Assembly: GCA_013377075.1 (NCBI GenBank)
Contig: JACABD010000015.1
Coordinates: 1 to 49,921, forward strand
DNA length: 49,921 nt
From: Geobacteraceae bacterium
Lineage (GTDB): Bacteria > Desulfobacterota > Desulfuromonadia > Geobacterales > DSM-12255
Direction: 5' to 3'
The notes under the pieces were generated by a model. The model worked only from the letters and a program-made list of their open reading frames with translations. It ran no database searches and was not told the DNA's origin. Shown here piece by piece: positions 1 to 49,921 of this stretch; positions within the stretch are counted from its first letter, which is position 1; the number at the start of each line of letters is the position of its first letter. Both the position numbers and the translations under genes were made by a program.

Positions 1-166
1 TCTCCAACTAAGCCTCACTCAAGGTTAATTTGTCAAGTTACGAATAGTTACAATTATCTCTGCAGAACTTAGTCGAACACATTTTTGCGAATCAAAGCAG
101 CATGAATTCTAGTAATTCTATTGCCGCCTCGATAGCTATAAAACCGAACTTACGGCAGATGTCACT

Positions 167-388
167 CTACCTGGCAGCTGCCGGTTTATGCGTCCGCTTG
201 CTCAAGTACTTTTCGATATCACTCCGCATATATCTAACCATGCCTCGCTCTCCTGAACCGAGAAAAAGCCGAGTAAAGCGCTGTCGGTCGGCGATCCGAC
301 TTACCGATGAACGCGAGCAACGCAAAAGACTTGCTATCTCTTTTGCTGACATGAACGGTGAAACATCCTCTGTGTTTTTGGTTTTCAT
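167..388 (-). CDS. Small excisionase-like helix-turn-helix protein
   Basis: A 73-residue protein with one predicted helix-turn-helix of the MerR/excisionase type: residues about 13-35 (MSAKEIASLLRCSRSSVSRI) followed by a basic wing and a C-terminal helix (YMRSDIEKYLSKR). This layout is that of small recombination directionality factors or element-borne regulators. ATG is preceded by a good ribosome site (GAAGGAG, seven bases upstream). It lies 112 bases downstream of the integrase stop on the same strand, so it could be a late gene of the same element. It shares the local pattern RCSRSxV with the 80-residue protein encoded at 1971-2213, which suggests the two are distant relatives. Seen: HTH pattern and ribosome site. 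Inferred: role in excision or control of the element. Confidence 0.6.
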   Translation of the reverse strand: MKTKNTEDVSPFMSAKEIASLLRCSRSSVSRIADRQRFTRLFLGSGERGMVRYMRSDIEKYLSKRTHKPAAAR

Positions 389-500
389 GCTAACTCCTTC
401 GCGTTGAAATTATCACATGAATAATCGTATCATCATGCCTTGTAAAAAGGCCTGATTGCGCGGAAGTGTTGACATGTATTTTTCCTAAATATCTCAATAT

Positions 501-1967
501 TCAAAAATCAAGATTATCCGGTATATCTTTCGGCGTAAATTTAGCGTAGTGCTTTATGACTATCTCTTCAGAATTACCCATGAGCATGGCTATCTTCCTC
601 GTGCTGACGTTATTGATAGCGAGTTGGGTGCCATAGGTATGACGATATTCATCGCAGGACCAGTCGACTTCTTTTTCCCGATAAACCTTATGGAGCTCGT
701 CGTCTAAGTCGTCTTCTTCCCAGGCATTTCCTTTGGAATCTTTGATTAATGGAGCATCTTCATCACCAAATGCACAGTAGGCCTCGATAAACGGCAGCAG
801 CTTATCGTTGATCGGGATGTTCCAAGTATATTTTTTTTTAGCACGAATGACTTTTTTCTGAAGATCGACGTCCTTATTTGTCAGTGCAACGATGTCACAC
901 CAGTCCAACGTGCTATACAAGTAAATTGCTACCGCCATCTCAAGAGCAGGATTCGCCTTAAGTTCCGGAAACTGCAGCTTCTCAAGGTTTACTTTTCTGA
1001 GGTGTTCAGAAAAAGCATCACGATCCCAACGACCTCCGGCAGGATTCGGAAAAAACCATCCGTGCTCGGACGACGCCGGCTTGTATTGCTCCAGATAGCT
1101 GCGCAGCCGCGTGTTGATTCTAACCTGGCGGTTCTCGCCGTTTTTAGGTTCCCAGTGTTTGCGATCGATTGTTTTTCCATGCACATCTATCAGTCCGCGC
1201 TCAAGATCAATATCGTCGTGTGTCAGCCAAAGCGCCTCATCTCGCCTGAGGCCCGCAAAAATATACACTGCAACCATTACCTGCAGCAGAGGGTATTCGG
1301 CAAGACATGCGAGCTGCTTATTTATTGCGGCAATTTTAAGGAAACGAACCTCCAGTTTATCCAGCTTGAGGTATTTGATCTTCTTTACAGGATTCTCTCC
1401 AGACATACTGTAGCGCCCAGGTGTAAGCGCATATTCAAAAAATAGATGCAGTGTTTCCCTGTACCTGTTCCGCGTTTTCTTGCCGACGTAACCGCGTAAG
1501 ACCCTCCCATTTTTATCTTTGACCTGCAAGATTTTTTGAAGATAGTCCTGAACCTTGGCCGTAGTGAGGTCTTGCAAATGCACCGCTGACAATAACGGAC
1601 GATTTTGATCTACGTATTTTCTTGAGCCAACACGCGCAAATTCCAGGCCCGGACATAGCTCTCCGAAAATGCTTCTGAGCACTGAAACATTCTTGACACC
1701 ATTTTCGCTGTTTAAGTGCGTCTTGATGTGCTCAACAAAACCCTGTACAGCTGTTTCCAAAGGAGTTTTAGTCGCTGCAGGAACACCTGCAGCACCAGAC
1801 AGACCTCCGGTTTTGATGATGGCTGCCGGCCCTAATTTTTCGAAATCTCCCAGCTTCCCCTTGGCGATCTGTTCGCTGTCAGTATTCAGTGCTTTTGTCT
1901 GTAGGACGTTGTTCTCATCTCGATACTTGATCGACCAAAAGTTGCCGCGCTTTTTCAGATATGCCAT
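501..1967 (-). CDS. Tyrosine-type site-specific recombinase (integrase) with duplicated half catalytic domain
   Basis: A 488-residue integrase. N-terminal residues 1-60 look like an arm-binding domain (MAYLKKRGNFWSIKYRD), residues 70-195 the SAM-like core-binding domain, and 205-488 the catalytic domain. Box I is GLRRDE with Arg241 and Glu244; a beta-turn lysine is plausible at Lys275. The C-terminal box has YRHTY with Arg442 and ends in IKHYAKF with the nucleophile Tyr474. Between them, residues 340-437 repeat the layout of 228-330 but with Asp355 where Arg241 sits. The usual first His of the HxxR box is Asp439 and the second His/Trp is Asn465. It starts four bases after the stop of the upstream HTH gene, so the two are coupled. 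It sits 550 bases from tRNA-fMet, the usual position of a genomic-island integrase. The oddities leave activity uncertain. Confidence 0.9.
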   Translation of the reverse strand: MAYLKKRGNFWSIKYRDENNVLQTKALNTDSEQIAKGKLGDFEKLGPAAIIKTGGLSGAAGVPAATKTPLETAVQGFVEHIKTHLNSENGVKNVSVLRSIFGELCPGLEFARVGSRKYVDQNRPLLSAVHLQDLTTAKVQDYLQKILQVKDKNGRVLRGYVGKKTRNRYRETLHLFFEYALTPGRYSMSGENPVKKIKYLKLDKLEVRFLKIAAINKQLACLAEYPLLQVMVAVYIFAGLRRDEALWLTHDDIDLERGLIDVHGKTIDRKHWEPKNGENRQVRINTRLRSYLEQYKPASSEHGWFFPNPAGGRWDRDAFSEHLRKVNLEKLQFPELKANPALEMAVAIYLYSTLDWCDIVALTNKDVDLQKKVIRAKKKYTWNIPINDKLLPFIEAYCAFGDEDAPLIKDSKGNAWEEDDLDDELHKVYREKEVDWSCDEYRHTYGTQLAINNVSTRKIAMLMGNSEEIVIKHYAKFTPKDIPDNLDF

Positions 1968-1970
1968 GGT

Positions 1971-2213
1971 CTACACCTGTGCTAAGGCCCGCTTCATGCA
2001 GGTCTGTTCGTAAGCAATGACTTCGCTCAACATGTAGCTGACGCTATTGCTCCGCAGAGCATTTTTTTCGTTCTGCCTGGTTAGACCGGCGTGAGCAGAA
2101 ATCTGATCGACCCCGCTACGTGAACAGCGCCATCGAACCATCAGCTGGCGTGGTGAAACAAACTGCCGATCAGCACGAGGTGATCTGCTTTTGACGACTC
2201 TCTTCGTTTTCAT
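1971..2213 (-). CDS. Small helix-turn-helix protein upstream of the integrase
   Basis: An 80-residue basic protein. Residues about 18-42 (FVSPRQLMVRWRCSRSGVDQ) resemble the excisionase/MerR-type HTH and are followed by a short wing and a helix ending YMLSEVIAYEQ. The ATG has a ribosome site (GGAGCAAGGC). Its stop is three bases before the integrase ATG, so the two are certainly cotranscribed; this arrangement is common for xis-int pairs. There is no similarity I can recognise that would separate an excisionase from an element repressor. Function is inferred from fold pattern and context. Confidence 0.65.
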   Translation of the reverse strand: MKTKRVVKSRSPRADRQFVSPRQLMVRWRCSRSGVDQISAHAGLTRQNEKNALRSNSVSYMLSEVIAYEQTCMKRALAQV

Positions 2214-2449
2214 GCCTTGCTCCAGGGTTAAATTGCTTTCCTGAATTTTTTATAGCACAGAGTTAAAAAACAGAGCCTATTCGAGAACTTATGTTGACAG
2301 TCGCACTTTTTTAACGAGTACAGCAAGGGTACACAGAGGGTTGCAAGGCCCGTTTGCAAAAGCAGAGTTCTGAAAAAATCAGATCATGCGAAGCGACATA
2401 GGCTGCAGGTTGATATGGGCTGGCAGGTGCGGCGAAACAAGCGGGTGGC

Positions 2450-2475
2450 AAGGGTACATGGTGAAGGGTACATGG
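2450..2475. repeat. Tandem direct repeat AAGGGTACATGG (x2)
   Basis: Two perfect copies of AAGGGTACATGG at 2450-2461 and 2464-2475, separated by two bases, with a third partial copy (AAGGGTAC) at 2325-2332. Position beside the integrase gene and 45 bases from the tRNA 3' end suggests arm-type recombinase sites. This role is inferred. Confidence 0.6.
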
Positions 2476-2478
2476 AAT

Positions 2479-2505
2479 AAAAAAAAAGACCTGCATTTCT
2501 GCAGG
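2479..2505 (-). terminator. Rho-independent terminator of tRNA-fMet
   Basis: Read on the minus strand, a six-base-pair stem CCTGCA/TGCAGG with a GAAA loop is followed by a run of nine or more T. It starts 14 bases beyond the CCA end of the tRNA. Confidence 0.85.
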
Positions 2506-2517
2506 CCATTGATTTTG

Positions 2518-2595
<78 letters not shown>

Positions 2596-2612
2596 ACAAT
2601 TGAAGAAACAGA

Positions 2613-2641
2613 TTAATACCATTACTATCCAGACTCGTCAA
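2613..2641 (-). promoter_or_regulatory. Sigma-70 promoter for tRNA-fMet
   Basis: Minus-strand TTGACG (2636-2641), 17-base spacer, TATTAA (2613-2618), 17 bases upstream of the mature tRNA 5' end. Confidence 0.65.
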
Positions 2642-2768
2642 CAACTATTTATCAATCAAACTCATTTATTTATCAGTCAATATTCTAAAGAGCCATTTCA
2701 GCCTGCATTATCAACAACTTAAGCTATGCAGCATTGCCTTACAAACAATGGTATTAATCAACATCGAC

Positions 2769-4949
2769 TCAAGCAGGCTTCTCTACCCCTGCCTCTTTTA
2801 TGGATAGGGAGATCCGTTTGCGCTCCGCATCGGCGGAAAGCACCTTGACCCTTACCAGATCGCCTGCCTTGACAACGGTACTCGGATCCTTGACATAGCG
2901 ATTGGCAATATGACTTATATGCACAAGTCCATCCTGATGAACGCCGATGTCGACAAAGGCACCAAAAGCAGTCACATTGGTCACCACCCCTTGCAACACA
3001 AGCCCCTCTACCAGATCCTTGATCTCGCGGATATCATCGCGAAACTCGGCTGCCTTGAACTGACTGCGCGGATCACGCCCCGGCTTTTTAAGTTCTTCGA
3101 CAATATCTTTGAGTGTCGGCAGACCGACCCCTTCACTCACGTAACTTTTTAGATCGATTCTGCCCGCCAGCGACTGGTCGGCAATCAGCTGCGCAAGAGA
3201 AACGCCAAGATCAGCGGCCATTGTCTCGACCAGTTTATAACGCTCCGGGTGGACTGCGCTGTTGTCGAGCGGGTGCTTTGCATCACGGATACGAAGAAAG
3301 CCTGCCGCCTGCTCAAAGGCCTTGGCTCCAAAGCGGGGCACCTTGAGCAGCGCTTTGCGGGAAAGAAATGAGCCATTCTCGTCGCGGTAAGAGGTAATGG
3401 CCTTTGCCAGAGATGCCCCTACCCCGGAAACATAGGAGAGCAGCGCCCAGGAAGCTGTGTTCAGATCCACACCGACGAAGTTAACCGAGGATTCAACCAC
3501 GCTTTCAAGAGACTTCTTCAACATCGACTGGTTTACGTCATGCTGATACTGGCCGACGCCAATACTTTTGGGATCAATCTTCACAAGCTCTGCCAATGGA
3601 TCCTGGAGGCGCCTTGCTATGGAGATTGCCCCGCGCACGGTCAGATCCAGCTCGGGAAACTCCTCCCTGGCAATTTCCGAAGCTGAATAGACGCTGGCTC
3701 CGGCCTCACTTACCGAAACAACCGGAACCACTAATCCTGCATCTTTCAGAGTATCTTTGGCAAAAAGCTCCATCTCGCGACCTGCCGTACCGTTACCGAC
3801 AGCAATCATCTCGACCGAGTGACTTTTTACGAGCCGGAGCAGCTCCTGCCTTGCATGGGGAACCCGCCCCTCGCCGACATGGGGGTATATGGTGACATGC
3901 TCCAGAAAGCGACCGGTTGAGTCAATTGCAGCAAGCTTGGAGCCGGTTCGAAAGCCGGGATCAATCCCCAGCACCCTCTTGCCGCCAGCAGGCGCTGCCA
4001 GCAGCAGCTCACGCAGGTTACGGGCAAAAACATGAATAGCCGCCTCATCAGCACGATCCTTGCTCTCCAGACGAAGCTCGACTTCAATGGAGGGAGCGAT
4101 CAGCCGTTTGTAGGAATCCTCAGCGACCATCTCCAGCACGGAACTGAAAATCGATTCCCGCAGAATGAGCCGGGATTTGAGGCCTGTCAGTATCTCCTCA
4201 ATAGGGGCATTGATCGCAAGAAAAAGGACCTCCTCATTCTCGCCGCGGCGCATGGCAAGCATACGGTGCGAAGGGACCGATTTCAGAGGCTCCTGATAGT
4301 CATAGTACATTTCAAACTTGCTGACCTTCCCTTTGCAGGCTGCTGTGACCCGGGAAGTCATTACCCCTTGCTCACCCGTCAGGCGACGCACCATGGCTCT
4401 GGCATCGGCACTGTCAGCAAGCCTTTCTGCAAGGATATGCCCTGCCCCCTGTATGGCGGCGGCGGCATCGGGGACCTCTCTATCAGGATTAATAAACGGC
4501 CGAGCCAGCTCCTCAACAGTTCCATTAAGTATCTCCTGGGCAGCGATTATATCTGCCAGTGGTTCAAGTCCCCGCTCACGGGCAATGGTCGCCTTTGTCC
4601 GCCGCTTGGGCTTATAGGGCAGATACAGATCCTCAAGCTCGGTTTTCTGGCGCGACGACACAATGCGTTGACGCAGCTCATCAGTGAGCTTCCCCTGCTC
4701 TTCTATTGTTTTCAGTATGGTAAGTTTGCGCTCTTCCAGATCGAGGAAGTAGGTCAACTGCTCCTCGACCATTCTGATCTGGACTTCATCAAGCTCACCG
4801 GTCTGTTCCTTGCGATAGCGGGCAATAAACGGGACCGTGGAACCCTCTTGCAAAAGCGCTACGGTCTGCAGTACCTGAGCGGTTTTGAGACCGGTCACCT
4901 CGACAATACACGGAATTACTGCAACGGTTTTTTCTTCAGTAGGCTTCAT
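2769..4949 (-). CDS. tex: Tex-family RNA-binding transcription accessory protein
   Basis: A 726-residue full-length Tex. Order of domains: N-terminal helical Tex region (about 1-300, with the conserved stretch VPFIARYRKEQTGELDE near 38-55), the YqgF/RNase H-like domain beginning at VLGIDPGFRTG (about 325), a helix-hairpin-helix pair (LLSYVSGVGASLAKAI, about 505-520), and a C-terminal S1 domain (VVTNVTAFGAFVDIGVHQDG, about 650-720). Tex binds nucleic acids and is linked to transcription and, in some species, to toxin gene expression or stress tolerance. ATG follows TGGAGT. It stands alone, divergent from the ABC operon that begins at 5140. Nothing is missing compared with the family. Confidence 0.95.
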   Translation of the reverse strand: MKPTEEKTVAVIPCIVEVTGLKTAQVLQTVALLQEGSTVPFIARYRKEQTGELDEVQIRMVEEQLTYFLDLEERKLTILKTIEEQGKLTDELRQRIVSSRQKTELEDLYLPYKPKRRTKATIARERGLEPLADIIAAQEILNGTVEELARPFINPDREVPDAAAAIQGAGHILAERLADSADARAMVRRLTGEQGVMTSRVTAACKGKVSKFEMYYDYQEPLKSVPSHRMLAMRRGENEEVLFLAINAPIEEILTGLKSRLILRESIFSSVLEMVAEDSYKRLIAPSIEVELRLESKDRADEAAIHVFARNLRELLLAAPAGGKRVLGIDPGFRTGSKLAAIDSTGRFLEHVTIYPHVGEGRVPHARQELLRLVKSHSVEMIAVGNGTAGREMELFAKDTLKDAGLVVPVVSVSEAGASVYSASEIAREEFPELDLTVRGAISIARRLQDPLAELVKIDPKSIGVGQYQHDVNQSMLKKSLESVVESSVNFVGVDLNTASWALLSYVSGVGASLAKAITSYRDENGSFLSRKALLKVPRFGAKAFEQAAGFLRIRDAKHPLDNSAVHPERYKLVETMAADLGVSLAQLIADQSLAGRIDLKSYVSEGVGLPTLKDIVEELKKPGRDPRSQFKAAEFRDDIREIKDLVEGLVLQGVVTNVTAFGAFVDIGVHQDGLVHISHIANRYVKDPSTVVKAGDLVRVKVLSADAERKRISLSIKEAGVEKPA

Positions 4950-5051
4950 TCAGACTCCATTAGTGGTATAGTGTGGGTGGTTATTCTGGATTTGATTTCA
5001 GTTTGAGTCAATCTTTTGATAATTACACCCTCCTTAGCCATCACAATCAGA

Positions 5052-5081
5052 TTGACCAAAAGGGGGATAAAATGCTAGCAT
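5052..5081 (+). promoter_or_regulatory. Candidate promoter for the first ABC transporter operon
   Basis: TTGACC (5052-5057) and TAGCAT (5076-5081) with an 18-base spacer, about 60 bases before the GTG start at 5140. This is a moderate match only. Confidence 0.35.
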
Positions 5082-5139
5082 AACCCGCTAAAATGGTCTG
5101 ACAATTCTACCATTAACTATTCAAAATACGGAGGTTTTC

Positions 5140-6132
5140 GTGAGAAAGATTTTCCTGTTAACCGTAGCATCTTCGCTTTTACTGATGGCAGCATCAATGG
5201 TGTCAGCAGCAGAACCTGCCCAGAAAACCGTAATCGGCATCTCCAAGATCGTCTCCCACCCGGCCCTTGATGCTGTAGTAAAAGGTATTCAGGATGAGCT
5301 GGCCGCTTCAAAGACAGTTGTTGAGTATGATATCCAGAACGCCAATGGTGACATTAACACCGCCGCATCGATTGCCAACAAGTTCCAGGCCGGCAAAGTT
5401 GCCGTAGCTGTCGGCGTGGCGACCCCAACCGCACAGTCACTGGTAAACACCCTGAAAGGAACACCGGTTGTATTCTCCGCTGTAACTGATCCGGTCAAGG
5501 CAGGACTTGTATCTTCACTGAAAAAAGGTGAAAAGAATGTTACCGGCGTTTCCGATATGACCCCGGTAAAGCAGCAGATTGAGCTTCTCCTCAAGATCAA
5601 GAAGGTCAAGAAGCTTGGCCATGTCTATACAAGCTCGGAAGAGAATGCCGTTGTGCTTGCAGCTGTGGTAAAGCAGGCATGCAAGGATCTTGGCATCCAG
5701 TATATCGAGACCACCGTATCCAAGTCTGCCGAGGTCAAGCAGGCAGTACAATCCATTATCCGCCGTGTCGATGCCCTCTACATAAGCACTGACAACACTG
5801 TTGTCTCTGCAATGAGCGCAGTGGCCGATGTCGCCATGAAAAACAAGGTGCCTATCATGTCTGCTGATCCGAGCTCTGCCGAGAGCTATCCTGTGCTTGC
5901 TGCATGGGGTTTTGACTACTACAAGATGGGCCGTGTGACCGGCAAGATGGTCAACGAGATTCTCAAAGGTAAAAAGCCGGAGCAGATGCCGACCCGCTTT
6001 ATGACAAAGACCGAAGATATTGACCTGCTCATTAATCTTGATGTTGCCAAGAAACTCGGCCTGACAATACCTGCCGACATCTTGAAGAGCGCCAACAAGA
6101 TCGTTGAAAACGGCAAACTGACAAAAAAATAA
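5140..6132 (+). CDS. ABC transporter substrate-binding protein, TrpX/COG2984 type
   Basis: A 330-residue periplasmic binding protein of the ABC_sub_bind family (PF04392). Residues 1-23 are a signal peptide ending VSA-AEP; the mature part opens with KTVIGISKIVSHPALDAVVKGIQDEL, the usual start for this family, and includes the family stretch VFSAVTDPVKAGLV and the hinge region VALYISTDNTVVSAM-like segment (residues about 205-225). GTG start with GGAGG six bases upstream. Members bind aromatic amino acids or nucleoside-like ligands in characterised cases; the substrate here cannot be read from sequence. It is followed by its permease and ATPase on the same strand, with a strong hairpin in the 88-base gap. 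Confidence 0.9.
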   Translation: MRKIFLLTVASSLLLMAASMVSAAEPAQKTVIGISKIVSHPALDAVVKGIQDELAASKTVVEYDIQNANGDINTAASIANKFQAGKVAVAVGVATPTAQSLVNTLKGTPVVFSAVTDPVKAGLVSSLKKGEKNVTGVSDMTPVKQQIELLLKIKKVKKLGHVYTSSEENAVVLAAVVKQACKDLGIQYIETTVSKSAEVKQAVQSIIRRVDALYISTDNTVVSAMSAVADVAMKNKVPIMSADPSSAESYPVLAAWGFDYYKMGRVTGKMVNEILKGKKPEQMPTRFMTKTEDIDLLINLDVAKKLGLTIPADILKSANKIVENGKLTKK

Positions 6133-6160
6133 TTCTCAGCTTTTATTGTCACACTCATAC

Positions 6161-6192
6161 CAGACCTGGCACTACTCATTATGTCAGGTCTG
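6161..6192 (+). promoter_or_regulatory. Intercistronic hairpin after the binding-protein gene
   Basis: Perfect eight-base arms CAGACCTG (6161-6168) and CAGGTCTG (6185-6192) with a 16-base loop, not followed by a T run. In binding-protein-dependent operons, such hairpins often protect the upstream message and raise binding protein over permease. That role is inferred. Confidence 0.5.
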
Positions 6193-6220
6193 ATTTATGT
6201 AAAGGGTACACGGTTTTTCT

Positions 6221-7129
6221 ATGATTGAAGGAATTCTTGTTGAAGGTCTGATCTACGGCATCATGGTTCTCGGGGTATTTATCACCTTCAGAATCCTCGA
6301 TTTTCCCGACCTTACGGTTGACGGCTCATTTCCCCTTGGCGCAGCTCTTATGGTTCAGGGGATTCTCCTTGGCTACAATGGCTGGGTTGCCCTGCTCATG
6401 GCCTTTGTCGGCGGTGTCATGGCCGGAGTTGTCACAGCCATCATCCATAACCACCTGAAGGTTCCAAACCTCCTGGCCGGTATTCTGACAATGACCATGC
6501 TCTATTCGATCAACATCAGGATTCTCGGCAATCGAGCCAATGTGCCGCTTCTTAACCAGGATACAATCCTCAGCTCCGTATCAACCCGTTTTGCAGGTAT
6601 AGTTCCCGATGAATACCTCCTGCTGGTCTTTTTCATTATTGTTGTTCTCGTCATCAAGCTCCTGATCGACCAGTTTTTCAGAACTGATCTCGGCATGACC
6701 ATGGGTGCAATGGGGAACAACGAACAGATGGTTATCTCCCAGGGGGTCAACCCGAAAACACTGAAAACCATCGGTGTAGGCCTTTCAAACGGTCTTGTAG
6801 CCGTTTCCGGCGCATTTGCCGCCCAGTACCTGGGTTTTGCCGATGTGGGCCTCGGCCAAGGGATCATCATCTCCGGTCTGGCATCTGTCATGATCGGTGA
6901 GTTCCTTGTCATGAAGAGCAACAAGATAGGTGTTCTCACACTCTGCGCAATCATGGGCTCGATTCTTTTCCACGGAGTCATGTATCTTGGCCGCTACTAT
7001 GGCTACCTGATCAACATGACCCCAAATGACCTCAATCTGATCAAGGGGCTGCTGATCATAGTTCTTCTGGTTCTGACCCAAAGCAGAAAGCTGAAGAAGT
7101 TTGCAGCAAAGGCTATGGTGTCAAAATGA
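6221..7129 (+). CDS. ABC transporter permease, COG4120 type
   Basis: A 302-residue inner-membrane protein with about eight hydrophobic segments spread along its length. It begins MIEGILVEGLIYGIMVLGVF and carries the branched-chain-permease-like motifs ILDFPDLTVDGSFPLGAALM (about 25-45) and NGLVAVSGAFAAQYLGFADV (about 190-210), typical for the permease partner of PF04392 binding proteins. Its stop overlaps the ATPase start by four bases (ATGA), so translation is coupled. It should form a homodimeric pore in the complex. Confidence 0.9.
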   Translation: MIEGILVEGLIYGIMVLGVFITFRILDFPDLTVDGSFPLGAALMVQGILLGYNGWVALLMAFVGGVMAGVVTAIIHNHLKVPNLLAGILTMTMLYSINIRILGNRANVPLLNQDTILSSVSTRFAGIVPDEYLLLVFFIIVVLVIKLLIDQFFRTDLGMTMGAMGNNEQMVISQGVNPKTLKTIGVGLSNGLVAVSGAFAAQYLGFADVGLGQGIIISGLASVMIGEFLVMKSNKIGVLTLCAIMGSILFHGVMYLGRYYGYLINMTPNDLNLIKGLLIIVLLVLTQSRKLKKFAAKAMVSK

Positions 7130-7923
7130 TTGAACTCAAGAATACTTCCATGCTGTTCGGAGCCGGAACTGTCAATGAAAATCTGGCTCTCAAAGAGATC
7201 AACCTGAAGGTTAAGGAAGGGGACTTCATAACTGTTATCGGCAGTAACGGCGCAGGCAAGTCCACCCTTTTCAACCTCATTGCCGGGACAATCATCCCGA
7301 CCACAGGATCAATATCAGTCAACAACATCGATGTCACCAGAGAGCCTGAATACAGGCGGGCAAGGTATATCGGGCGAATATTTCAGAACCCGCTTCTCGG
7401 CACAGCCTCCAACATGAGCCTTGAAGACAACATGATGATCACCTACCGCAAAGGGTTCAAGTGGCTCAAAAGAAGTCTTAACAGCAAGATGCGGGAGTTT
7501 TTCCGCAAGGAGCTGATCCAGCTGAAAATGGGGCTGGAGGAGCGGATGAAGGAGAATCTGGCCATGTTCTCCGGCGGCCAGAGACAGGCGCTGACACTGT
7601 TGATGATGGTTCTTTCAAAACCGGCCCTTGTCCTTCTGGATGAGCATACCGCCGCCCTTGACCCGAAAAATGCGGCAATAGTTCTGGAGTTGACAGATAA
7701 ATTCATCAAGGAGTACAAACTTACCTCCATGATGATTACCCATAACATGAGCCATGCCATAGAGTATGGCAATCGTCTTTTGATGATGGACAAGGGTGAA
7801 ATCATTTTTGACATTGAAGGTGATGAAAAGAAGGCTCTTACCGTTGAAAAACTTATTGCCAAATTCCATGAGTTACGCCACGCCAATTTCGAGAATGACA
7901 GGGCTCTTCTTACGGAAGAGTAA
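7126..7923 (+). CDS. ABC transporter ATP-binding protein, COG1101 type
   Basis: A 265-residue ATPase. Walker A is GSNGAGKST at residues 39-47, the signature FSGGQRQAL near 148, Walker B ALVLLDEHTAAL near 168, and the switch histidine in MMITHNMSHA near 205. It is the ATPase partner of the permease with which it overlaps by four bases. It completes a three-gene uptake system of the TrpXYZ type. The next gene, a binding protein of another family, starts only 22 bases further on. Confidence 0.92.
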   Translation: MIELKNTSMLFGAGTVNENLALKEINLKVKEGDFITVIGSNGAGKSTLFNLIAGTIIPTTGSISVNNIDVTREPEYRRARYIGRIFQNPLLGTASNMSLEDNMMITYRKGFKWLKRSLNSKMREFFRKELIQLKMGLEERMKENLAMFSGGQRQALTLLMMVLSKPALVLLDEHTAALDPKNAAIVLELTDKFIKEYKLTSMMITHNMSHAIEYGNRLLMMDKGEIIFDIEGDEKKALTVEKLIAKFHELRHANFENDRALLTEE

Positions 7924-7945
7924 AAAATCAAAGCGGAGGATTAAC

Positions 7946-8734
7946 GTGAGAAAACTGATTATCGCTGCAACCGCACTACTGGCACTGTTCGCAACATCTG
8001 CTATTGCCGCTGACGGCTCGTTCGACAAGGTAAAGTCTGCAGGCAAGCTCGTCATCGGCCTTGACGACTCATTCCCGCCAATGGGTTACCGGGATGCATC
8101 GGGCAAGCTGATCGGTTTTGACATCGATGCCGCCGAAGAGCTCGGCAAGCGTCTCGGCATCAAGATCGAATGGCAGCCAACCGCATGGGACGGCGTTATC
8201 CACTCACTCAACGCCAAGAAATTCGACTGCATCTGGAACGGCATGACTATCACTGACGAGCGTGCCAAGCAGGTCGACTTCACCAAACCGTACATCATGG
8301 ATGGCCAGATTGCGGTTGTTAACTATAAGGAAAAGCGCTTCAAAGGGCTGGACGACCTCAAGAACGTCAAGGTCGGCGTACAGAAAGGCTCTTCAGCACT
8401 TAACTCTGTAAAGAAGCTGAAGACGGCACCTGCCGAGACAAAAGAGTACGAGGACAACCCAAAAGCACTGCTTGACCTTGAAGCTGGTAGAATTGACGTT
8501 GTCATTGTTGACAATGTTGCCGGCCGTGACTTCATTGCCAAGCGCCCGGGTAAATTCAAGACCCTTCCCGGATTCATCAGCAAGGAACCATTTGGAGTAG
8601 CCTTCCGCCAGGGTGAGAAGGACCTTCTTGGCAAAGTCCAGATGACACTTGACAAGATGGTGAAAGACGGGACAATGGCCAAGATCTCCAGAAAGTGGTT
8701 TGCAGAAGACATCACCAATCCGAAAAAGTGGTAA
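7946..8734 (+). CDS. Polar amino acid ABC transporter substrate-binding protein
   Basis: A 262-residue family 3 periplasmic binding protein (SBP_bac_3, PF00497). GTG at 7946 is chosen because GCGGAGGA lies six bases upstream and a signal peptide (RKLIIAATALLALFATSAIA-ADG) follows directly; a longer reading from 7796 would hide that signal inside the ATPase gene. The mature protein has the family signature GKLIGFDIDAAEELGKRLGI and the ligand-site pattern FDCIWNGMTITDERAKQVDF. Members bind glutamine, glutamate, histidine, cystine or arginine; the specific ligand is not evident. Permease and ATPase follow. Confidence 0.93.
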   Translation: MRKLIIAATALLALFATSAIAADGSFDKVKSAGKLVIGLDDSFPPMGYRDASGKLIGFDIDAAEELGKRLGIKIEWQPTAWDGVIHSLNAKKFDCIWNGMTITDERAKQVDFTKPYIMDGQIAVVNYKEKRFKGLDDLKNVKVGVQKGSSALNSVKKLKTAPAETKEYEDNPKALLDLEAGRIDVVIVDNVAGRDFIAKRPGKFKTLPGFISKEPFGVAFRQGEKDLLGKVQMTLDKMVKDGTMAKISRKWFAEDITNPKKW

Positions 8735-8737
8735 CAG

Positions 8738-8761
8738 CCGAAAATAACTGCTGTTATTCGG
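8738..8761 (+). promoter_or_regulatory. Second intercistronic hairpin after a binding-protein gene
   Basis: CCGAAAATAAC (8738-8748) pairs with GTTATTCGG (8753-8761), with a two-base bulge and a four-base loop, immediately after the stop of the family 3 binding protein. It mirrors the hairpin after the first binding-protein gene. Confidence 0.4.
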
Positions 8762-8776
8762 AATACAAGGTAAACA

Positions 8777-9808
8777 ATGGCTTTTTTCAGTAAATTCATA
8801 AGCAGGGTCGCCATAACGGCCCTGCTTTTCTTGTGTACAACCCTGTCATCCCAGTCTGTTCAGGCAACTGCCACGGATTACGATCAGCTTTTCAGAAAGG
8901 CTGGAGATCTTCAGTCGTCAGGTGATCTGAATGCAGCCCTGGAGATCCTGAGGCAGATTCCCACACCGGCCAAAGGTGAAGAGGGGGATGACTTCGTCCG
9001 TAGCCGGATGCAGATGGGGCGGATTCATTTCTCCCTTGATGAGCAGGACAAGGCTCTTATAGTCACTAAAGAGGTGCTTGCCCTCTATCCTGATAATAGC
9101 GAAGCAAAAAACTTCCTCGCATCCATCAACAAGCAGAAGCGCCCTGCCTATATGAACTTTTTCAAGGATGCCGTCAGCTTCCTCCCCTCCCTTATGAAAG
9201 GGGCGTTGATGACACTGCTCCTTGTGCTCTGTACCATGCTGATATCACCCCTGGGCGGCCTGTTCATAGCACTTGGCAGAATAAGCCCATTCAAGCCACT
9301 CTCTTCTGTCTGCTGGTTTATCATCTGGTTTTTCCGCGGGACACCGCTGCTCCTCCAGCTCTTTTTCATTTACTATGGCCTCCCATCACTCGGCATAACA
9401 ATGCCCCCCATGACTGCGGCTGTCATAGGGCTTGGCATTAACTACTCAGCCTATCTCGGGGAGATAATCCGGGGAGCTATCCAGAGCATTGACCATGGGC
9501 AGATGGAGGCAGCCAAAGCGATCGGCATGACCTACCGTCAGGCAATGCGCCGGGTCATCATCCCCCAGACCTACAAGAGACTGATGCCTCCGGTGGGGAA
9601 CGAATTCATCGCCCTTATCAAGGACACCGCACTCGTCTCCACTATTGCCATGGTAGAGCTGATGAGGTCCGCAGATCAGCTGTTCAACACGTACTTCAAT
9701 ATAACGGCGCTGGTGCTTGCAGCACTGATCTATCTGCTTCTGACAACCATCTTCACCTTCATATTCGAAAAGATAGAGTACCGGGCAGGAATTTATGAAC
9801 ACAGATAA
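8777..9808 (+). CDS. Polar amino acid ABC permease with secreted TPR-like N-terminal extension
   Basis: A 343-residue protein in two parts. Residues 1-30 look like a signal peptide (KFISRVAITALLFLCTTL then VQA-TATD). Residues about 34-115 are TPR-like helical repeats (YDQLFRKAGDLQSSGDLNAA, then MGRIHFSLDEQDKALIVTKE). Residues 130-343 form a complete HisM/GlnP-type permease with about five membrane spans and the EAA loop (GQMEAAKAIGMTYRQAMRRV, about 245-265). Typical permeases of this family are about 220 residues, so the first 120 are additional. The gene overlaps the following ATPase gene by 14 bases. The extension probably lies in the periplasm, next to where the binding protein docks. Confidence 0.9.
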   Translation: MAFFSKFISRVAITALLFLCTTLSSQSVQATATDYDQLFRKAGDLQSSGDLNAALEILRQIPTPAKGEEGDDFVRSRMQMGRIHFSLDEQDKALIVTKEVLALYPDNSEAKNFLASINKQKRPAYMNFFKDAVSFLPSLMKGALMTLLLVLCTMLISPLGGLFIALGRISPFKPLSSVCWFIIWFFRGTPLLLQLFFIYYGLPSLGITMPPMTAAVIGLGINYSAYLGEIIRGAIQSIDHGQMEAAKAIGMTYRQAMRRVIIPQTYKRLMPPVGNEFIALIKDTALVSTIAMVELMRSADQLFNTYFNITALVLAALIYLLLTTIFTFIFEKIEYRAGIYEHR

Positions 9809-10571
9809 TCAGTACCTTCTCAGCCTCAAAGGGATCACCAAGCATTTCAAGAGCCTTACGGCAGTAAACGGTGTAAATCTTGACGTCTCCTCAGGAGAAA
9901 AGCTTGTCATCATCGGTCCGTCCGGTTCAGGGAAATCCACTCTGCTACGGGCAATAAATTTCCTTGAAGTCATTGATGACGGCCATATTATCTTTGAAGG
10001 GAAAGAGGCCGGTTATATCCGCAAAAATGGCAGACTTCACCTCGACAAGCCCCAGGTAATATCTGCCCTCAGATCCGAGATCGGCATGGTCTTCCAGCAT
10101 TTCCATCTTTTTCCTCATATGACTGTTCTTGAAAATGTCATGGAAGGACCGCTGACTGTACAGAAAAAAAGCCGGGAAGAAGCGCTGGAGATAGCCTTGG
10201 CCATGCTTGCCAAGGTAGGGTTGATAGACAAGAAGGGGGTCTACCCTGCCACACTCTCTGGTGGTCAGAAACAGCGGGTTGCCATAGCAAGGGCAATTGC
10301 CATGAAGCCAAAGCTGATGCTCTTTGACGAGCCGACCTCTGCTCTGGACCCGGAACTTGTCGGTGAGGTATTTGAAACCATTCGTTCTCTGGCAGTCGAT
10401 GGCATGACCATGATCATCGTCACCCATCACATGGGCTTTGCCCGGGAACTGGCAGACAGGGTCATGTTCATGGAGAGCGGTAACTTCCTTGCAGAAGGGA
10501 CGCCACAGGAGTTTTTTGCAGAAGGGATGAACAACGAGAGAATAAGAACGTTTCTGAACAGAATTCTTTAA
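9795..10571 (+). CDS. Polar amino acid ABC transporter ATP-binding protein (GlnQ type)
   Basis: A 258-residue ATPase with Walker A GPSGSGKST (residues about 39-47), the Q-loop MVFQHFHLFPHMTVLENV, signature LSGGQKQRVAIARA, Walker B LMLFDEPTSALDPE and switch MIIVTHHMGFA, all close to GlnQ/HisP. It ends the six-gene ABC run; no clear rho-independent terminator is seen after it. It pairs with the TPR-permease with which it overlaps and with the binding protein at 7946-8734. Confidence 0.94.
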   Translation: MNTDNQYLLSLKGITKHFKSLTAVNGVNLDVSSGEKLVIIGPSGSGKSTLLRAINFLEVIDDGHIIFEGKEAGYIRKNGRLHLDKPQVISALRSEIGMVFQHFHLFPHMTVLENVMEGPLTVQKKSREEALEIALAMLAKVGLIDKKGVYPATLSGGQKQRVAIARAIAMKPKLMLFDEPTSALDPELVGEVFETIRSLAVDGMTMIIVTHHMGFARELADRVMFMESGNFLAEGTPQEFFAEGMNNERIRTFLNRIL

Positions 10572-10946
10572 AACTCCGCTTAGATAAACTCTTAAGATCC
10601 GCCCGGCACTTAATCTGCACTGGGCACCTCAGCTGCCGGCCTTTGGGCCTCCCATGCCACTTCAGTAGTAATCCTCATTTTAACATCCATAATGGTTAAT
10701 CTCACCAGATACCACTACAACAGAGCTACCTGAACCGGATAGCCCTTCATCGCATTATCCCTCCCACAGCATAACCCACACGTAATCAATTGAATTTATT
10801 AGATAAGGCACATGTTTTGCAATAAATTAACAGCCTTACATTTATTTTAATTAAAAAATCAGCCCAGACTGAATTCCTGACAAAAAGTTTCTACTGATTT
10901 CAGCAGATTAAATACCTACAGTTAAATAGCTTAGCGGGAGACATTT
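10572..10946. other. Upstream region of the giant cytochrome operon
   Basis: No gene is seen in these 375 bases. The left third is GC-rich with a short GGCC-rich inverted sequence but no T run. The right half is markedly AT-rich and holds the sigma-54-type promoter at 10806-10821 and about 115 bases of leader before the cytochrome ATG. I could not identify an enhancer palindrome for an activator by eye. Confidence 0.5.
10806..10821 (+). promoter_or_regulatory. Sigma-54 (RpoN) -24/-12 promoter of the cytochrome operon
   Basis: AGGCACATGTTTTGCA matches the -24/-12 consensus TGGCACGNNNNTTGCW with GG (10807-8) and GC (10819-20) exactly ten bases apart and only two mismatches outside these. The predicted start is near 10832, leaving about 115 bases of leader. 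A sigma-54 promoter needs an enhancer-binding activator, so the operon is likely switched by a two-component or similar signal. Confidence 0.7.
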
Positions 10947-13900
10947 ATGGAACGCCATGTGATCGGCCGGTGCGGCAATGTAATCAAACTCCTTGCAGCC
11001 ATGGCTGCCTTAACCTTTTTACCTGTCATTTCGCATGCCGGAATTCAGTGTTATGACTGCCATGGGACATCATCCCCGGCAGACATCAGGCCGGTTGATG
11101 CGGAAACACGAAACATCCAGACCGGTGGATTCAAAGGGAATCACCGCCGTCACCTGAAAGCAACCACCGACAGCACCGCCTGCACCCCATGCCACCCTGG
11201 AAGCAGCAGCTACACTTCTTCCCATCGGGACGGCATGATCAAGCTGGCCGGCAATATCAATAGTTCGCCACAAAACGCCCTCTACAAAAACAGCAGTTCG
11301 CAGTTTCCGCAAAGCAGCGCACCGACAACAGGGAGCTGCAGCAATGTCAACTGCCATTTTGAAAACAACACCCCGACTTGGGGGAGCCCTCCACTTACGT
11401 CACTGGATGGGTGCTCCACCTGTCACGGCAACCCTCCTAACGACGGCAGTCACCCGGCCCTGTCCGGCTCCGGCAAGAAACATGGCGACTATTACGGCAC
11501 CAGCAACTCCTGCAGCAGATGCCATGGCATTCATAGCAACTTTGACCATGTTTCTGCCGCAGGCAAGCGCTCTTTGGTCGTGCAGTTCAGTGCCGCACCA
11601 AACAGCAGCGGCAGTTACAGCGGCGACCTGACCTATCCGGCATATCTACCAAGCCAGCATATAGCCCCGAGAAACGGCAGTTGCAGCAACCTCTACTGCC
11701 ATAGCGACGCCCGAGGTGGTGCAGCCAATATTGCGCCAGCCTGGGGAGGATCCCTGCCAGGAGACTGCAGCGGCTGCCACGGCGGCAACCGCAGCTCCTA
11801 CATGCCAATTTCATCGGGCAATCATAAACGCCACATAACCAGCAGCATCTACTGCGGATCCTGCCATTTTGCCACCCTTTCACCAGGGGATGACCGTACA
11901 ATTGTCTCCATACCGAATCATGTCAACGGCACAAAAAATGTTCTCTTCAGTGATGGCGGCAGTTTTGATCAGGTTGGCAAAAGCTGCTCCGGCATCTACT
12001 GCCACGGCGCCACTGCACCGGTCTGGGGAAGCGGTGCCCTGGCCAGCGATTGCACCGGCTGCCATGGTGGCGACGCTGTAAGCGCCAGCCTCATATCGAG
12101 CGGCAAACATGCTGCACACCTGCTAAACATCTCTACCCTTGGCAGCGGTAATGGCTTTGGCTGCGCAACCTGCCACGCCAAGACAGTCTCCTCCAACCGG
12201 ATCGTCATTTCGGCAGCCCATGCCAACAAACTCAAGGATTACTCCGGTGTCATGGCAGGGAAAATAGCGGTGCAGGGTTCGGGACAGTGCAGCAGCAACT
12301 ACTGCCACAGCAGCGGCACAAGGCAAAACCGGTTCTGGAGCATGACAGGAGCAAACTGGTATTCAGAGCGTTCTCTAGGCTGCAACGGCTGTCACGGTAC
12401 CCCTGCCCTGCCCGATGGGATCTTTGCCAGTTTCACGTCGCTTGCCGGGGAACCGAACTATGCCAACATGACTGCAGCCGGACAACGTAACAGCCACAAA
12501 ACTCACACAAGAGGCGGCAGATCAGTCGGGACCACAATCTGTACCAGCTGCCACGCATCAACTGTCGATGCCAGCATAGCCGGGAGACTGAGAAGCTACT
12601 CCACCAGCCACCTCAACAGGGCTATTGATGTCAAGCTTGCCGCCGCAATTCAGGGCAGTTACAGCGCAAATGCCAAAAGCTGCCTGAACACCTACTGCCA
12701 TGGCAGCACCCCTTCACCAGAGTGGGGGGGCGCAACACCGGCCTGTAACGGCTGCCATAGCGCTGAAGGAAGTGGCTTTGCAGCCAGAGGTGCCGGTGCC
12801 CATTCCCTGCACTATCAGAGCACCGTGATGCCGGAAAAAGGCTCCTATGGCGCCATGCCTGCAGCCTCACTCTCAACGGAGTCCAGCTATACCTTCACCT
12901 GCAGCTCCTGCCACACAGCCCCGGCTGAGCATGCCAATGGTAGGGCTGACAAGGAATCGGGAGCTGCCGCCCAGGTCTATTTCGGCTACACAACAAAAGG
13001 GATGAAGGGGAGCTACCGCTACGGAGCAGCTGCCCAACCTGTCACTGACAACGGCTTCAGTTGGAGCGGCGGCAGCTGTATCTCAACCTACTGCCACAGT
13101 AGCGGCAATGGAGGGTTTGCCAATATCACCGGTTTCAGCTGGAAATCCGGCCAGGGAGTTTTGGGAACAGACTGTAGCGGCTGCCATGGCGGCAACAGGA
13201 CAAGTCGTTATCCAATTGCCACAGCCGCCCACACAGCTCACATTAATAACGATGCTGTTATCGGAGTCAGTCTCTCCTGCACCGAATGCCATGCAAAGAC
13301 CGTCAGCGCCGACCGGACTGTGCAAAACAGACGCCTCCATGTTAACCGGCTGAAGGATTACTCCGGCGCATCGGCTGGGCAGTATGATTCTGCTGCAAAA
13401 GTCTGCAATAACCTCTACTGCCATTCAAACGGTAAAACCGGCACCAGCGTCGCCCTGTATCAGACCCCGCCAGCCTGGAACAGCGGCATAACCCTTGGTT
13501 GCAACGGCTGCCACGGCACAGGCACTCCGGAAGGGGCTCCGGATTACGCCTCAGGCGCTGCCGCTTCGGCAACTGCCAACAGCCACCCGGGGCATGCTTC
13601 AGCCAATAGAGTCGCTGCCAACATCAGCTGCACTGTCTGCCACTATGAAACAGCTGCCAGCGGCTCTGCCCTCAGAACTGACCAGAATCCTTCCAGGCAC
13701 ATTAACAAAAACAGCGCTGACGTCTATTTCAATCAGAGTGGCAGCTACAGCGGCGCTGGCAAGAGCTGCACAACCATCTACTGCCACAGCAGCGGCCTGC
13801 CTTTTGACAAAACTGCCAGCTACAAGCAGGTAATCTGGGGGGATGCAAGCCTCACCTGCAGTTCATGCCATGACACAGGTGGAGCTGTAACCGCCCTGTC

Positions 13901-16900
13901 AGGAAGGCATGGCAAGCATACTGACAAATCACGCTACGGCTTTGGCTGCGAACGCTGCCACTCAAGGACAGCTGCAGACGACGCAACCATCAACGAGAAA
14001 CCGCTTCATGTCAATCACGTCAAAAACGTGGACTTCAAAGATGGTGGCAGTTATGCATCTGACCGGGGATGCAACAGCAGCTACTGCCACAGCGGAGCCT
14101 TTGCAAACACGCCGCTGACACCTGTCAACTGGGCTGACACGGACAAAACGATGAAATGCTTCTCCTGCCACAGGGGCCGGACAATTGACAGCAACCAGCA
14201 GAACTGCGAAGCAATTTTAGGCAACTGGAGCGCCTCCAGGCAGGTCTGTTCACCGGAGCTGACCATGGGGACCGATGGTCACGAGCGGTTGGTCAGCATG
14301 AAATGGATCAGGAAGTACCCCTGCACCTATTGCCATACCGGCACTGTGCCGGCAAAAACACCGATCATCGGCAAACCGCCCATTGATGACACCGATAATC
14401 CGGTCTACCTGGGGAGCTACAGCAGTGGCAAGTTCATTCCCCCCAAACATGTCAATGGCGTCAAAGATATTGCCATCAACAGCTTCTGGAAAATTGACGG
14501 TAACCGAAACAGTTATCCTCTCCCTTCGTACAATCCTGCGACTAAAAGCTGTAACAACCTCTACTGCCACAGTGACGGCACCACCGACCCCGCCACGATC
14601 AAGGAACTGAGATGGACTGCAGGCAAAAGGACCGCTTGCAACGGCTGCCATGGCCATTCCCAGGGAGAGTGCCGCAGCTGCCACAATGGTACAACTGTTT
14701 CTAACGGCAAGGTGCTGGCAATATACAGTGGGTGGAAACCGGGTGAAGAGTGGAAATCCGCCATGCCTATGTTCGCCAATGAAGGGGTCAACATGCCGCG
14801 GGCAAACTCCCACGCCAGGCATCTGGAGACATCTTTCAGCTGCAGCGAATGCCATGCCCAGACCGTAGTGAACGGCGACTGCATTGTCTGCCATCGTGAC
14901 GGCGCAACCGGCACCATGAGTGAAACCGCACACCTTAATCCGGCCAAGCATGTCAACAAGATCCGTGACGTCGACTTCCTTCAGGGGGGGATATACAACT
15001 TCCGCACCACAGGTGTGAAGTCCTGCTCAAACACCAAATGCCACGGCAGTAGTGATCCTGTCTGGGGGATGAGTGTCAACAGCGAAGTTATCTGTCTCTC
15101 CTGCCACGGCAACGAAACCCTGCCTGACCAGGATGACTTCGGCAGTTTCAACAATATCCAGGCACGGATCAACATGCCTGAATGGAGAGAGACCGGTCAT
15201 GGCCGCACCGCCGCAAAGGGGAACTACAAGTCAGGCAACCCGCCAGCCGCATTCCCGGCAACCGGCAACCCTTGCTGGTACTGCCACGACAACGGCATTC
15301 TCCATAAGGATGCCAGCAATCCGTTCCGGCTGAAGATGCATAACCAGTTCAACAACCGCTTCGACCACGAATGTGTTTACTGCCACATGTCCCGCACCGA
15401 GGATGAGTGCCGCAGCTGCCACAACTCCATTGAGTCACTGGCACCGCAACTGGCAAACATCAGCAGCTCCCGTGGCGCAACTGACAAGTGGCTGGACGGC
15501 ACTCAGGTAGCACGACCGGATCACCGTAACATGCAGGGGACATCCTGTATGACCGACAGCGGTACCCTCTGCCACTCAAGCGACATGCGTACCCACAACA
15601 CCAACGCCGGCATCTGGAGTACAGACCAGAAAAATGATGTCAAGAATCAGTACATGATGATGGGGGTCTGCCTCCAGTGCCACGACGATGACTCCGGCGG
15701 CAAATGCAACGGCTGTCACAGCGCAACTGACTCGAAATACCAGCTCGGCTACAATCCCGGCTCCGGATACATCAAGCCGGTCAAGGCACGGGCATCCTCC
15801 GTTCACTTTGGACACAAGCATTATCAGGGCTTCATCAGCTCCGGCGGCTGGGACTGGGATCCGAACCGCTACGGCGTTGGCAAGGGTGGCTACAAGGGGA
15901 CATGGAAAGGTGGCAAGTTCTGCTGGGACTGCCATGATCCCCATGGCGACAGCAACATCTATATGATTCATGACAAAGTAGCCACAGAAACAGACGGAAA
16001 ATTCGGCATCCCGATCCCGGAAAAACGGGCAACTGTTAAATTCACCCAGAAAAATACCGGCGCTGATTACGCCAAGAGCAGTGGCACCATCGACGGTATC
16101 TGCAACGTCTGCCACACAAGCGGCAGCCAGCATTACAGAAACGACGGCGGCGACGGCCACAACAGCAGCTATGTCTGCACCAAGTGCCATGAGCACCGCT
16201 TCTCAGACAGCCATGGTGGCGGTCAGAGTTGTAGCAAATGCCACCAGAACAAGCCGGTGCCACGCCATTCGGCCTTTGGTCTGCCGCGGGACTGCACCAA
16301 ATGTCACACCGGCAATGTGGGCGCAAGGGTTGATATCATGGGTCAGTTCAAGGGGAACTCCCACCATGTCCAGGGGGTAACGGTCACCAATGAGCAGTGC
16401 TACCAGTGTCATTTCGAGGCTACCGAGCAGGGGCTCATCGATACCCGCTATCACGAAGGGTACAACTACAAAACATACAGCACCGTCAAAAATGCCAAGG
16501 TTGATCTGGTCATCTACGGAGCAGGAAGCAGACCAACCACTTACAGACTGACATCAACCGCCCAGGGGAGAGCAACGGCAGTCCAGTTCAGTGCCTCGAA
16601 AGTCAGTAGTCCCGACATCAACACCGAACGCAAGGAGATAGCCAAGATCACCGCAGTCTGCATCGGCTGCCACAGTGACCAGAACAATGACACGACACCG
16701 TTCAACGACTGCAAGACTCCACGCCAGTACGCCTGGGATCGTCAGAGCATTGCCAGTAGATATCAGCAGACAGACACAGCCCGCTGGAGCAACTACTCCA
16801 ACGCCAATACCAACAAAAAATCGAAAATAACCAAGGCAATGTCAGCCCATGGTAACGCCGCTGCAAACCAGGGTGGCTGGGACCCAACAACCGGGGTTGA

Positions 16901-18158
16901 TGCCAATATTGCCAACAGCAGAGCCGGATTCAGCGGCATGAGCAGCGCCAGACAGAATGTCCAGTGTTTTGACTGCCACAACTCCCACGGTTCAAAGGCA
17001 ACCGGTGTTACCGCCAGCTACCTGAACTTCTCCGGCAGCTATAATGGCGGCAATCTGAAAGAGGTGACAGCCGGCAAGGGTGGCTACACCATGACCTACT
17101 CTGCCAGAGGCAAGGTAAACGGCAGTGGTGTGGTTAACCCGTTCAATGCAGGAGCAGGCCAGTGCTTCGACTGCCACATGACCAACTCCAGAGGAACAAC
17201 TCCGTGGGGATACAACAGCACTTTTGGCGCGACCCAGCCGATCAAGGGGTATCGTGACGGACTCCGCTTTGGCTCAAGGACTTCGGCAATGTACCAGCTC
17301 GGCACTGAATTCAAAAAGAGCAAACAGATCGTCGGCGGTCACCTGAAGGCTTCAGGCACGGATCAGGGACAGGGGCCGACAACCCAGATTATGGGAACAA
17401 TCAACGGTCTCTGTACCCCATGCCACGACCCCCATGGCATCAGTCCGTCACTTGGAAGCAGCCGTGTAATGGCCATACCGCTGCTCAAAGACACCTGGCT
17501 CACTTCACCATACAAGGAAGATCAACCACCACCAGCTCCGTACGGCTCACGCAGTACCCCCAAGAGCTGGGGTGGGATCACCCCAGGCACAGGACCAAGC
17601 CTGCCCTACGATACCCAGAACGACAAGTGGTACCGCTATAACACCGACAAAACCACTTTTGGTTCCGGCAAAATAGCTGAGACTGACGAGCAGTTTGCCG
17701 GTCTATGTCTGCGCTGCCACCCGAAAAAATCCCTGCTTGGCAGCTATACCGGTGCAGTCAACAGCTCTACCAACGCCAGCAAGGCCCCGTGGAAATCCGT
17801 TGCCAGAGTGCATGCATCGGTCAAGGATTGGGGTAAAAACAAAATCTCCGGCGAGCACTCAAATCCTTGTTCAAAATGCCACCAACCCCACAACTCTGGC
17901 CTGCCAAGGCTTATGCAGACTGACTGCCTGAACTACAATCATCGCAAAGGAGTTCAGGCCGGAGGTCAGGCAATGCGGTCAATCGACCAGGCGGGGGGTA
18001 ACGCTACCGGCCACGGACAGTATCGTGGCTATCCTTCCGCCAACCTGCTCACGAGTACCGTAGAAAATGAAGCATCTATTTCCTGTCACTCCGGCGCAAC
18101 CAATAACAGCGGCACCTGGCCTGACAAGAACCTCTGGAACAGGGTGACGCCATGGTAG
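10947..18158 (+). CDS. Giant secreted multiheme c-type cytochrome (about 42 CXXCH and 11 CX4CH motifs)
   Basis: A 2,403-residue protein with a signal peptide (about residues 9-32, ending SHA-GIQ) followed at once by the first heme site, CYDCH. By eye there are 42 CXXCH motifs and 11 CX4CH motifs (for example CSNLYCH, CSGIYCH, CTTIYCH), the latter known from Geobacter CxxxxCH/CXXCH cytochromes. The first 1,400 residues repeat a module of 100-160 residues: CX4CH, then CXGCHG, then HxxHI-like histidines and a CXXCHAxTV site. The last 1,000 residues have only CXXCH, unevenly spaced, many as CHDPHG or CHNSHG. One CX7CH (CMTDSGTLCH) and a lone SISCH near the C-terminus also occur. It ends NRVTPW without a membrane anchor. 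ATG follows GGGAGA. The likely role is electron transfer outside the inner membrane, with the FnIII protein as partner. Confidence 0.93.
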   Translation: MERHVIGRCGNVIKLLAAMAALTFLPVISHAGIQCYDCHGTSSPADIRPVDAETRNIQTGGFKGNHRRHLKATTDSTACTPCHPGSSSYTSSHRDGMIKLAGNINSSPQNALYKNSSSQFPQSSAPTTGSCSNVNCHFENNTPTWGSPPLTSLDGCSTCHGNPPNDGSHPALSGSGKKHGDYYGTSNSCSRCHGIHSNFDHVSAAGKRSLVVQFSAAPNSSGSYSGDLTYPAYLPSQHIAPRNGSCSNLYCHSDARGGAANIAPAWGGSLPGDCSGCHGGNRSSYMPISSGNHKRHITSSIYCGSCHFATLSPGDDRTIVSIPNHVNGTKNVLFSDGGSFDQVGKSCSGIYCHGATAPVWGSGALASDCTGCHGGDAVSASLISSGKHAAHLLNISTLGSGNGFGCATCHAKTVSSNRIVISAAHANKLKDYSGVMAGKIAVQGSGQCSSNYCHSSGTRQNRFWSMTGANWYSERSLGCNGCHGTPALPDGIFASFTSLAGEPNYANMTAAGQRNSHKTHTRGGRSVGTTICTSCHASTVDASIAGRLRSYSTSHLNRAIDVKLAAAIQGSYSANAKSCLNTYCHGSTPSPEWGGATPACNGCHSAEGSGFAARGAGAHSLHYQSTVMPEKGSYGAMPAASLSTESSYTFTCSSCHTAPAEHANGRADKESGAAAQVYFGYTTKGMKGSYRYGAAAQPVTDNGFSWSGGSCISTYCHSSGNGGFANITGFSWKSGQGVLGTDCSGCHGGNRTSRYPIATAAHTAHINNDAVIGVSLSCTECHAKTVSADRTVQNRRLHVNRLKDYSGASAGQYDSAAKVCNNLYCHSNGKTGTSVALYQTPPAWNSGITLGCNGCHGTGTPEGAPDYASGAAASATANSHPGHASANRVAANISCTVCHYETAASGSALRTDQNPSRHINKNSADVYFNQSGSYSGAGKSCTTIYCHSSGLPFDKTASYKQVIWGDASLTCSSCHDTGGAVTALSGRHGKHTDKSRYGFGCERCHSRTAADDATINEKPLHVNHVKNVDFKDGGSYASDRGCNSSYCHSGAFANTPLTPVNWADTDKTMKCFSCHRGRTIDSNQQNCEAILGNWSASRQVCSPELTMGTDGHERLVSMKWIRKYPCTYCHTGTVPAKTPIIGKPPIDDTDNPVYLGSYSSGKFIPPKHVNGVKDIAINSFWKIDGNRNSYPLPSYNPATKSCNNLYCHSDGTTDPATIKELRWTAGKRTACNGCHGHSQGECRSCHNGTTVSNGKVLAIYSGWKPGEEWKSAMPMFANEGVNMPRANSHARHLETSFSCSECHAQTVVNGDCIVCHRDGATGTMSETAHLNPAKHVNKIRDVDFLQGGIYNFRTTGVKSCSNTKCHGSSDPVWGMSVNSEVICLSCHGNETLPDQDDFGSFNNIQARINMPEWRETGHGRTAAKGNYKSGNPPAAFPATGNPCWYCHDNGILHKDASNPFRLKMHNQFNNRFDHECVYCHMSRTEDECRSCHNSIESLAPQLANISSSRGATDKWLDGTQVARPDHRNMQGTSCMTDSGTLCHSSDMRTHNTNAGIWSTDQKNDVKNQYMMMGVCLQCHDDDSGGKCNGCHSATDSKYQLGYNPGSGYIKPVKARASSVHFGHKHYQGFISSGGWDWDPNRYGVGKGGYKGTWKGGKFCWDCHDPHGDSNIYMIHDKVATETDGKFGIPIPEKRATVKFTQKNTGADYAKSSGTIDGICNVCHTSGSQHYRNDGGDGHNSSYVCTKCHEHRFSDSHGGGQSCSKCHQNKPVPRHSAFGLPRDCTKCHTGNVGARVDIMGQFKGNSHHVQGVTVTNEQCYQCHFEATEQGLIDTRYHEGYNYKTYSTVKNAKVDLVIYGAGSRPTTYRLTSTAQGRATAVQFSASKVSSPDINTERKEIAKITAVCIGCHSDQNNDTTPFNDCKTPRQYAWDRQSIASRYQQTDTARWSNYSNANTNKKSKITKAMSAHGNAAANQGGWDPTTGVDANIANSRAGFSGMSSARQNVQCFDCHNSHGSKATGVTASYLNFSGSYNGGNLKEVTAGKGGYTMTYSARGKVNGSGVVNPFNAGAGQCFDCHMTNSRGTTPWGYNSTFGATQPIKGYRDGLRFGSRTSAMYQLGTEFKKSKQIVGGHLKASGTDQGQGPTTQIMGTINGLCTPCHDPHGISPSLGSSRVMAIPLLKDTWLTSPYKEDQPPPAPYGSRSTPKSWGGITPGTGPSLPYDTQNDKWYRYNTDKTTFGSGKIAETDEQFAGLCLRCHPKKSLLGSYTGAVNSSTNASKAPWKSVARVHASVKDWGKNKISGEHSNPCSKCHQPHNSGLPRLMQTDCLNYNHRKGVQAGGQAMRSIDQAGGNATGHGQYRGYPSANLLTSTVENEASISCHSGATNNSGTWPDKNLWNRVTPW

Positions 18159-18223
18159 ACAATATTTTTCGACAGAGAGCTAATTTTGGAGATGCAATGA
18201 TAATGAGCCGTGGAGGGGAACAA

Positions 18224-21200
18224 ATGGCCGGCAATTCAATTACAATCAGATCCGGAATAAATAACGGATTTTTCAAGCGCAGTCTGCTGTCACTGTTCAT
18301 GGTGATGTCACTGCTACTGCCCCAGACCGTTACAGCCATTGCGGCTGGTGGAGATGTCATCCCCCCGTTTCCGCTACGGGATAACCGACCTGGCAAACAG
18401 GTACCGACTGCCACAGCTGTTGATTCGAGCGGTAACACCATCATCAGCGGCTACCAGATTCTGCCCGGAGAAGTCAACGAAGAGATCTACACCGTCAAGA
18501 TGAGCAGCAGCGGCAGCATCCTCTGGCGAGGAATCTACAACGTCTCAGGCACCTCTGCCCGCGCGGTGGCAGTGGCAGTGGACCAAAGCGGCGCCGTCTT
18601 TGTCACAGCAAATGTCGCCGGTGCAGACACCAGCATCATAACCGTCAAATACCCGGCAAATCCGGTGCTTAAAGGGGATGGTACCGCTCAGGAGTCATGG
18701 GTAAAGAGCTTCGATGCTATCGGCACCGACATGGCCACAGCAATAGCAGTAACAGCTGCCAATGGCTATGTCTATGTCAGCGGCTCTTCACGATTCAGCG
18801 ACAACGAATCGTTCATGCTGCAAAAATATCAGGATAATGGCAGTAGCGCCACCCTGGTCTGGCAGATCCCGGCTGCAGGGAATGCGACAACTGGCAAAGC
18901 CCGTAGCGTCGCCCTCAGCAGCTCCATGGTTGCGGTCACCGGCCAGTCATGGAGCGGCAGTGACCATTTTTTCAAAACCATTGTCTACAATCTTGACGGC
19001 CAGAAACTCTGGGAAAAACAGTATGCTATGGCAACTCCGCCGCAGGGGCATGTTTACAATGACAGCGGCCTGTTCATCCGCTTCGACTCCAAAGAGCATC
19101 TGGTCGTAAGCGGTACGGTCTACAACGACCATAACAGCGACATGTACACTGCCAAATACTGCACCGGCAGCAATGCCCCGTGCAGTGGCAAAAATCCGGG
19201 CGATCTCCTCTGGGAAAAGATCTACAACGGCGGTTCCGATGATGAGCCAAGCGGGCTGGCCGTTGACAGTGAAAGCCGCTTTCTCGACAACGTCTACGTC
19301 ACCGGCCGCACCATGTCCACCGGAGGCATCAACAAAGTTTTTACCGCAAGGTATGAGGATGCCGTTGGTACTCCGGTTGAAAAATGGCAGGCAGTCTTCT
19401 CACCCGGCGCAGAAAGCAGCGCCACCCCTCTCTCCATAGCAGCTGACCAGAGTGGCAATCTGTACATTGCCGGTTATTCTGACATTTCCGGTAGCGTGGA
19501 TTTTCAGACCATTAAATACCGCAAAGGGTGTCAACCTGTTAATGGCAGCTGTGCAGAAATCTGGCAGCGCAGGTTCAACGGCAGCGCCAACCTTTCAGAC
19601 AGAGCAATCAGCGCCATGGTTGATCCGCTCACCGGCAGACTACTGGTGGCCGGCTATGCCGATGAAACCGCCCCTATTGAAAGCGGAGCCACAACCGCAG
19701 CCATAGGTACCAGCGACTCGCCGGTCAGGATTGTCAATAGCGGTGCCAGTTGGGCAACTGACCGCTGGCGCGGTTATTACGTCAAACTGACCTCCGGCAT
19801 CAACAACGGCGAATTCAGGCAAATCCTCTCCAATGATGCCACTACCTTGACCGTTGCCCATAATTTCCCGGCATCGGCCTCTGGCAAGACAGTGGCAAGT
19901 GGTGACAGTTATTACCTGTTCGACCTGGACAACCTTGACTACTACCTGGTCAAATACGATCAGGGAACACTCAACCCACCGACCAACCTGACCGCAACAA
20001 CCACCTCCAACAGCGCCATCAACCTGAGCTGGCAGGACAATAACGACGTCACTCCGAAATTCAGGGTGGAGCGCTGCACAAACGGCACTACACACCTGCT
20101 GGCAACGCCATGTAACTTCGACATCCCTTCTGAAGTTACGGTGGTTTCCGATGGCAGCAGCAGTACCAGCTTCACAGACAGCTCTCTCACTGGCGACAAG
20201 TATTACTACTACCGGGTAAAAGCCTACAGCGGTGCTGATTTCGCCTCTGCCGACCAGATCACCTATCCGACCGCCACGGTACATGCCATAACCCAGCTTA
20301 CCGGCAGCGTTGCGCCTGCGGCGATCTACAGCTACGCCGGTGTGGCTAACAACGATGATTATGCCCTCTCCATTGCCGTTGGCCCGGATCGCAACCCGGT
20401 TGTCACCGGCAAAAGTTTCTTCACCCCAGGCGGCTTTGATTACTACACCGTCAAACTTGATCGCAGCACCATGGCAAAAACCTGGAGCCAGCGCTACAAC
20501 GACCCTGAAGAGCAGGGTGACGAGGCAACCTGTGTCGCAGTTGACAACAACAACCAAATCATAGTTTCCGGCTACTCCTGGCTCCATAATCCTGCGACAC
20601 TGACAGACATGAACTCCATCTACACCATCAAATATCTGGCAAATGCCGCAGCGGAGCCTGAAACCGACGAAGCAATAATCAACCAGTGGAGCCATCAGTA
20701 TAACGGGCCAAACGGTGGCGGTGATGACAAGGCTATCTCCATTGCAACCACCACCGACAGTAGCAATAACGTCGCTGTTGTCGGCATGGGGCTGCACTCT
20801 CCACTCGACCTTCAAAAACATGACATCTATGTGCTCCGCTTTCCACCGGGTGGTGCCGGTGCAGCCGGTTACTGGGCTGCCACACCGATACACAAGGGGG
20901 ATGACAATCAGCCTGTTGCAGTCGCCTTTGACCCCTCCGGCAATGTCATCATCACCGGCATGACCGGCAATCTGGTCAACTCAGTGTTACGCTATGGCAT
21001 CTACACCGCCAAGTTTGCCGCTTCCACCGGCGCACTCCTCTGGGAAAGTACCTATGGCGGACAGAATGGCGATGCAATGGCCAACGATCTGGCCGTTGAC
21101 CCATCCGGGAACATCTATGTGACCGGTTTCAGCACCAATACCAGTGGCAACAGGGATTTTGTCACCCTGAAGTACGATGCGAGCGGCAATCTACAGTGGG

Positions 21201-24200
21201 GTGGAGCAAAGGTTTACGATGGTCCGGCTGCCAGTGATGACGAAGCTGTCTCAATCAAGTATGACCCGATTGACAAAAGTATTGTCGTTGCTGGTGACAG
21301 CCAGACCGACGTTAGCAACAGCGACATTCATGTCATCCGGTACAGCGCTGCAGACGGCGCTGTCATCTGGGAAAAACGGATACTGCGGGAAAACAGTACG
21401 GAAGAGATGTTTGACATGACCATGAACCCATCCGGTGCAGTTTATATCGCCGCAACCACAACAAACAGCGCCAACCCGGATCAGGCCAATAACCGTGACA
21501 TCATCACCTTCAAGATCGATTCACTGGGCAATCTGGACAACAATACAACCCTCTACGGCTCACAGGAATGGTTTGACAAACCGTACGGCATTGTCTCCAA
21601 CAGTTATGGAGAAATCTTTGTCGCCGGTATTGCCATGAACAGCCAGAGCAATGCCGATTACGTTGTACTGAAAATCAGTGGTGATGACATCCAGAGCCCC
21701 TACCCGGTCACAATAGTCCCATCCTACATCTCGGCAAAGCTCGACTGGACAGACAATTCACGCAATGAAAGCGGCTACGAAATAGCCCGCAGAAACGGTG
21801 CCTGCACGACTGAACCGATCGCCTGGAATCCGGCCACCGAGATCATCGCAACCGTGCCGCAGGGAACCCTGACCTACACCGACAGCACACTGACACAGGC
21901 AACCAGTTACTGCTATGGTATCAGGACAAAAAGCGCCTCAAGCTTTTCACGCTGGGTGAACAGCACCGTTACCACCGGTACGCCACCGCCACCGGATACA
22001 ACATTTGCCTCCAACCTCAACATCCCTAATAATAATGGGGAAAGCGGTTACGGTGCCAAGTCGGTTGACAGCACCACCGTAAAATTCACCTGGGGAATAC
22101 CGTCCTACCCGACTGCAGCCACCGGCTTTGAGGTCTGGCGCTGTATGGATGGCAGCGGTAACAGCCCGTGCAGCGACTTTACCCTCCTTGCCAACGTAAC
22201 CGGAGCAACCACCAGCAGCTATACTGACAGCGCTGTTTGCCCGGGCGCAACCTACCGCTACAAGGTAAAGGCTCTCGGCACAGGCTGGAGCTCCGATTTT
22301 TCAGCTGCCAGTGGCGTGATTCTCCCGTCGCCGGACAGCGTCCTCATGGACGGCGGTTTTGAATCAGCTGACCCGGACACACCCTGGTACAGCCCGGTGG
22401 GGGGCAACTATGCAGGTTCAGCGACAACTTCCTCAGCAGCAGTAAAAAGCGGCAGCCGTGGCTTCATCTTGACAGCTGACAACAGCCAGGTAACCGGATC
22501 AAGTACCTGGAACATCGCCACAGCACCGGCTTCAGCAACGGTTGGTTCAAAACTGAGCGCTCTTGGTGACAACTCACTCCTGGCTGCAGCTGGCTGGAGG
22601 TCAAAGAGAGCCCTGACGGCACTCACTGCCAACACGGTTTTCCAGGTGACTGTCAGCCGCGACACAGCCATTACTGACGGCACTGAGCCACAGCTTGGCT
22701 TCAGGGATCTGCGGGTGTACGACAGCACCACCAACACCGTTCTGCCGTCACTCTTCATCACCAGTTCGTCGGCAACCAGCGCTACCATCTGGTTTAAAAA
22801 CGGTGCCAACAGCAGCGGCATATACCTCTATTACGGTAATCCGACGGCAACCCTCACTGACCCTGCTCTCAGCGGCAATCAGATCCCGGTTGATCTCCCG
22901 GCACCATCCCTTGGCAGGAAGCAGCCGGTCAACATTGTAAACGGCGGGAAATACACCATCAGCGCCTGCCTCAAGGCAAATCTCAACAAGGGTCAGCTTG
23001 TGGTCAACGGCAACAATATGGTTACGACCATTCCGATCATTGACAGCAAGAGTGGCAACACCAACTACAGTTTCAACAAGGACGGCAACTGGCACTGCCT
23101 GAGCGAAGTCTCCACCAGCACCATCACCACAGTAAACGCCAACACGTATCTCCGCGCCTATCTTACCGCCTCAAGCGGTGACACAGCCACCATTGCCACC
23201 AGCTTCCCCGACGGCACTGCCTATGTTGATGACCTGTCCGTCACCCCGTACTACGGACTTACTGTCAGCAGATCCTCGGAAAGACAACTCGACCTTGCCT
23301 GGAGCAGGAGTTCCTTTGATGCCACCGGCTACAAGATCGAGCGCTGCACCGGCAGTGACAGCTACTGTAGCAGCAATCCGGCAAACTTCAGCCAGATTGC
23401 TACCGTAACAGCCACAACCGGCAGTTATAGTGACATCTCAGTTCTTCCGGATACCACCTACACCTACCGGATCCGTCCGTTCAAAAGCTTTGCCCAGGCA
23501 TGTACCGGAAGTCCAGGCTGGAACGGCAGCGGCTGGGATGGTGCCTATTCGGCCATTAACGCCACAGCAGCAGCCACAACCACCAACAATCCGCCATCGT
23601 CCTTAACCGCCAAAGGGATCAACACCACACTGGTGAATGTCAACTGGAATGACACCACCGATACCGAGTCCGGTTTTGAACTCTGGCGCTGCAAGACAGC
23701 CGGATGCAGCGATTTCAGCAAGCTGCCGGTGGAGCTGCCGCCAGCATCAGGAAGCGGCGCCTATCCGACCTACAGCGACAGCACTGTCTGTAGCAGCAGT
23801 AACTACAGCTACAGGGTCAAGGCCTATAACGCTGGTCTCAGCCTTGCCGCAGGGGGAGTCTGGACTAAGCGGGTACCTCTGACAATGACCAATGGCCAGG
23901 CAAACTTTCAGACAAAAATCACTGTCTCCTACGCTAGCGGCATGAACAGCAACTTCTCCGACCTGCGGATTGTCGATGTCACTGCCAACCGCGAACTCCC
24001 CTACTGGCTGGAGAGCGCCACAAGCGGCGTTTCGGCAGTAATCTGGTTCAAACCTCTGAATCCTGCAAACAGCCTCTACCTCTACTTCGGCAATGCTTCA
24101 GCCACAGCTTCCAGTGTCAGCGGCAGCCAGATCTTTGATTTTTTCGATGATTTTAACGGCACCACCCTCAGCTCCCAGTGGAGTTCAAGCGTGACCGGAG

Positions 24201-27200
24201 CAGCAACTCTAACCGTTGGCAGCGGTCTGGCAAACCTGGATGCAACTGCAAACAGCTCGAAAGGAAACTATCTCTCCATGAGCGCAGTGTCGCCGCCAGC
24301 CCAGCCCTACCGTCTGGAGGCAAGAGTCAGTGTATCCTCTGCCTACCTCGGCCAGAACCTCATCAGAATTCGCGGACTTGGCGGCATTGGTGATACGGGG
24401 ATCTTCGATGTGGGTAGTAACAAGCTGCAGGCATATTTCAACAGCGCAGCCTCAAACCAGCAGGTACCTGCTGACACGTTTGTCCGCTGGCGAGCCGCAA
24501 TGACCGGCGACAGCAACAACAGCTGGAGCGTCTTCAAGGAGGATGGCAGCCCGATCTATTCGAACAGTTATACCGGAACACCATATGGAATATCATTTAT
24601 GGCTGGCGATAGCGGCGGCGGTAACGGCAAGTTCAGCATCGACTGGATCTATGCGCGCAAATATGCCACAGTCGAACCGGTAGTCACTCCTGGAACGGTC
24701 GAAACAAATGGCAGCGGTTACAGTTTCAGTCAGCTCTGGGACGGTTTTTTTTCCACTGTCGCCACCGCAGTCACACCGCTTCCGGCAAACCTGCTGACTG
24801 ACCCGGACTTTGAAAACGGTGTCACATCCTGGCCGACAGCAGTCGGCACAGCCACAGGCACAAGCAGCGACAGCACAACGGGCAATTACTACAGCGGTGC
24901 AAAGAGTCTTAAGCTGACCGCCACCGGTGCAACCCTCGGACTGGCACAGACAGTCACCGTAATTCCTGGAGCAAGCTATACCCTCTCCGGCTACATGAAG
25001 AGCACCCTGACAGCCGGCACTGCAATTTGCGACGTTTACGGAACCAATATCGACTCTCCAGGCATTAATGCCAGCGGCACCACTGCCTGGTCATTAAGGA
25101 GTGAGACCGTAACTATCCCGACCGGGACAACCTCGGTACAGATCCGCTGCTTTGCCAACGGCGCTCCCCAAGGATCTGCCTGGATCGACATGGTGCAGTT
25201 TGTACCACAGCTGCCGGTCACTGCTGTCACAGCCAGCCGCGCCTCCGAATCCCAGATCAACCTGACCTGGAGTTTCCCGGCCACAGTTACCGACCTGACC
25301 GGATTCAAAATTGACCGCTGCGCCGATTCTGCCTGCAGCAGCGTGCTGACAACCCTCACTGCAAACGGAGCAGCAACCAGAAGCTTCAGCGACACCGGCC
25401 TGCCGATCAACAGTAGTTACTGGTACAGGGTCAGGGCATACAAGAGCGAGGATCCGTCCTGCAACAGCGCCAAAGGTTTCTGGGAAACAGCAAGCAGCGC
25501 GGCGCCATATCCGGCAGCATCCACCTCGCTGCTTGCACCGGGGAACCTCACTCTCTCCCACGTGGTTTCAACGCTGTGCGAAGACCTGAGACTGGTGGAC
25601 AGTGACGGTAATTACCTGAGCTACTATCTTGCCAACAAGGATGATCTCCTCTCACAGTGCAACCGCACTGCCACCAAACTGATCGTCAAGTTCCCAAGCG
25701 TGCCGATTACCACCGGCAAGAGTGTTTATCTCTACTACGACAACCCGCTGGCAACCGCCAAGAGTAGCGGCTCTGCAACTTTCGACTTTTTTGACGACTT
25801 TGATTACACCGACATAAGCGGGCTTGACGCCGCGAAATGGGATCTTGCCTCATCCAACCTGACCGGTTTCACCATTGCCAACAGCATGCTGCACGGCACC
25901 AATTCCGGCTCACATCTGCGCACCAAGGCTCCATACAGTTTTGGCGCAGGTTATGCTGTACAGGCAAAAGTCAAAACCCAGACTATACCAAGCTACGGCT
26001 TCACCCCGATCAGCTTTTACAGCAGTTGGTACAGCAATGCCGGAATTTTGCATTCCCCTGGCTCCGAATACTACTCTAACAACGCTGCCTACACACAGAT
26101 GTCTACAACGCCGCCGACAGGCACTGCCCAGTCAGATTCCCTTATTTTCCAGATAAACAACAAAAACAGCAGTTCGTTCACTCCGAGCATTAGCGATGTT
26201 GAGGGGAGCAATAACCTCAGCTACTGGAGTCCAGGCGATATCAGCCAGAGCATCACTGCCAGACCGGTTTTGCTCGGCATACGCGTTGACTCCAGCTATG
26301 CGGGTTACGGTTATTCAGCTGACTGGGAATGGCTGAGGGTCAGAAAATCCACGACCACTCCGCCATCATCTGCCCTCGGATCACTGGATGTCAGCGGCGC
26401 GCCCTACACACTTGCACAGGACAGCAGCAGCTGGCGTTTCCGCAAGCCGGTCACCCTCAGCTATTCGGGGTCGGCTCTGACTGATTATCAGGTGAATGTT
26501 GTCACAGACACCACGACCCTGGCAGTTGACCGGAACACCCTCACCTGGACAGATACCACATCAGGAGAAACCTCCTTCACCATCGAACGGTGTGATGGGT
26601 CTGACTGCACCACTAGCAGCTTCCCAAGGGTTGACAAGTCAATTACCGTAGCTGCCAAAAGCGGATTTGGTTCACAGGTGAGCTACACAGACCGGGAGAC
26701 TGCTGCCGCTGTCAACTACTGCTACCGGGTAAAAGGGGTAAATCCTGCCTGGACAACAACAACACCGGTTGCCGGAGAAACAGCGCCGAGCAACACCGTC
26801 TGCCAGCTCTCCGATGATCCGGCAGCGCCAACAAATGTTGTTGCCACCCCAGGGACATCAAGCGTTGCCCTCAGCTGGACTGATGGTTCCAAAAACGAAA
26901 CCGGCTTCAAACTGGAGCGCTGCCAGGATAATACCAACGGTGAAACTGCCTGCGGCTTCATTGCCGGAAATAGCACCGTCACCCTGCTGCCACCAAATGA
27001 CAATTCACTCTCAGCCATGGCCAGTTACACCGACAACAGCGTCGGCTGTTCCGGCACGTTCCGCTACAGAATCTCTGCATGGCGTGGTGACTTAAGCGCT
27101 CCAATCTGGTTGCGCGGACCGTCAGCTGCCACTTCACCGGTTTCAATCGGTATCCCGGCAGCCCCTTCTAATGTTGTTGCCACAAGGGTAAATGAGCAGC

Positions 27201-30200
27201 AGATCAATATATCCTGGCGTGACAACACCCCCGATGAATCCAGCTTTGAAGTCTGGCGCTGCATAAATGCCGGCTGTTCTGACTTTGCCAAACTACCCGT
27301 CACTGTTGCCGCAGCTTCCGGTGTCGGCAGCACTGTTACCTATGCAGACAATTATCTGATCACACCTGGTTCCACCTACGGCTACCAGATCAAAGCTGTC
27401 ATCACCGGCAGCTGTGCCGCCACCAGCCCGCCAAGCGCACCGAACAGCAACAGCGAATACGCCATTGCCAGCTATGCAGCCCCGACTTCACTGCTCATCG
27501 TGCCAAGCGGCACCACCCAGGCAAATATTACCTGGGTTGAGACAAATGTTGCTGACACCGGCTTTGCTGTAAAACGCTGCCTTGGCGCAGCTCCATGCTC
27601 TGGCAGTTTCAGCAGCGTGGCGACCACTGCACCGTCGGCAACCGGCTATAACGACAGCTCTGCCTGTAGCGACAGCACCTACAACTACAGCATTGCACCA
27701 ATGCTTTCTCCTTCCATGCCGTTCAGCAGTAGCGGCGGGCAATCATGGAAAAGCAGGCTGCCACTCAGTTTTACAAGCTTCCAACCCAACTTTATCACCC
27801 AGGTTGTGATCCCGTACGACACAGAGATGAAGGCTGACTTCAGCGATATCCGCTTCTGGGACCGGACAGCCGGAGTCGAGCTGCCGTACTGGATTGCCAG
27901 TTCAACCGCAACTTCTGCCACCGTATGGTTTAAAAGCGGCGCCAATTCAGCAATAGACATATACTTTGGTAATGCCTCGGCAACCAGCGCTTCATCAAAA
28001 GAGAGCGTCATTGGCAGCGGCCTGGTCGGTTACTGGCCGTTTGAGGAGACAAGCGGCACCATTACCGGCACAACCGCTGACAAAAGCGGCAGCAGCCTGA
28101 ACGGAACCCTGAGCGGGTTCACAACCGGCAACGGTATTGTCACAGGCGGCATCAACGGTAATGCCCTCAAGCTGAACGGCGCACCCTACATCAACATTGC
28201 CGACACAACCGGCTCACCCCTTGACATCACTGATCAGATATCCATAGAGCTCTGGTACAAATATGAAAAGAGCGCCGACTGGGCAAGAATCATCTCAAAA
28301 TCAACCAGTGATGGCAATATACCTTACGAAATGTACGCAATCTGGCTTGATGCCACTGCCGACGCCACCCCGACCAATCCCCAGCAACGGGTCTATTTCG
28401 GCTTTGGCTCGCAAGACTCACCTCCGGCCAACGGCTCAGCCCCCTACTATCAGACTTTAACAGGCCCGCAGCTTACACCTGGGCAGTGGTACCATCTGGT
28501 TGCCCGCTACGACTCGACCACCGGCAAAGAGTCGCTGTTTGTCAATGGCGTAGAGTACGGTCTGAACACGCTGGCAGCCAAACCGAAGATAATTACCAAT
28601 AATGTCCCGCTTTATCTGGGGGGACGTGGCACCGGTTACTCAAATTTTAATCCGCTTAAAGGGACAATCGACGAAGTGCGCCTCTACAGCCGGGCATTGA
28701 CAGCAACAGAAATTGCTTCACGTTACGCCGCCACCCTCCCCGCTGCCTCCTTGGGCAGTAAAATAGCCATTGGTGCAACCGGAACCAGTGTTGTCGGCAA
28801 TGTCATCACGCCGTCACCAGCAAACCTGCTGCTCAACTCTGATTTTGAGTCAGGTACCTCCTACTGGAACGGTTATCCAAATATGTCGGGTATCGGCGCT
28901 TACAGCAGTCCTGTTTTCAGCGGACAATACAGCATGAGAATATTTACGACCCTGACAGCAAACTCATCAAAACTTTTCTATCAATCCCTGACTAATCTGG
29001 CGCCAGGCACAAACTATCTGCTGAAAGGGTACATGAACCTGGCACTTCCTCTAGATGCCAACCACGCCGCCTTCTGCTACCTGACAAGCTGGGGTGTCAA
29101 CTGGTCAAGCCCGTCCATCTGGATCTCCGGAACTGACAGCAGAAACAACAGCGGCTGGGTACCTTTCTCAGTACCGATTACCATCCCCCTGAACAATCCA
29201 GGGGGAGCCATAACAATCGGTAATGTCGAGTGTGGTATCTCCAGGGGGGCAGCCGGAAGTACGGCAACTAACACGGTTTACTTTGACGCTGTCCAGCTGG
29301 TGGCCGATCAGCCGACAGTGCTTGCAGCAACCAGAGCCTCCGAGTCCGAGGTAAAACTTTCCTGGAACGATCCATTTACTGATGAAACCGGCATGACCAT
29401 TTACCGCTGTCAGGGGAGCAGTTGCAGCTTTGGCACCATACCATACAAACAGCTTGCTGCCTCGGTTCAATCCTATGTCGATACAGGGCTCATACCGGGT
29501 GAAACCTACAAGTACAAAGTGACCGCTTACAAAACGGCCACATGCCCATGGGAGAGCAACCCCAGCAACACCGTATCAATCGCCACTATCCAGACGGCAC
29601 CAACGCTTTCAGCAACCACGCTGACAGCAACATCGGTGCAACTGACCTGGACAGATACAGCCAATGGTGAAACAGGTTACAACATCGAAAGATGCGTCGG
29701 GAGCAGCTGTAATCCGGCTGGTAGCGAGATCTATCATAGCATCACCCCTACGGCACGAACAATTGACGGACTCAAGGCACGCTACAGCTTTAACGGCAAC
29801 CTGAACGATTCATCGGGAAGCGGACTCCATCTGACTGCAGGCTCCGGTACTCCGGCATACGAAGATGGCGGTCTGATCCTCTCCTCGGCTAACAGCATCT
29901 ACAGCCCTTCGACCAGCATTCTGGATGGCGACCAGCACACCATAGAGTTTGACATGAAGCTGCGAACCATTCCAGGCAACTCACGCATATTCACCTTTGA
30001 AGTTTCCGGGAGTACAAGATCCCCGGAAATCTGGACGACTAATGGCGACGCACGACTCGCCTGGCGCTATGATCCAGGCTACACAGGCGTCACTGGGGTT
30101 GGCTCATCGGGCGTCAATGGCACCCCTTTCAACACCGGCACCTGGTATCACGTGGTTGGTGTCAAGAACGGCGGCTCTTTGAAATTGTACATTAATGGCG

Positions 30201-31096
30201 TTCTTGTGTCTGATACCACCGTCGCCAATCCCAAAACCCCTGGAGCCGGAGTACTCTGGTTTGCCCATAACTATAACCCTGACATGGTGATCAAGAATTT
30301 CTCCATCTACAACACCAGCTACTCAGGTCAGAACAACGTCACATTTACCGACAGCCAGGCATGCCCGAACAGCACCTACACCTACCGGGTAACAGCGTTC
30401 AACCCGGCCTGGCCGACATCTGGAACAGGTTCAGCTGTTGCCAGCAACAATGCAACTGCCACAACCCTGATCTTTAATCCGCCAAGATCTCTGGTTGCCC
30501 AGGGCACAAATGAAACCCAGAATGATCTCTCATGGCTTGCCAGCACGGTAAATGACCAGACAGGGTTCAGAGTCAGGAAGTGCCAGGGGAGCGACTGCAC
30601 TACCGACACTGTAGGTAATCAGCTCACCTACAGCAGCAGCGGCTTGACGGCCGAGACAGGCTACTGCTACGCAGTTGCCTCCTACAAGGCAACCACCTAT
30701 TGCAACGGCTCGGGTGGTGACGCCAATGGAATAATTTCGTCATATACTGCTGACAGCTGCGCAACCACGTCATCACGGCACCCTGTCAGCCTGACAGCTA
30801 CAGCTCTTGGATCTTTCAGAATCCAGCTCAACTGGAAAGACCAGTCCGGAGATGAAGAGGCGTTTGAAGTGGAAACGAAGCTTTGGAACGGTCAATGGGT
30901 AAAAACAGCAAAAGTGACTGGACATTCCGGAGTTGGAAATGATATGCAGTTCATAGACACAATCGGAATCAATCCACTCAAGACCTACACTTACAGGGTG
31001 AGAGCGTATCGCGGTGGAGTAAGTTCACCACCAAGCAACGAGGCGTCGGCAACAACGCCGCCGTTTATAAAAAATAACAGCAATACCTGTCAGTAA
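18224..31096 (+). CDS. Giant secreted FnIII/beta-propeller surface protein
   Basis: About 4,290 residues. ATG at 18224 is preferred over the in-frame ATG at 18152, which overlaps the cytochrome stop, because GGAGGGGA (18212-18219) precedes it and a signal peptide (KRSLLSLFMVMSLLLPQTV, ending AIA) follows. Approximate domains: SBBP/delta-60-like propeller repeats 40-580 and 700-1160 (unit pattern GNIYVTGFS...VTLKYDASGN); about 14 FnIII domains from 585 to the end; DUF2341-type segments near 1450, 1890, 2450 and 3190 (NFSDLRIVD, ELPYWL); CBM4/9-like segments near 1380, 2190 and 3530; LamG-like domains near 3265-3505 and 3845-4040. No heme motif was seen. Most FnIII units carry a cysteine pair of the type RC...C. 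There is no evident C-terminal anchor. It probably works as an adhesin or scaffold for the cytochrome encoded just upstream. Confidence 0.88.
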   Translation: MAGNSITIRSGINNGFFKRSLLSLFMVMSLLLPQTVTAIAAGGDVIPPFPLRDNRPGKQVPTATAVDSSGNTIISGYQILPGEVNEEIYTVKMSSSGSILWRGIYNVSGTSARAVAVAVDQSGAVFVTANVAGADTSIITVKYPANPVLKGDGTAQESWVKSFDAIGTDMATAIAVTAANGYVYVSGSSRFSDNESFMLQKYQDNGSSATLVWQIPAAGNATTGKARSVALSSSMVAVTGQSWSGSDHFFKTIVYNLDGQKLWEKQYAMATPPQGHVYNDSGLFIRFDSKEHLVVSGTVYNDHNSDMYTAKYCTGSNAPCSGKNPGDLLWEKIYNGGSDDEPSGLAVDSESRFLDNVYVTGRTMSTGGINKVFTARYEDAVGTPVEKWQAVFSPGAESSATPLSIAADQSGNLYIAGYSDISGSVDFQTIKYRKGCQPVNGSCAEIWQRRFNGSANLSDRAISAMVDPLTGRLLVAGYADETAPIESGATTAAIGTSDSPVRIVNSGASWATDRWRGYYVKLTSGINNGEFRQILSNDATTLTVAHNFPASASGKTVASGDSYYLFDLDNLDYYLVKYDQGTLNPPTNLTATTTSNSAINLSWQDNNDVTPKFRVERCTNGTTHLLATPCNFDIPSEVTVVSDGSSSTSFTDSSLTGDKYYYYRVKAYSGADFASADQITYPTATVHAITQLTGSVAPAAIYSYAGVANNDDYALSIAVGPDRNPVVTGKSFFTPGGFDYYTVKLDRSTMAKTWSQRYNDPEEQGDEATCVAVDNNNQIIVSGYSWLHNPATLTDMNSIYTIKYLANAAAEPETDEAIINQWSHQYNGPNGGGDDKAISIATTTDSSNNVAVVGMGLHSPLDLQKHDIYVLRFPPGGAGAAGYWAATPIHKGDDNQPVAVAFDPSGNVIITGMTGNLVNSVLRYGIYTAKFAASTGALLWESTYGGQNGDAMANDLAVDPSGNIYVTGFSTNTSGNRDFVTLKYDASGNLQWGGAKVYDGPAASDDEAVSIKYDPIDKSIVVAGDSQTDVSNSDIHVIRYSAADGAVIWEKRILRENSTEEMFDMTMNPSGAVYIAATTTNSANPDQANNRDIITFKIDSLGNLDNNTTLYGSQEWFDKPYGIVSNSYGEIFVAGIAMNSQSNADYVVLKISGDDIQSPYPVTIVPSYISAKLDWTDNSRNESGYEIARRNGACTTEPIAWNPATEIIATVPQGTLTYTDSTLTQATSYCYGIRTKSASSFSRWVNSTVTTGTPPPPDTTFASNLNIPNNNGESGYGAKSVDSTTVKFTWGIPSYPTAATGFEVWRCMDGSGNSPCSDFTLLANVTGATTSSYTDSAVCPGATYRYKVKALGTGWSSDFSAASGVILPSPDSVLMDGGFESADPDTPWYSPVGGNYAGSATTSSAAVKSGSRGFILTADNSQVTGSSTWNIATAPASATVGSKLSALGDNSLLAAAGWRSKRALTALTANTVFQVTVSRDTAITDGTEPQLGFRDLRVYDSTTNTVLPSLFITSSSATSATIWFKNGANSSGIYLYYGNPTATLTDPALSGNQIPVDLPAPSLGRKQPVNIVNGGKYTISACLKANLNKGQLVVNGNNMVTTIPIIDSKSGNTNYSFNKDGNWHCLSEVSTSTITTVNANTYLRAYLTASSGDTATIATSFPDGTAYVDDLSVTPYYGLTVSRSSERQLDLAWSRSSFDATGYKIERCTGSDSYCSSNPANFSQIATVTATTGSYSDISVLPDTTYTYRIRPFKSFAQACTGSPGWNGSGWDGAYSAINATAAATTTNNPPSSLTAKGINTTLVNVNWNDTTDTESGFELWRCKTAGCSDFSKLPVELPPASGSGAYPTYSDSTVCSSSNYSYRVKAYNAGLSLAAGGVWTKRVPLTMTNGQANFQTKITVSYASGMNSNFSDLRIVDVTANRELPYWLESATSGVSAVIWFKPLNPANSLYLYFGNASATASSVSGSQIFDFFDDFNGTTLSSQWSSSVTGAATLTVGSGLANLDATANSSKGNYLSMSAVSPPAQPYRLEARVSVSSAYLGQNLIRIRGLGGIGDTGIFDVGSNKLQAYFNSAASNQQVPADTFVRWRAAMTGDSNNSWSVFKEDGSPIYSNSYTGTPYGISFMAGDSGGGNGKFSIDWIYARKYATVEPVVTPGTVETNGSGYSFSQLWDGFFSTVATAVTPLPANLLTDPDFENGVTSWPTAVGTATGTSSDSTTGNYYSGAKSLKLTATGATLGLAQTVTVIPGASYTLSGYMKSTLTAGTAICDVYGTNIDSPGINASGTTAWSLRSETVTIPTGTTSVQIRCFANGAPQGSAWIDMVQFVPQLPVTAVTASRASESQINLTWSFPATVTDLTGFKIDRCADSACSSVLTTLTANGAATRSFSDTGLPINSSYWYRVRAYKSEDPSCNSAKGFWETASSAAPYPAASTSLLAPGNLTLSHVVSTLCEDLRLVDSDGNYLSYYLANKDDLLSQCNRTATKLIVKFPSVPITTGKSVYLYYDNPLATAKSSGSATFDFFDDFDYTDISGLDAAKWDLASSNLTGFTIANSMLHGTNSGSHLRTKAPYSFGAGYAVQAKVKTQTIPSYGFTPISFYSSWYSNAGILHSPGSEYYSNNAAYTQMSTTPPTGTAQSDSLIFQINNKNSSSFTPSISDVEGSNNLSYWSPGDISQSITARPVLLGIRVDSSYAGYGYSADWEWLRVRKSTTTPPSSALGSLDVSGAPYTLAQDSSSWRFRKPVTLSYSGSALTDYQVNVVTDTTTLAVDRNTLTWTDTTSGETSFTIERCDGSDCTTSSFPRVDKSITVAAKSGFGSQVSYTDRETAAAVNYCYRVKGVNPAWTTTTPVAGETAPSNTVCQLSDDPAAPTNVVATPGTSSVALSWTDGSKNETGFKLERCQDNTNGETACGFIAGNSTVTLLPPNDNSLSAMASYTDNSVGCSGTFRYRISAWRGDLSAPIWLRGPSAATSPVSIGIPAAPSNVVATRVNEQQINISWRDNTPDESSFEVWRCINAGCSDFAKLPVTVAAASGVGSTVTYADNYLITPGSTYGYQIKAVITGSCAATSPPSAPNSNSEYAIASYAAPTSLLIVPSGTTQANITWVETNVADTGFAVKRCLGAAPCSGSFSSVATTAPSATGYNDSSACSDSTYNYSIAPMLSPSMPFSSSGGQSWKSRLPLSFTSFQPNFITQVVIPYDTEMKADFSDIRFWDRTAGVELPYWIASSTATSATVWFKSGANSAIDIYFGNASATSASSKESVIGSGLVGYWPFEETSGTITGTTADKSGSSLNGTLSGFTTGNGIVTGGINGNALKLNGAPYINIADTTGSPLDITDQISIELWYKYEKSADWARIISKSTSDGNIPYEMYAIWLDATADATPTNPQQRVYFGFGSQDSPPANGSAPYYQTLTGPQLTPGQWYHLVARYDSTTGKESLFVNGVEYGLNTLAAKPKIITNNVPLYLGGRGTGYSNFNPLKGTIDEVRLYSRALTATEIASRYAATLPAASLGSKIAIGATGTSVVGNVITPSPANLLLNSDFESGTSYWNGYPNMSGIGAYSSPVFSGQYSMRIFTTLTANSSKLFYQSLTNLAPGTNYLLKGYMNLALPLDANHAAFCYLTSWGVNWSSPSIWISGTDSRNNSGWVPFSVPITIPLNNPGGAITIGNVECGISRGAAGSTATNTVYFDAVQLVADQPTVLAATRASESEVKLSWNDPFTDETGMTIYRCQGSSCSFGTIPYKQLAASVQSYVDTGLIPGETYKYKVTAYKTATCPWESNPSNTVSIATIQTAPTLSATTLTATSVQLTWTDTANGETGYNIERCVGSSCNPAGSEIYHSITPTARTIDGLKARYSFNGNLNDSSGSGLHLTAGSGTPAYEDGGLILSSANSIYSPSTSILDGDQHTIEFDMKLRTIPGNSRIFTFEVSGSTRSPEIWTTNGDARLAWRYDPGYTGVTGVGSSGVNGTPFNTGTWYHVVGVKNGGSLKLYINGVLVSDTTVANPKTPGAGVLWFAHNYNPDMVIKNFSIYNTSYSGQNNVTFTDSQACPNSTYTYRVTAFNPAWPTSGTGSAVASNNATATTLIFNPPRSLVAQGTNETQNDLSWLASTVNDQTGFRVRKCQGSDCTTDTVGNQLTYSSSGLTAETGYCYAVASYKATTYCNGSGGDANGIISSYTADSCATTSSRHPVSLTATALGSFRIQLNWKDQSGDEEAFEVETKLWNGQWVKTAKVTGHSGVGNDMQFIDTIGINPLKTYTYRVRAYRGGVSSPPSNEASATTPPFIKNNSNTCQ

Positions 31097-31112
31097 GAGG
31101 TGATTCGGACCA

Positions 31113-31337
31113 ATGAAGAAATTATCAACCATGAAACTTGGAATGGCGGCTCTTGGCATCTACATTTTTGGAGGGATCGGTGTGTTCAGCGGCATCTGGC
31201 TGATTGTTTTCAGAAGAGGGGTTGACCTGCTGGGCCTCGGTGCAGGCCACACCATCGGCTACCTGCTACTCTGCGTCGGAGTCGCGTTTTCGATCTTTGG
31301 AGTTATTATGATGCGGATATTCAGGAACAGGTACTGA
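31113..31337 (+). CDS. Small two-helix membrane protein
   Basis: A 74-residue protein with two hydrophobic helices, about residues 10-31 (MAALGIYIFGGIGVFSGIWL) and 43-67 (TIGYLLLCVGVAFSIFGVIM), and a basic C-terminus (RIFRNRY). ATG is 16 bases after the FnIII stop and has GAGGTG upstream, so it is the last gene of the cytochrome operon, followed by a terminator. I do not recognise the family. Its place suggests a role in export or membrane anchoring of the two giant proteins, but this is inference. Confidence 0.7.
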   Translation: MKKLSTMKLGMAALGIYIFGGIGVFSGIWLIVFRRGVDLLGLGAGHTIGYLLLCVGVAFSIFGVIMMRIFRNRY

Positions 31338-31343
31338 TAAAAA

Positions 31344-31370
31344 AAGGGGGCTCTGATCAAGCCCCCTTTT
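31344..31370. terminator. Bidirectional rho-independent terminator
   Basis: AAGGGGGCT (31344-31352) pairs perfectly with AGCCCCCTT (31360-31368), with A runs on the left and T run on the right, so it serves both the plus-strand cytochrome operon and the minus-strand argC. Confidence 0.9.
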
Positions 31371-31372
31371 CG

Positions 31373-32413
31373 TCACGGAAACACCGGTATCAACTCAAGC
31401 CCCATGATCTCCGGGAAGTCGCAGACGATGTTCATGTTCTGAATCGCCTGACCGGAAGCCCCTTTCACCAGATTATCAATAGCTGAGACAATAATTATTC
31501 TGCCAGTCCGTTTATCGACTGTTAGACCGATATCACAAAAGTTACTCCCCCGCACAAAGGCCGTTGACGGGAATTCACCTTCAGGAAGCACCCGCACGAA
31601 CGCCTCGCCATCATAATGCTCCTCGTAGATATCCAGCAACTGTTTGGTAGTCAGACTACCCTTTGGCATAGCATACACAGTGGAGAGAATCCCCCTGTCC
31701 ATGGGCACCAGATGGGGGGTAAAAGAAATCACGATATTTGAATCGGCAAGAAGTGACAACTCCTGCTCAATCTCAGGAATATGACGGTGGAGACCGCCGA
31801 CACCGTATGCCTTGAACCCTTCATTTACCTCGCAGTAAAGGGTATCGACCTTTGCGCCCCGTCCTGCACCGGATGTACCTGACTTGGAATCGGCTATGAT
31901 CGAAGTTGTATCGATCAGACCCTCTTTAAGAAGCGGCATCAGCGCAAGAATAACGCTTGTGGGATAACAACCTGGATTGGCAACAAGATCCGCACCGGCG
32001 ATCTCTTCCCTTCTCACTTCTGGAAGACCGTACACAGCATGGATAAGAAGTTCGGGATTAAGATGGGGCTCATACCAGGCTGCATATTCGGTAGCATCAT
32101 GAAGCCGATAATCTGCCGAAAGATCAATCACCTTGCATCCACTTTCAAGGAAAGTCGGCACCACCGCCATGGCAGCTTTGTGTGGCAGAGCGGTAAAGAC
32201 GACATCAGCTTTTGCGGCAATTTTTCCCGGATCAAGGGCCTCCAGCTGTAGATCGCAGCGATGCCGAAGTGAGGGGAATACCTGGGAAATCCGCTTCCCG
32301 GCGCTCTGTTCCGATGTTACGGTAGTAACAGCAACCTCAGGATGGTTGTGCAAAATCCTGATCAGTTCAACCCCTGTATATCCACTTGCACCCACAATAG
32401 CAACTTTCAACAT
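31373..32413 (-). CDS. argC: N-acetyl-gamma-glutamyl-phosphate reductase
   Basis: A 346-residue enzyme of arginine synthesis that reduces N-acetylglutamyl phosphate to the semialdehyde with NADPH. The N-terminal nucleotide-binding motif is [14 protein letters not shown] (residues 4-17) and the catalytic cysteine lies in [10 protein letters not shown] (near 148). The length is normal. ATG has AAGGAG seven to eight bases upstream; the same bases form the tail of the terminator-like hairpin at 32434-32461. No other arg gene is adjacent. Confidence 0.96.
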
Positions 32414-32422
32414 GTCACAGCT

Positions 32423-32461
32423 CCTTAATAAAAAGAGGAAACCTGGAAGCAGGTCTCCTCT
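32423..32461 (-). terminator. Terminator or attenuator hairpin in front of argC
   Basis: On the minus strand AGAGGAGACCTG pairs with CAGGTTTCCTCT (12 pairs, one G-U) around a CTTC loop, followed by TTTTTATTAAGGAG. The T run abuts the argC ribosome site, and the hairpin ends about 20 bases before its ATG. It could be the old terminator of the antiporter remnant upstream, or an attenuator acting on argC. Confidence 0.75.
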
Positions 32462-32488
32462 CTTGCTTGCATTAATCTGAACGATATA

Positions 32489-32650
32489 TCAGGGAATGAT
32501 CGTTGTAAAGAGATAAACCGAAAAGATAACCAGCAGCACTATTCCCTGAAGAAAGGTTGTGCGCCCTGTCCGCAGGGTTATTGTCGAGATAAAGAGCGAG
32601 AGCAGCAGCATTACGGTCGATTTCATCGAAAGGCCTATGACCAGCAGCAT
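32489..32650 (-). pseudogene. 3' remnant of a Ca2+/H+ antiporter (CaxA/ChaA type) gene
   Basis: A reading frame of 53 residues from ATG (32648-32650) to TGA (32489-32491), hydrophobic throughout, ending GRTTFLQGIVLLVIFSVYLF then TTIIP. This closely follows the C-terminal end of CaxA/ChaA antiporters (GR-S/T-x-W-L-E/Q-G then a last membrane helix and a terminal proline). The frame stays open upstream to about 32715, where it meets a stop; the rest of the antiporter (about 300 residues) is absent. The intact terminator hairpin follows. Seen: the frame and its end. Recalled: the family pattern. Inferred: deletion remnant rather than a working small protein. Confidence 0.5.
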
Positions 32651-32737
32651 ACCGGTGATTACAGTTCGCGCCTGAATGCATTTGCTCTGAACCGCATAAA
32701 ACAGCCTGCTATCAGGTCAGATCAGATTAATCAGATG

Positions 32738-33811
32738 TCAACCTGAGTCCTCATCCGCCTCCTTTTCCACAACCCACTGAACAAGCAGTGAATAAGTGAC
32801 GGCCAACATAACAGGGCCGATAAAAAGCCCGGTAACCCCGAAGGAGAGCAGTCCGCCGATAACCCCGACGAAGATGAGCAGAAACGGAAAATCGCCGCCG
32901 GTCTTGATCAGAATCGGTCTGATGACACTGTCAATATTGCTGACAACGATTGTCCATATTGCCATGAATATTGCCATGCCGATCTGATCATTCATGAAAA
33001 GCCAGCCAGTTACCGGTAAAAGAATAAGTGACGGCCCCCCCGGACTGATGCTGGAAAGAAAAATAAGCGAAGCTAGAAGGCCGACTCCGTTTATTCCGGC
33101 AACAAGCAGACCGCCAGCGCCAAGGAGTGCCTGAATCAGTGAAGTACCGACAACCCCGACTGCGACCCCTTTTACAGCTTTTGCCGCATGCATAACCGCA
33201 TCCTCACCGGCTCTGCCTGCCACCCTTCTGGCAAAGAGTGTGATCCCCTTTGCCGCTGTCTCACCATGCATATAGCTTACGGCGGCAACCACAACGGTCA
33301 GAAAAGAGTGCATTAATACCATGCCAAGGCTTCCTGCCTGTGACAAAAACCATGAAATGATGCTGTTCAAATGCGGCGAAACTTTAGAATAGATATCGGC
33401 AGCGTTCAGCCTTGCATACTCCTTCCACCCGACAACCAGCTTGCTGCCAACAACTGGAACAGTGCCGAGCCACTCAGGCGGCTGGGGAATTTTCATTTCT
33501 GTCAGCAGATTTCCGCTGACAAACAGCTCCTGAAACATTTCTACAAGAGAAGTTATTACAAGCGCCATGGGAATAATAAGCAGCGATATCAATAAAAACA
33601 GCATAATTAGCATGGCCAGCCAGCGCCTGCCACCGACCTTGGACTGGATTTTCAGCATTACCTGCCAGGTGGAGATAACTATCATACCTCCCCAGATGAT
33701 TGCAGGGAAAAACGGCTTCATTATCCAGAAAGAGGAAGAGATGAGGATAGCGAGAAGAAGCAGTGCAAGAACCGTCTTGGTAAGGTCGTGGTAATATGGC
33801 GCCTTAGTCAT
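32738..33811 (-). CDS. AI-2E family transporter (UPF0118/PerM type) membrane protein
   Basis: About 357 residues. ATG at 33811 is chosen because GGTGGA lies four bases upstream; a longer form would need TTG at 33877 with no ribosome site. Eight or so membrane spans: a first pair near the N-terminus (LALLLLAILISSSFWIM, then FFPAIIWGGMIVISTW), a central soluble part, and a C-terminal cluster including LLASLIFLSSISPGGPSLIL and GVIGGLLSFGVTGLFIGPVM, the glycine-rich family signature. Members include a sodium-proton antiporter, autoinducer exporters and others, so substrate is open. It is monocistronic. Confidence 0.85.
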   Translation of the reverse strand: MTKAPYYHDLTKTVLALLLLAILISSSFWIMKPFFPAIIWGGMIVISTWQVMLKIQSKVGGRRWLAMLIMLFLLISLLIIPMALVITSLVEMFQELFVSGNLLTEMKIPQPPEWLGTVPVVGSKLVVGWKEYARLNAADIYSKVSPHLNSIISWFLSQAGSLGMVLMHSFLTVVVAAVSYMHGETAAKGITLFARRVAGRAGEDAVMHAAKAVKGVAVGVVGTSLIQALLGAGGLLVAGINGVGLLASLIFLSSISPGGPSLILLPVTGWLFMNDQIGMAIFMAIWTIVVSNIDSVIRPILIKTGGDFPFLLIFVGVIGGLLSFGVTGLFIGPVMLAVTYSLLVQWVVEKEADEDSG

Positions 33812-34165
33812 CGGATCCACCGTTAGCTCTATGATTGGTCTGCATCTGGCCTCCTGACTTTTAGTAATAAGCGACAAGTTATTATAGTACGGCTATTTGC
33901 AGATAAACATTAACTTATTTAACATCTAATGCATTAGCTGAGATGAGTCAGTAAGCCTACTTACTGTCGGTGCACTGATAGACTTCAGGGGATTACGATT
34001 CACTTGTTGCAGCAATAAGCCAAGCACTTGCGGCTGGCAGTAAAGAGCTATCAGAAGCATTTACTGCGATGCCTTCAAGGCAAGCCGTTAGAAATAATAC
34101 AAAATACAAAAAGAGAGAGCCACATAAGTGACTCTCTCTTTTTATATGTATGCAAAAAGCAGCTT
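33812..34165. other. Gap between the AI-2E transporter gene and rpsI
   Basis: No convincing gene in 354 bases; the short plus-strand frame crossing into rpsI has no coding support. The only clear signal is the terminator near 34106-34144. The rest is AT-rich and unremarkable, including the presumed promoter region of the membrane protein gene. Confidence 0.5.
34106..34144 (-). terminator. Terminator of rplM-rpsI
   Basis: AAAAAGAGAGAG (34108-34119) pairs with CTCTCTCTTTTT (34132-34143); the stem is lengthened inside by CAC/GTG across one mismatch. It has T runs in both directions and lies just past the rpsI stop. Confidence 0.9.
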
Positions 34166-34558
34166 TTAACGCTTGGAGAACTGGAAGCTCGCCCTAGCAG
34201 CCTTCTTGCCGTATTTCTTACGCTCTTTCACGCGTGAATCACGGGTGATAAAGCCAGCTGACTTGAGAGTAGCGCGGTAAGTAGCGTCAACTTCGAGAAG
34301 AGCCTTGGTGATTCCGTGCTTGATAGCTCCTGCCTGACCTGAGTCACCGCCACCTTTTACGGTTACATAGATATCAAACTTACCGACATTCTCTGTAAGC
34401 TCAAGCGGTTGGCGAATTATCATCTTGGAGGTTTCGCGACCGAAGTAAGCATCGATTGTCTTGGTGTTTACTGTTATGACCCCGGTTCCAGGTGTAAGCC
34501 AGACGCGTGCTATTGAGGATTTTCTTTTACCGGTGCCGTAATATTTGGTTGCTGCCAT
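34166..34558 (-). CDS. rpsI: 30S ribosomal protein S9
   Basis: A 130-residue S9. It begins with the family's [17 protein letters not shown] and ends with the conserved basic tail reaching the P-site tRNA, here ASFQFSKR. The central [15 protein letters not shown] segment is intact. ATG with GGAGAT seven bases upstream. It follows rplM with a 32-base gap, the usual order; both share one promoter and one terminator. Confidence 0.98.
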
Positions 34559-34590
34559 GACTATCTCCTGATCTTATCTGATAAAGTTGA

Positions 34591-35022
34591 TTAAAGTTCA
34601 AAAACTTTCGGCATCTGAGCCTTGTGCGGGTGCGAAGTACCGCTGTAAATCTTAAGCTTGCTGAGCATATGACTTGCAAGCTTGTTTTTCGGGAGCATCC
34701 CTTTTACAGCTTTTTTCAGCAACTCTTCCGGCTTCTTCTCAAGAAGTTTGCCCGCAGTGACAGACTTGATTCCCCCCGGAAAACCGGAGTGGCTGTAGTA
34801 AGTCTTGTCGGCAAGTTTATTACCGGTCAGAGCAATCTTGTCGGCATTTAGCACAATAACGAAGTCTCCTGTATCGACACTTGGAGTGTAGATAGGCTTC
34901 TTCTTACCGCGAAGAATGCTGGCAATCTCAGTCGCAACACGACCAAGAACCTTATTTTCAACATCAACGAGATACCACTCTCTCGTGAATTCACCCTCTT
35001 TTGCAACCTGTGTCGTCTTCAT
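34591..35022 (-). CDS. rplM: 50S ribosomal protein L13
   Basis: A 143-residue L13 with the typical start ([20 protein letters not shown]), [16 protein letters not shown], and the motif [13 protein letters not shown], ending [19 protein letters not shown] at 35022 is preferred over the adjoining TTG because of GAGG six bases upstream. First gene of the rplM-rpsI operon. Confidence 0.98.
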
Positions 35023-35073
35023 CAAAACCTCACAACTCTATTTAAAGTAACCCCTGCTTTACGGAAAGTTCGT

Positions 35074-35102
35074 AATCTAATTGAAATTACTCTACCTGTC
35101 AA
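35074..35102 (-). promoter_or_regulatory. Sigma-70 promoter of rplM-rpsI
   Basis: Minus-strand TTGACA (35097-35102), 17-base spacer, TAGATT (35074-35079). Predicted start near 35067 gives a leader of about 45 bases. Confidence 0.75.
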
Positions 35103-35110
35103 GGAAAAAC

Positions 35111-35887
35111 TCATTCCTGCTTGCCCGAATCTTCTGACCTGTGAATGGCAAACGGCCCCCATGCCTGATCCACACACATTATCTCCAGAGTATTTATGTT
35201 TACATGAGACGGCCTTGATGCTACCCACGCGATGGTTTCCGCAATATCTTCGGCAGTCAGCGGCTCTGTGCCTGCATATACTGACGCAGCTTTCCCTTTG
35301 TCACCCTTGAAGCGAACATTGGAAAATTCAGTATCCGCCATTCCCGGTTGAATACATGTCACCCTGACTTTTGAACCAAGAAGGTCTGCACGTAGATTCC
35401 GCGAAAACTGTGTAACAAACGCTTTTGTCCCACCGTAAACATTACCTCCAGGATAGGGCCATTCACCGGCAGTTGAACTCATATTAATTATATGACCGCG
35501 ATTGCGGCTGACCATACCCGGCAATATGGCTCTTGTACAGTACATAAGCCCTTTTATATTTGTATCAACCATAACGTCCCAGTCATCGAGATCAACCATA
35601 TGAGCTGGTTCGAGACCGAGTGCAAGACCTGCATTATTTATCAGTATATCGATATTGGCAAAAGCAGCAGGAAGGGCGGTAACGGCGGCGCAAACCGCTT
35701 CACGATCTCTGACATCTAGCGGGATAATATGCACCTGGCACTTAGATGAAAGCTCATCCTGAAGGCTTATTAGAGGATCAATACGCCTTGCAGTCAACAC
35801 CAGGCGATTGCCTTCCACAGCAAACGCTCTGGCAGATGCTGCACCAAAACCTGCAGATGCTCCTGTAATAAAAACTGTCTGACTCAC
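35111..35887 (-). CDS. Short-chain dehydrogenase/reductase (YdfG-like)
   Basis: About 258 residues. GTG at 35887 is chosen because GGGAGG lies seven bases upstream; the in-frame TTG six bases earlier is too close to it. The classical SDR motifs are intact: nucleotide-binding TGASAGFGAASARAFA (near residue 10), NNAGLA (near 85), catalytic Ser in MSSTAGEW and YGGTK (Tyr-x-x-x-Lys, near 150), then QPGMADTEF. The general layout, including ALGLEPAHMVDLDDWDVM, is that of NADP-dependent 3-hydroxy acid dehydrogenases such as YdfG. The gene ends eight bases upstream of the rplM promoter -35 box. Confidence 0.9.
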   Translation of the reverse strand: MSQTVFITGASAGFGAASARAFAVEGNRLVLTARRIDPLISLQDELSSKCQVHIIPLDVRDREAVCAAVTALPAAFANIDILINNAGLALGLEPAHMVDLDDWDVMVDTNIKGLMYCTRAILPGMVSRNRGHIINMSSTAGEWPYPGGNVYGGTKAFVTQFSRNLRADLLGSKVRVTCIQPGMADTEFSNVRFKGDKGKAASVYAGTEPLTAEDIAETIAWVASRPSHVNINTLEIMCVDQAWGPFAIHRSEDSGKQE

Positions 35888-36117
35888 ACTCAAACCTCCC
35901 GAAATGATAATTCGTATTACATTAAAACATTTCTTAACATAAAAAAACCGTTTTTCCGAAAAATCGCAAAACCGGCTGATTAATGCACATAAAATAAATT
36001 CAGAATATGGCGCACTAGACTTGATTGATTTTCATGATAATTCATAAAAATTTTTCGATTGACTTGCCGAACAAAATGCTTGTGGTAGATTTTATTCAAC
36101 ATAGCGTAAACAAAAAA

Positions 36118-36135
36118 GAAGACATTATTATCTTC
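36118..36135. promoter_or_regulatory. Short palindrome in the leader of the XRE regulator gene
   Basis: GAAGA (36118-36122) and TCTTC (36131-36135) around an eight-base AT-rich centre, between a plausible promoter (TTGCCG, 16 bases, TAGATT ending near 36091) and the ATG. It may be an autoregulatory operator, but the arms are short. Confidence 0.25.
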
Positions 36136-36180
36136 CAATTTTATCCTGCACACGCGACTCAATTTTTAAAGGAGCAGATC

Positions 36181-36780
36181 ATGAAATATCCTCAGCTAGC
36201 CAAATTCATTAACAACGAGATTGCAAAACTCTCAATACGTGGAGTCGGTGCAAAGGTAGGGGTCAGCGGCACGGCAATCTCTAAATGGAAAACAGGCAAC
36301 GTCCGCCCGAACCTTCGTCAGTTGGCCGCAATAAACAAGGCATATGGTATAGATGCATCAACTCTCGTCGGTGGGGACTCTGATATCAATCCACATTTCA
36401 TGGAGACAATTGTCTACCACCTTAATTCAAATGAAGATGTAAGACACCTTATTGCTGGTGAACCTTCGGGCAAGATGTCGGTAAATGACATGCTCTGGCT
36501 GACAGAAACAGTAAAAGCGCCATTTGTCACCACAATCATTCTTCACGATAATTTTGGCAACGTCCAGATAATCAGCAGAGAGGATACGATACTTCAGGAT
36601 GGAAGACGCTTTCTTTTTAAAATGGGGGAGTGCAATATCGCTTTTCGGGATGTAACCCTTCTAGGAAATGGAGGAGCGCTGCTTGAGAGCGATCACGGAA
36701 CTCAAGAGACCGTGTCAAAGGAAGTTTTGGCGGATTTAACCTGCCTTGGCCGGGTGCTCTGGGAGGGTAGAGTCTTATAA
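36181..36780 (+). CDS. XRE-family HTH regulator with unknown C-terminal domain
   Basis: A 199-residue protein. ATG at 36181 is supported by AAAGGAG six bases upstream; a longer frame reaching back to 36025 lacks such a site. Residues 15-65 form a Cro/C1-type HTH (IRGVGAKVGVSGTAISKWKT, then GNVRPNLRQLAAINKAYGID). The remaining 130 residues are mixed alpha/beta with no motif I recognise (for example ISREDTILQDGRRFLFKMGE). It stands divergent from the SDR gene with a 290-base AT-rich gap, and a terminator follows. It might control the SDR gene or itself. The N-terminal call is sure, the role is not. Confidence 0.85.
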   Translation: MKYPQLAKFINNEIAKLSIRGVGAKVGVSGTAISKWKTGNVRPNLRQLAAINKAYGIDASTLVGGDSDINPHFMETIVYHLNSNEDVRHLIAGEPSGKMSVNDMLWLTETVKAPFVTTIILHDNFGNVQIISREDTILQDGRRFLFKMGECNIAFRDVTLLGNGGALLESDHGTQETVSKEVLADLTCLGRVLWEGRVL

Positions 36781-36807
36781 CTGCTCCTTTAAATTTAGCT
36801 CTAAAAA

Positions 36808-36840
36808 AACAGGCATAATAATTCACGGCCTGATTTTTTA
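36808..36840 (+). terminator. Terminator of the XRE regulator gene
   Basis: CAGGC (36810-36814) and GCCTG (36828-36832) flanked by an A run and a six-T run; the stem is short but the flanks are typical. Confidence 0.6.
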
Positions 36841-36899
36841 TTTGAATTCACGAAACGAATATGGGGTAACTTGGCAAGTTTTAACAAATAACTTGCACT

Positions 36900-37631
36900 T
36901 TAGTAATAGACCTGTATCAGACATAGTCCGTGTGGCGGGGCTGTTGGTCCTGCCAGGGAACCGGGTTCGCGCAGACATCTGATTATATCCTGGCCTGACA
37001 TCTTACCACGACCGATTTCGACCAGGGTTCCAGCCATTATCCTAACCATATTGCGCATAAAGCCGGAACCTTTCACATCAATATGCAAAAAGTCCCCTTC
37101 GCAACTTACTGTTACTGAGTCTATTCGCCGCACTGTCGTCTTTGCCGCGCAGCCACTGGTACGGAATGAGGCAAAGTCGTGTTCGCCTACAAACAGCCCA
37201 GCCGCCAGCCTCATCCGCTCGACATCAAGCCTTTCCTTATACTGCAAGACATAGAGCCGTGAAAGAGGCGACCTTCCTGGGTCACAGAGAACAGTGTAGC
37301 GATAATGCTTGCCCTTCGTATCAAAACGGGGATTGAAACTATCAGAAACCGGCTCTGCATGAACAACAGCAATATCTGCGGGCAGATAACAGTTCACTCC
37401 GTCAACATAGGCTGACATCGGCAGAACTTTCTTAGTCACAAAACAGGCGACCATCCCCCTTGCATGAACCCCGGCATCAGTCCGGCCTGACGAACGCAGC
37501 GTCACGGGCTCACGAAGAACTTTGGCAATAGCCCCCTCCATAACCTCCTGAATCGAGATTCCATTGGGTTGAAACTGCCAGCCGACGTAATTTGTGCCGT
37601 CATATTCAATTGTCAGTTTTATCTGTGGCAT
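36900..37631 (-). CDS. truA: tRNA pseudouridine(38-40) synthase
   Basis: A 243-residue TruA that modifies positions 38-40 of tRNA anticodon arms. The catalytic aspartate is in SSGRTDAGVHARGMV (near residue 53); other family stretches are IEYDGTNYVGWQFQPNG at the N-terminus, KHYRYTVLCDPGRSPL near 105 and SGFMRNMVRIMAGTLVEIG near 185. It ends in the usual PHGLCLIQVYY. The start ATG has only a weak ribosome site. It is the last gene of the minus-strand leuB-asd-truA run, but two hairpins lie between asd and truA. Confidence 0.97.
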   Translation of the reverse strand: MPQIKLTIEYDGTNYVGWQFQPNGISIQEVMEGAIAKVLREPVTLRSSGRTDAGVHARGMVACFVTKKVLPMSAYVDGVNCYLPADIAVVHAEPVSDSFNPRFDTKGKHYRYTVLCDPGRSPLSRLYVLQYKERLDVERMRLAAGLFVGEHDFASFRTSGCAAKTTVRRIDSVTVSCEGDFLHIDVKGSGFMRNMVRIMAGTLVEIGRGKMSGQDIIRCLREPGSLAGPTAPPHGLCLIQVYY

Positions 37632-37659
37632 AAATTCGGGCTCTGGGCTTCAGGGGAAA

Positions 37660-37688
37660 AAACGAAAGCGCCCACAAAAGGCGCTTTC
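37660..37688 (-). terminator. Terminator between asd and truA
   Basis: GAAAGCGCC (37664-37672) and GGCGCTTTC (37680-37688) form nine perfect pairs; on the minus strand the stem is followed by GTTTTTTCCCC. It would end or reduce transcription from asd into truA, whose ATG is only 30 bases further. Confidence 0.8.
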
Positions 37689-37742
37689 AAAATTAACGGT
37701 TATCAAAGGATGTGAGTTTCGAGCCAAGATCAAGGCTGTCGA

Positions 37743-37788
37743 AGGATAGTGCGGGGGCGTGGCAGCGCCACGTCGCACAAACTATCCT
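37743..37788. repeat. Long GC-rich inverted repeat downstream of asd
   Basis: AGGATAGT (37743-37750) pairs with ACTATCCT (37781-37788); inside, GTGCG pairs with CGCAC, and CGTGGC with GCCACG. The whole 46-base segment folds into one interrupted hairpin with no T run, 40 bases past the asd stop. It has the form of a REP-like element or a processing/stability hairpin; copies elsewhere in the genome would decide this. Confidence 0.5.
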
Positions 37789-37828
37789 GAAGACTTACGC
37801 AGATATTGGCCGAAAATCGCATCCGACC

Positions 37829-38929
37829 CTACTTCTCCATCAGGATCCGGAGCATCCTGCGTAGCGGCTCTGCAGCCCCCCAGAGGAGTTGATCACCGCA
37901 GGTGAATGCCTGCACGTACTCAGGCCCCATCTTCATCTTTCTGACACGACCAATTGGCACAGTAAGAGTGCCGGAAACAGCCTGTGGGGTAAGACCTGCC
38001 AGTGAATCGGCCTTGTTGTTAGGGATCAATTTTACCCACTGATTGTCATTGGCAATAAGCGCCTCTATCTCGGCAATGGGCAGATCCTTTTTCAGCTTGA
38101 TAGTAATCGCCTGACTGTGGCAGCGCATTGCACTTACCCTGACGCAGATGCCGTCAACAGGGATCGGGCTGGCTGAGCCGAGGATCTTGTTGGTCTCAAG
38201 GTAGCCTTTCAGCTCCTCTCGGCTCTGTCCATCCTCAACCTCACGGTCGATCCAGGGGAGGAGATTTCCGGCAAGAGGAAAACCGAACTCTTTTGTCGGC
38301 ATTGAGCCATCACGCAGGGTTGAAGTCACCTTTTTGTCGATTTCAAGAATTGCGGAGCCCGGATTCTTCAGCTCTTCGGCGACAACACCACTCAGCACCC
38401 CCATCTGTGAGAGGAGTTCGCGCATGTTTGGTGCACCTGCCCCGGATGCGGCCTGATAGGTCATGGAAGAGATCCACTCGACAAGGTCGGCACGGAAGAG
38501 CCCGCCAAGGGCCATCAGCATCAGGCTGACAGTGCAGTTGCCGCCGATGAAGTCTTTCTGGCCGCTTGCAAGAGCCTTGTCGATAACGTTTCTATTGACC
38601 GGATCAAGGATAATTACCGCATTGTCTTCCATGCGCAGAGTCGATGCGGCATCGATCCAGTAACCGTTCCACCCTTCGATTCTCAGCTGCGGATGAACTG
38701 CCTTGGTGTAGTCACCCCCCTGGCAGGTGATGATGATGTCGAGCTTTTTCAGTTCGCTAATATCATCGGCATTTTTCAGCGTACCGGCATTCATGGGGGC
38801 TGGCTGGCCAGCCTGGGAAGTTGTGAAAAAAACCGGCTCGAAGCCGAGGCTAAAATCATTCTCCTCCTGCATCCGCTGCATGAGGACCGAACCTACCATA
38901 CCGCGCCAACCGACAATTCCGACTTTCAT
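37829..38929 (-). CDS. asd: Aspartate-semialdehyde dehydrogenase
   Basis: A 366-residue enzyme that reduces aspartyl phosphate to the semialdehyde, feeding lysine, methionine and threonine synthesis and diaminopimelate. N-terminal [18 protein letters not shown] is the NADP-binding motif of the gram-negative-type Asd; the active-site cysteine is in [11 protein letters not shown] (near 134) and the catalytic histidine in [11 protein letters not shown] (near 274). ATG at 38929 with AAGGAG seven bases upstream is preferred to the TTG two codons earlier. It follows leuB after 24 bases. Confidence 0.97.
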
Positions 38930-38953
38930 GAACAAGCTCCTTTGCTTAAATAA

Positions 38954-40042
38954 TTATAGAGCGGCGATAATAGCGTCGCCCATTTCCTTTGTATTTATCA
39001 GTTTTTCACCAGCAAGATTCGAATAGATGTCCCTTGTCCGATACCCTTGGTCCAGAACCTTTGCCACGGCATTATCGATTGCATCAGCAGCGTCGAGCAT
39101 GCCGAAGGAAAACTTGAGCATCATCCCCATGGAGAGGATCTGGGCAATGGGGTTGGCAATCCCCTGACCGGCAATGTCAGGTGCAGAACCACCTGACGGC
39201 TCGTACATACCGAAAGTCCCCTCTGCAAGGGAGGCTGAAGGGAGCATACCCAGGGAACCGGTCAGCATGGCGGCTTCGTCGGAGAGGATGTCGCCGAACA
39301 TGTTTTCGCAGAGAATGACATCGAACTGCTTCGGCCACTTCACCAGCTGCATGGCAGCGTTGTCAACATACATGTGGGTCAGCTCAACATCAGGATACTC
39401 CTTTGCGATGCCGATGACAACCTCACGCCAGAGGACGGATGTGGAGAGGACGTTGGCTTTGTCAATGGAGCAGACCTTTTTGCCACGCTTGCGTGCAGCC
39501 TGGAAAGCAACGTGAGTGATCCGCTCGATCTCTGACACCGAGTAACGCATGGTATCGACACCGACACGGTCGCGGCCGACGCCATCAATCCCTTTTGGCT
39601 GGGAGAAGTAGATCCCGCCGGTCAGCTCGCGGATAACAAGAATATTGAAGCCACCGGCAATAACCTCTTCCTTGAGTGAGGATGCACCGGTAAGGGAAGG
39701 AAAGATGATTGCCGGACGAAGATTGGCGTAGAGTCCGAAAATCTTGCGCAGCGGCAAAAGAGCTCCGCGCTCAGGCTGCTCGTCAGGGGGGAGTGATTCC
39801 CACTTTGGTCCGCCGACAGAACCAAAAAGAATTGCATCCGCTGCCTTGCAGATATCTATCGTTGTCTGGGGCAGCGCTTTACCTTCAAGGTCGATACCCG
39901 CACCACCAACATTGGCATGGGTACGATTGAACTTCACCGAATATTTCGCCTCGACCGCATCCAGCACGCGAAGCGCCTCGTTCATAACCTCCGGGCCGAT
40001 TCCGTCACCAGGAAGAACTGCAATTTTGTGCTCAGCAGACAT
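38954..40042 (-). CDS. leuB: 3-isopropylmalate dehydrogenase
   Basis: A 362-residue enzyme of leucine synthesis. Motifs: [15 protein letters not shown] at the N-terminus, the substrate-binding RELTGGIYF near 138, and the metal-binding signature [20 protein letters not shown] near 245-265. ATG at 40042 has GGAGG seven bases upstream; an adjoining TTG is a less likely start. It is the first gene of the leuB-asd-truA run and has a strong promoter 36 to 64 bases upstream. Confidence 0.97.
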
Positions 40043-40077
40043 CAAATCCTCCGAAATTATCTGAAATAAAGTTGTTA

Positions 40078-40106
40078 ATTTATTAAGAGTTCGGCCGTAT
40101 TGTCAA
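40078..40106 (-). promoter_or_regulatory. Sigma-70 promoter of leuB-asd(-truA)
   Basis: Minus-strand TTGACA (40101-40106), 17-base spacer, ATAAAT (40078-40083). The transcript would start near 40070, leaving a 28-base leader with no room for a leucine leader peptide. Confidence 0.65.
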
Positions 40107-40122
40107 CTAAAAAGGGGTTTGA

Positions 40123-41067
40123 TCAGAAGAACAACTTCTCGGTTTTTTCAAAGTGCTCACTATGCAAGAACTCTGCAAGCACAATGAACGGAGCAATTAA
40201 AAGTACCATCATCATCATTTCGCTGAAAGTTCCCAGTGCATAATAGGAAAAGGATGAATCGGAAGCAGCTCTCTTGAAGTGAAAAATCAGGTCACTCAGC
40301 TTCATAACTGCAATCAGGGCCGCAGTGGCCCATGCAGCCCTATACAGGGCGGTTACTGTCCACTTCCGCATTCTCATGAATTGAATGGCAACAACCGGCA
40401 ACACCAGAGAAAAAACAATCGAAACGGCCGGGAAAAGCAGAAACTGCATAAAGATTGACAGATCAGATTGAGCAGCCTCAAATGCCTCAATTGCCGCCTT
40501 TGCCTCTTTCATTTTAGCCATGTATTCCATGACCCCGTTAACACCGAACACGATAAGAAACACCGAAGCCACAATCGTGCCCCACCCTGCAGCAAGCACC
40601 GGCAGCGGCAGTTCTACCGACGGCCTTGCTGCTGCAACTGGGGCCTCAACAACCTCGACTACACCTGGGACCTTGTCGAACCCGTACTTTTTCCGTGCAT
40701 TTTCTTCTTTGAGAAGTTCTTCAGCTGTGAGCCTGGGAGGTGGGATTGGCTGATCAGTCATCTGCCGCTGAGGCGGTGATACCGTACGTGTTTTTGGCGC
40801 AGAACGGGAGGCAAGTAGCGCCCTATGGTAATCAGCCACAACAAGGCCGCATTTAGGACAGATGGCAAATTTTTCTTCAGTAAAGGTAGCGTACTGGCAC
40901 TTGGGACAGGTGTCGATCATGGCAGCAGCATTAGCTCCCTGTGCAACCACTTTTTCGGCAGTGAAATGTTTCTTGCAGCGTGGACATATCATTGCCAGCC
41001 CTGTAGCAGGGACTGTGGAGTCGTCAATATTTCCGCTTAACTTGCACTCCGGGCACTCTATACGCAT
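40123..41067 (-). CDS. Zinc-ribbon membrane protein of unknown function
   Basis: About 314 residues. ATG at 41067 is chosen because a GGGGGG ribosome site lies just upstream. Three cysteine pairs at the N-terminus (CPECKLSG near 5, CPRCKKHF near 30, CPKCQYATF and CPKCGLVVADY near 56-80) form two zinc ribbons of the MJ0042/zinc-ribbon type. A proline-rich linker (about 95-150) leads to four hydrophobic helices: WGTIVASVFLIVFGVNGVME, LLFPAVSIVFSLVLPVVAIQ, AAWATAALIAVMKLSDLIF, and MMMMVLLIAPFIVLAEF. The ribbon is cytoplasmic by inference. It ends 17 bases upstream of the leuB -35 box and is transcribed separately. No family name is known to me. Confidence 0.8.
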   Translation of the reverse strand: MRIECPECKLSGNIDDSTVPATGLAMICPRCKKHFTAEKVVAQGANAAAMIDTCPKCQYATFTEEKFAICPKCGLVVADYHRALLASRSAPKTRTVSPPQRQMTDQPIPPPRLTAEELLKEENARKKYGFDKVPGVVEVVEAPVAAARPSVELPLPVLAAGWGTIVASVFLIVFGVNGVMEYMAKMKEAKAAIEAFEAAQSDLSIFMQFLLFPAVSIVFSLVLPVVAIQFMRMRKWTVTALYRAAWATAALIAVMKLSDLIFHFKRAASDSSFSYYALGTFSEMMMMVLLIAPFIVLAEFLHSEHFEKTEKLFF

Positions 41068-41231
41068 TGTGACCCCCCCTTTTCGACCCATGGATTGTAG
41101 TCATTTAATCAGATTCATTCAAGAGCTATTCCTATGACATGAGCACAAAGCGGCTGTTCGTGATATAGTTTCTGCTGTAATTGAATTCATGACTATGGTA
41201 ATTTGCGTGAAAAATTTACCAAGGATTTTTT

Positions 41232-42086
41232 ATGGACTTTAAAGTTGCCCTTGCCCAGATAAAGCCGAAACTCGGCTGCACAGCTGACAACCTTGCGCTG
41301 ATCGAAGAGAAAGTATCAGCAGCTGTCAAGGAAAAGGCTGACATGATCGTCTTTCCGGAGCTTGCCCTCACCGGCTATTTTCTGAAAGATCTCGTCCCTG
41401 ACGTGGCCTTAAGCCTTGATTCACCTGAAATCGCCCGGCTGACGGCACTCTCCGGAGATATCGCCATAGCCATCGGTTTTGTTGAAGCAACTTCGGACTA
41501 CCGGTTTTTCAACAGCGCCATTTTCCTCGACAAGGGTGAGATTGTCCATGTTCACCGCAAAGTCTATCTGCCAACCTACGGACTATTTGACGAGCAGCGC
41601 TACATGGCCCAGGGAGACCGTTTCCGCGCCTTTGACACCCGCTTTGGCCGATTCGGCATGGTGATCTGCGAAGACCTCTGGCATCTCTCTGCTCCCTACA
41701 TTCTCGCCATGGACCGAGCTTCAACAATCATCTGCCTTTCAAGCAGCCCTGGGCGGGGACTTTCAGACGATGAAAGGCTTGGCTCAACCATCGCCTGGCA
41801 GCGGCTCACCTCAACAACAGCAACATTCCTCAATGCCAGAATAATCTACTGCAACCGTGTCGGCTACGAAGACGGCATCAACTTCTGGGGGGGGTCGGAA
41901 GCCATCGCCCCTTGTGGCAGATCCATTGCCAGAGCAAAGCTGATGGAAGAGGATCTGGTCTTTGCCACATTGAGCGAAGGGGAGCTGAGACGCGAGCGTA
42001 TCCTCTCACCACTAATGCGTGATGAAAACTTGCACCTGACAATCCGCGAACTTCAGCATATCGAGGATAAGAGGTTAATATCATGA
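41232..42086 (+). CDS. Carbon-nitrogen hydrolase, glutaminase half of split NAD synthetase
   Basis: A 284-residue nitrilase-fold protein with the full catalytic triad: Glu in [14 protein letters not shown] (near 46), Lys in [15 protein letters not shown] (near 112), and Cys in MVICEDLW (near 147). The sequence around these is that of the glutaminase domain of glutamine-dependent NAD+ synthetase rather than an amidase. The next gene, overlapping by four bases (ATGA), encodes the synthetase domain, so the two probably act together, with ammonia passed between subunits. ATG is preceded by AAGGA. Confidence 0.88.
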
Positions 42087-42904
42087 GCTGCCTCTCGGTA
42101 AACACAAAACTGCTTCGTAAAATTCTTGTCAACTTTGTCCGTGAAGAGATCTGCAAGACCGGCCTGAAGAAAGGGATCCTCGGGCTTTCCGGCGGGATTG
42201 ATTCTGCCCTTGTGGTCTTTCTGGCTGCCGAGGCCCTTGGCGCCGAAAATGTCCATGCCATCTGCATGCCCTACAAGACCAGCAACCCGGAGAGCGAGGC
42301 CCATGCCCGGCTTGTTGCAGATGCCTGTGGCGTCAACTTTTCGGTTGTGCCGATAACACCCATGGTCGACCCCTACTTCGAGATGTTTCCCGATGCCGAC
42401 AATATGCGCCGCGGCAACAAGATGGCACGGGAGCGTATGACCATCCTCTTCGACCATTCCGCCCTGCACTCGGCTCTTGTTCTCGGCACCAGCAACAAGA
42501 CTGAGTTGCTGCTGGGCTACGGCACCCTTTTTGGCGACATGGCCAGCGCCCTCAACCCCATCGGTGACCTCTACAAAAGTCAGGTATGGCAGCTTTCGGA
42601 AGAGATGGAGATACCTCGGGAAGTGATCGACAAAAAACCCTCTGCCGACCTCTGGGCCGGCCAGACCGATGAGCAGGAACTCGGCTTTACCTACCGGGAG
42701 GTTGATGAGCTGATGTACCGGATGATAGACCTGAGAATGACCGATGAGGAGCTTTTGGCAGAGAATTTCAACGCAGAATTTATCGCCAAGATTCGCCATA
42801 AGATCATGAGCTCACACTTCAAAAGAAGACTGCCTATCATCGCCAAAGTCTCCAACAGAACCATCGACAGGGACTTCAGGTACTCCCGTGACTGGGGGAA
42901 ATAG
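42083..42904 (+). CDS. nadE: NAD+ synthetase (separate synthetase subunit)
   Basis: A 273-residue ATP-pyrophosphatase-fold enzyme that amidates deamido-NAD+. The P-loop is [12 protein letters not shown] (near 36), followed by [15 protein letters not shown] and the conserved [20 protein letters not shown] with [12 protein letters not shown] (near 135-165). It lacks a fused glutaminase domain; the upstream overlapping gene supplies it. The length matches the ammonia-type NadE. It overlaps the start of the YraN gene by 17 bases, giving a three-gene run. Confidence 0.96.
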
Positions 42905-43277
42905 CCAGGGGCATCAGAATGCAAGCCTTGGCAGCCGTGGCGAGGAGCTAGCCGCATCGTTCCTTGAGCGAAGCGGCATCAAAATCATCGAGCGGAACTT
43001 TCGCTGCAAGGGTGGCGAGGTCGATATTGTTGCCAAAGACGGCAACACCATTGTCTTTGTCGAAGTAAAAAGCCGCAAAAGCCTCGCCTACGGCGTACCC
43101 CAGGAAGCTGTAACCCCCTTCAAACAGCGGCAGATCAGCAAAGCCGCCCTCACCTGGCTCGCCAAGCACAAGAAAACCGACTCCCCTGCCCGCTTCGACG
43201 TCATCGCCATACTGCTTGACGGCAGCTATTCCCACAAAATTGAACATATCAAAAATGCCTTTGATCTGGCGTATTGA
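42888..43277 (+). CDS. YraN/UPF0102 family endonuclease-fold protein
   Basis: A 129-residue protein of the YraN family, with the predicted nuclease-type core [20 protein letters not shown], then [20 protein letters not shown] (Glu-Val-Asp and VEVK residues of the PD-(D/E)XK core) and a C-terminal RFDVIAI. The in-frame GTG at 42888 lies inside the end of nadE; ATG at 42919 is out of frame, so GTG is the only reasonable start. Translation is coupled to nadE. The role in DNA metabolism is inferred by fold. Confidence 0.9.
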
Positions 43278-43375
43278 AACTTGAAAAGCAAAACCGTTTC
43301 ATGCGGATAACTTCTGATAAAATCAGTTAATAGTCTGATACCCACCAATAGTGCTAAATCAGAAAAAAGCTGTTT

Positions 43376-43502
43376 CACGCGACGAACGCAACGACGCGAC
43401 GTAAAATCATGCTGTTAATTCACAAAGGGATTCACCGGTTTGTTGTACTTATAAGTCCTTTCTATCGTTTGAATTTCGTCGCGTTCGTTGCGTCGTTGCG
43501 TG
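43376..43502. repeat. Inverted repeat with CGACG-rich arms (MITE-like)
   Basis: Left arm 43376-43401 and right arm 43477-43502 are reverse complements over 26 bases apart from an internal one-base shift; both are built from CGACG/CGAACG/CAACG units. They enclose 75 AT-richer bases with no reading frame. The arms could be transposon-type ends, a very long hairpin or paired protein-binding sites. Confidence 0.65.
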
Positions 43503-43627
43503 ATCAAATACCGTTTATTAGATATAGATCCGCCTTCATCAGAATTTATCAGTTTTGATCCGCGTAACATCGCCTTTCAACCAGCAAACTCTTTCATTCT
43601 CATCCCCCCTTTTGCACACTTTCGCAG

Positions 43628-43654
43628 TTGACAGGCTGTTGATGTCACTATAAT
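43628..43654 (+). promoter_or_regulatory. Candidate promoter for the low-GC surface protein gene
   Basis: Perfect TTGACA (43628-43633) and TATAAT (43649-43654) boxes, spaced 15 bases, which is short. It lies about 155 bases before the ATG at 43812. Confidence 0.4.
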
Positions 43655-43811
43655 GTGAGCGCACTTTTATGTGCCGGGGCAAATCTACATAAAGTCCTGG
43701 AAATAGACATAATTCAAAGATTGCAAGCCTGACCCCACTGGGTTTCTCGCGCCGTTAGACAAAACTATTTTGAACGATAAAAATGATTTTTAAGCCTTGG
43801 GAGGATTTTAA

Positions 43812-44510
43812 ATGACTAAGGAATCAACGAACAAGATAGGAGTGCTTTCATTTTATGAATCTATATGGTTCAAAGCAAAGATTGGGAGAGTGTTGGTAAT
43901 TTGCTTTATTGCCTTTACAGCGGTCTCTACTAATGCTGTAGGGATGCAATCAGGAATAGCAGTGGTTATAAATGGTTCTGGTGCAGGAGCAGTCAATACT
44001 AACGAAATAACAAAATACTGTATCAATCCTCCCTGTCCAAACAATATTAACGTACACTGCATAACCGGTTCAGACAGTGGTTGTGCTGGAAGCTACGATA
44101 GTGGGACAGTAGTTAGACTTTATACAACTCCAGATAGTAAATCGATATTTGCAGGTTGGGGAGGTAACTGTGCTGACCAATCGGATCCAACATGCCAATT
44201 AGTATCACATGGAGTAGGTGCGCTAGAATATATTGTTATAGCTACCTTCAATAACAAGCCATTCTTCAAAGCAGGGGGAAATTACTACACCACAATTCAG
44301 GATGCATTTGATGCAGCCGCAGATGGAGCTGTTATTGAAGGGATTGATAACACATTTGCCGAAGACGTTATTTTGAATAAGGCTATTACGATTACTTTTG
44401 ATGGTGGCAAAAGCGATGATTTCAACAGCTTCATAGGCAGTACAAAAATTAATGGGTCACTGACAATATCAAGCGGCACCTTAGTCGCATCCAATCTTGA
44501 AATAATTTAA
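43812..44510 (+). CDS. Low-GC secreted protein with divergent InlB B-type repeat, truncated
   Basis: A 232-residue protein. Residues about 25-42 (RVLVICFIAFTAVSTNAVG) form an N-terminal signal or anchor, with 24 polar residues before it. Residues 47-140 resemble the bacterial InlB-B/Flg_new_2 repeat (TGSDSGCAGSYDSGTVVRLY, FAGWGGNCA, VIATFN). Residues 150-232 look like the first turns of a parallel beta-helix (YTTIQDAFDAAADGAVIEGI, ITITFDGG, GSLTISSGTLVASNLEII), where the protein simply ends. Codon use is AT-rich compared with neighbours, suggesting transfer. ATG follows GGGAGG. It was probably longer once. Confidence 0.7.
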   Translation: MTKESTNKIGVLSFYESIWFKAKIGRVLVICFIAFTAVSTNAVGMQSGIAVVINGSGAGAVNTNEITKYCINPPCPNNINVHCITGSDSGCAGSYDSGTVVRLYTTPDSKSIFAGWGGNCADQSDPTCQLVSHGVGALEYIVIATFNNKPFFKAGGNYYTTIQDAFDAAADGAVIEGIDNTFAEDVILNKAITITFDGGKSDDFNSFIGSTKINGSLTISSGTLVASNLEII

Positions 44511-44529
44511 CGAAAGTACCACGTTAAGA

Positions 44530-44607
44530 TAATGCCGAATCAGATAGCCGGGTTTTTCTCCCACAGCCCCCTCACCACTCGTCATACGGGCCCACACCGG
44601 GCGGTTC
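44530..44607 (-). mobile_element. Probable group II intron 3' end (domains V and VI), degenerate
   Basis: On the minus strand, 44607-44573 reads as a domain V-like hairpin: 5' side GAACCGCCCGG, apex TGTGGGCCCGTATG, 3' side ending GTGGTG. From memory, bacterial group II introns carry a near-identical string with a CCGGGTGGTG 3' side that pairs with the 5' arm; here the matching part is ACGAGTGGTG, so several pairs are lost. Next comes a stem like domain VI (GCTGTGGG...CCCGGC) and the string CTATCTGATT, which resembles an intron 3' end. No reverse transcriptase gene is present. Consensus recall, not a model search, supports this. Confidence 0.5.
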
Positions 44608-44757
44608 GATAGTACCCGGTTTCAGTAGTTTCCTTTTCTATCGTTCAGCCCTTCGGCAGGGTAAGGCTTTCCGGACTCTCCCGGGCTTGTATCATTTAAT
44701 ACTCCAAAAGCAATTATCTCCTTGAAATAACTTATTTTTCCCAGTTAATTAACAAAT

Positions 44758-44865
44758 ATGAAAAAAATGAGGAAAAAGTATAGTTGGATTGATATTGGAG
44801 ACGATGCGAGACGGCAGTACATAGATACTCAGTCCGCATTTTCTGCATGGGAAGATGTATTCTAA
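44758..44865 (+). pseudogene. 35-codon fragment of an unidentified gene
   Basis: ATG to TAA frame of 35 codons, starting with a run of lysines and containing YSWIDIGDDARRQYIDTQSA then FSAWEDVF. The amphipathic, coding-like composition, with WxxIGxxARRQ and SAFxAWE, looks like the first part of a longer protein seen in Geobacter-type genomes, cut off by an early stop. I cannot name the family with assurance. No clear ribosome site. Confidence 0.35.
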
Positions 44866-44945
44866 GATATGTTCCAATGTTCGCGGATGTATTTGTCGTA
44901 ACTTCTCGCGCAGAAAAGTTAAAGCTATACTGATTCAATAAAATT

Positions 44946-44978
44946 GCCGTAAAGCCAGAATACACCGGGCTTCACGGC
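44946..44978 (+). terminator. Terminator-like hairpin
   Basis: GCCGTAAAGCC (44946-44956) pairs with GGCTTCACGGC (44968-44978), ten pairs with one internal A/C mismatch; the tail ATTTACCTTTC is only weakly T-rich. Confidence 0.35.
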
Positions 44979-45167
44979 GATTTACCTTTCACACCCTTCC
45001 CCCCTCACAGCCGCTCAATCAAAAACCAACCTTCATCTTGCCAAGAGCTGTTTTATCGCCAAAAACAAGGCAAATTATCGGCTGTATTCATTATTACTGC
45101 CGGCGTATAATGAATATAGCAGGAGTACATATCGTCCGCATAGTAAGGCGGACAAGGGAGGTATGTC

Positions 45168-45527
45168 ATGAGAGGAGCTGAAATTTCCAGCGCTTTGGTC
45201 AAACTCAGAAGCGATGAGCACAGTTTTGTAAAATGGTGGCGCAAAGAGAATGACTTTCTTGACTATGACCTGATTGACCGGTTCATGGACAATATCAACC
45301 ATGCCGAAGAGATCGAGGGTTTTGAGTTACTGACCCTTGATGAAATGTGGCAGAGGGTCGAGCAAGTTTGCGGCAGCAGGGTCAATCTGGTACATAGCGG
45401 CAAGGGTGACCAGGTTGAATGGACATACCCGGGCAAGAGCGGCACTCACCATGAAGTCTGCATCTACTCACCGGAAACGGTCATGAGTATTTTCGACATT
45501 GAGACCAAAGGCAATCCGGTCTGCTGA
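45168..45527 (+). CDS. Hypothetical protein, 119 residues
   Basis: A soluble, acidic protein without signal peptide or membrane segment. ATG at 45168 is preceded by AGGGAGG, eight bases upstream. It has three tryptophan-rich patches (SFVKWWRKENDF, LDEMWQRVEQ, QVEWTYPG) and a C-terminal HHEVCIYSPETVMSIFDI. I do not recognise the family. Its codon use fits the chromosomal genes rather than the low-GC surface protein at 43812-44510. It has no obvious partner gene, standing between a decayed region and the penicillin-binding protein gene. Confidence 0.7.
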   Translation: MRGAEISSALVKLRSDEHSFVKWWRKENDFLDYDLIDRFMDNINHAEEIEGFELLTLDEMWQRVEQVCGSRVNLVHSGKGDQVEWTYPGKSGTHHEVCIYSPETVMSIFDIETKGNPVC

Positions 45528-45570
45528 TGCCATCTGCCAAACAAATCTGTCCAATGATACCTTTGTTCTG

Positions 45571-45599
45571 TTGACCTGTAGCAAAAAGTAAAGTAAATC
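45571..45599 (+). promoter_or_regulatory. Candidate promoter of the penicillin-binding protein gene
   Basis: TTGACC (45571-45576), 17-base spacer, TAAATC (45594-45599), about 78 bases before the TTG start. The REP-like hairpin begins at the last base of the -10 box. Confidence 0.4.
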
Positions 45600-45637
45600 A
45601 GACCTGTCCTACTCTAAAAAAGTGGAGGACGGGTCTG
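45599..45637. repeat. REP-like hairpin CAGACCTGTCCT/AGGACGGGTCTG
   Basis: CAGACCTGTCCT (45599-45610) pairs with AGGACGGGTCTG (45626-45637), 12 pairs with one T-G pair, around a loop with an A run. The GGGTCTG end is like motifs recognised by REP-associated tyrosine transposases. It lies in the leader of the penicillin-binding protein gene. Confidence 0.5.
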
Positions 45638-45676
45638 AAAATTTAAAATAATGCATAATCAGGAGAAGCAACTACC

Positions 45677-47689
45677 TTGCCTCTAGCCATTTCAAGATTA
45701 TTCCGTCAGTTAATCCTCATAGCCATAATCTTCTCTTCTCTGCTTCTAAGCCACTCCACTCATGTACAGGCTCAGGAACCGCTGACCACCTACGTTACCC
45801 AGCCCCCCGGCTACTCATCCATCAGGATTTTTGACCGGGAGGGGCGCTTTGTCGGCCGCATCCTACCTGAAAAACGCTACTGGACGCCGATCGATAAAAT
45901 TCCGCCATTTCTGCAAAATGCTCTGGTCGCTGTTGAAGACTCCCGTTTTTACGAACATGGCGGCATTGATGTCCGTGGCATTGCCAGGGCGCTGGTCAAG
46001 GATGTGGTCAAGGGGCGGATGGCTGAAGGTGGCTCAACCATCACCCAGCAGCTGATAAAGAACAAGTACCTCTCCGGTGAAAAATCTCTTGATCGCAAGA
46101 TTACCGAAGGGTTTATGGCCGTTGAGTTCGAGAAAAACTACACCAAGAAACAGATTCTTGAGATGTATTTCAACGAGATCTACTACGGCAACGGCGCCTG
46201 GGGAATCGCCCAGGCAGCGCGGATTTATTTCGACAAATACCCGGAAGAGCTTACCGAAGGTGAATGCGCCATCCTCGCCGGAGTACCGAAAAATCCCGGT
46301 CGCTACAATCCGCTGGGTGATCCGGCAAAGGTTAATACCCGCCGCGATGTGGTGCTGAAACGAATGGTTGACCTGAAAATGATCAGCGAAAAAGTAAAGA
46401 AAAAACTCCGCTCTCAGCAGGTTAAATACGCCATGCAGAGCCAGACCCCGCAGTATCTGGCTCTGGTAAAGAGCAGGCTTGCAGAGCGGTTTGGCAAGGA
46501 TTTTGTTGAAATTGGCGGGCTGGATATTGCAACAGCCATGGATCTTAAACTGCAGAAACTGGCTGAAGAGGCGGTTCGCGCAGGGACGAGGAAGATTTCA
46601 CCGGAATTGCAAGGGGCGCTCCTTAGCCTTGACACCTCCAGCGGCGACATTCTTGCCTTTGTCGGGTCGGTCGATTTCAGCAAAAGCGCCTATAACCGAG
46701 CGATGACAGCCAGGCGCCAGCCAGGCTCATCCATAAAACCGCTCATCTACGCAGCTGCCATTGACAAGGGGATAACGGCAGCCTCCCTCTGGAACGACGC
46801 CCCTGTCACCTACTCAAGCGGCAGCGGCGCCGGCTGGACGCCACTCAACTACGGCGGCGAACAACTCGGGTCAATCACGCTCAGGCAGGCGCTGGCCCAC
46901 TCCAATAACGTCATTACCGTGAAGCTTCTCGAAAATATCGGCATCCCGTATTTTACCGAGTTTGCAGGCAAGGCCGGTCTTGTTCTTAAAAACGCCAATG
47001 ATCTCTCACTGGCCCTTGGCACTGAGGAGGAGACCCTCCAGGAGATGGTGCAGGCCTACACCCCCTTTGCCAACGGCGGACTGAAGGCTGAAGCCCGGGC
47101 AATCATCCGCGTCTTCGACCGTAACAGACAGACAACGACTTTAGAATACCCCTCGGTTGTTACCCCGACCATTTCACCAGAAACAGCCTTTGTCACTACA
47201 GCCATGCTCAAGGATGTCATGACCTACGGCACGGCAAAATCGTTGAAGAAATTCAGCGCACTCTACCCGTCTGCCGGAAAGACCGGAACGACCAATGATT
47301 ACCGCGATGCCTGGTTTATCGGCTATACGCCTCAGGTTGTGACCGGAGTCTGGGTGGGTTATGACAAGCCAAAGCCCGGTGGACGGGGCTTCACAGGTGG
47401 GGCTGTGGCAGCGCCGATCTGGGAGAAGTTCATGCGGGGGGTTGTCAGCGCCAGGCCGGTTGGCGATTTCATCCAGCCCGAAGGAGTGCTGAAACTCACC
47501 ATCGACCCGGCCAATGGCTACCTGGCAAACAGTGAATGTCCGAAGAAGGTTGAAGAGTTTTTCATTGCCGGAACAGAGCCTGAAAAAAGCTGTGACAAGC
47601 ATGGTGGAGTGCCGCTAAATCCGGATCTGGAGGAGATTACCCTGCCGGAGGAGCTGCTTGCACCAACTCCTGTCGAGATAAAGCCCTAA
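45677..47689 (+). CDS. Class A penicillin-binding protein (PBP1A family)
   Basis: A 670-residue bifunctional cell-wall synthase. The start is TTG with AGGAG 11 bases upstream. An N-terminal hydrophobic stretch (LILIAIIFSSLLLSHS, about 12-28) acts as anchor or signal. The glycosyltransferase 51 domain (about 70-235) shows VAVEDSRFYEHGGID with its catalytic Glu and EGGSTITQQLIKN. The transpeptidase domain (about 310-620) has SSIKP (Ser near 351), SNN near 407 and KTGTT near 534, all intact. The C-terminal tail contains two cysteines (SECPKK, KSCDKHGG). It is slightly shorter than typical PBP1A, lacking the OB-fold insertion. It is convergent with the M23 peptidase gene. Confidence 0.95.
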   Translation: MPLAISRLFRQLILIAIIFSSLLLSHSTHVQAQEPLTTYVTQPPGYSSIRIFDREGRFVGRILPEKRYWTPIDKIPPFLQNALVAVEDSRFYEHGGIDVRGIARALVKDVVKGRMAEGGSTITQQLIKNKYLSGEKSLDRKITEGFMAVEFEKNYTKKQILEMYFNEIYYGNGAWGIAQAARIYFDKYPEELTEGECAILAGVPKNPGRYNPLGDPAKVNTRRDVVLKRMVDLKMISEKVKKKLRSQQVKYAMQSQTPQYLALVKSRLAERFGKDFVEIGGLDIATAMDLKLQKLAEEAVRAGTRKISPELQGALLSLDTSSGDILAFVGSVDFSKSAYNRAMTARRQPGSSIKPLIYAAAIDKGITAASLWNDAPVTYSSGSGAGWTPLNYGGEQLGSITLRQALAHSNNVITVKLLENIGIPYFTEFAGKAGLVLKNANDLSLALGTEEETLQEMVQAYTPFANGGLKAEARAIIRVFDRNRQTTTLEYPSVVTPTISPETAFVTTAMLKDVMTYGTAKSLKKFSALYPSAGKTGTTNDYRDAWFIGYTPQVVTGVWVGYDKPKPGGRGFTGGAVAAPIWEKFMRGVVSARPVGDFIQPEGVLKLTIDPANGYLANSECPKKVEEFFIAGTEPEKSCDKHGGVPLNPDLEEITLPEELLAPTPVEIKP

Positions 47690-47726
47690 AGGTTTGGGAT
47701 ACCTTCAGGTCATATCAGAATTTCAT

Positions 47727-48449
47727 TTAGCGCAGATTTGTAAAAAGGAGTGTGCCGTCACTCTGTAGATGCCTGCGAATAGGCGCATCAACGAGTTTGG
47801 CGGCTGTGCGGGCAGGACTACTCCCCGGCAAGAAGCTCTGGGTGACATTGGCACCATTCTGCCATGCTTCAAAGTGCAGATGGGGCCCGGTGGAGCGGCC
47901 GGTGGAACCGGTCAGGGCGATTACAGAATTCATCTCTACATGATCCCCCTCCCTGGCACTGTTGCTTGAATGGTGGGCATAGACAGTCACCATGCCATCC
48001 CCGTGATCGAGAATGACCGTATTACCATAGCCACCCTTCCAGCCACTGAAAATAACCGTCCCCGGAGCAACCGGCTTCACCGGCGTGCCGCTCGGGGCGG
48101 CAATGTCCAGACCATTGTGATGGGTCAGCTTGCCGTTGAAAGGGTCGCTTCTCATACCTGTAGTTGAAGTAATCACTCCATCAACCGGCAGAGACCTGCC
48201 TGAACTGCTCCCTTCAAAACCTGAAGTCCCCTTCACTCTTTCCTCTTTAGCTGAAGAAGAGCTCTCCTTCGCTGTTTTCGTGGAGCGAAGCTGCTGCTCT
48301 TTCATAACCAGCTTGTAACGCCTGTCACCCGGGCTGTCGGAGAATGTGACAACATCGTCTTCACCTTCAAGGCGATAGATATCGGCATTCACTCTCTCTG
48401 AGCAGAAAATGGAGACAAGCATTATTATTGTCAGGATCAGCTGTTTCAT
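47727..48449 (-). CDS. Secreted M23-family (LytM) peptidase
   Basis: A 240-residue protein. ATG at 48449 is chosen because AGAGG lies just upstream and a signal peptide (KQLILTIIMLVSIFCSERVNA) follows directly. Residues about 22-50 (DIYRLEGEDDVVTFSDSPGD) resemble a DUF4124-type segment, then a serine-rich linker. The LytM domain (about 90-190) contains the metal ligands HNGLDIAAP (His and Asp) and GPHLHFE (His), with YAHHS as the catalytic His pair, so it appears active. It cuts peptidoglycan cross-links or acts on surface proteins. It is convergent with the PBP gene and follows the toxin-antitoxin pair in the same direction, separated by 83 bases. Confidence 0.92.
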   Translation of the reverse strand: MKQLILTIIMLVSIFCSERVNADIYRLEGEDDVVTFSDSPGDRRYKLVMKEQQLRSTKTAKESSSSAKEERVKGTSGFEGSSSGRSLPVDGVITSTTGMRSDPFNGKLTHHNGLDIAAPSGTPVKPVAPGTVIFSGWKGGYGNTVILDHGDGMVTVYAHHSSNSAREGDHVEMNSVIALTGSTGRSTGPHLHFEAWQNGANVTQSFLPGSSPARTAAKLVDAPIRRHLQSDGTLLFTNLR

Positions 48450-48532
48450 GGTTCCTCTGCTGTTAGCGGCAGGTTTTATATGCCTGACGGACAATAGCAT
48501 TTTTAAAGCATCACCTGAGAAGACAGTAACGC

Positions 48533-48892
48533 TTACACCGCCAACTTCAGGGTAGTATCAATTTCATTCCATGGTACGCAGATACGTTTGAAACTGTCCC
48601 TCTCGATCAAACCGACTGACTCCAAAACCCTTACATCCTCATGCACATTTGCATAGCTCCGTTTCAAGAGCTTTGCCAGGGCATTAACACTCATAGCGCC
48701 AGTTGCGTGCAGGACTTCAAGTAGCACAAGGCGTTTCGGCGTAATATATTGCAGCAGGGTTTTGAAATCATGAAAATATACCCGTTCAATCGGCTGTTCC
48801 GGGAACACTCCTTTATCGAACTGGTCAAATAGTGCAGCCATCTCTTTATTGGATTCTGCCAAAGGTTTTATCCCGATTTTCAAATCTCTCAT
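48533..48892 (-). CDS. HTH antitoxin, HVO_A0114-type DNA-binding protein
   Basis: A 119-residue winged-helix protein. Residues about 50-100 form a MarR/ArsR-like HTH (TPKRLVLLEVLHATGAMSV, then NALAKLLKRSYANVHEDVRV and LESVGLIERD). This is the arrangement of the HVO_A0114-type regulator commonly paired with TumE-like (DUF6516) toxins. Its ATG overlaps the stop of the toxin-type gene by four bases (ATGA), so the order here is toxin first, antitoxin second. It probably represses the pair through the palindrome at 49194-49214. Confidence 0.85.
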   Translation of the reverse strand: MRDLKIGIKPLAESNKEMAALFDQFDKGVFPEQPIERVYFHDFKTLLQYITPKRLVLLEVLHATGAMSVNALAKLLKRSYANVHEDVRVLESVGLIERDSFKRICVPWNEIDTTLKLAV

Positions 48893-49185
48893 ACCCCACC
48901 TCTTTCTCTCAGAATAATCTCGATATCAGTAAGAAAGTCTGCAAACAGCTGCTTCAAGTTGCGGAATAGATACTGGCACTCAGTACCTGCCATATGCTTA
49001 TGATCTCCCTTGCCACGCTCGTTGTCATACCTGACAAGGCAAGTCCCATCAACCATTCCATAAAAAAAGCGGTACTTGAAATTATGCCTGCAACCGGGCA
49101 CCGGCTGGTCAAGCCGCCAGACAACCATTTCCCGGATGTAGTCGCCACTGGACTCCTTAGTCTTAAAAATCAGAGTTGCGTTCAT
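48889..49185 (-). CDS. TumE-like (DUF6516) toxin
   Basis: A 98-residue protein. ATG at 49185 is chosen because AAGGAG stands five bases upstream; a longer frame has no such site. The layout (MNATLIFKTKESSGDYIREM then WRLDQPVPGCRHNFKYRFFY and DNERGKGDHKHMAGTE) is that of DUF6516/TumE family toxins, in which the strand YDNERGKGDHxH is well conserved. The name is recalled from family knowledge. The antitoxin gene overlaps by four bases. The pair forms a compact two-gene module with a palindromic promoter region. Confidence 0.8.
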   Translation of the reverse strand: MNATLIFKTKESSGDYIREMVVWRLDQPVPGCRHNFKYRFFYGMVDGTCLVRYDNERGKGDHKHMAGTECQYLFRNLKQLFADFLTDIEIILRERGGV

Positions 49186-49193
49186 ACCGCTCC

Positions 49194-49214
49194 TTATAGT
49201 GTAAAATACTATAA
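49194..49214. promoter_or_regulatory. Palindromic operator of the toxin-antitoxin pair
   Basis: TTATAGT (49194-49200) and ACTATAA (49208-49214) are perfect seven-base arms around seven bases, a few bases upstream of the toxin ribosome site. The ACTATAA arms also serve as a likely -10 region on the minus strand, so a repressor bound here would block the promoter. Confidence 0.65.
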
Positions 49215-49246
49215 GCAATTGCAACAGTCAACAGAGGCATTCCAAT

Positions 49247-49921
49247 CTACGGCAGTTCCAGGGGCGGCTCTTCAAGCGCCGCCAGCTGCTCTCTCAGCTC
49301 CAGAATCTGCTCACCCCAGTAACGGATGGTGTTAAACCAGGGGAAGGTGCGGGGGAAGATCGGGTCCTCCCAGCGGCGGGCGAGCCAGGCGCTGTAGTGG
49401 AGCATGCGCAGAGCCCGCAGAGCGCCGACCAGCCTAAGCTGTCTTGGGTTAAAGTCGTTGAATTCACTGTATCCTTCGATCAGTTCGGCCAGCTGGGCTG
49501 TCTGCCGCGGCCGCTCACCTGACAGCATCATCCAGAGATCCTGCACTGCCGGAGCCATCCTGGCATCATCAAAGTCGACAAAATGGGGCGCACCGCCCCT
49601 CCAGAGGATATTGCCTGCATGGCAGTCGCCATGGGAGCGGATATAGCTGATGTTGCCAGCCTCTGCAAAAATGGTTTCAATGGCTGCCAGCAACTGCTCT
49701 GTCAGCGCAGTATAACTATCACGGTACTCAGCCGGAATGAAGCGCTCCCGGATAAATTCCGCACTGCTATAACCGAAACTCTGCAGATCAAGGGTCGGGC
49801 GATGCTCGAAAGGTCGAATTGCGCCAATGGCATGGATCCGGCCAAGCATCCGTCCAAGGATGAGGAGGTTATCGAGATTGTCAAACTCCGGGGCATGACC
49901 ACCCTGGCGGGGGTAGAGGGC
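49247..49921 (-). CDS. SrkA (YihE)-like protein kinase, 5' end outside the window
   Basis: The C-terminal 224 residues of a kinase-fold protein; the frame is open to the window edge, so the start lies beyond 49921. It reads ALYPRQGGHAPEFDNLDNLL and then LGRMLGRIHAIG, typical of stress response kinase SrkA near residue 100. The catalytic loop is SHGDCHAGNILW (His-Gly-Asp, Asn) and the metal-binding segment HFVDFDDARMAPAVQDLW. These show an intact phosphotransferase core. Family members phosphorylate proteins and oppose stress-triggered death in E. coli. It ends about 30 bases before the toxin-antitoxin operator. Confidence 0.92.
   Translation of the reverse strand, partial: ALYPRQGGHAPEFDNLDNLLILGRMLGRIHAIGAIRPFEHRPTLDLQSFGYSSAEFIRERFIPAEYRDSYTALTEQLLAAIETIFAEAGNISYIRSHGDCHAGNILWRGGAPHFVDFDDARMAPAVQDLWMMLSGERPRQTAQLAELIEGYSEFNDFNPRQLRLVGALRALRMLHYSAWLARRWEDPIFPRTFPWFNTIRYWGEQILELREQLAALEEPPLELP

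Follow-up and report, generated by a model that had tools for sequence, protein, structure and literature searches.

The stretch of Geobacteraceae DNA analysed here (the window; 49,921 nucleotides) carries on its forward strand a gene for a multiheme c-type cytochrome of 2,403 amino acids (10947-18158), which starts with ATG and has no internal stops. A scripted six-frame count finds 42 CXXCH and 11 CX4CH motifs in this reading frame, exactly the numbers obtained by eye in the original prediction, and elsewhere in the window no frame contains three or more CXXCH. Residue shuffling of the cytochrome (1,000 shuffles) yields on average 0.26 CXXCH and 0.31 CX4CH, with a maximum of 3 for each. A motif scan finds no CX3CH, CX5CH or CXXCK in the protein. 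Alignment with 40 relatives identifies a 54th site, CX7CH (C1534-X7-C1542-H1543; 15546-15575, forward strand), at a position where each of the 41 aligned homologues has some heme-type motif, which brings the family-aware count to 54. The predicted total of 53 is thus right for both motif classes and one short overall, having missed the CX7CH site at residue 1543. The 69 histidines outside the motifs are enough to provide one distal ligand per site, and the apoprotein has a predicted mass of 256 kDa and a predicted pI of 8.8.

Downstream on the same strand, open reading frame and profile analysis place a gene for a giant protein of about 4,300 amino acids (18197-31096), with propeller-type repeats (SBBP, delta-60 and NHL), fn3, DUF2341, LamG_3 and CBM_4_9 domains and no CXXCH. 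Its mechanical open reading frame (18152-31096) overlaps the cytochrome stop codon. A Shine-Dalgarno GGAG followed by an ATG at 18197 (18188-18199, forward strand) suggests that this ATG is the true start; a stretch encoding GDAM recurs here in several homologues. Towards the ends of the window, on the reverse strand, are a phage-integrase-family recombinase (501-1967) and a TumE-type toxin adjoining an HVO_A0114-type protein, which together resemble a toxin-antitoxin pair (48533-49224).

The cytochrome translation begins with a probable Sec signal peptide (residues 1-31, ...VISHA/GIQCYDCH; 10947-11039, forward strand). Alignment of 41 distinct homologues, including the window cytochrome, divides the remainder, all on the forward strand, into the N-terminal part of a conserved core (11040-11729; sites at residues 39, 83, 137, 160, 193 and 252), an inserted array of seven extra triheme modules with 21 sites (11730-14123, boundaries approximate) and the C-terminal part of the core with 27 sites (14124-18155). 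The core comprises 33 sites, each present in 39-41 of the 41 homologues, so that core and array together account for the 54. The array is absent from two paralogues (1,525 and 1,546 amino acids) encoded in the same genome (G000; 3.7 Mb in 126 contigs), which share 57-60% identity with both ends of the window cytochrome and lack about 800 amino acids of its middle. Four cysteines outside the heme sites (1087, 1101, 1922 and 2327) are conserved in nearly all homologues, and may form disulfides or link the cytochrome to its partner.

The window cytochrome is a member of the known domain family GSu_C4xC__C2xCH (PF09698, 109.6 bits against a cut-off of 21.7; TIGR01904, 278.7 bits against a cut-off of 27, in 11 stretches), with which it shares repeats in which CXXCH comes after a CX4CH site. 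Within that family it belongs to a specific subfamily marked by the 33-site core, the triheme array insertion and the linked giant partner. Further large members of the family are encoded in the same genome, among them cytochromes with 31 CXXCH and 11 CX4CH motifs in 2,710 amino acids and 31 and 12 in 1,785. Both are TIGR01904 proteins; the first (contig C58, locus L044) is adjoined by a second such cytochrome of at least 1,038 amino acids, and the other lies on contig C105 (L045).

A profile search with the cytochrome finds matches in 38 of 141 genomes of the order, about 22 of them with full-length matches. The difference arises because the last ~520 residues (16284-17966, forward strand, start approximate) also occur elsewhere, both as nearly stand-alone proteins of about 590-640 amino acids with 8 CXXCH and as the terminal part of other cytochromes of up to 3,123 amino acids. 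The source genome itself has a stand-alone homologue of this C-terminal domain (584 amino acids, 8 CXXCH; C61:71806-73308, L047:5734-7488), as do many relatives. Strong matches are found in 7 of 395 genomes sampled across the phylum. A scan of GTDB genome contigs returned 11 homologues, mostly in Geobacter and Geobacteraceae metagenome-assembled genomes (MAGs), with others in MAGs labelled Nitrospirae, Proteobacteria and Deltaproteobacteria.

Columns that are almost universally CXXCH keep a constant spacing across the alignment, with the exception of column 1316 (CXXCH in 38 sequences, CX4CH in one). In columns that are mostly CX4CH, by contrast, the spacing often varies. Two such positions are CX4CH in all 41 homologues (residues 137 and 1208), and elsewhere the motif drifts to CX3CH (residue 252: CX4CH in 35, CX3CH in 6), to CX6CH or CX7CH (residue 1366: CX4CH in 39, one each of the others) or in several directions (residue 1246: CX4CH in 37, CXXCH in 2, CX3CH in 1 and CX6CH in 1). 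The window cytochrome is one of the two with CXXCH at residue 1246 (14670-14684, forward strand). Drift is widest at residue 1543, where 28 homologues have CX4CH and the others a loop of two (1), three (2), five (2), seven (4), eight (1) or nine (3) residues. No CX5-CX9CH motif is found among the 41 homologues outside well-occupied core columns.

When all CX2-CX9CH motifs are counted, the site total is a multiple of three in each of the 40 complete homologues, following 33+3n: 33 in 19 sequences, 36 in 15, and 42, 45, 48, 51, 54 and 57 in one each. Narrower definitions give multiples of three less often (CXXCH only, 20/40; CX2 and CX4, 23/40; CX2-4, 28/40), the CX2-CX9 range having been picked after inspection of the data. 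Kinship inflates the 33 and 36 classes, and the six larger totals are the better evidence for the rule, though three of them (L052, L096 and L101) share a clade. Nor is the rule perfectly clean: two homologues (L112 and L117, from genomes G008 and G007) lack core site 1316, the sole core losses among the 41, and reach 33 through a non-core site.

Because spacing interconverts at aligned positions, distal histidines are present in matching stoichiometry (37 conserved distal histidine columns for 33 core sites in the 41 homologues) and totals follow 33+3n, the CX4CH-type sites probably carry heme. Heme attachment at non-canonical spacings has precedent: in MmcA a mass shift shows heme at CX3CH and CX4CH (PMC11024163), cytochrome c3 has two CX4CH (PMC10454114), and in the OmcZ filament structure heme is attached at a CX14CH motif whose loop is solvent-exposed (PMC11208441). 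The competing reading is that CX4CH and the other CX3-CX9CH motifs bind no heme, serving as disulfides or structural Cys/His, and that the protein has 42 hemes in all. The standard motif is CXXCH only, some atypical sites require dedicated lyases for maturation (PMC6976685), and no dedicated heme lyase gene was found beside the window locus. We consider this reading improbable, since the cysteine and histidine of the atypical sites are as invariant as those of CXXCH, distal histidines are conserved in matching number, the window cytochrome itself has CXXCH where homologues have CX4CH, and multiples of three emerge only with the full count. ResB/CcsA-type genes are present on other contigs, and one such set might serve the atypical sites; several ResB/CcsA-type cytochrome maturation genes lie at C56:6516-8748 and C85:1065-17366, none near the window. 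The forecast that more than 50 hemes would be present if CX4CH carries heme holds at 54 predicted sites, with occupancy of CX4CH argued from the comparative evidence of interconversion, distal histidines and the 33+3n rule. We know of no CX5-CX9CH motif that is a demonstrated heme site.

The unit behind the steps of three has the consensus HxxH-CXXCH-HxN-CX4CH-CXXCH. Across 23 modules the HxxH pair, both CXXCH motifs, the cysteine and histidine of the CX4CH site and one tryptophan are invariant; the CX4CH site is CX3CH in two modules with its cysteine and histidine kept. A third distal histidine is common without being invariant, so each unit has three motif histidines and typically three distal ones, which could provide every heme of the unit with bis-His ligation. 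The ligand order (HxxH, CXXCH, His, C-site, C-site) fits that of a cytochrome c7, and the c7-like triheme profile PF14522 scores 73.4 bits over the whole protein, with no single stretch passing alone. Searching the PDB with a module profile gives weak multiheme matches only. AlphaFold2 models are of low confidence for one module (pLDDT 51, 23-row alignment) and for the C-terminal domain (pLDDT 28, 11-row alignment), and a Foldseek search with the module model returned no match.

Simple lineage-specific tandem duplication as the origin of the extra array is disfavoured, because most window modules fit modules of other proteins, in order, better than they fit each other. Such blocks pair window modules 6-8 with modules 2-4 of L120, and window modules 3-4 with modules 4-5 of L052, 5-6 of L096 and 3-4 of L101. 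In the tree the window cytochrome groups with relatives that have no extra array. Blocks of modules have probably been passed down and lost, or else swapped.

The claim that the protein is among the largest multiheme proteins is partly upheld. It is very large at 54 sites, and larger ones have been published with 63, 85 and 86 heme sites (PMC5566968; PMC9012536); one of its own relatives (L096) has 57. Record size is thereby ruled out, and heme number alone is not new. The PCC3 extracellular cytochromes of iron oxidisers likewise combine a very large number of sites (a median of 34 and a maximum of 85) with repetitive sequence (PMC5566968), but a PCC3 locus includes genes for a porin, an inner membrane protein and a second periplasmic multiheme cytochrome; beside the window gene, none of these was recognised. 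The ANME proteins MHC-A, B and C also combine 20-86 heme sites with surface domains (PMC9012536); they are archaeal and have those domains fused in the chain, whereas the window pair has surface-type domains on a separate, adjacent protein.

A comparison with OmcZ-like filament cytochromes had been proposed but is not supported. Searches of the PDB by sequence and by profile did not relate the window protein to any solved structure: no chain, filament cytochromes included, matched the window protein at E<=0.01, and no plausible profile match was found at E<=1. OmcZ resembles the window cytochrome in attaching heme at a non-canonical, long-loop motif, but has 8 hemes and polymerises, and similarity between the two sequences was not detected. 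We therefore regard it as very unlikely that the window cytochrome is the monomer of a polymerising filament of the OmcS, OmcE or OmcZ kind. A Geobacter-type host and the existence of the C-terminal domain as a protein of ~600 amino acids with 8 CXXCH would suit such a monomer; the failure of both protein and profile to match the PDB argues against it, as does a length that varies by the number of internal modules and not obviously by polymerisation.

The original prediction did not link the neighbouring giant gene to the cytochrome. Each of the 40 homologues for which DNA beyond the cytochrome is available, counting the window and homologues from other orders and phyla, has a homologous giant (27-49% identity) encoded directly downstream; it is usually larger than its cytochrome, and its mechanical reading frame starts between about -390 and +90 bases from the cytochrome stop. 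Conversely, a profile of the giant N terminus detects 43 main loci in the 141 genomes. A cytochrome was detected next to 42 of these; the remaining one, at a contig edge, has a 5-CXXCH fragment upstream. Eight cytochromes lack a listed giant: the two that were opened end at a contig edge inside the cytochrome, and the other six, judged by coordinates, seem cut short or accompanied by giants in fragments. Outside the order, the pair is present at L130 and L131, from a different order of the class (36 sites, giant of 3,392 amino acids), and at L132, from a different class of the phylum. Loci L125 and L061 hold the closest relatives both of the window giant and of the window cytochrome. No homologous giant lies near the other large cytochrome loci retrieved from the source genome, within the DNA read there. 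Two single-contig genomes have three pairs each (G046, 4,304,501 bases: L104, L118 and L122; G050, 5,136,364 bases: L100, L107 and L121). The giants end with a penultimate cysteine in 24 of the 40 read (for example ...NTCQ, ...GTCP, ...SSCP; 31080-31096 in the window), several others being cut by the end of the locus; this residue is a possible attachment or disulfide site.

On balance, and with little to spare, the sequence evidence favours a two-gene module in which a cytochrome of up to 54 hemes, built of triheme units, would be displayed by the giant and serve, fixed at the surface, as an electron conduit or reservoir. After export and maturation, the first gene product would bind as many as 54 hemes covalently, mostly in a chain whose units have two CXXCH and one variable-loop site, usually CX4CH; between homologues the array differs in length by whole units. 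The giant, with its β-propeller, fibronectin-III and lectin-like domains, most likely anchors or presents the cytochrome on the cell surface or within the matrix. In that position the pair would link the outer membrane to minerals, electrodes or partner cells.

We give a lower, though appreciable, probability to the main rival, a periplasmic heme wire or electron reservoir that enlarges on the 12-heme GSU1996 and the 27-heme GSU2210; the giant would then have some other role in the envelope. Those proteins, too, chain triheme domains in one polypeptide, GSU1996 is a triheme concatemer with a linear heme array, and a capacitor role in the periplasm has been described for such proteins (PMC10138318). 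No porin family was recognised among the Pfam-scanned neighbours of the window gene; this would fit a periplasmic protein, and under the surface reading it leaves the crossing of the outer membrane by electrons or protein unexplained. The accounts of GSU1996 and GSU2210, however, give CXXCH motifs and a periplasmic location, each GSU1996 domain has a single His-Met heme where a window module typically has three distal histidines, and the window cytochrome has no sequence match to the solved chains. That a giant fn3/LamG/propeller protein is its constant partner suggests a surface role, the description of GSU1996-like proteins consulted mentions no such partner (PMC10138318), and an extended chain of 54 hemes would presumably exceed a normal periplasm.

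The surface module may also be new to the literature, a claim we make tentatively: a cytochrome ranging from 33 to 57 sites in triheme increments, with a dedicated giant propeller/fibronectin protein to display it and with CX4CH-type sites that would form a distinct class of heme c attachment tolerating loops of 2 to 9 residues, CX5-CX9CH included. A search of open-access papers gave no description of the cytochrome-giant pair or of the spacing drift.

For large Geobacter-type cytochromes, heme counts are often taken from CXXCH motifs and nothing else. The 33+3n rule and the spacing drift provide an argument from sequence only that places CX3-CX9CH sites in the heme chain, and the drifted sites are natural variants for asking which spacing the heme-attachment machinery accepts. 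The constant pairing with a giant surface-type protein suggests one specific way in which some relatives of Geobacter may hold very large heme chains in place.
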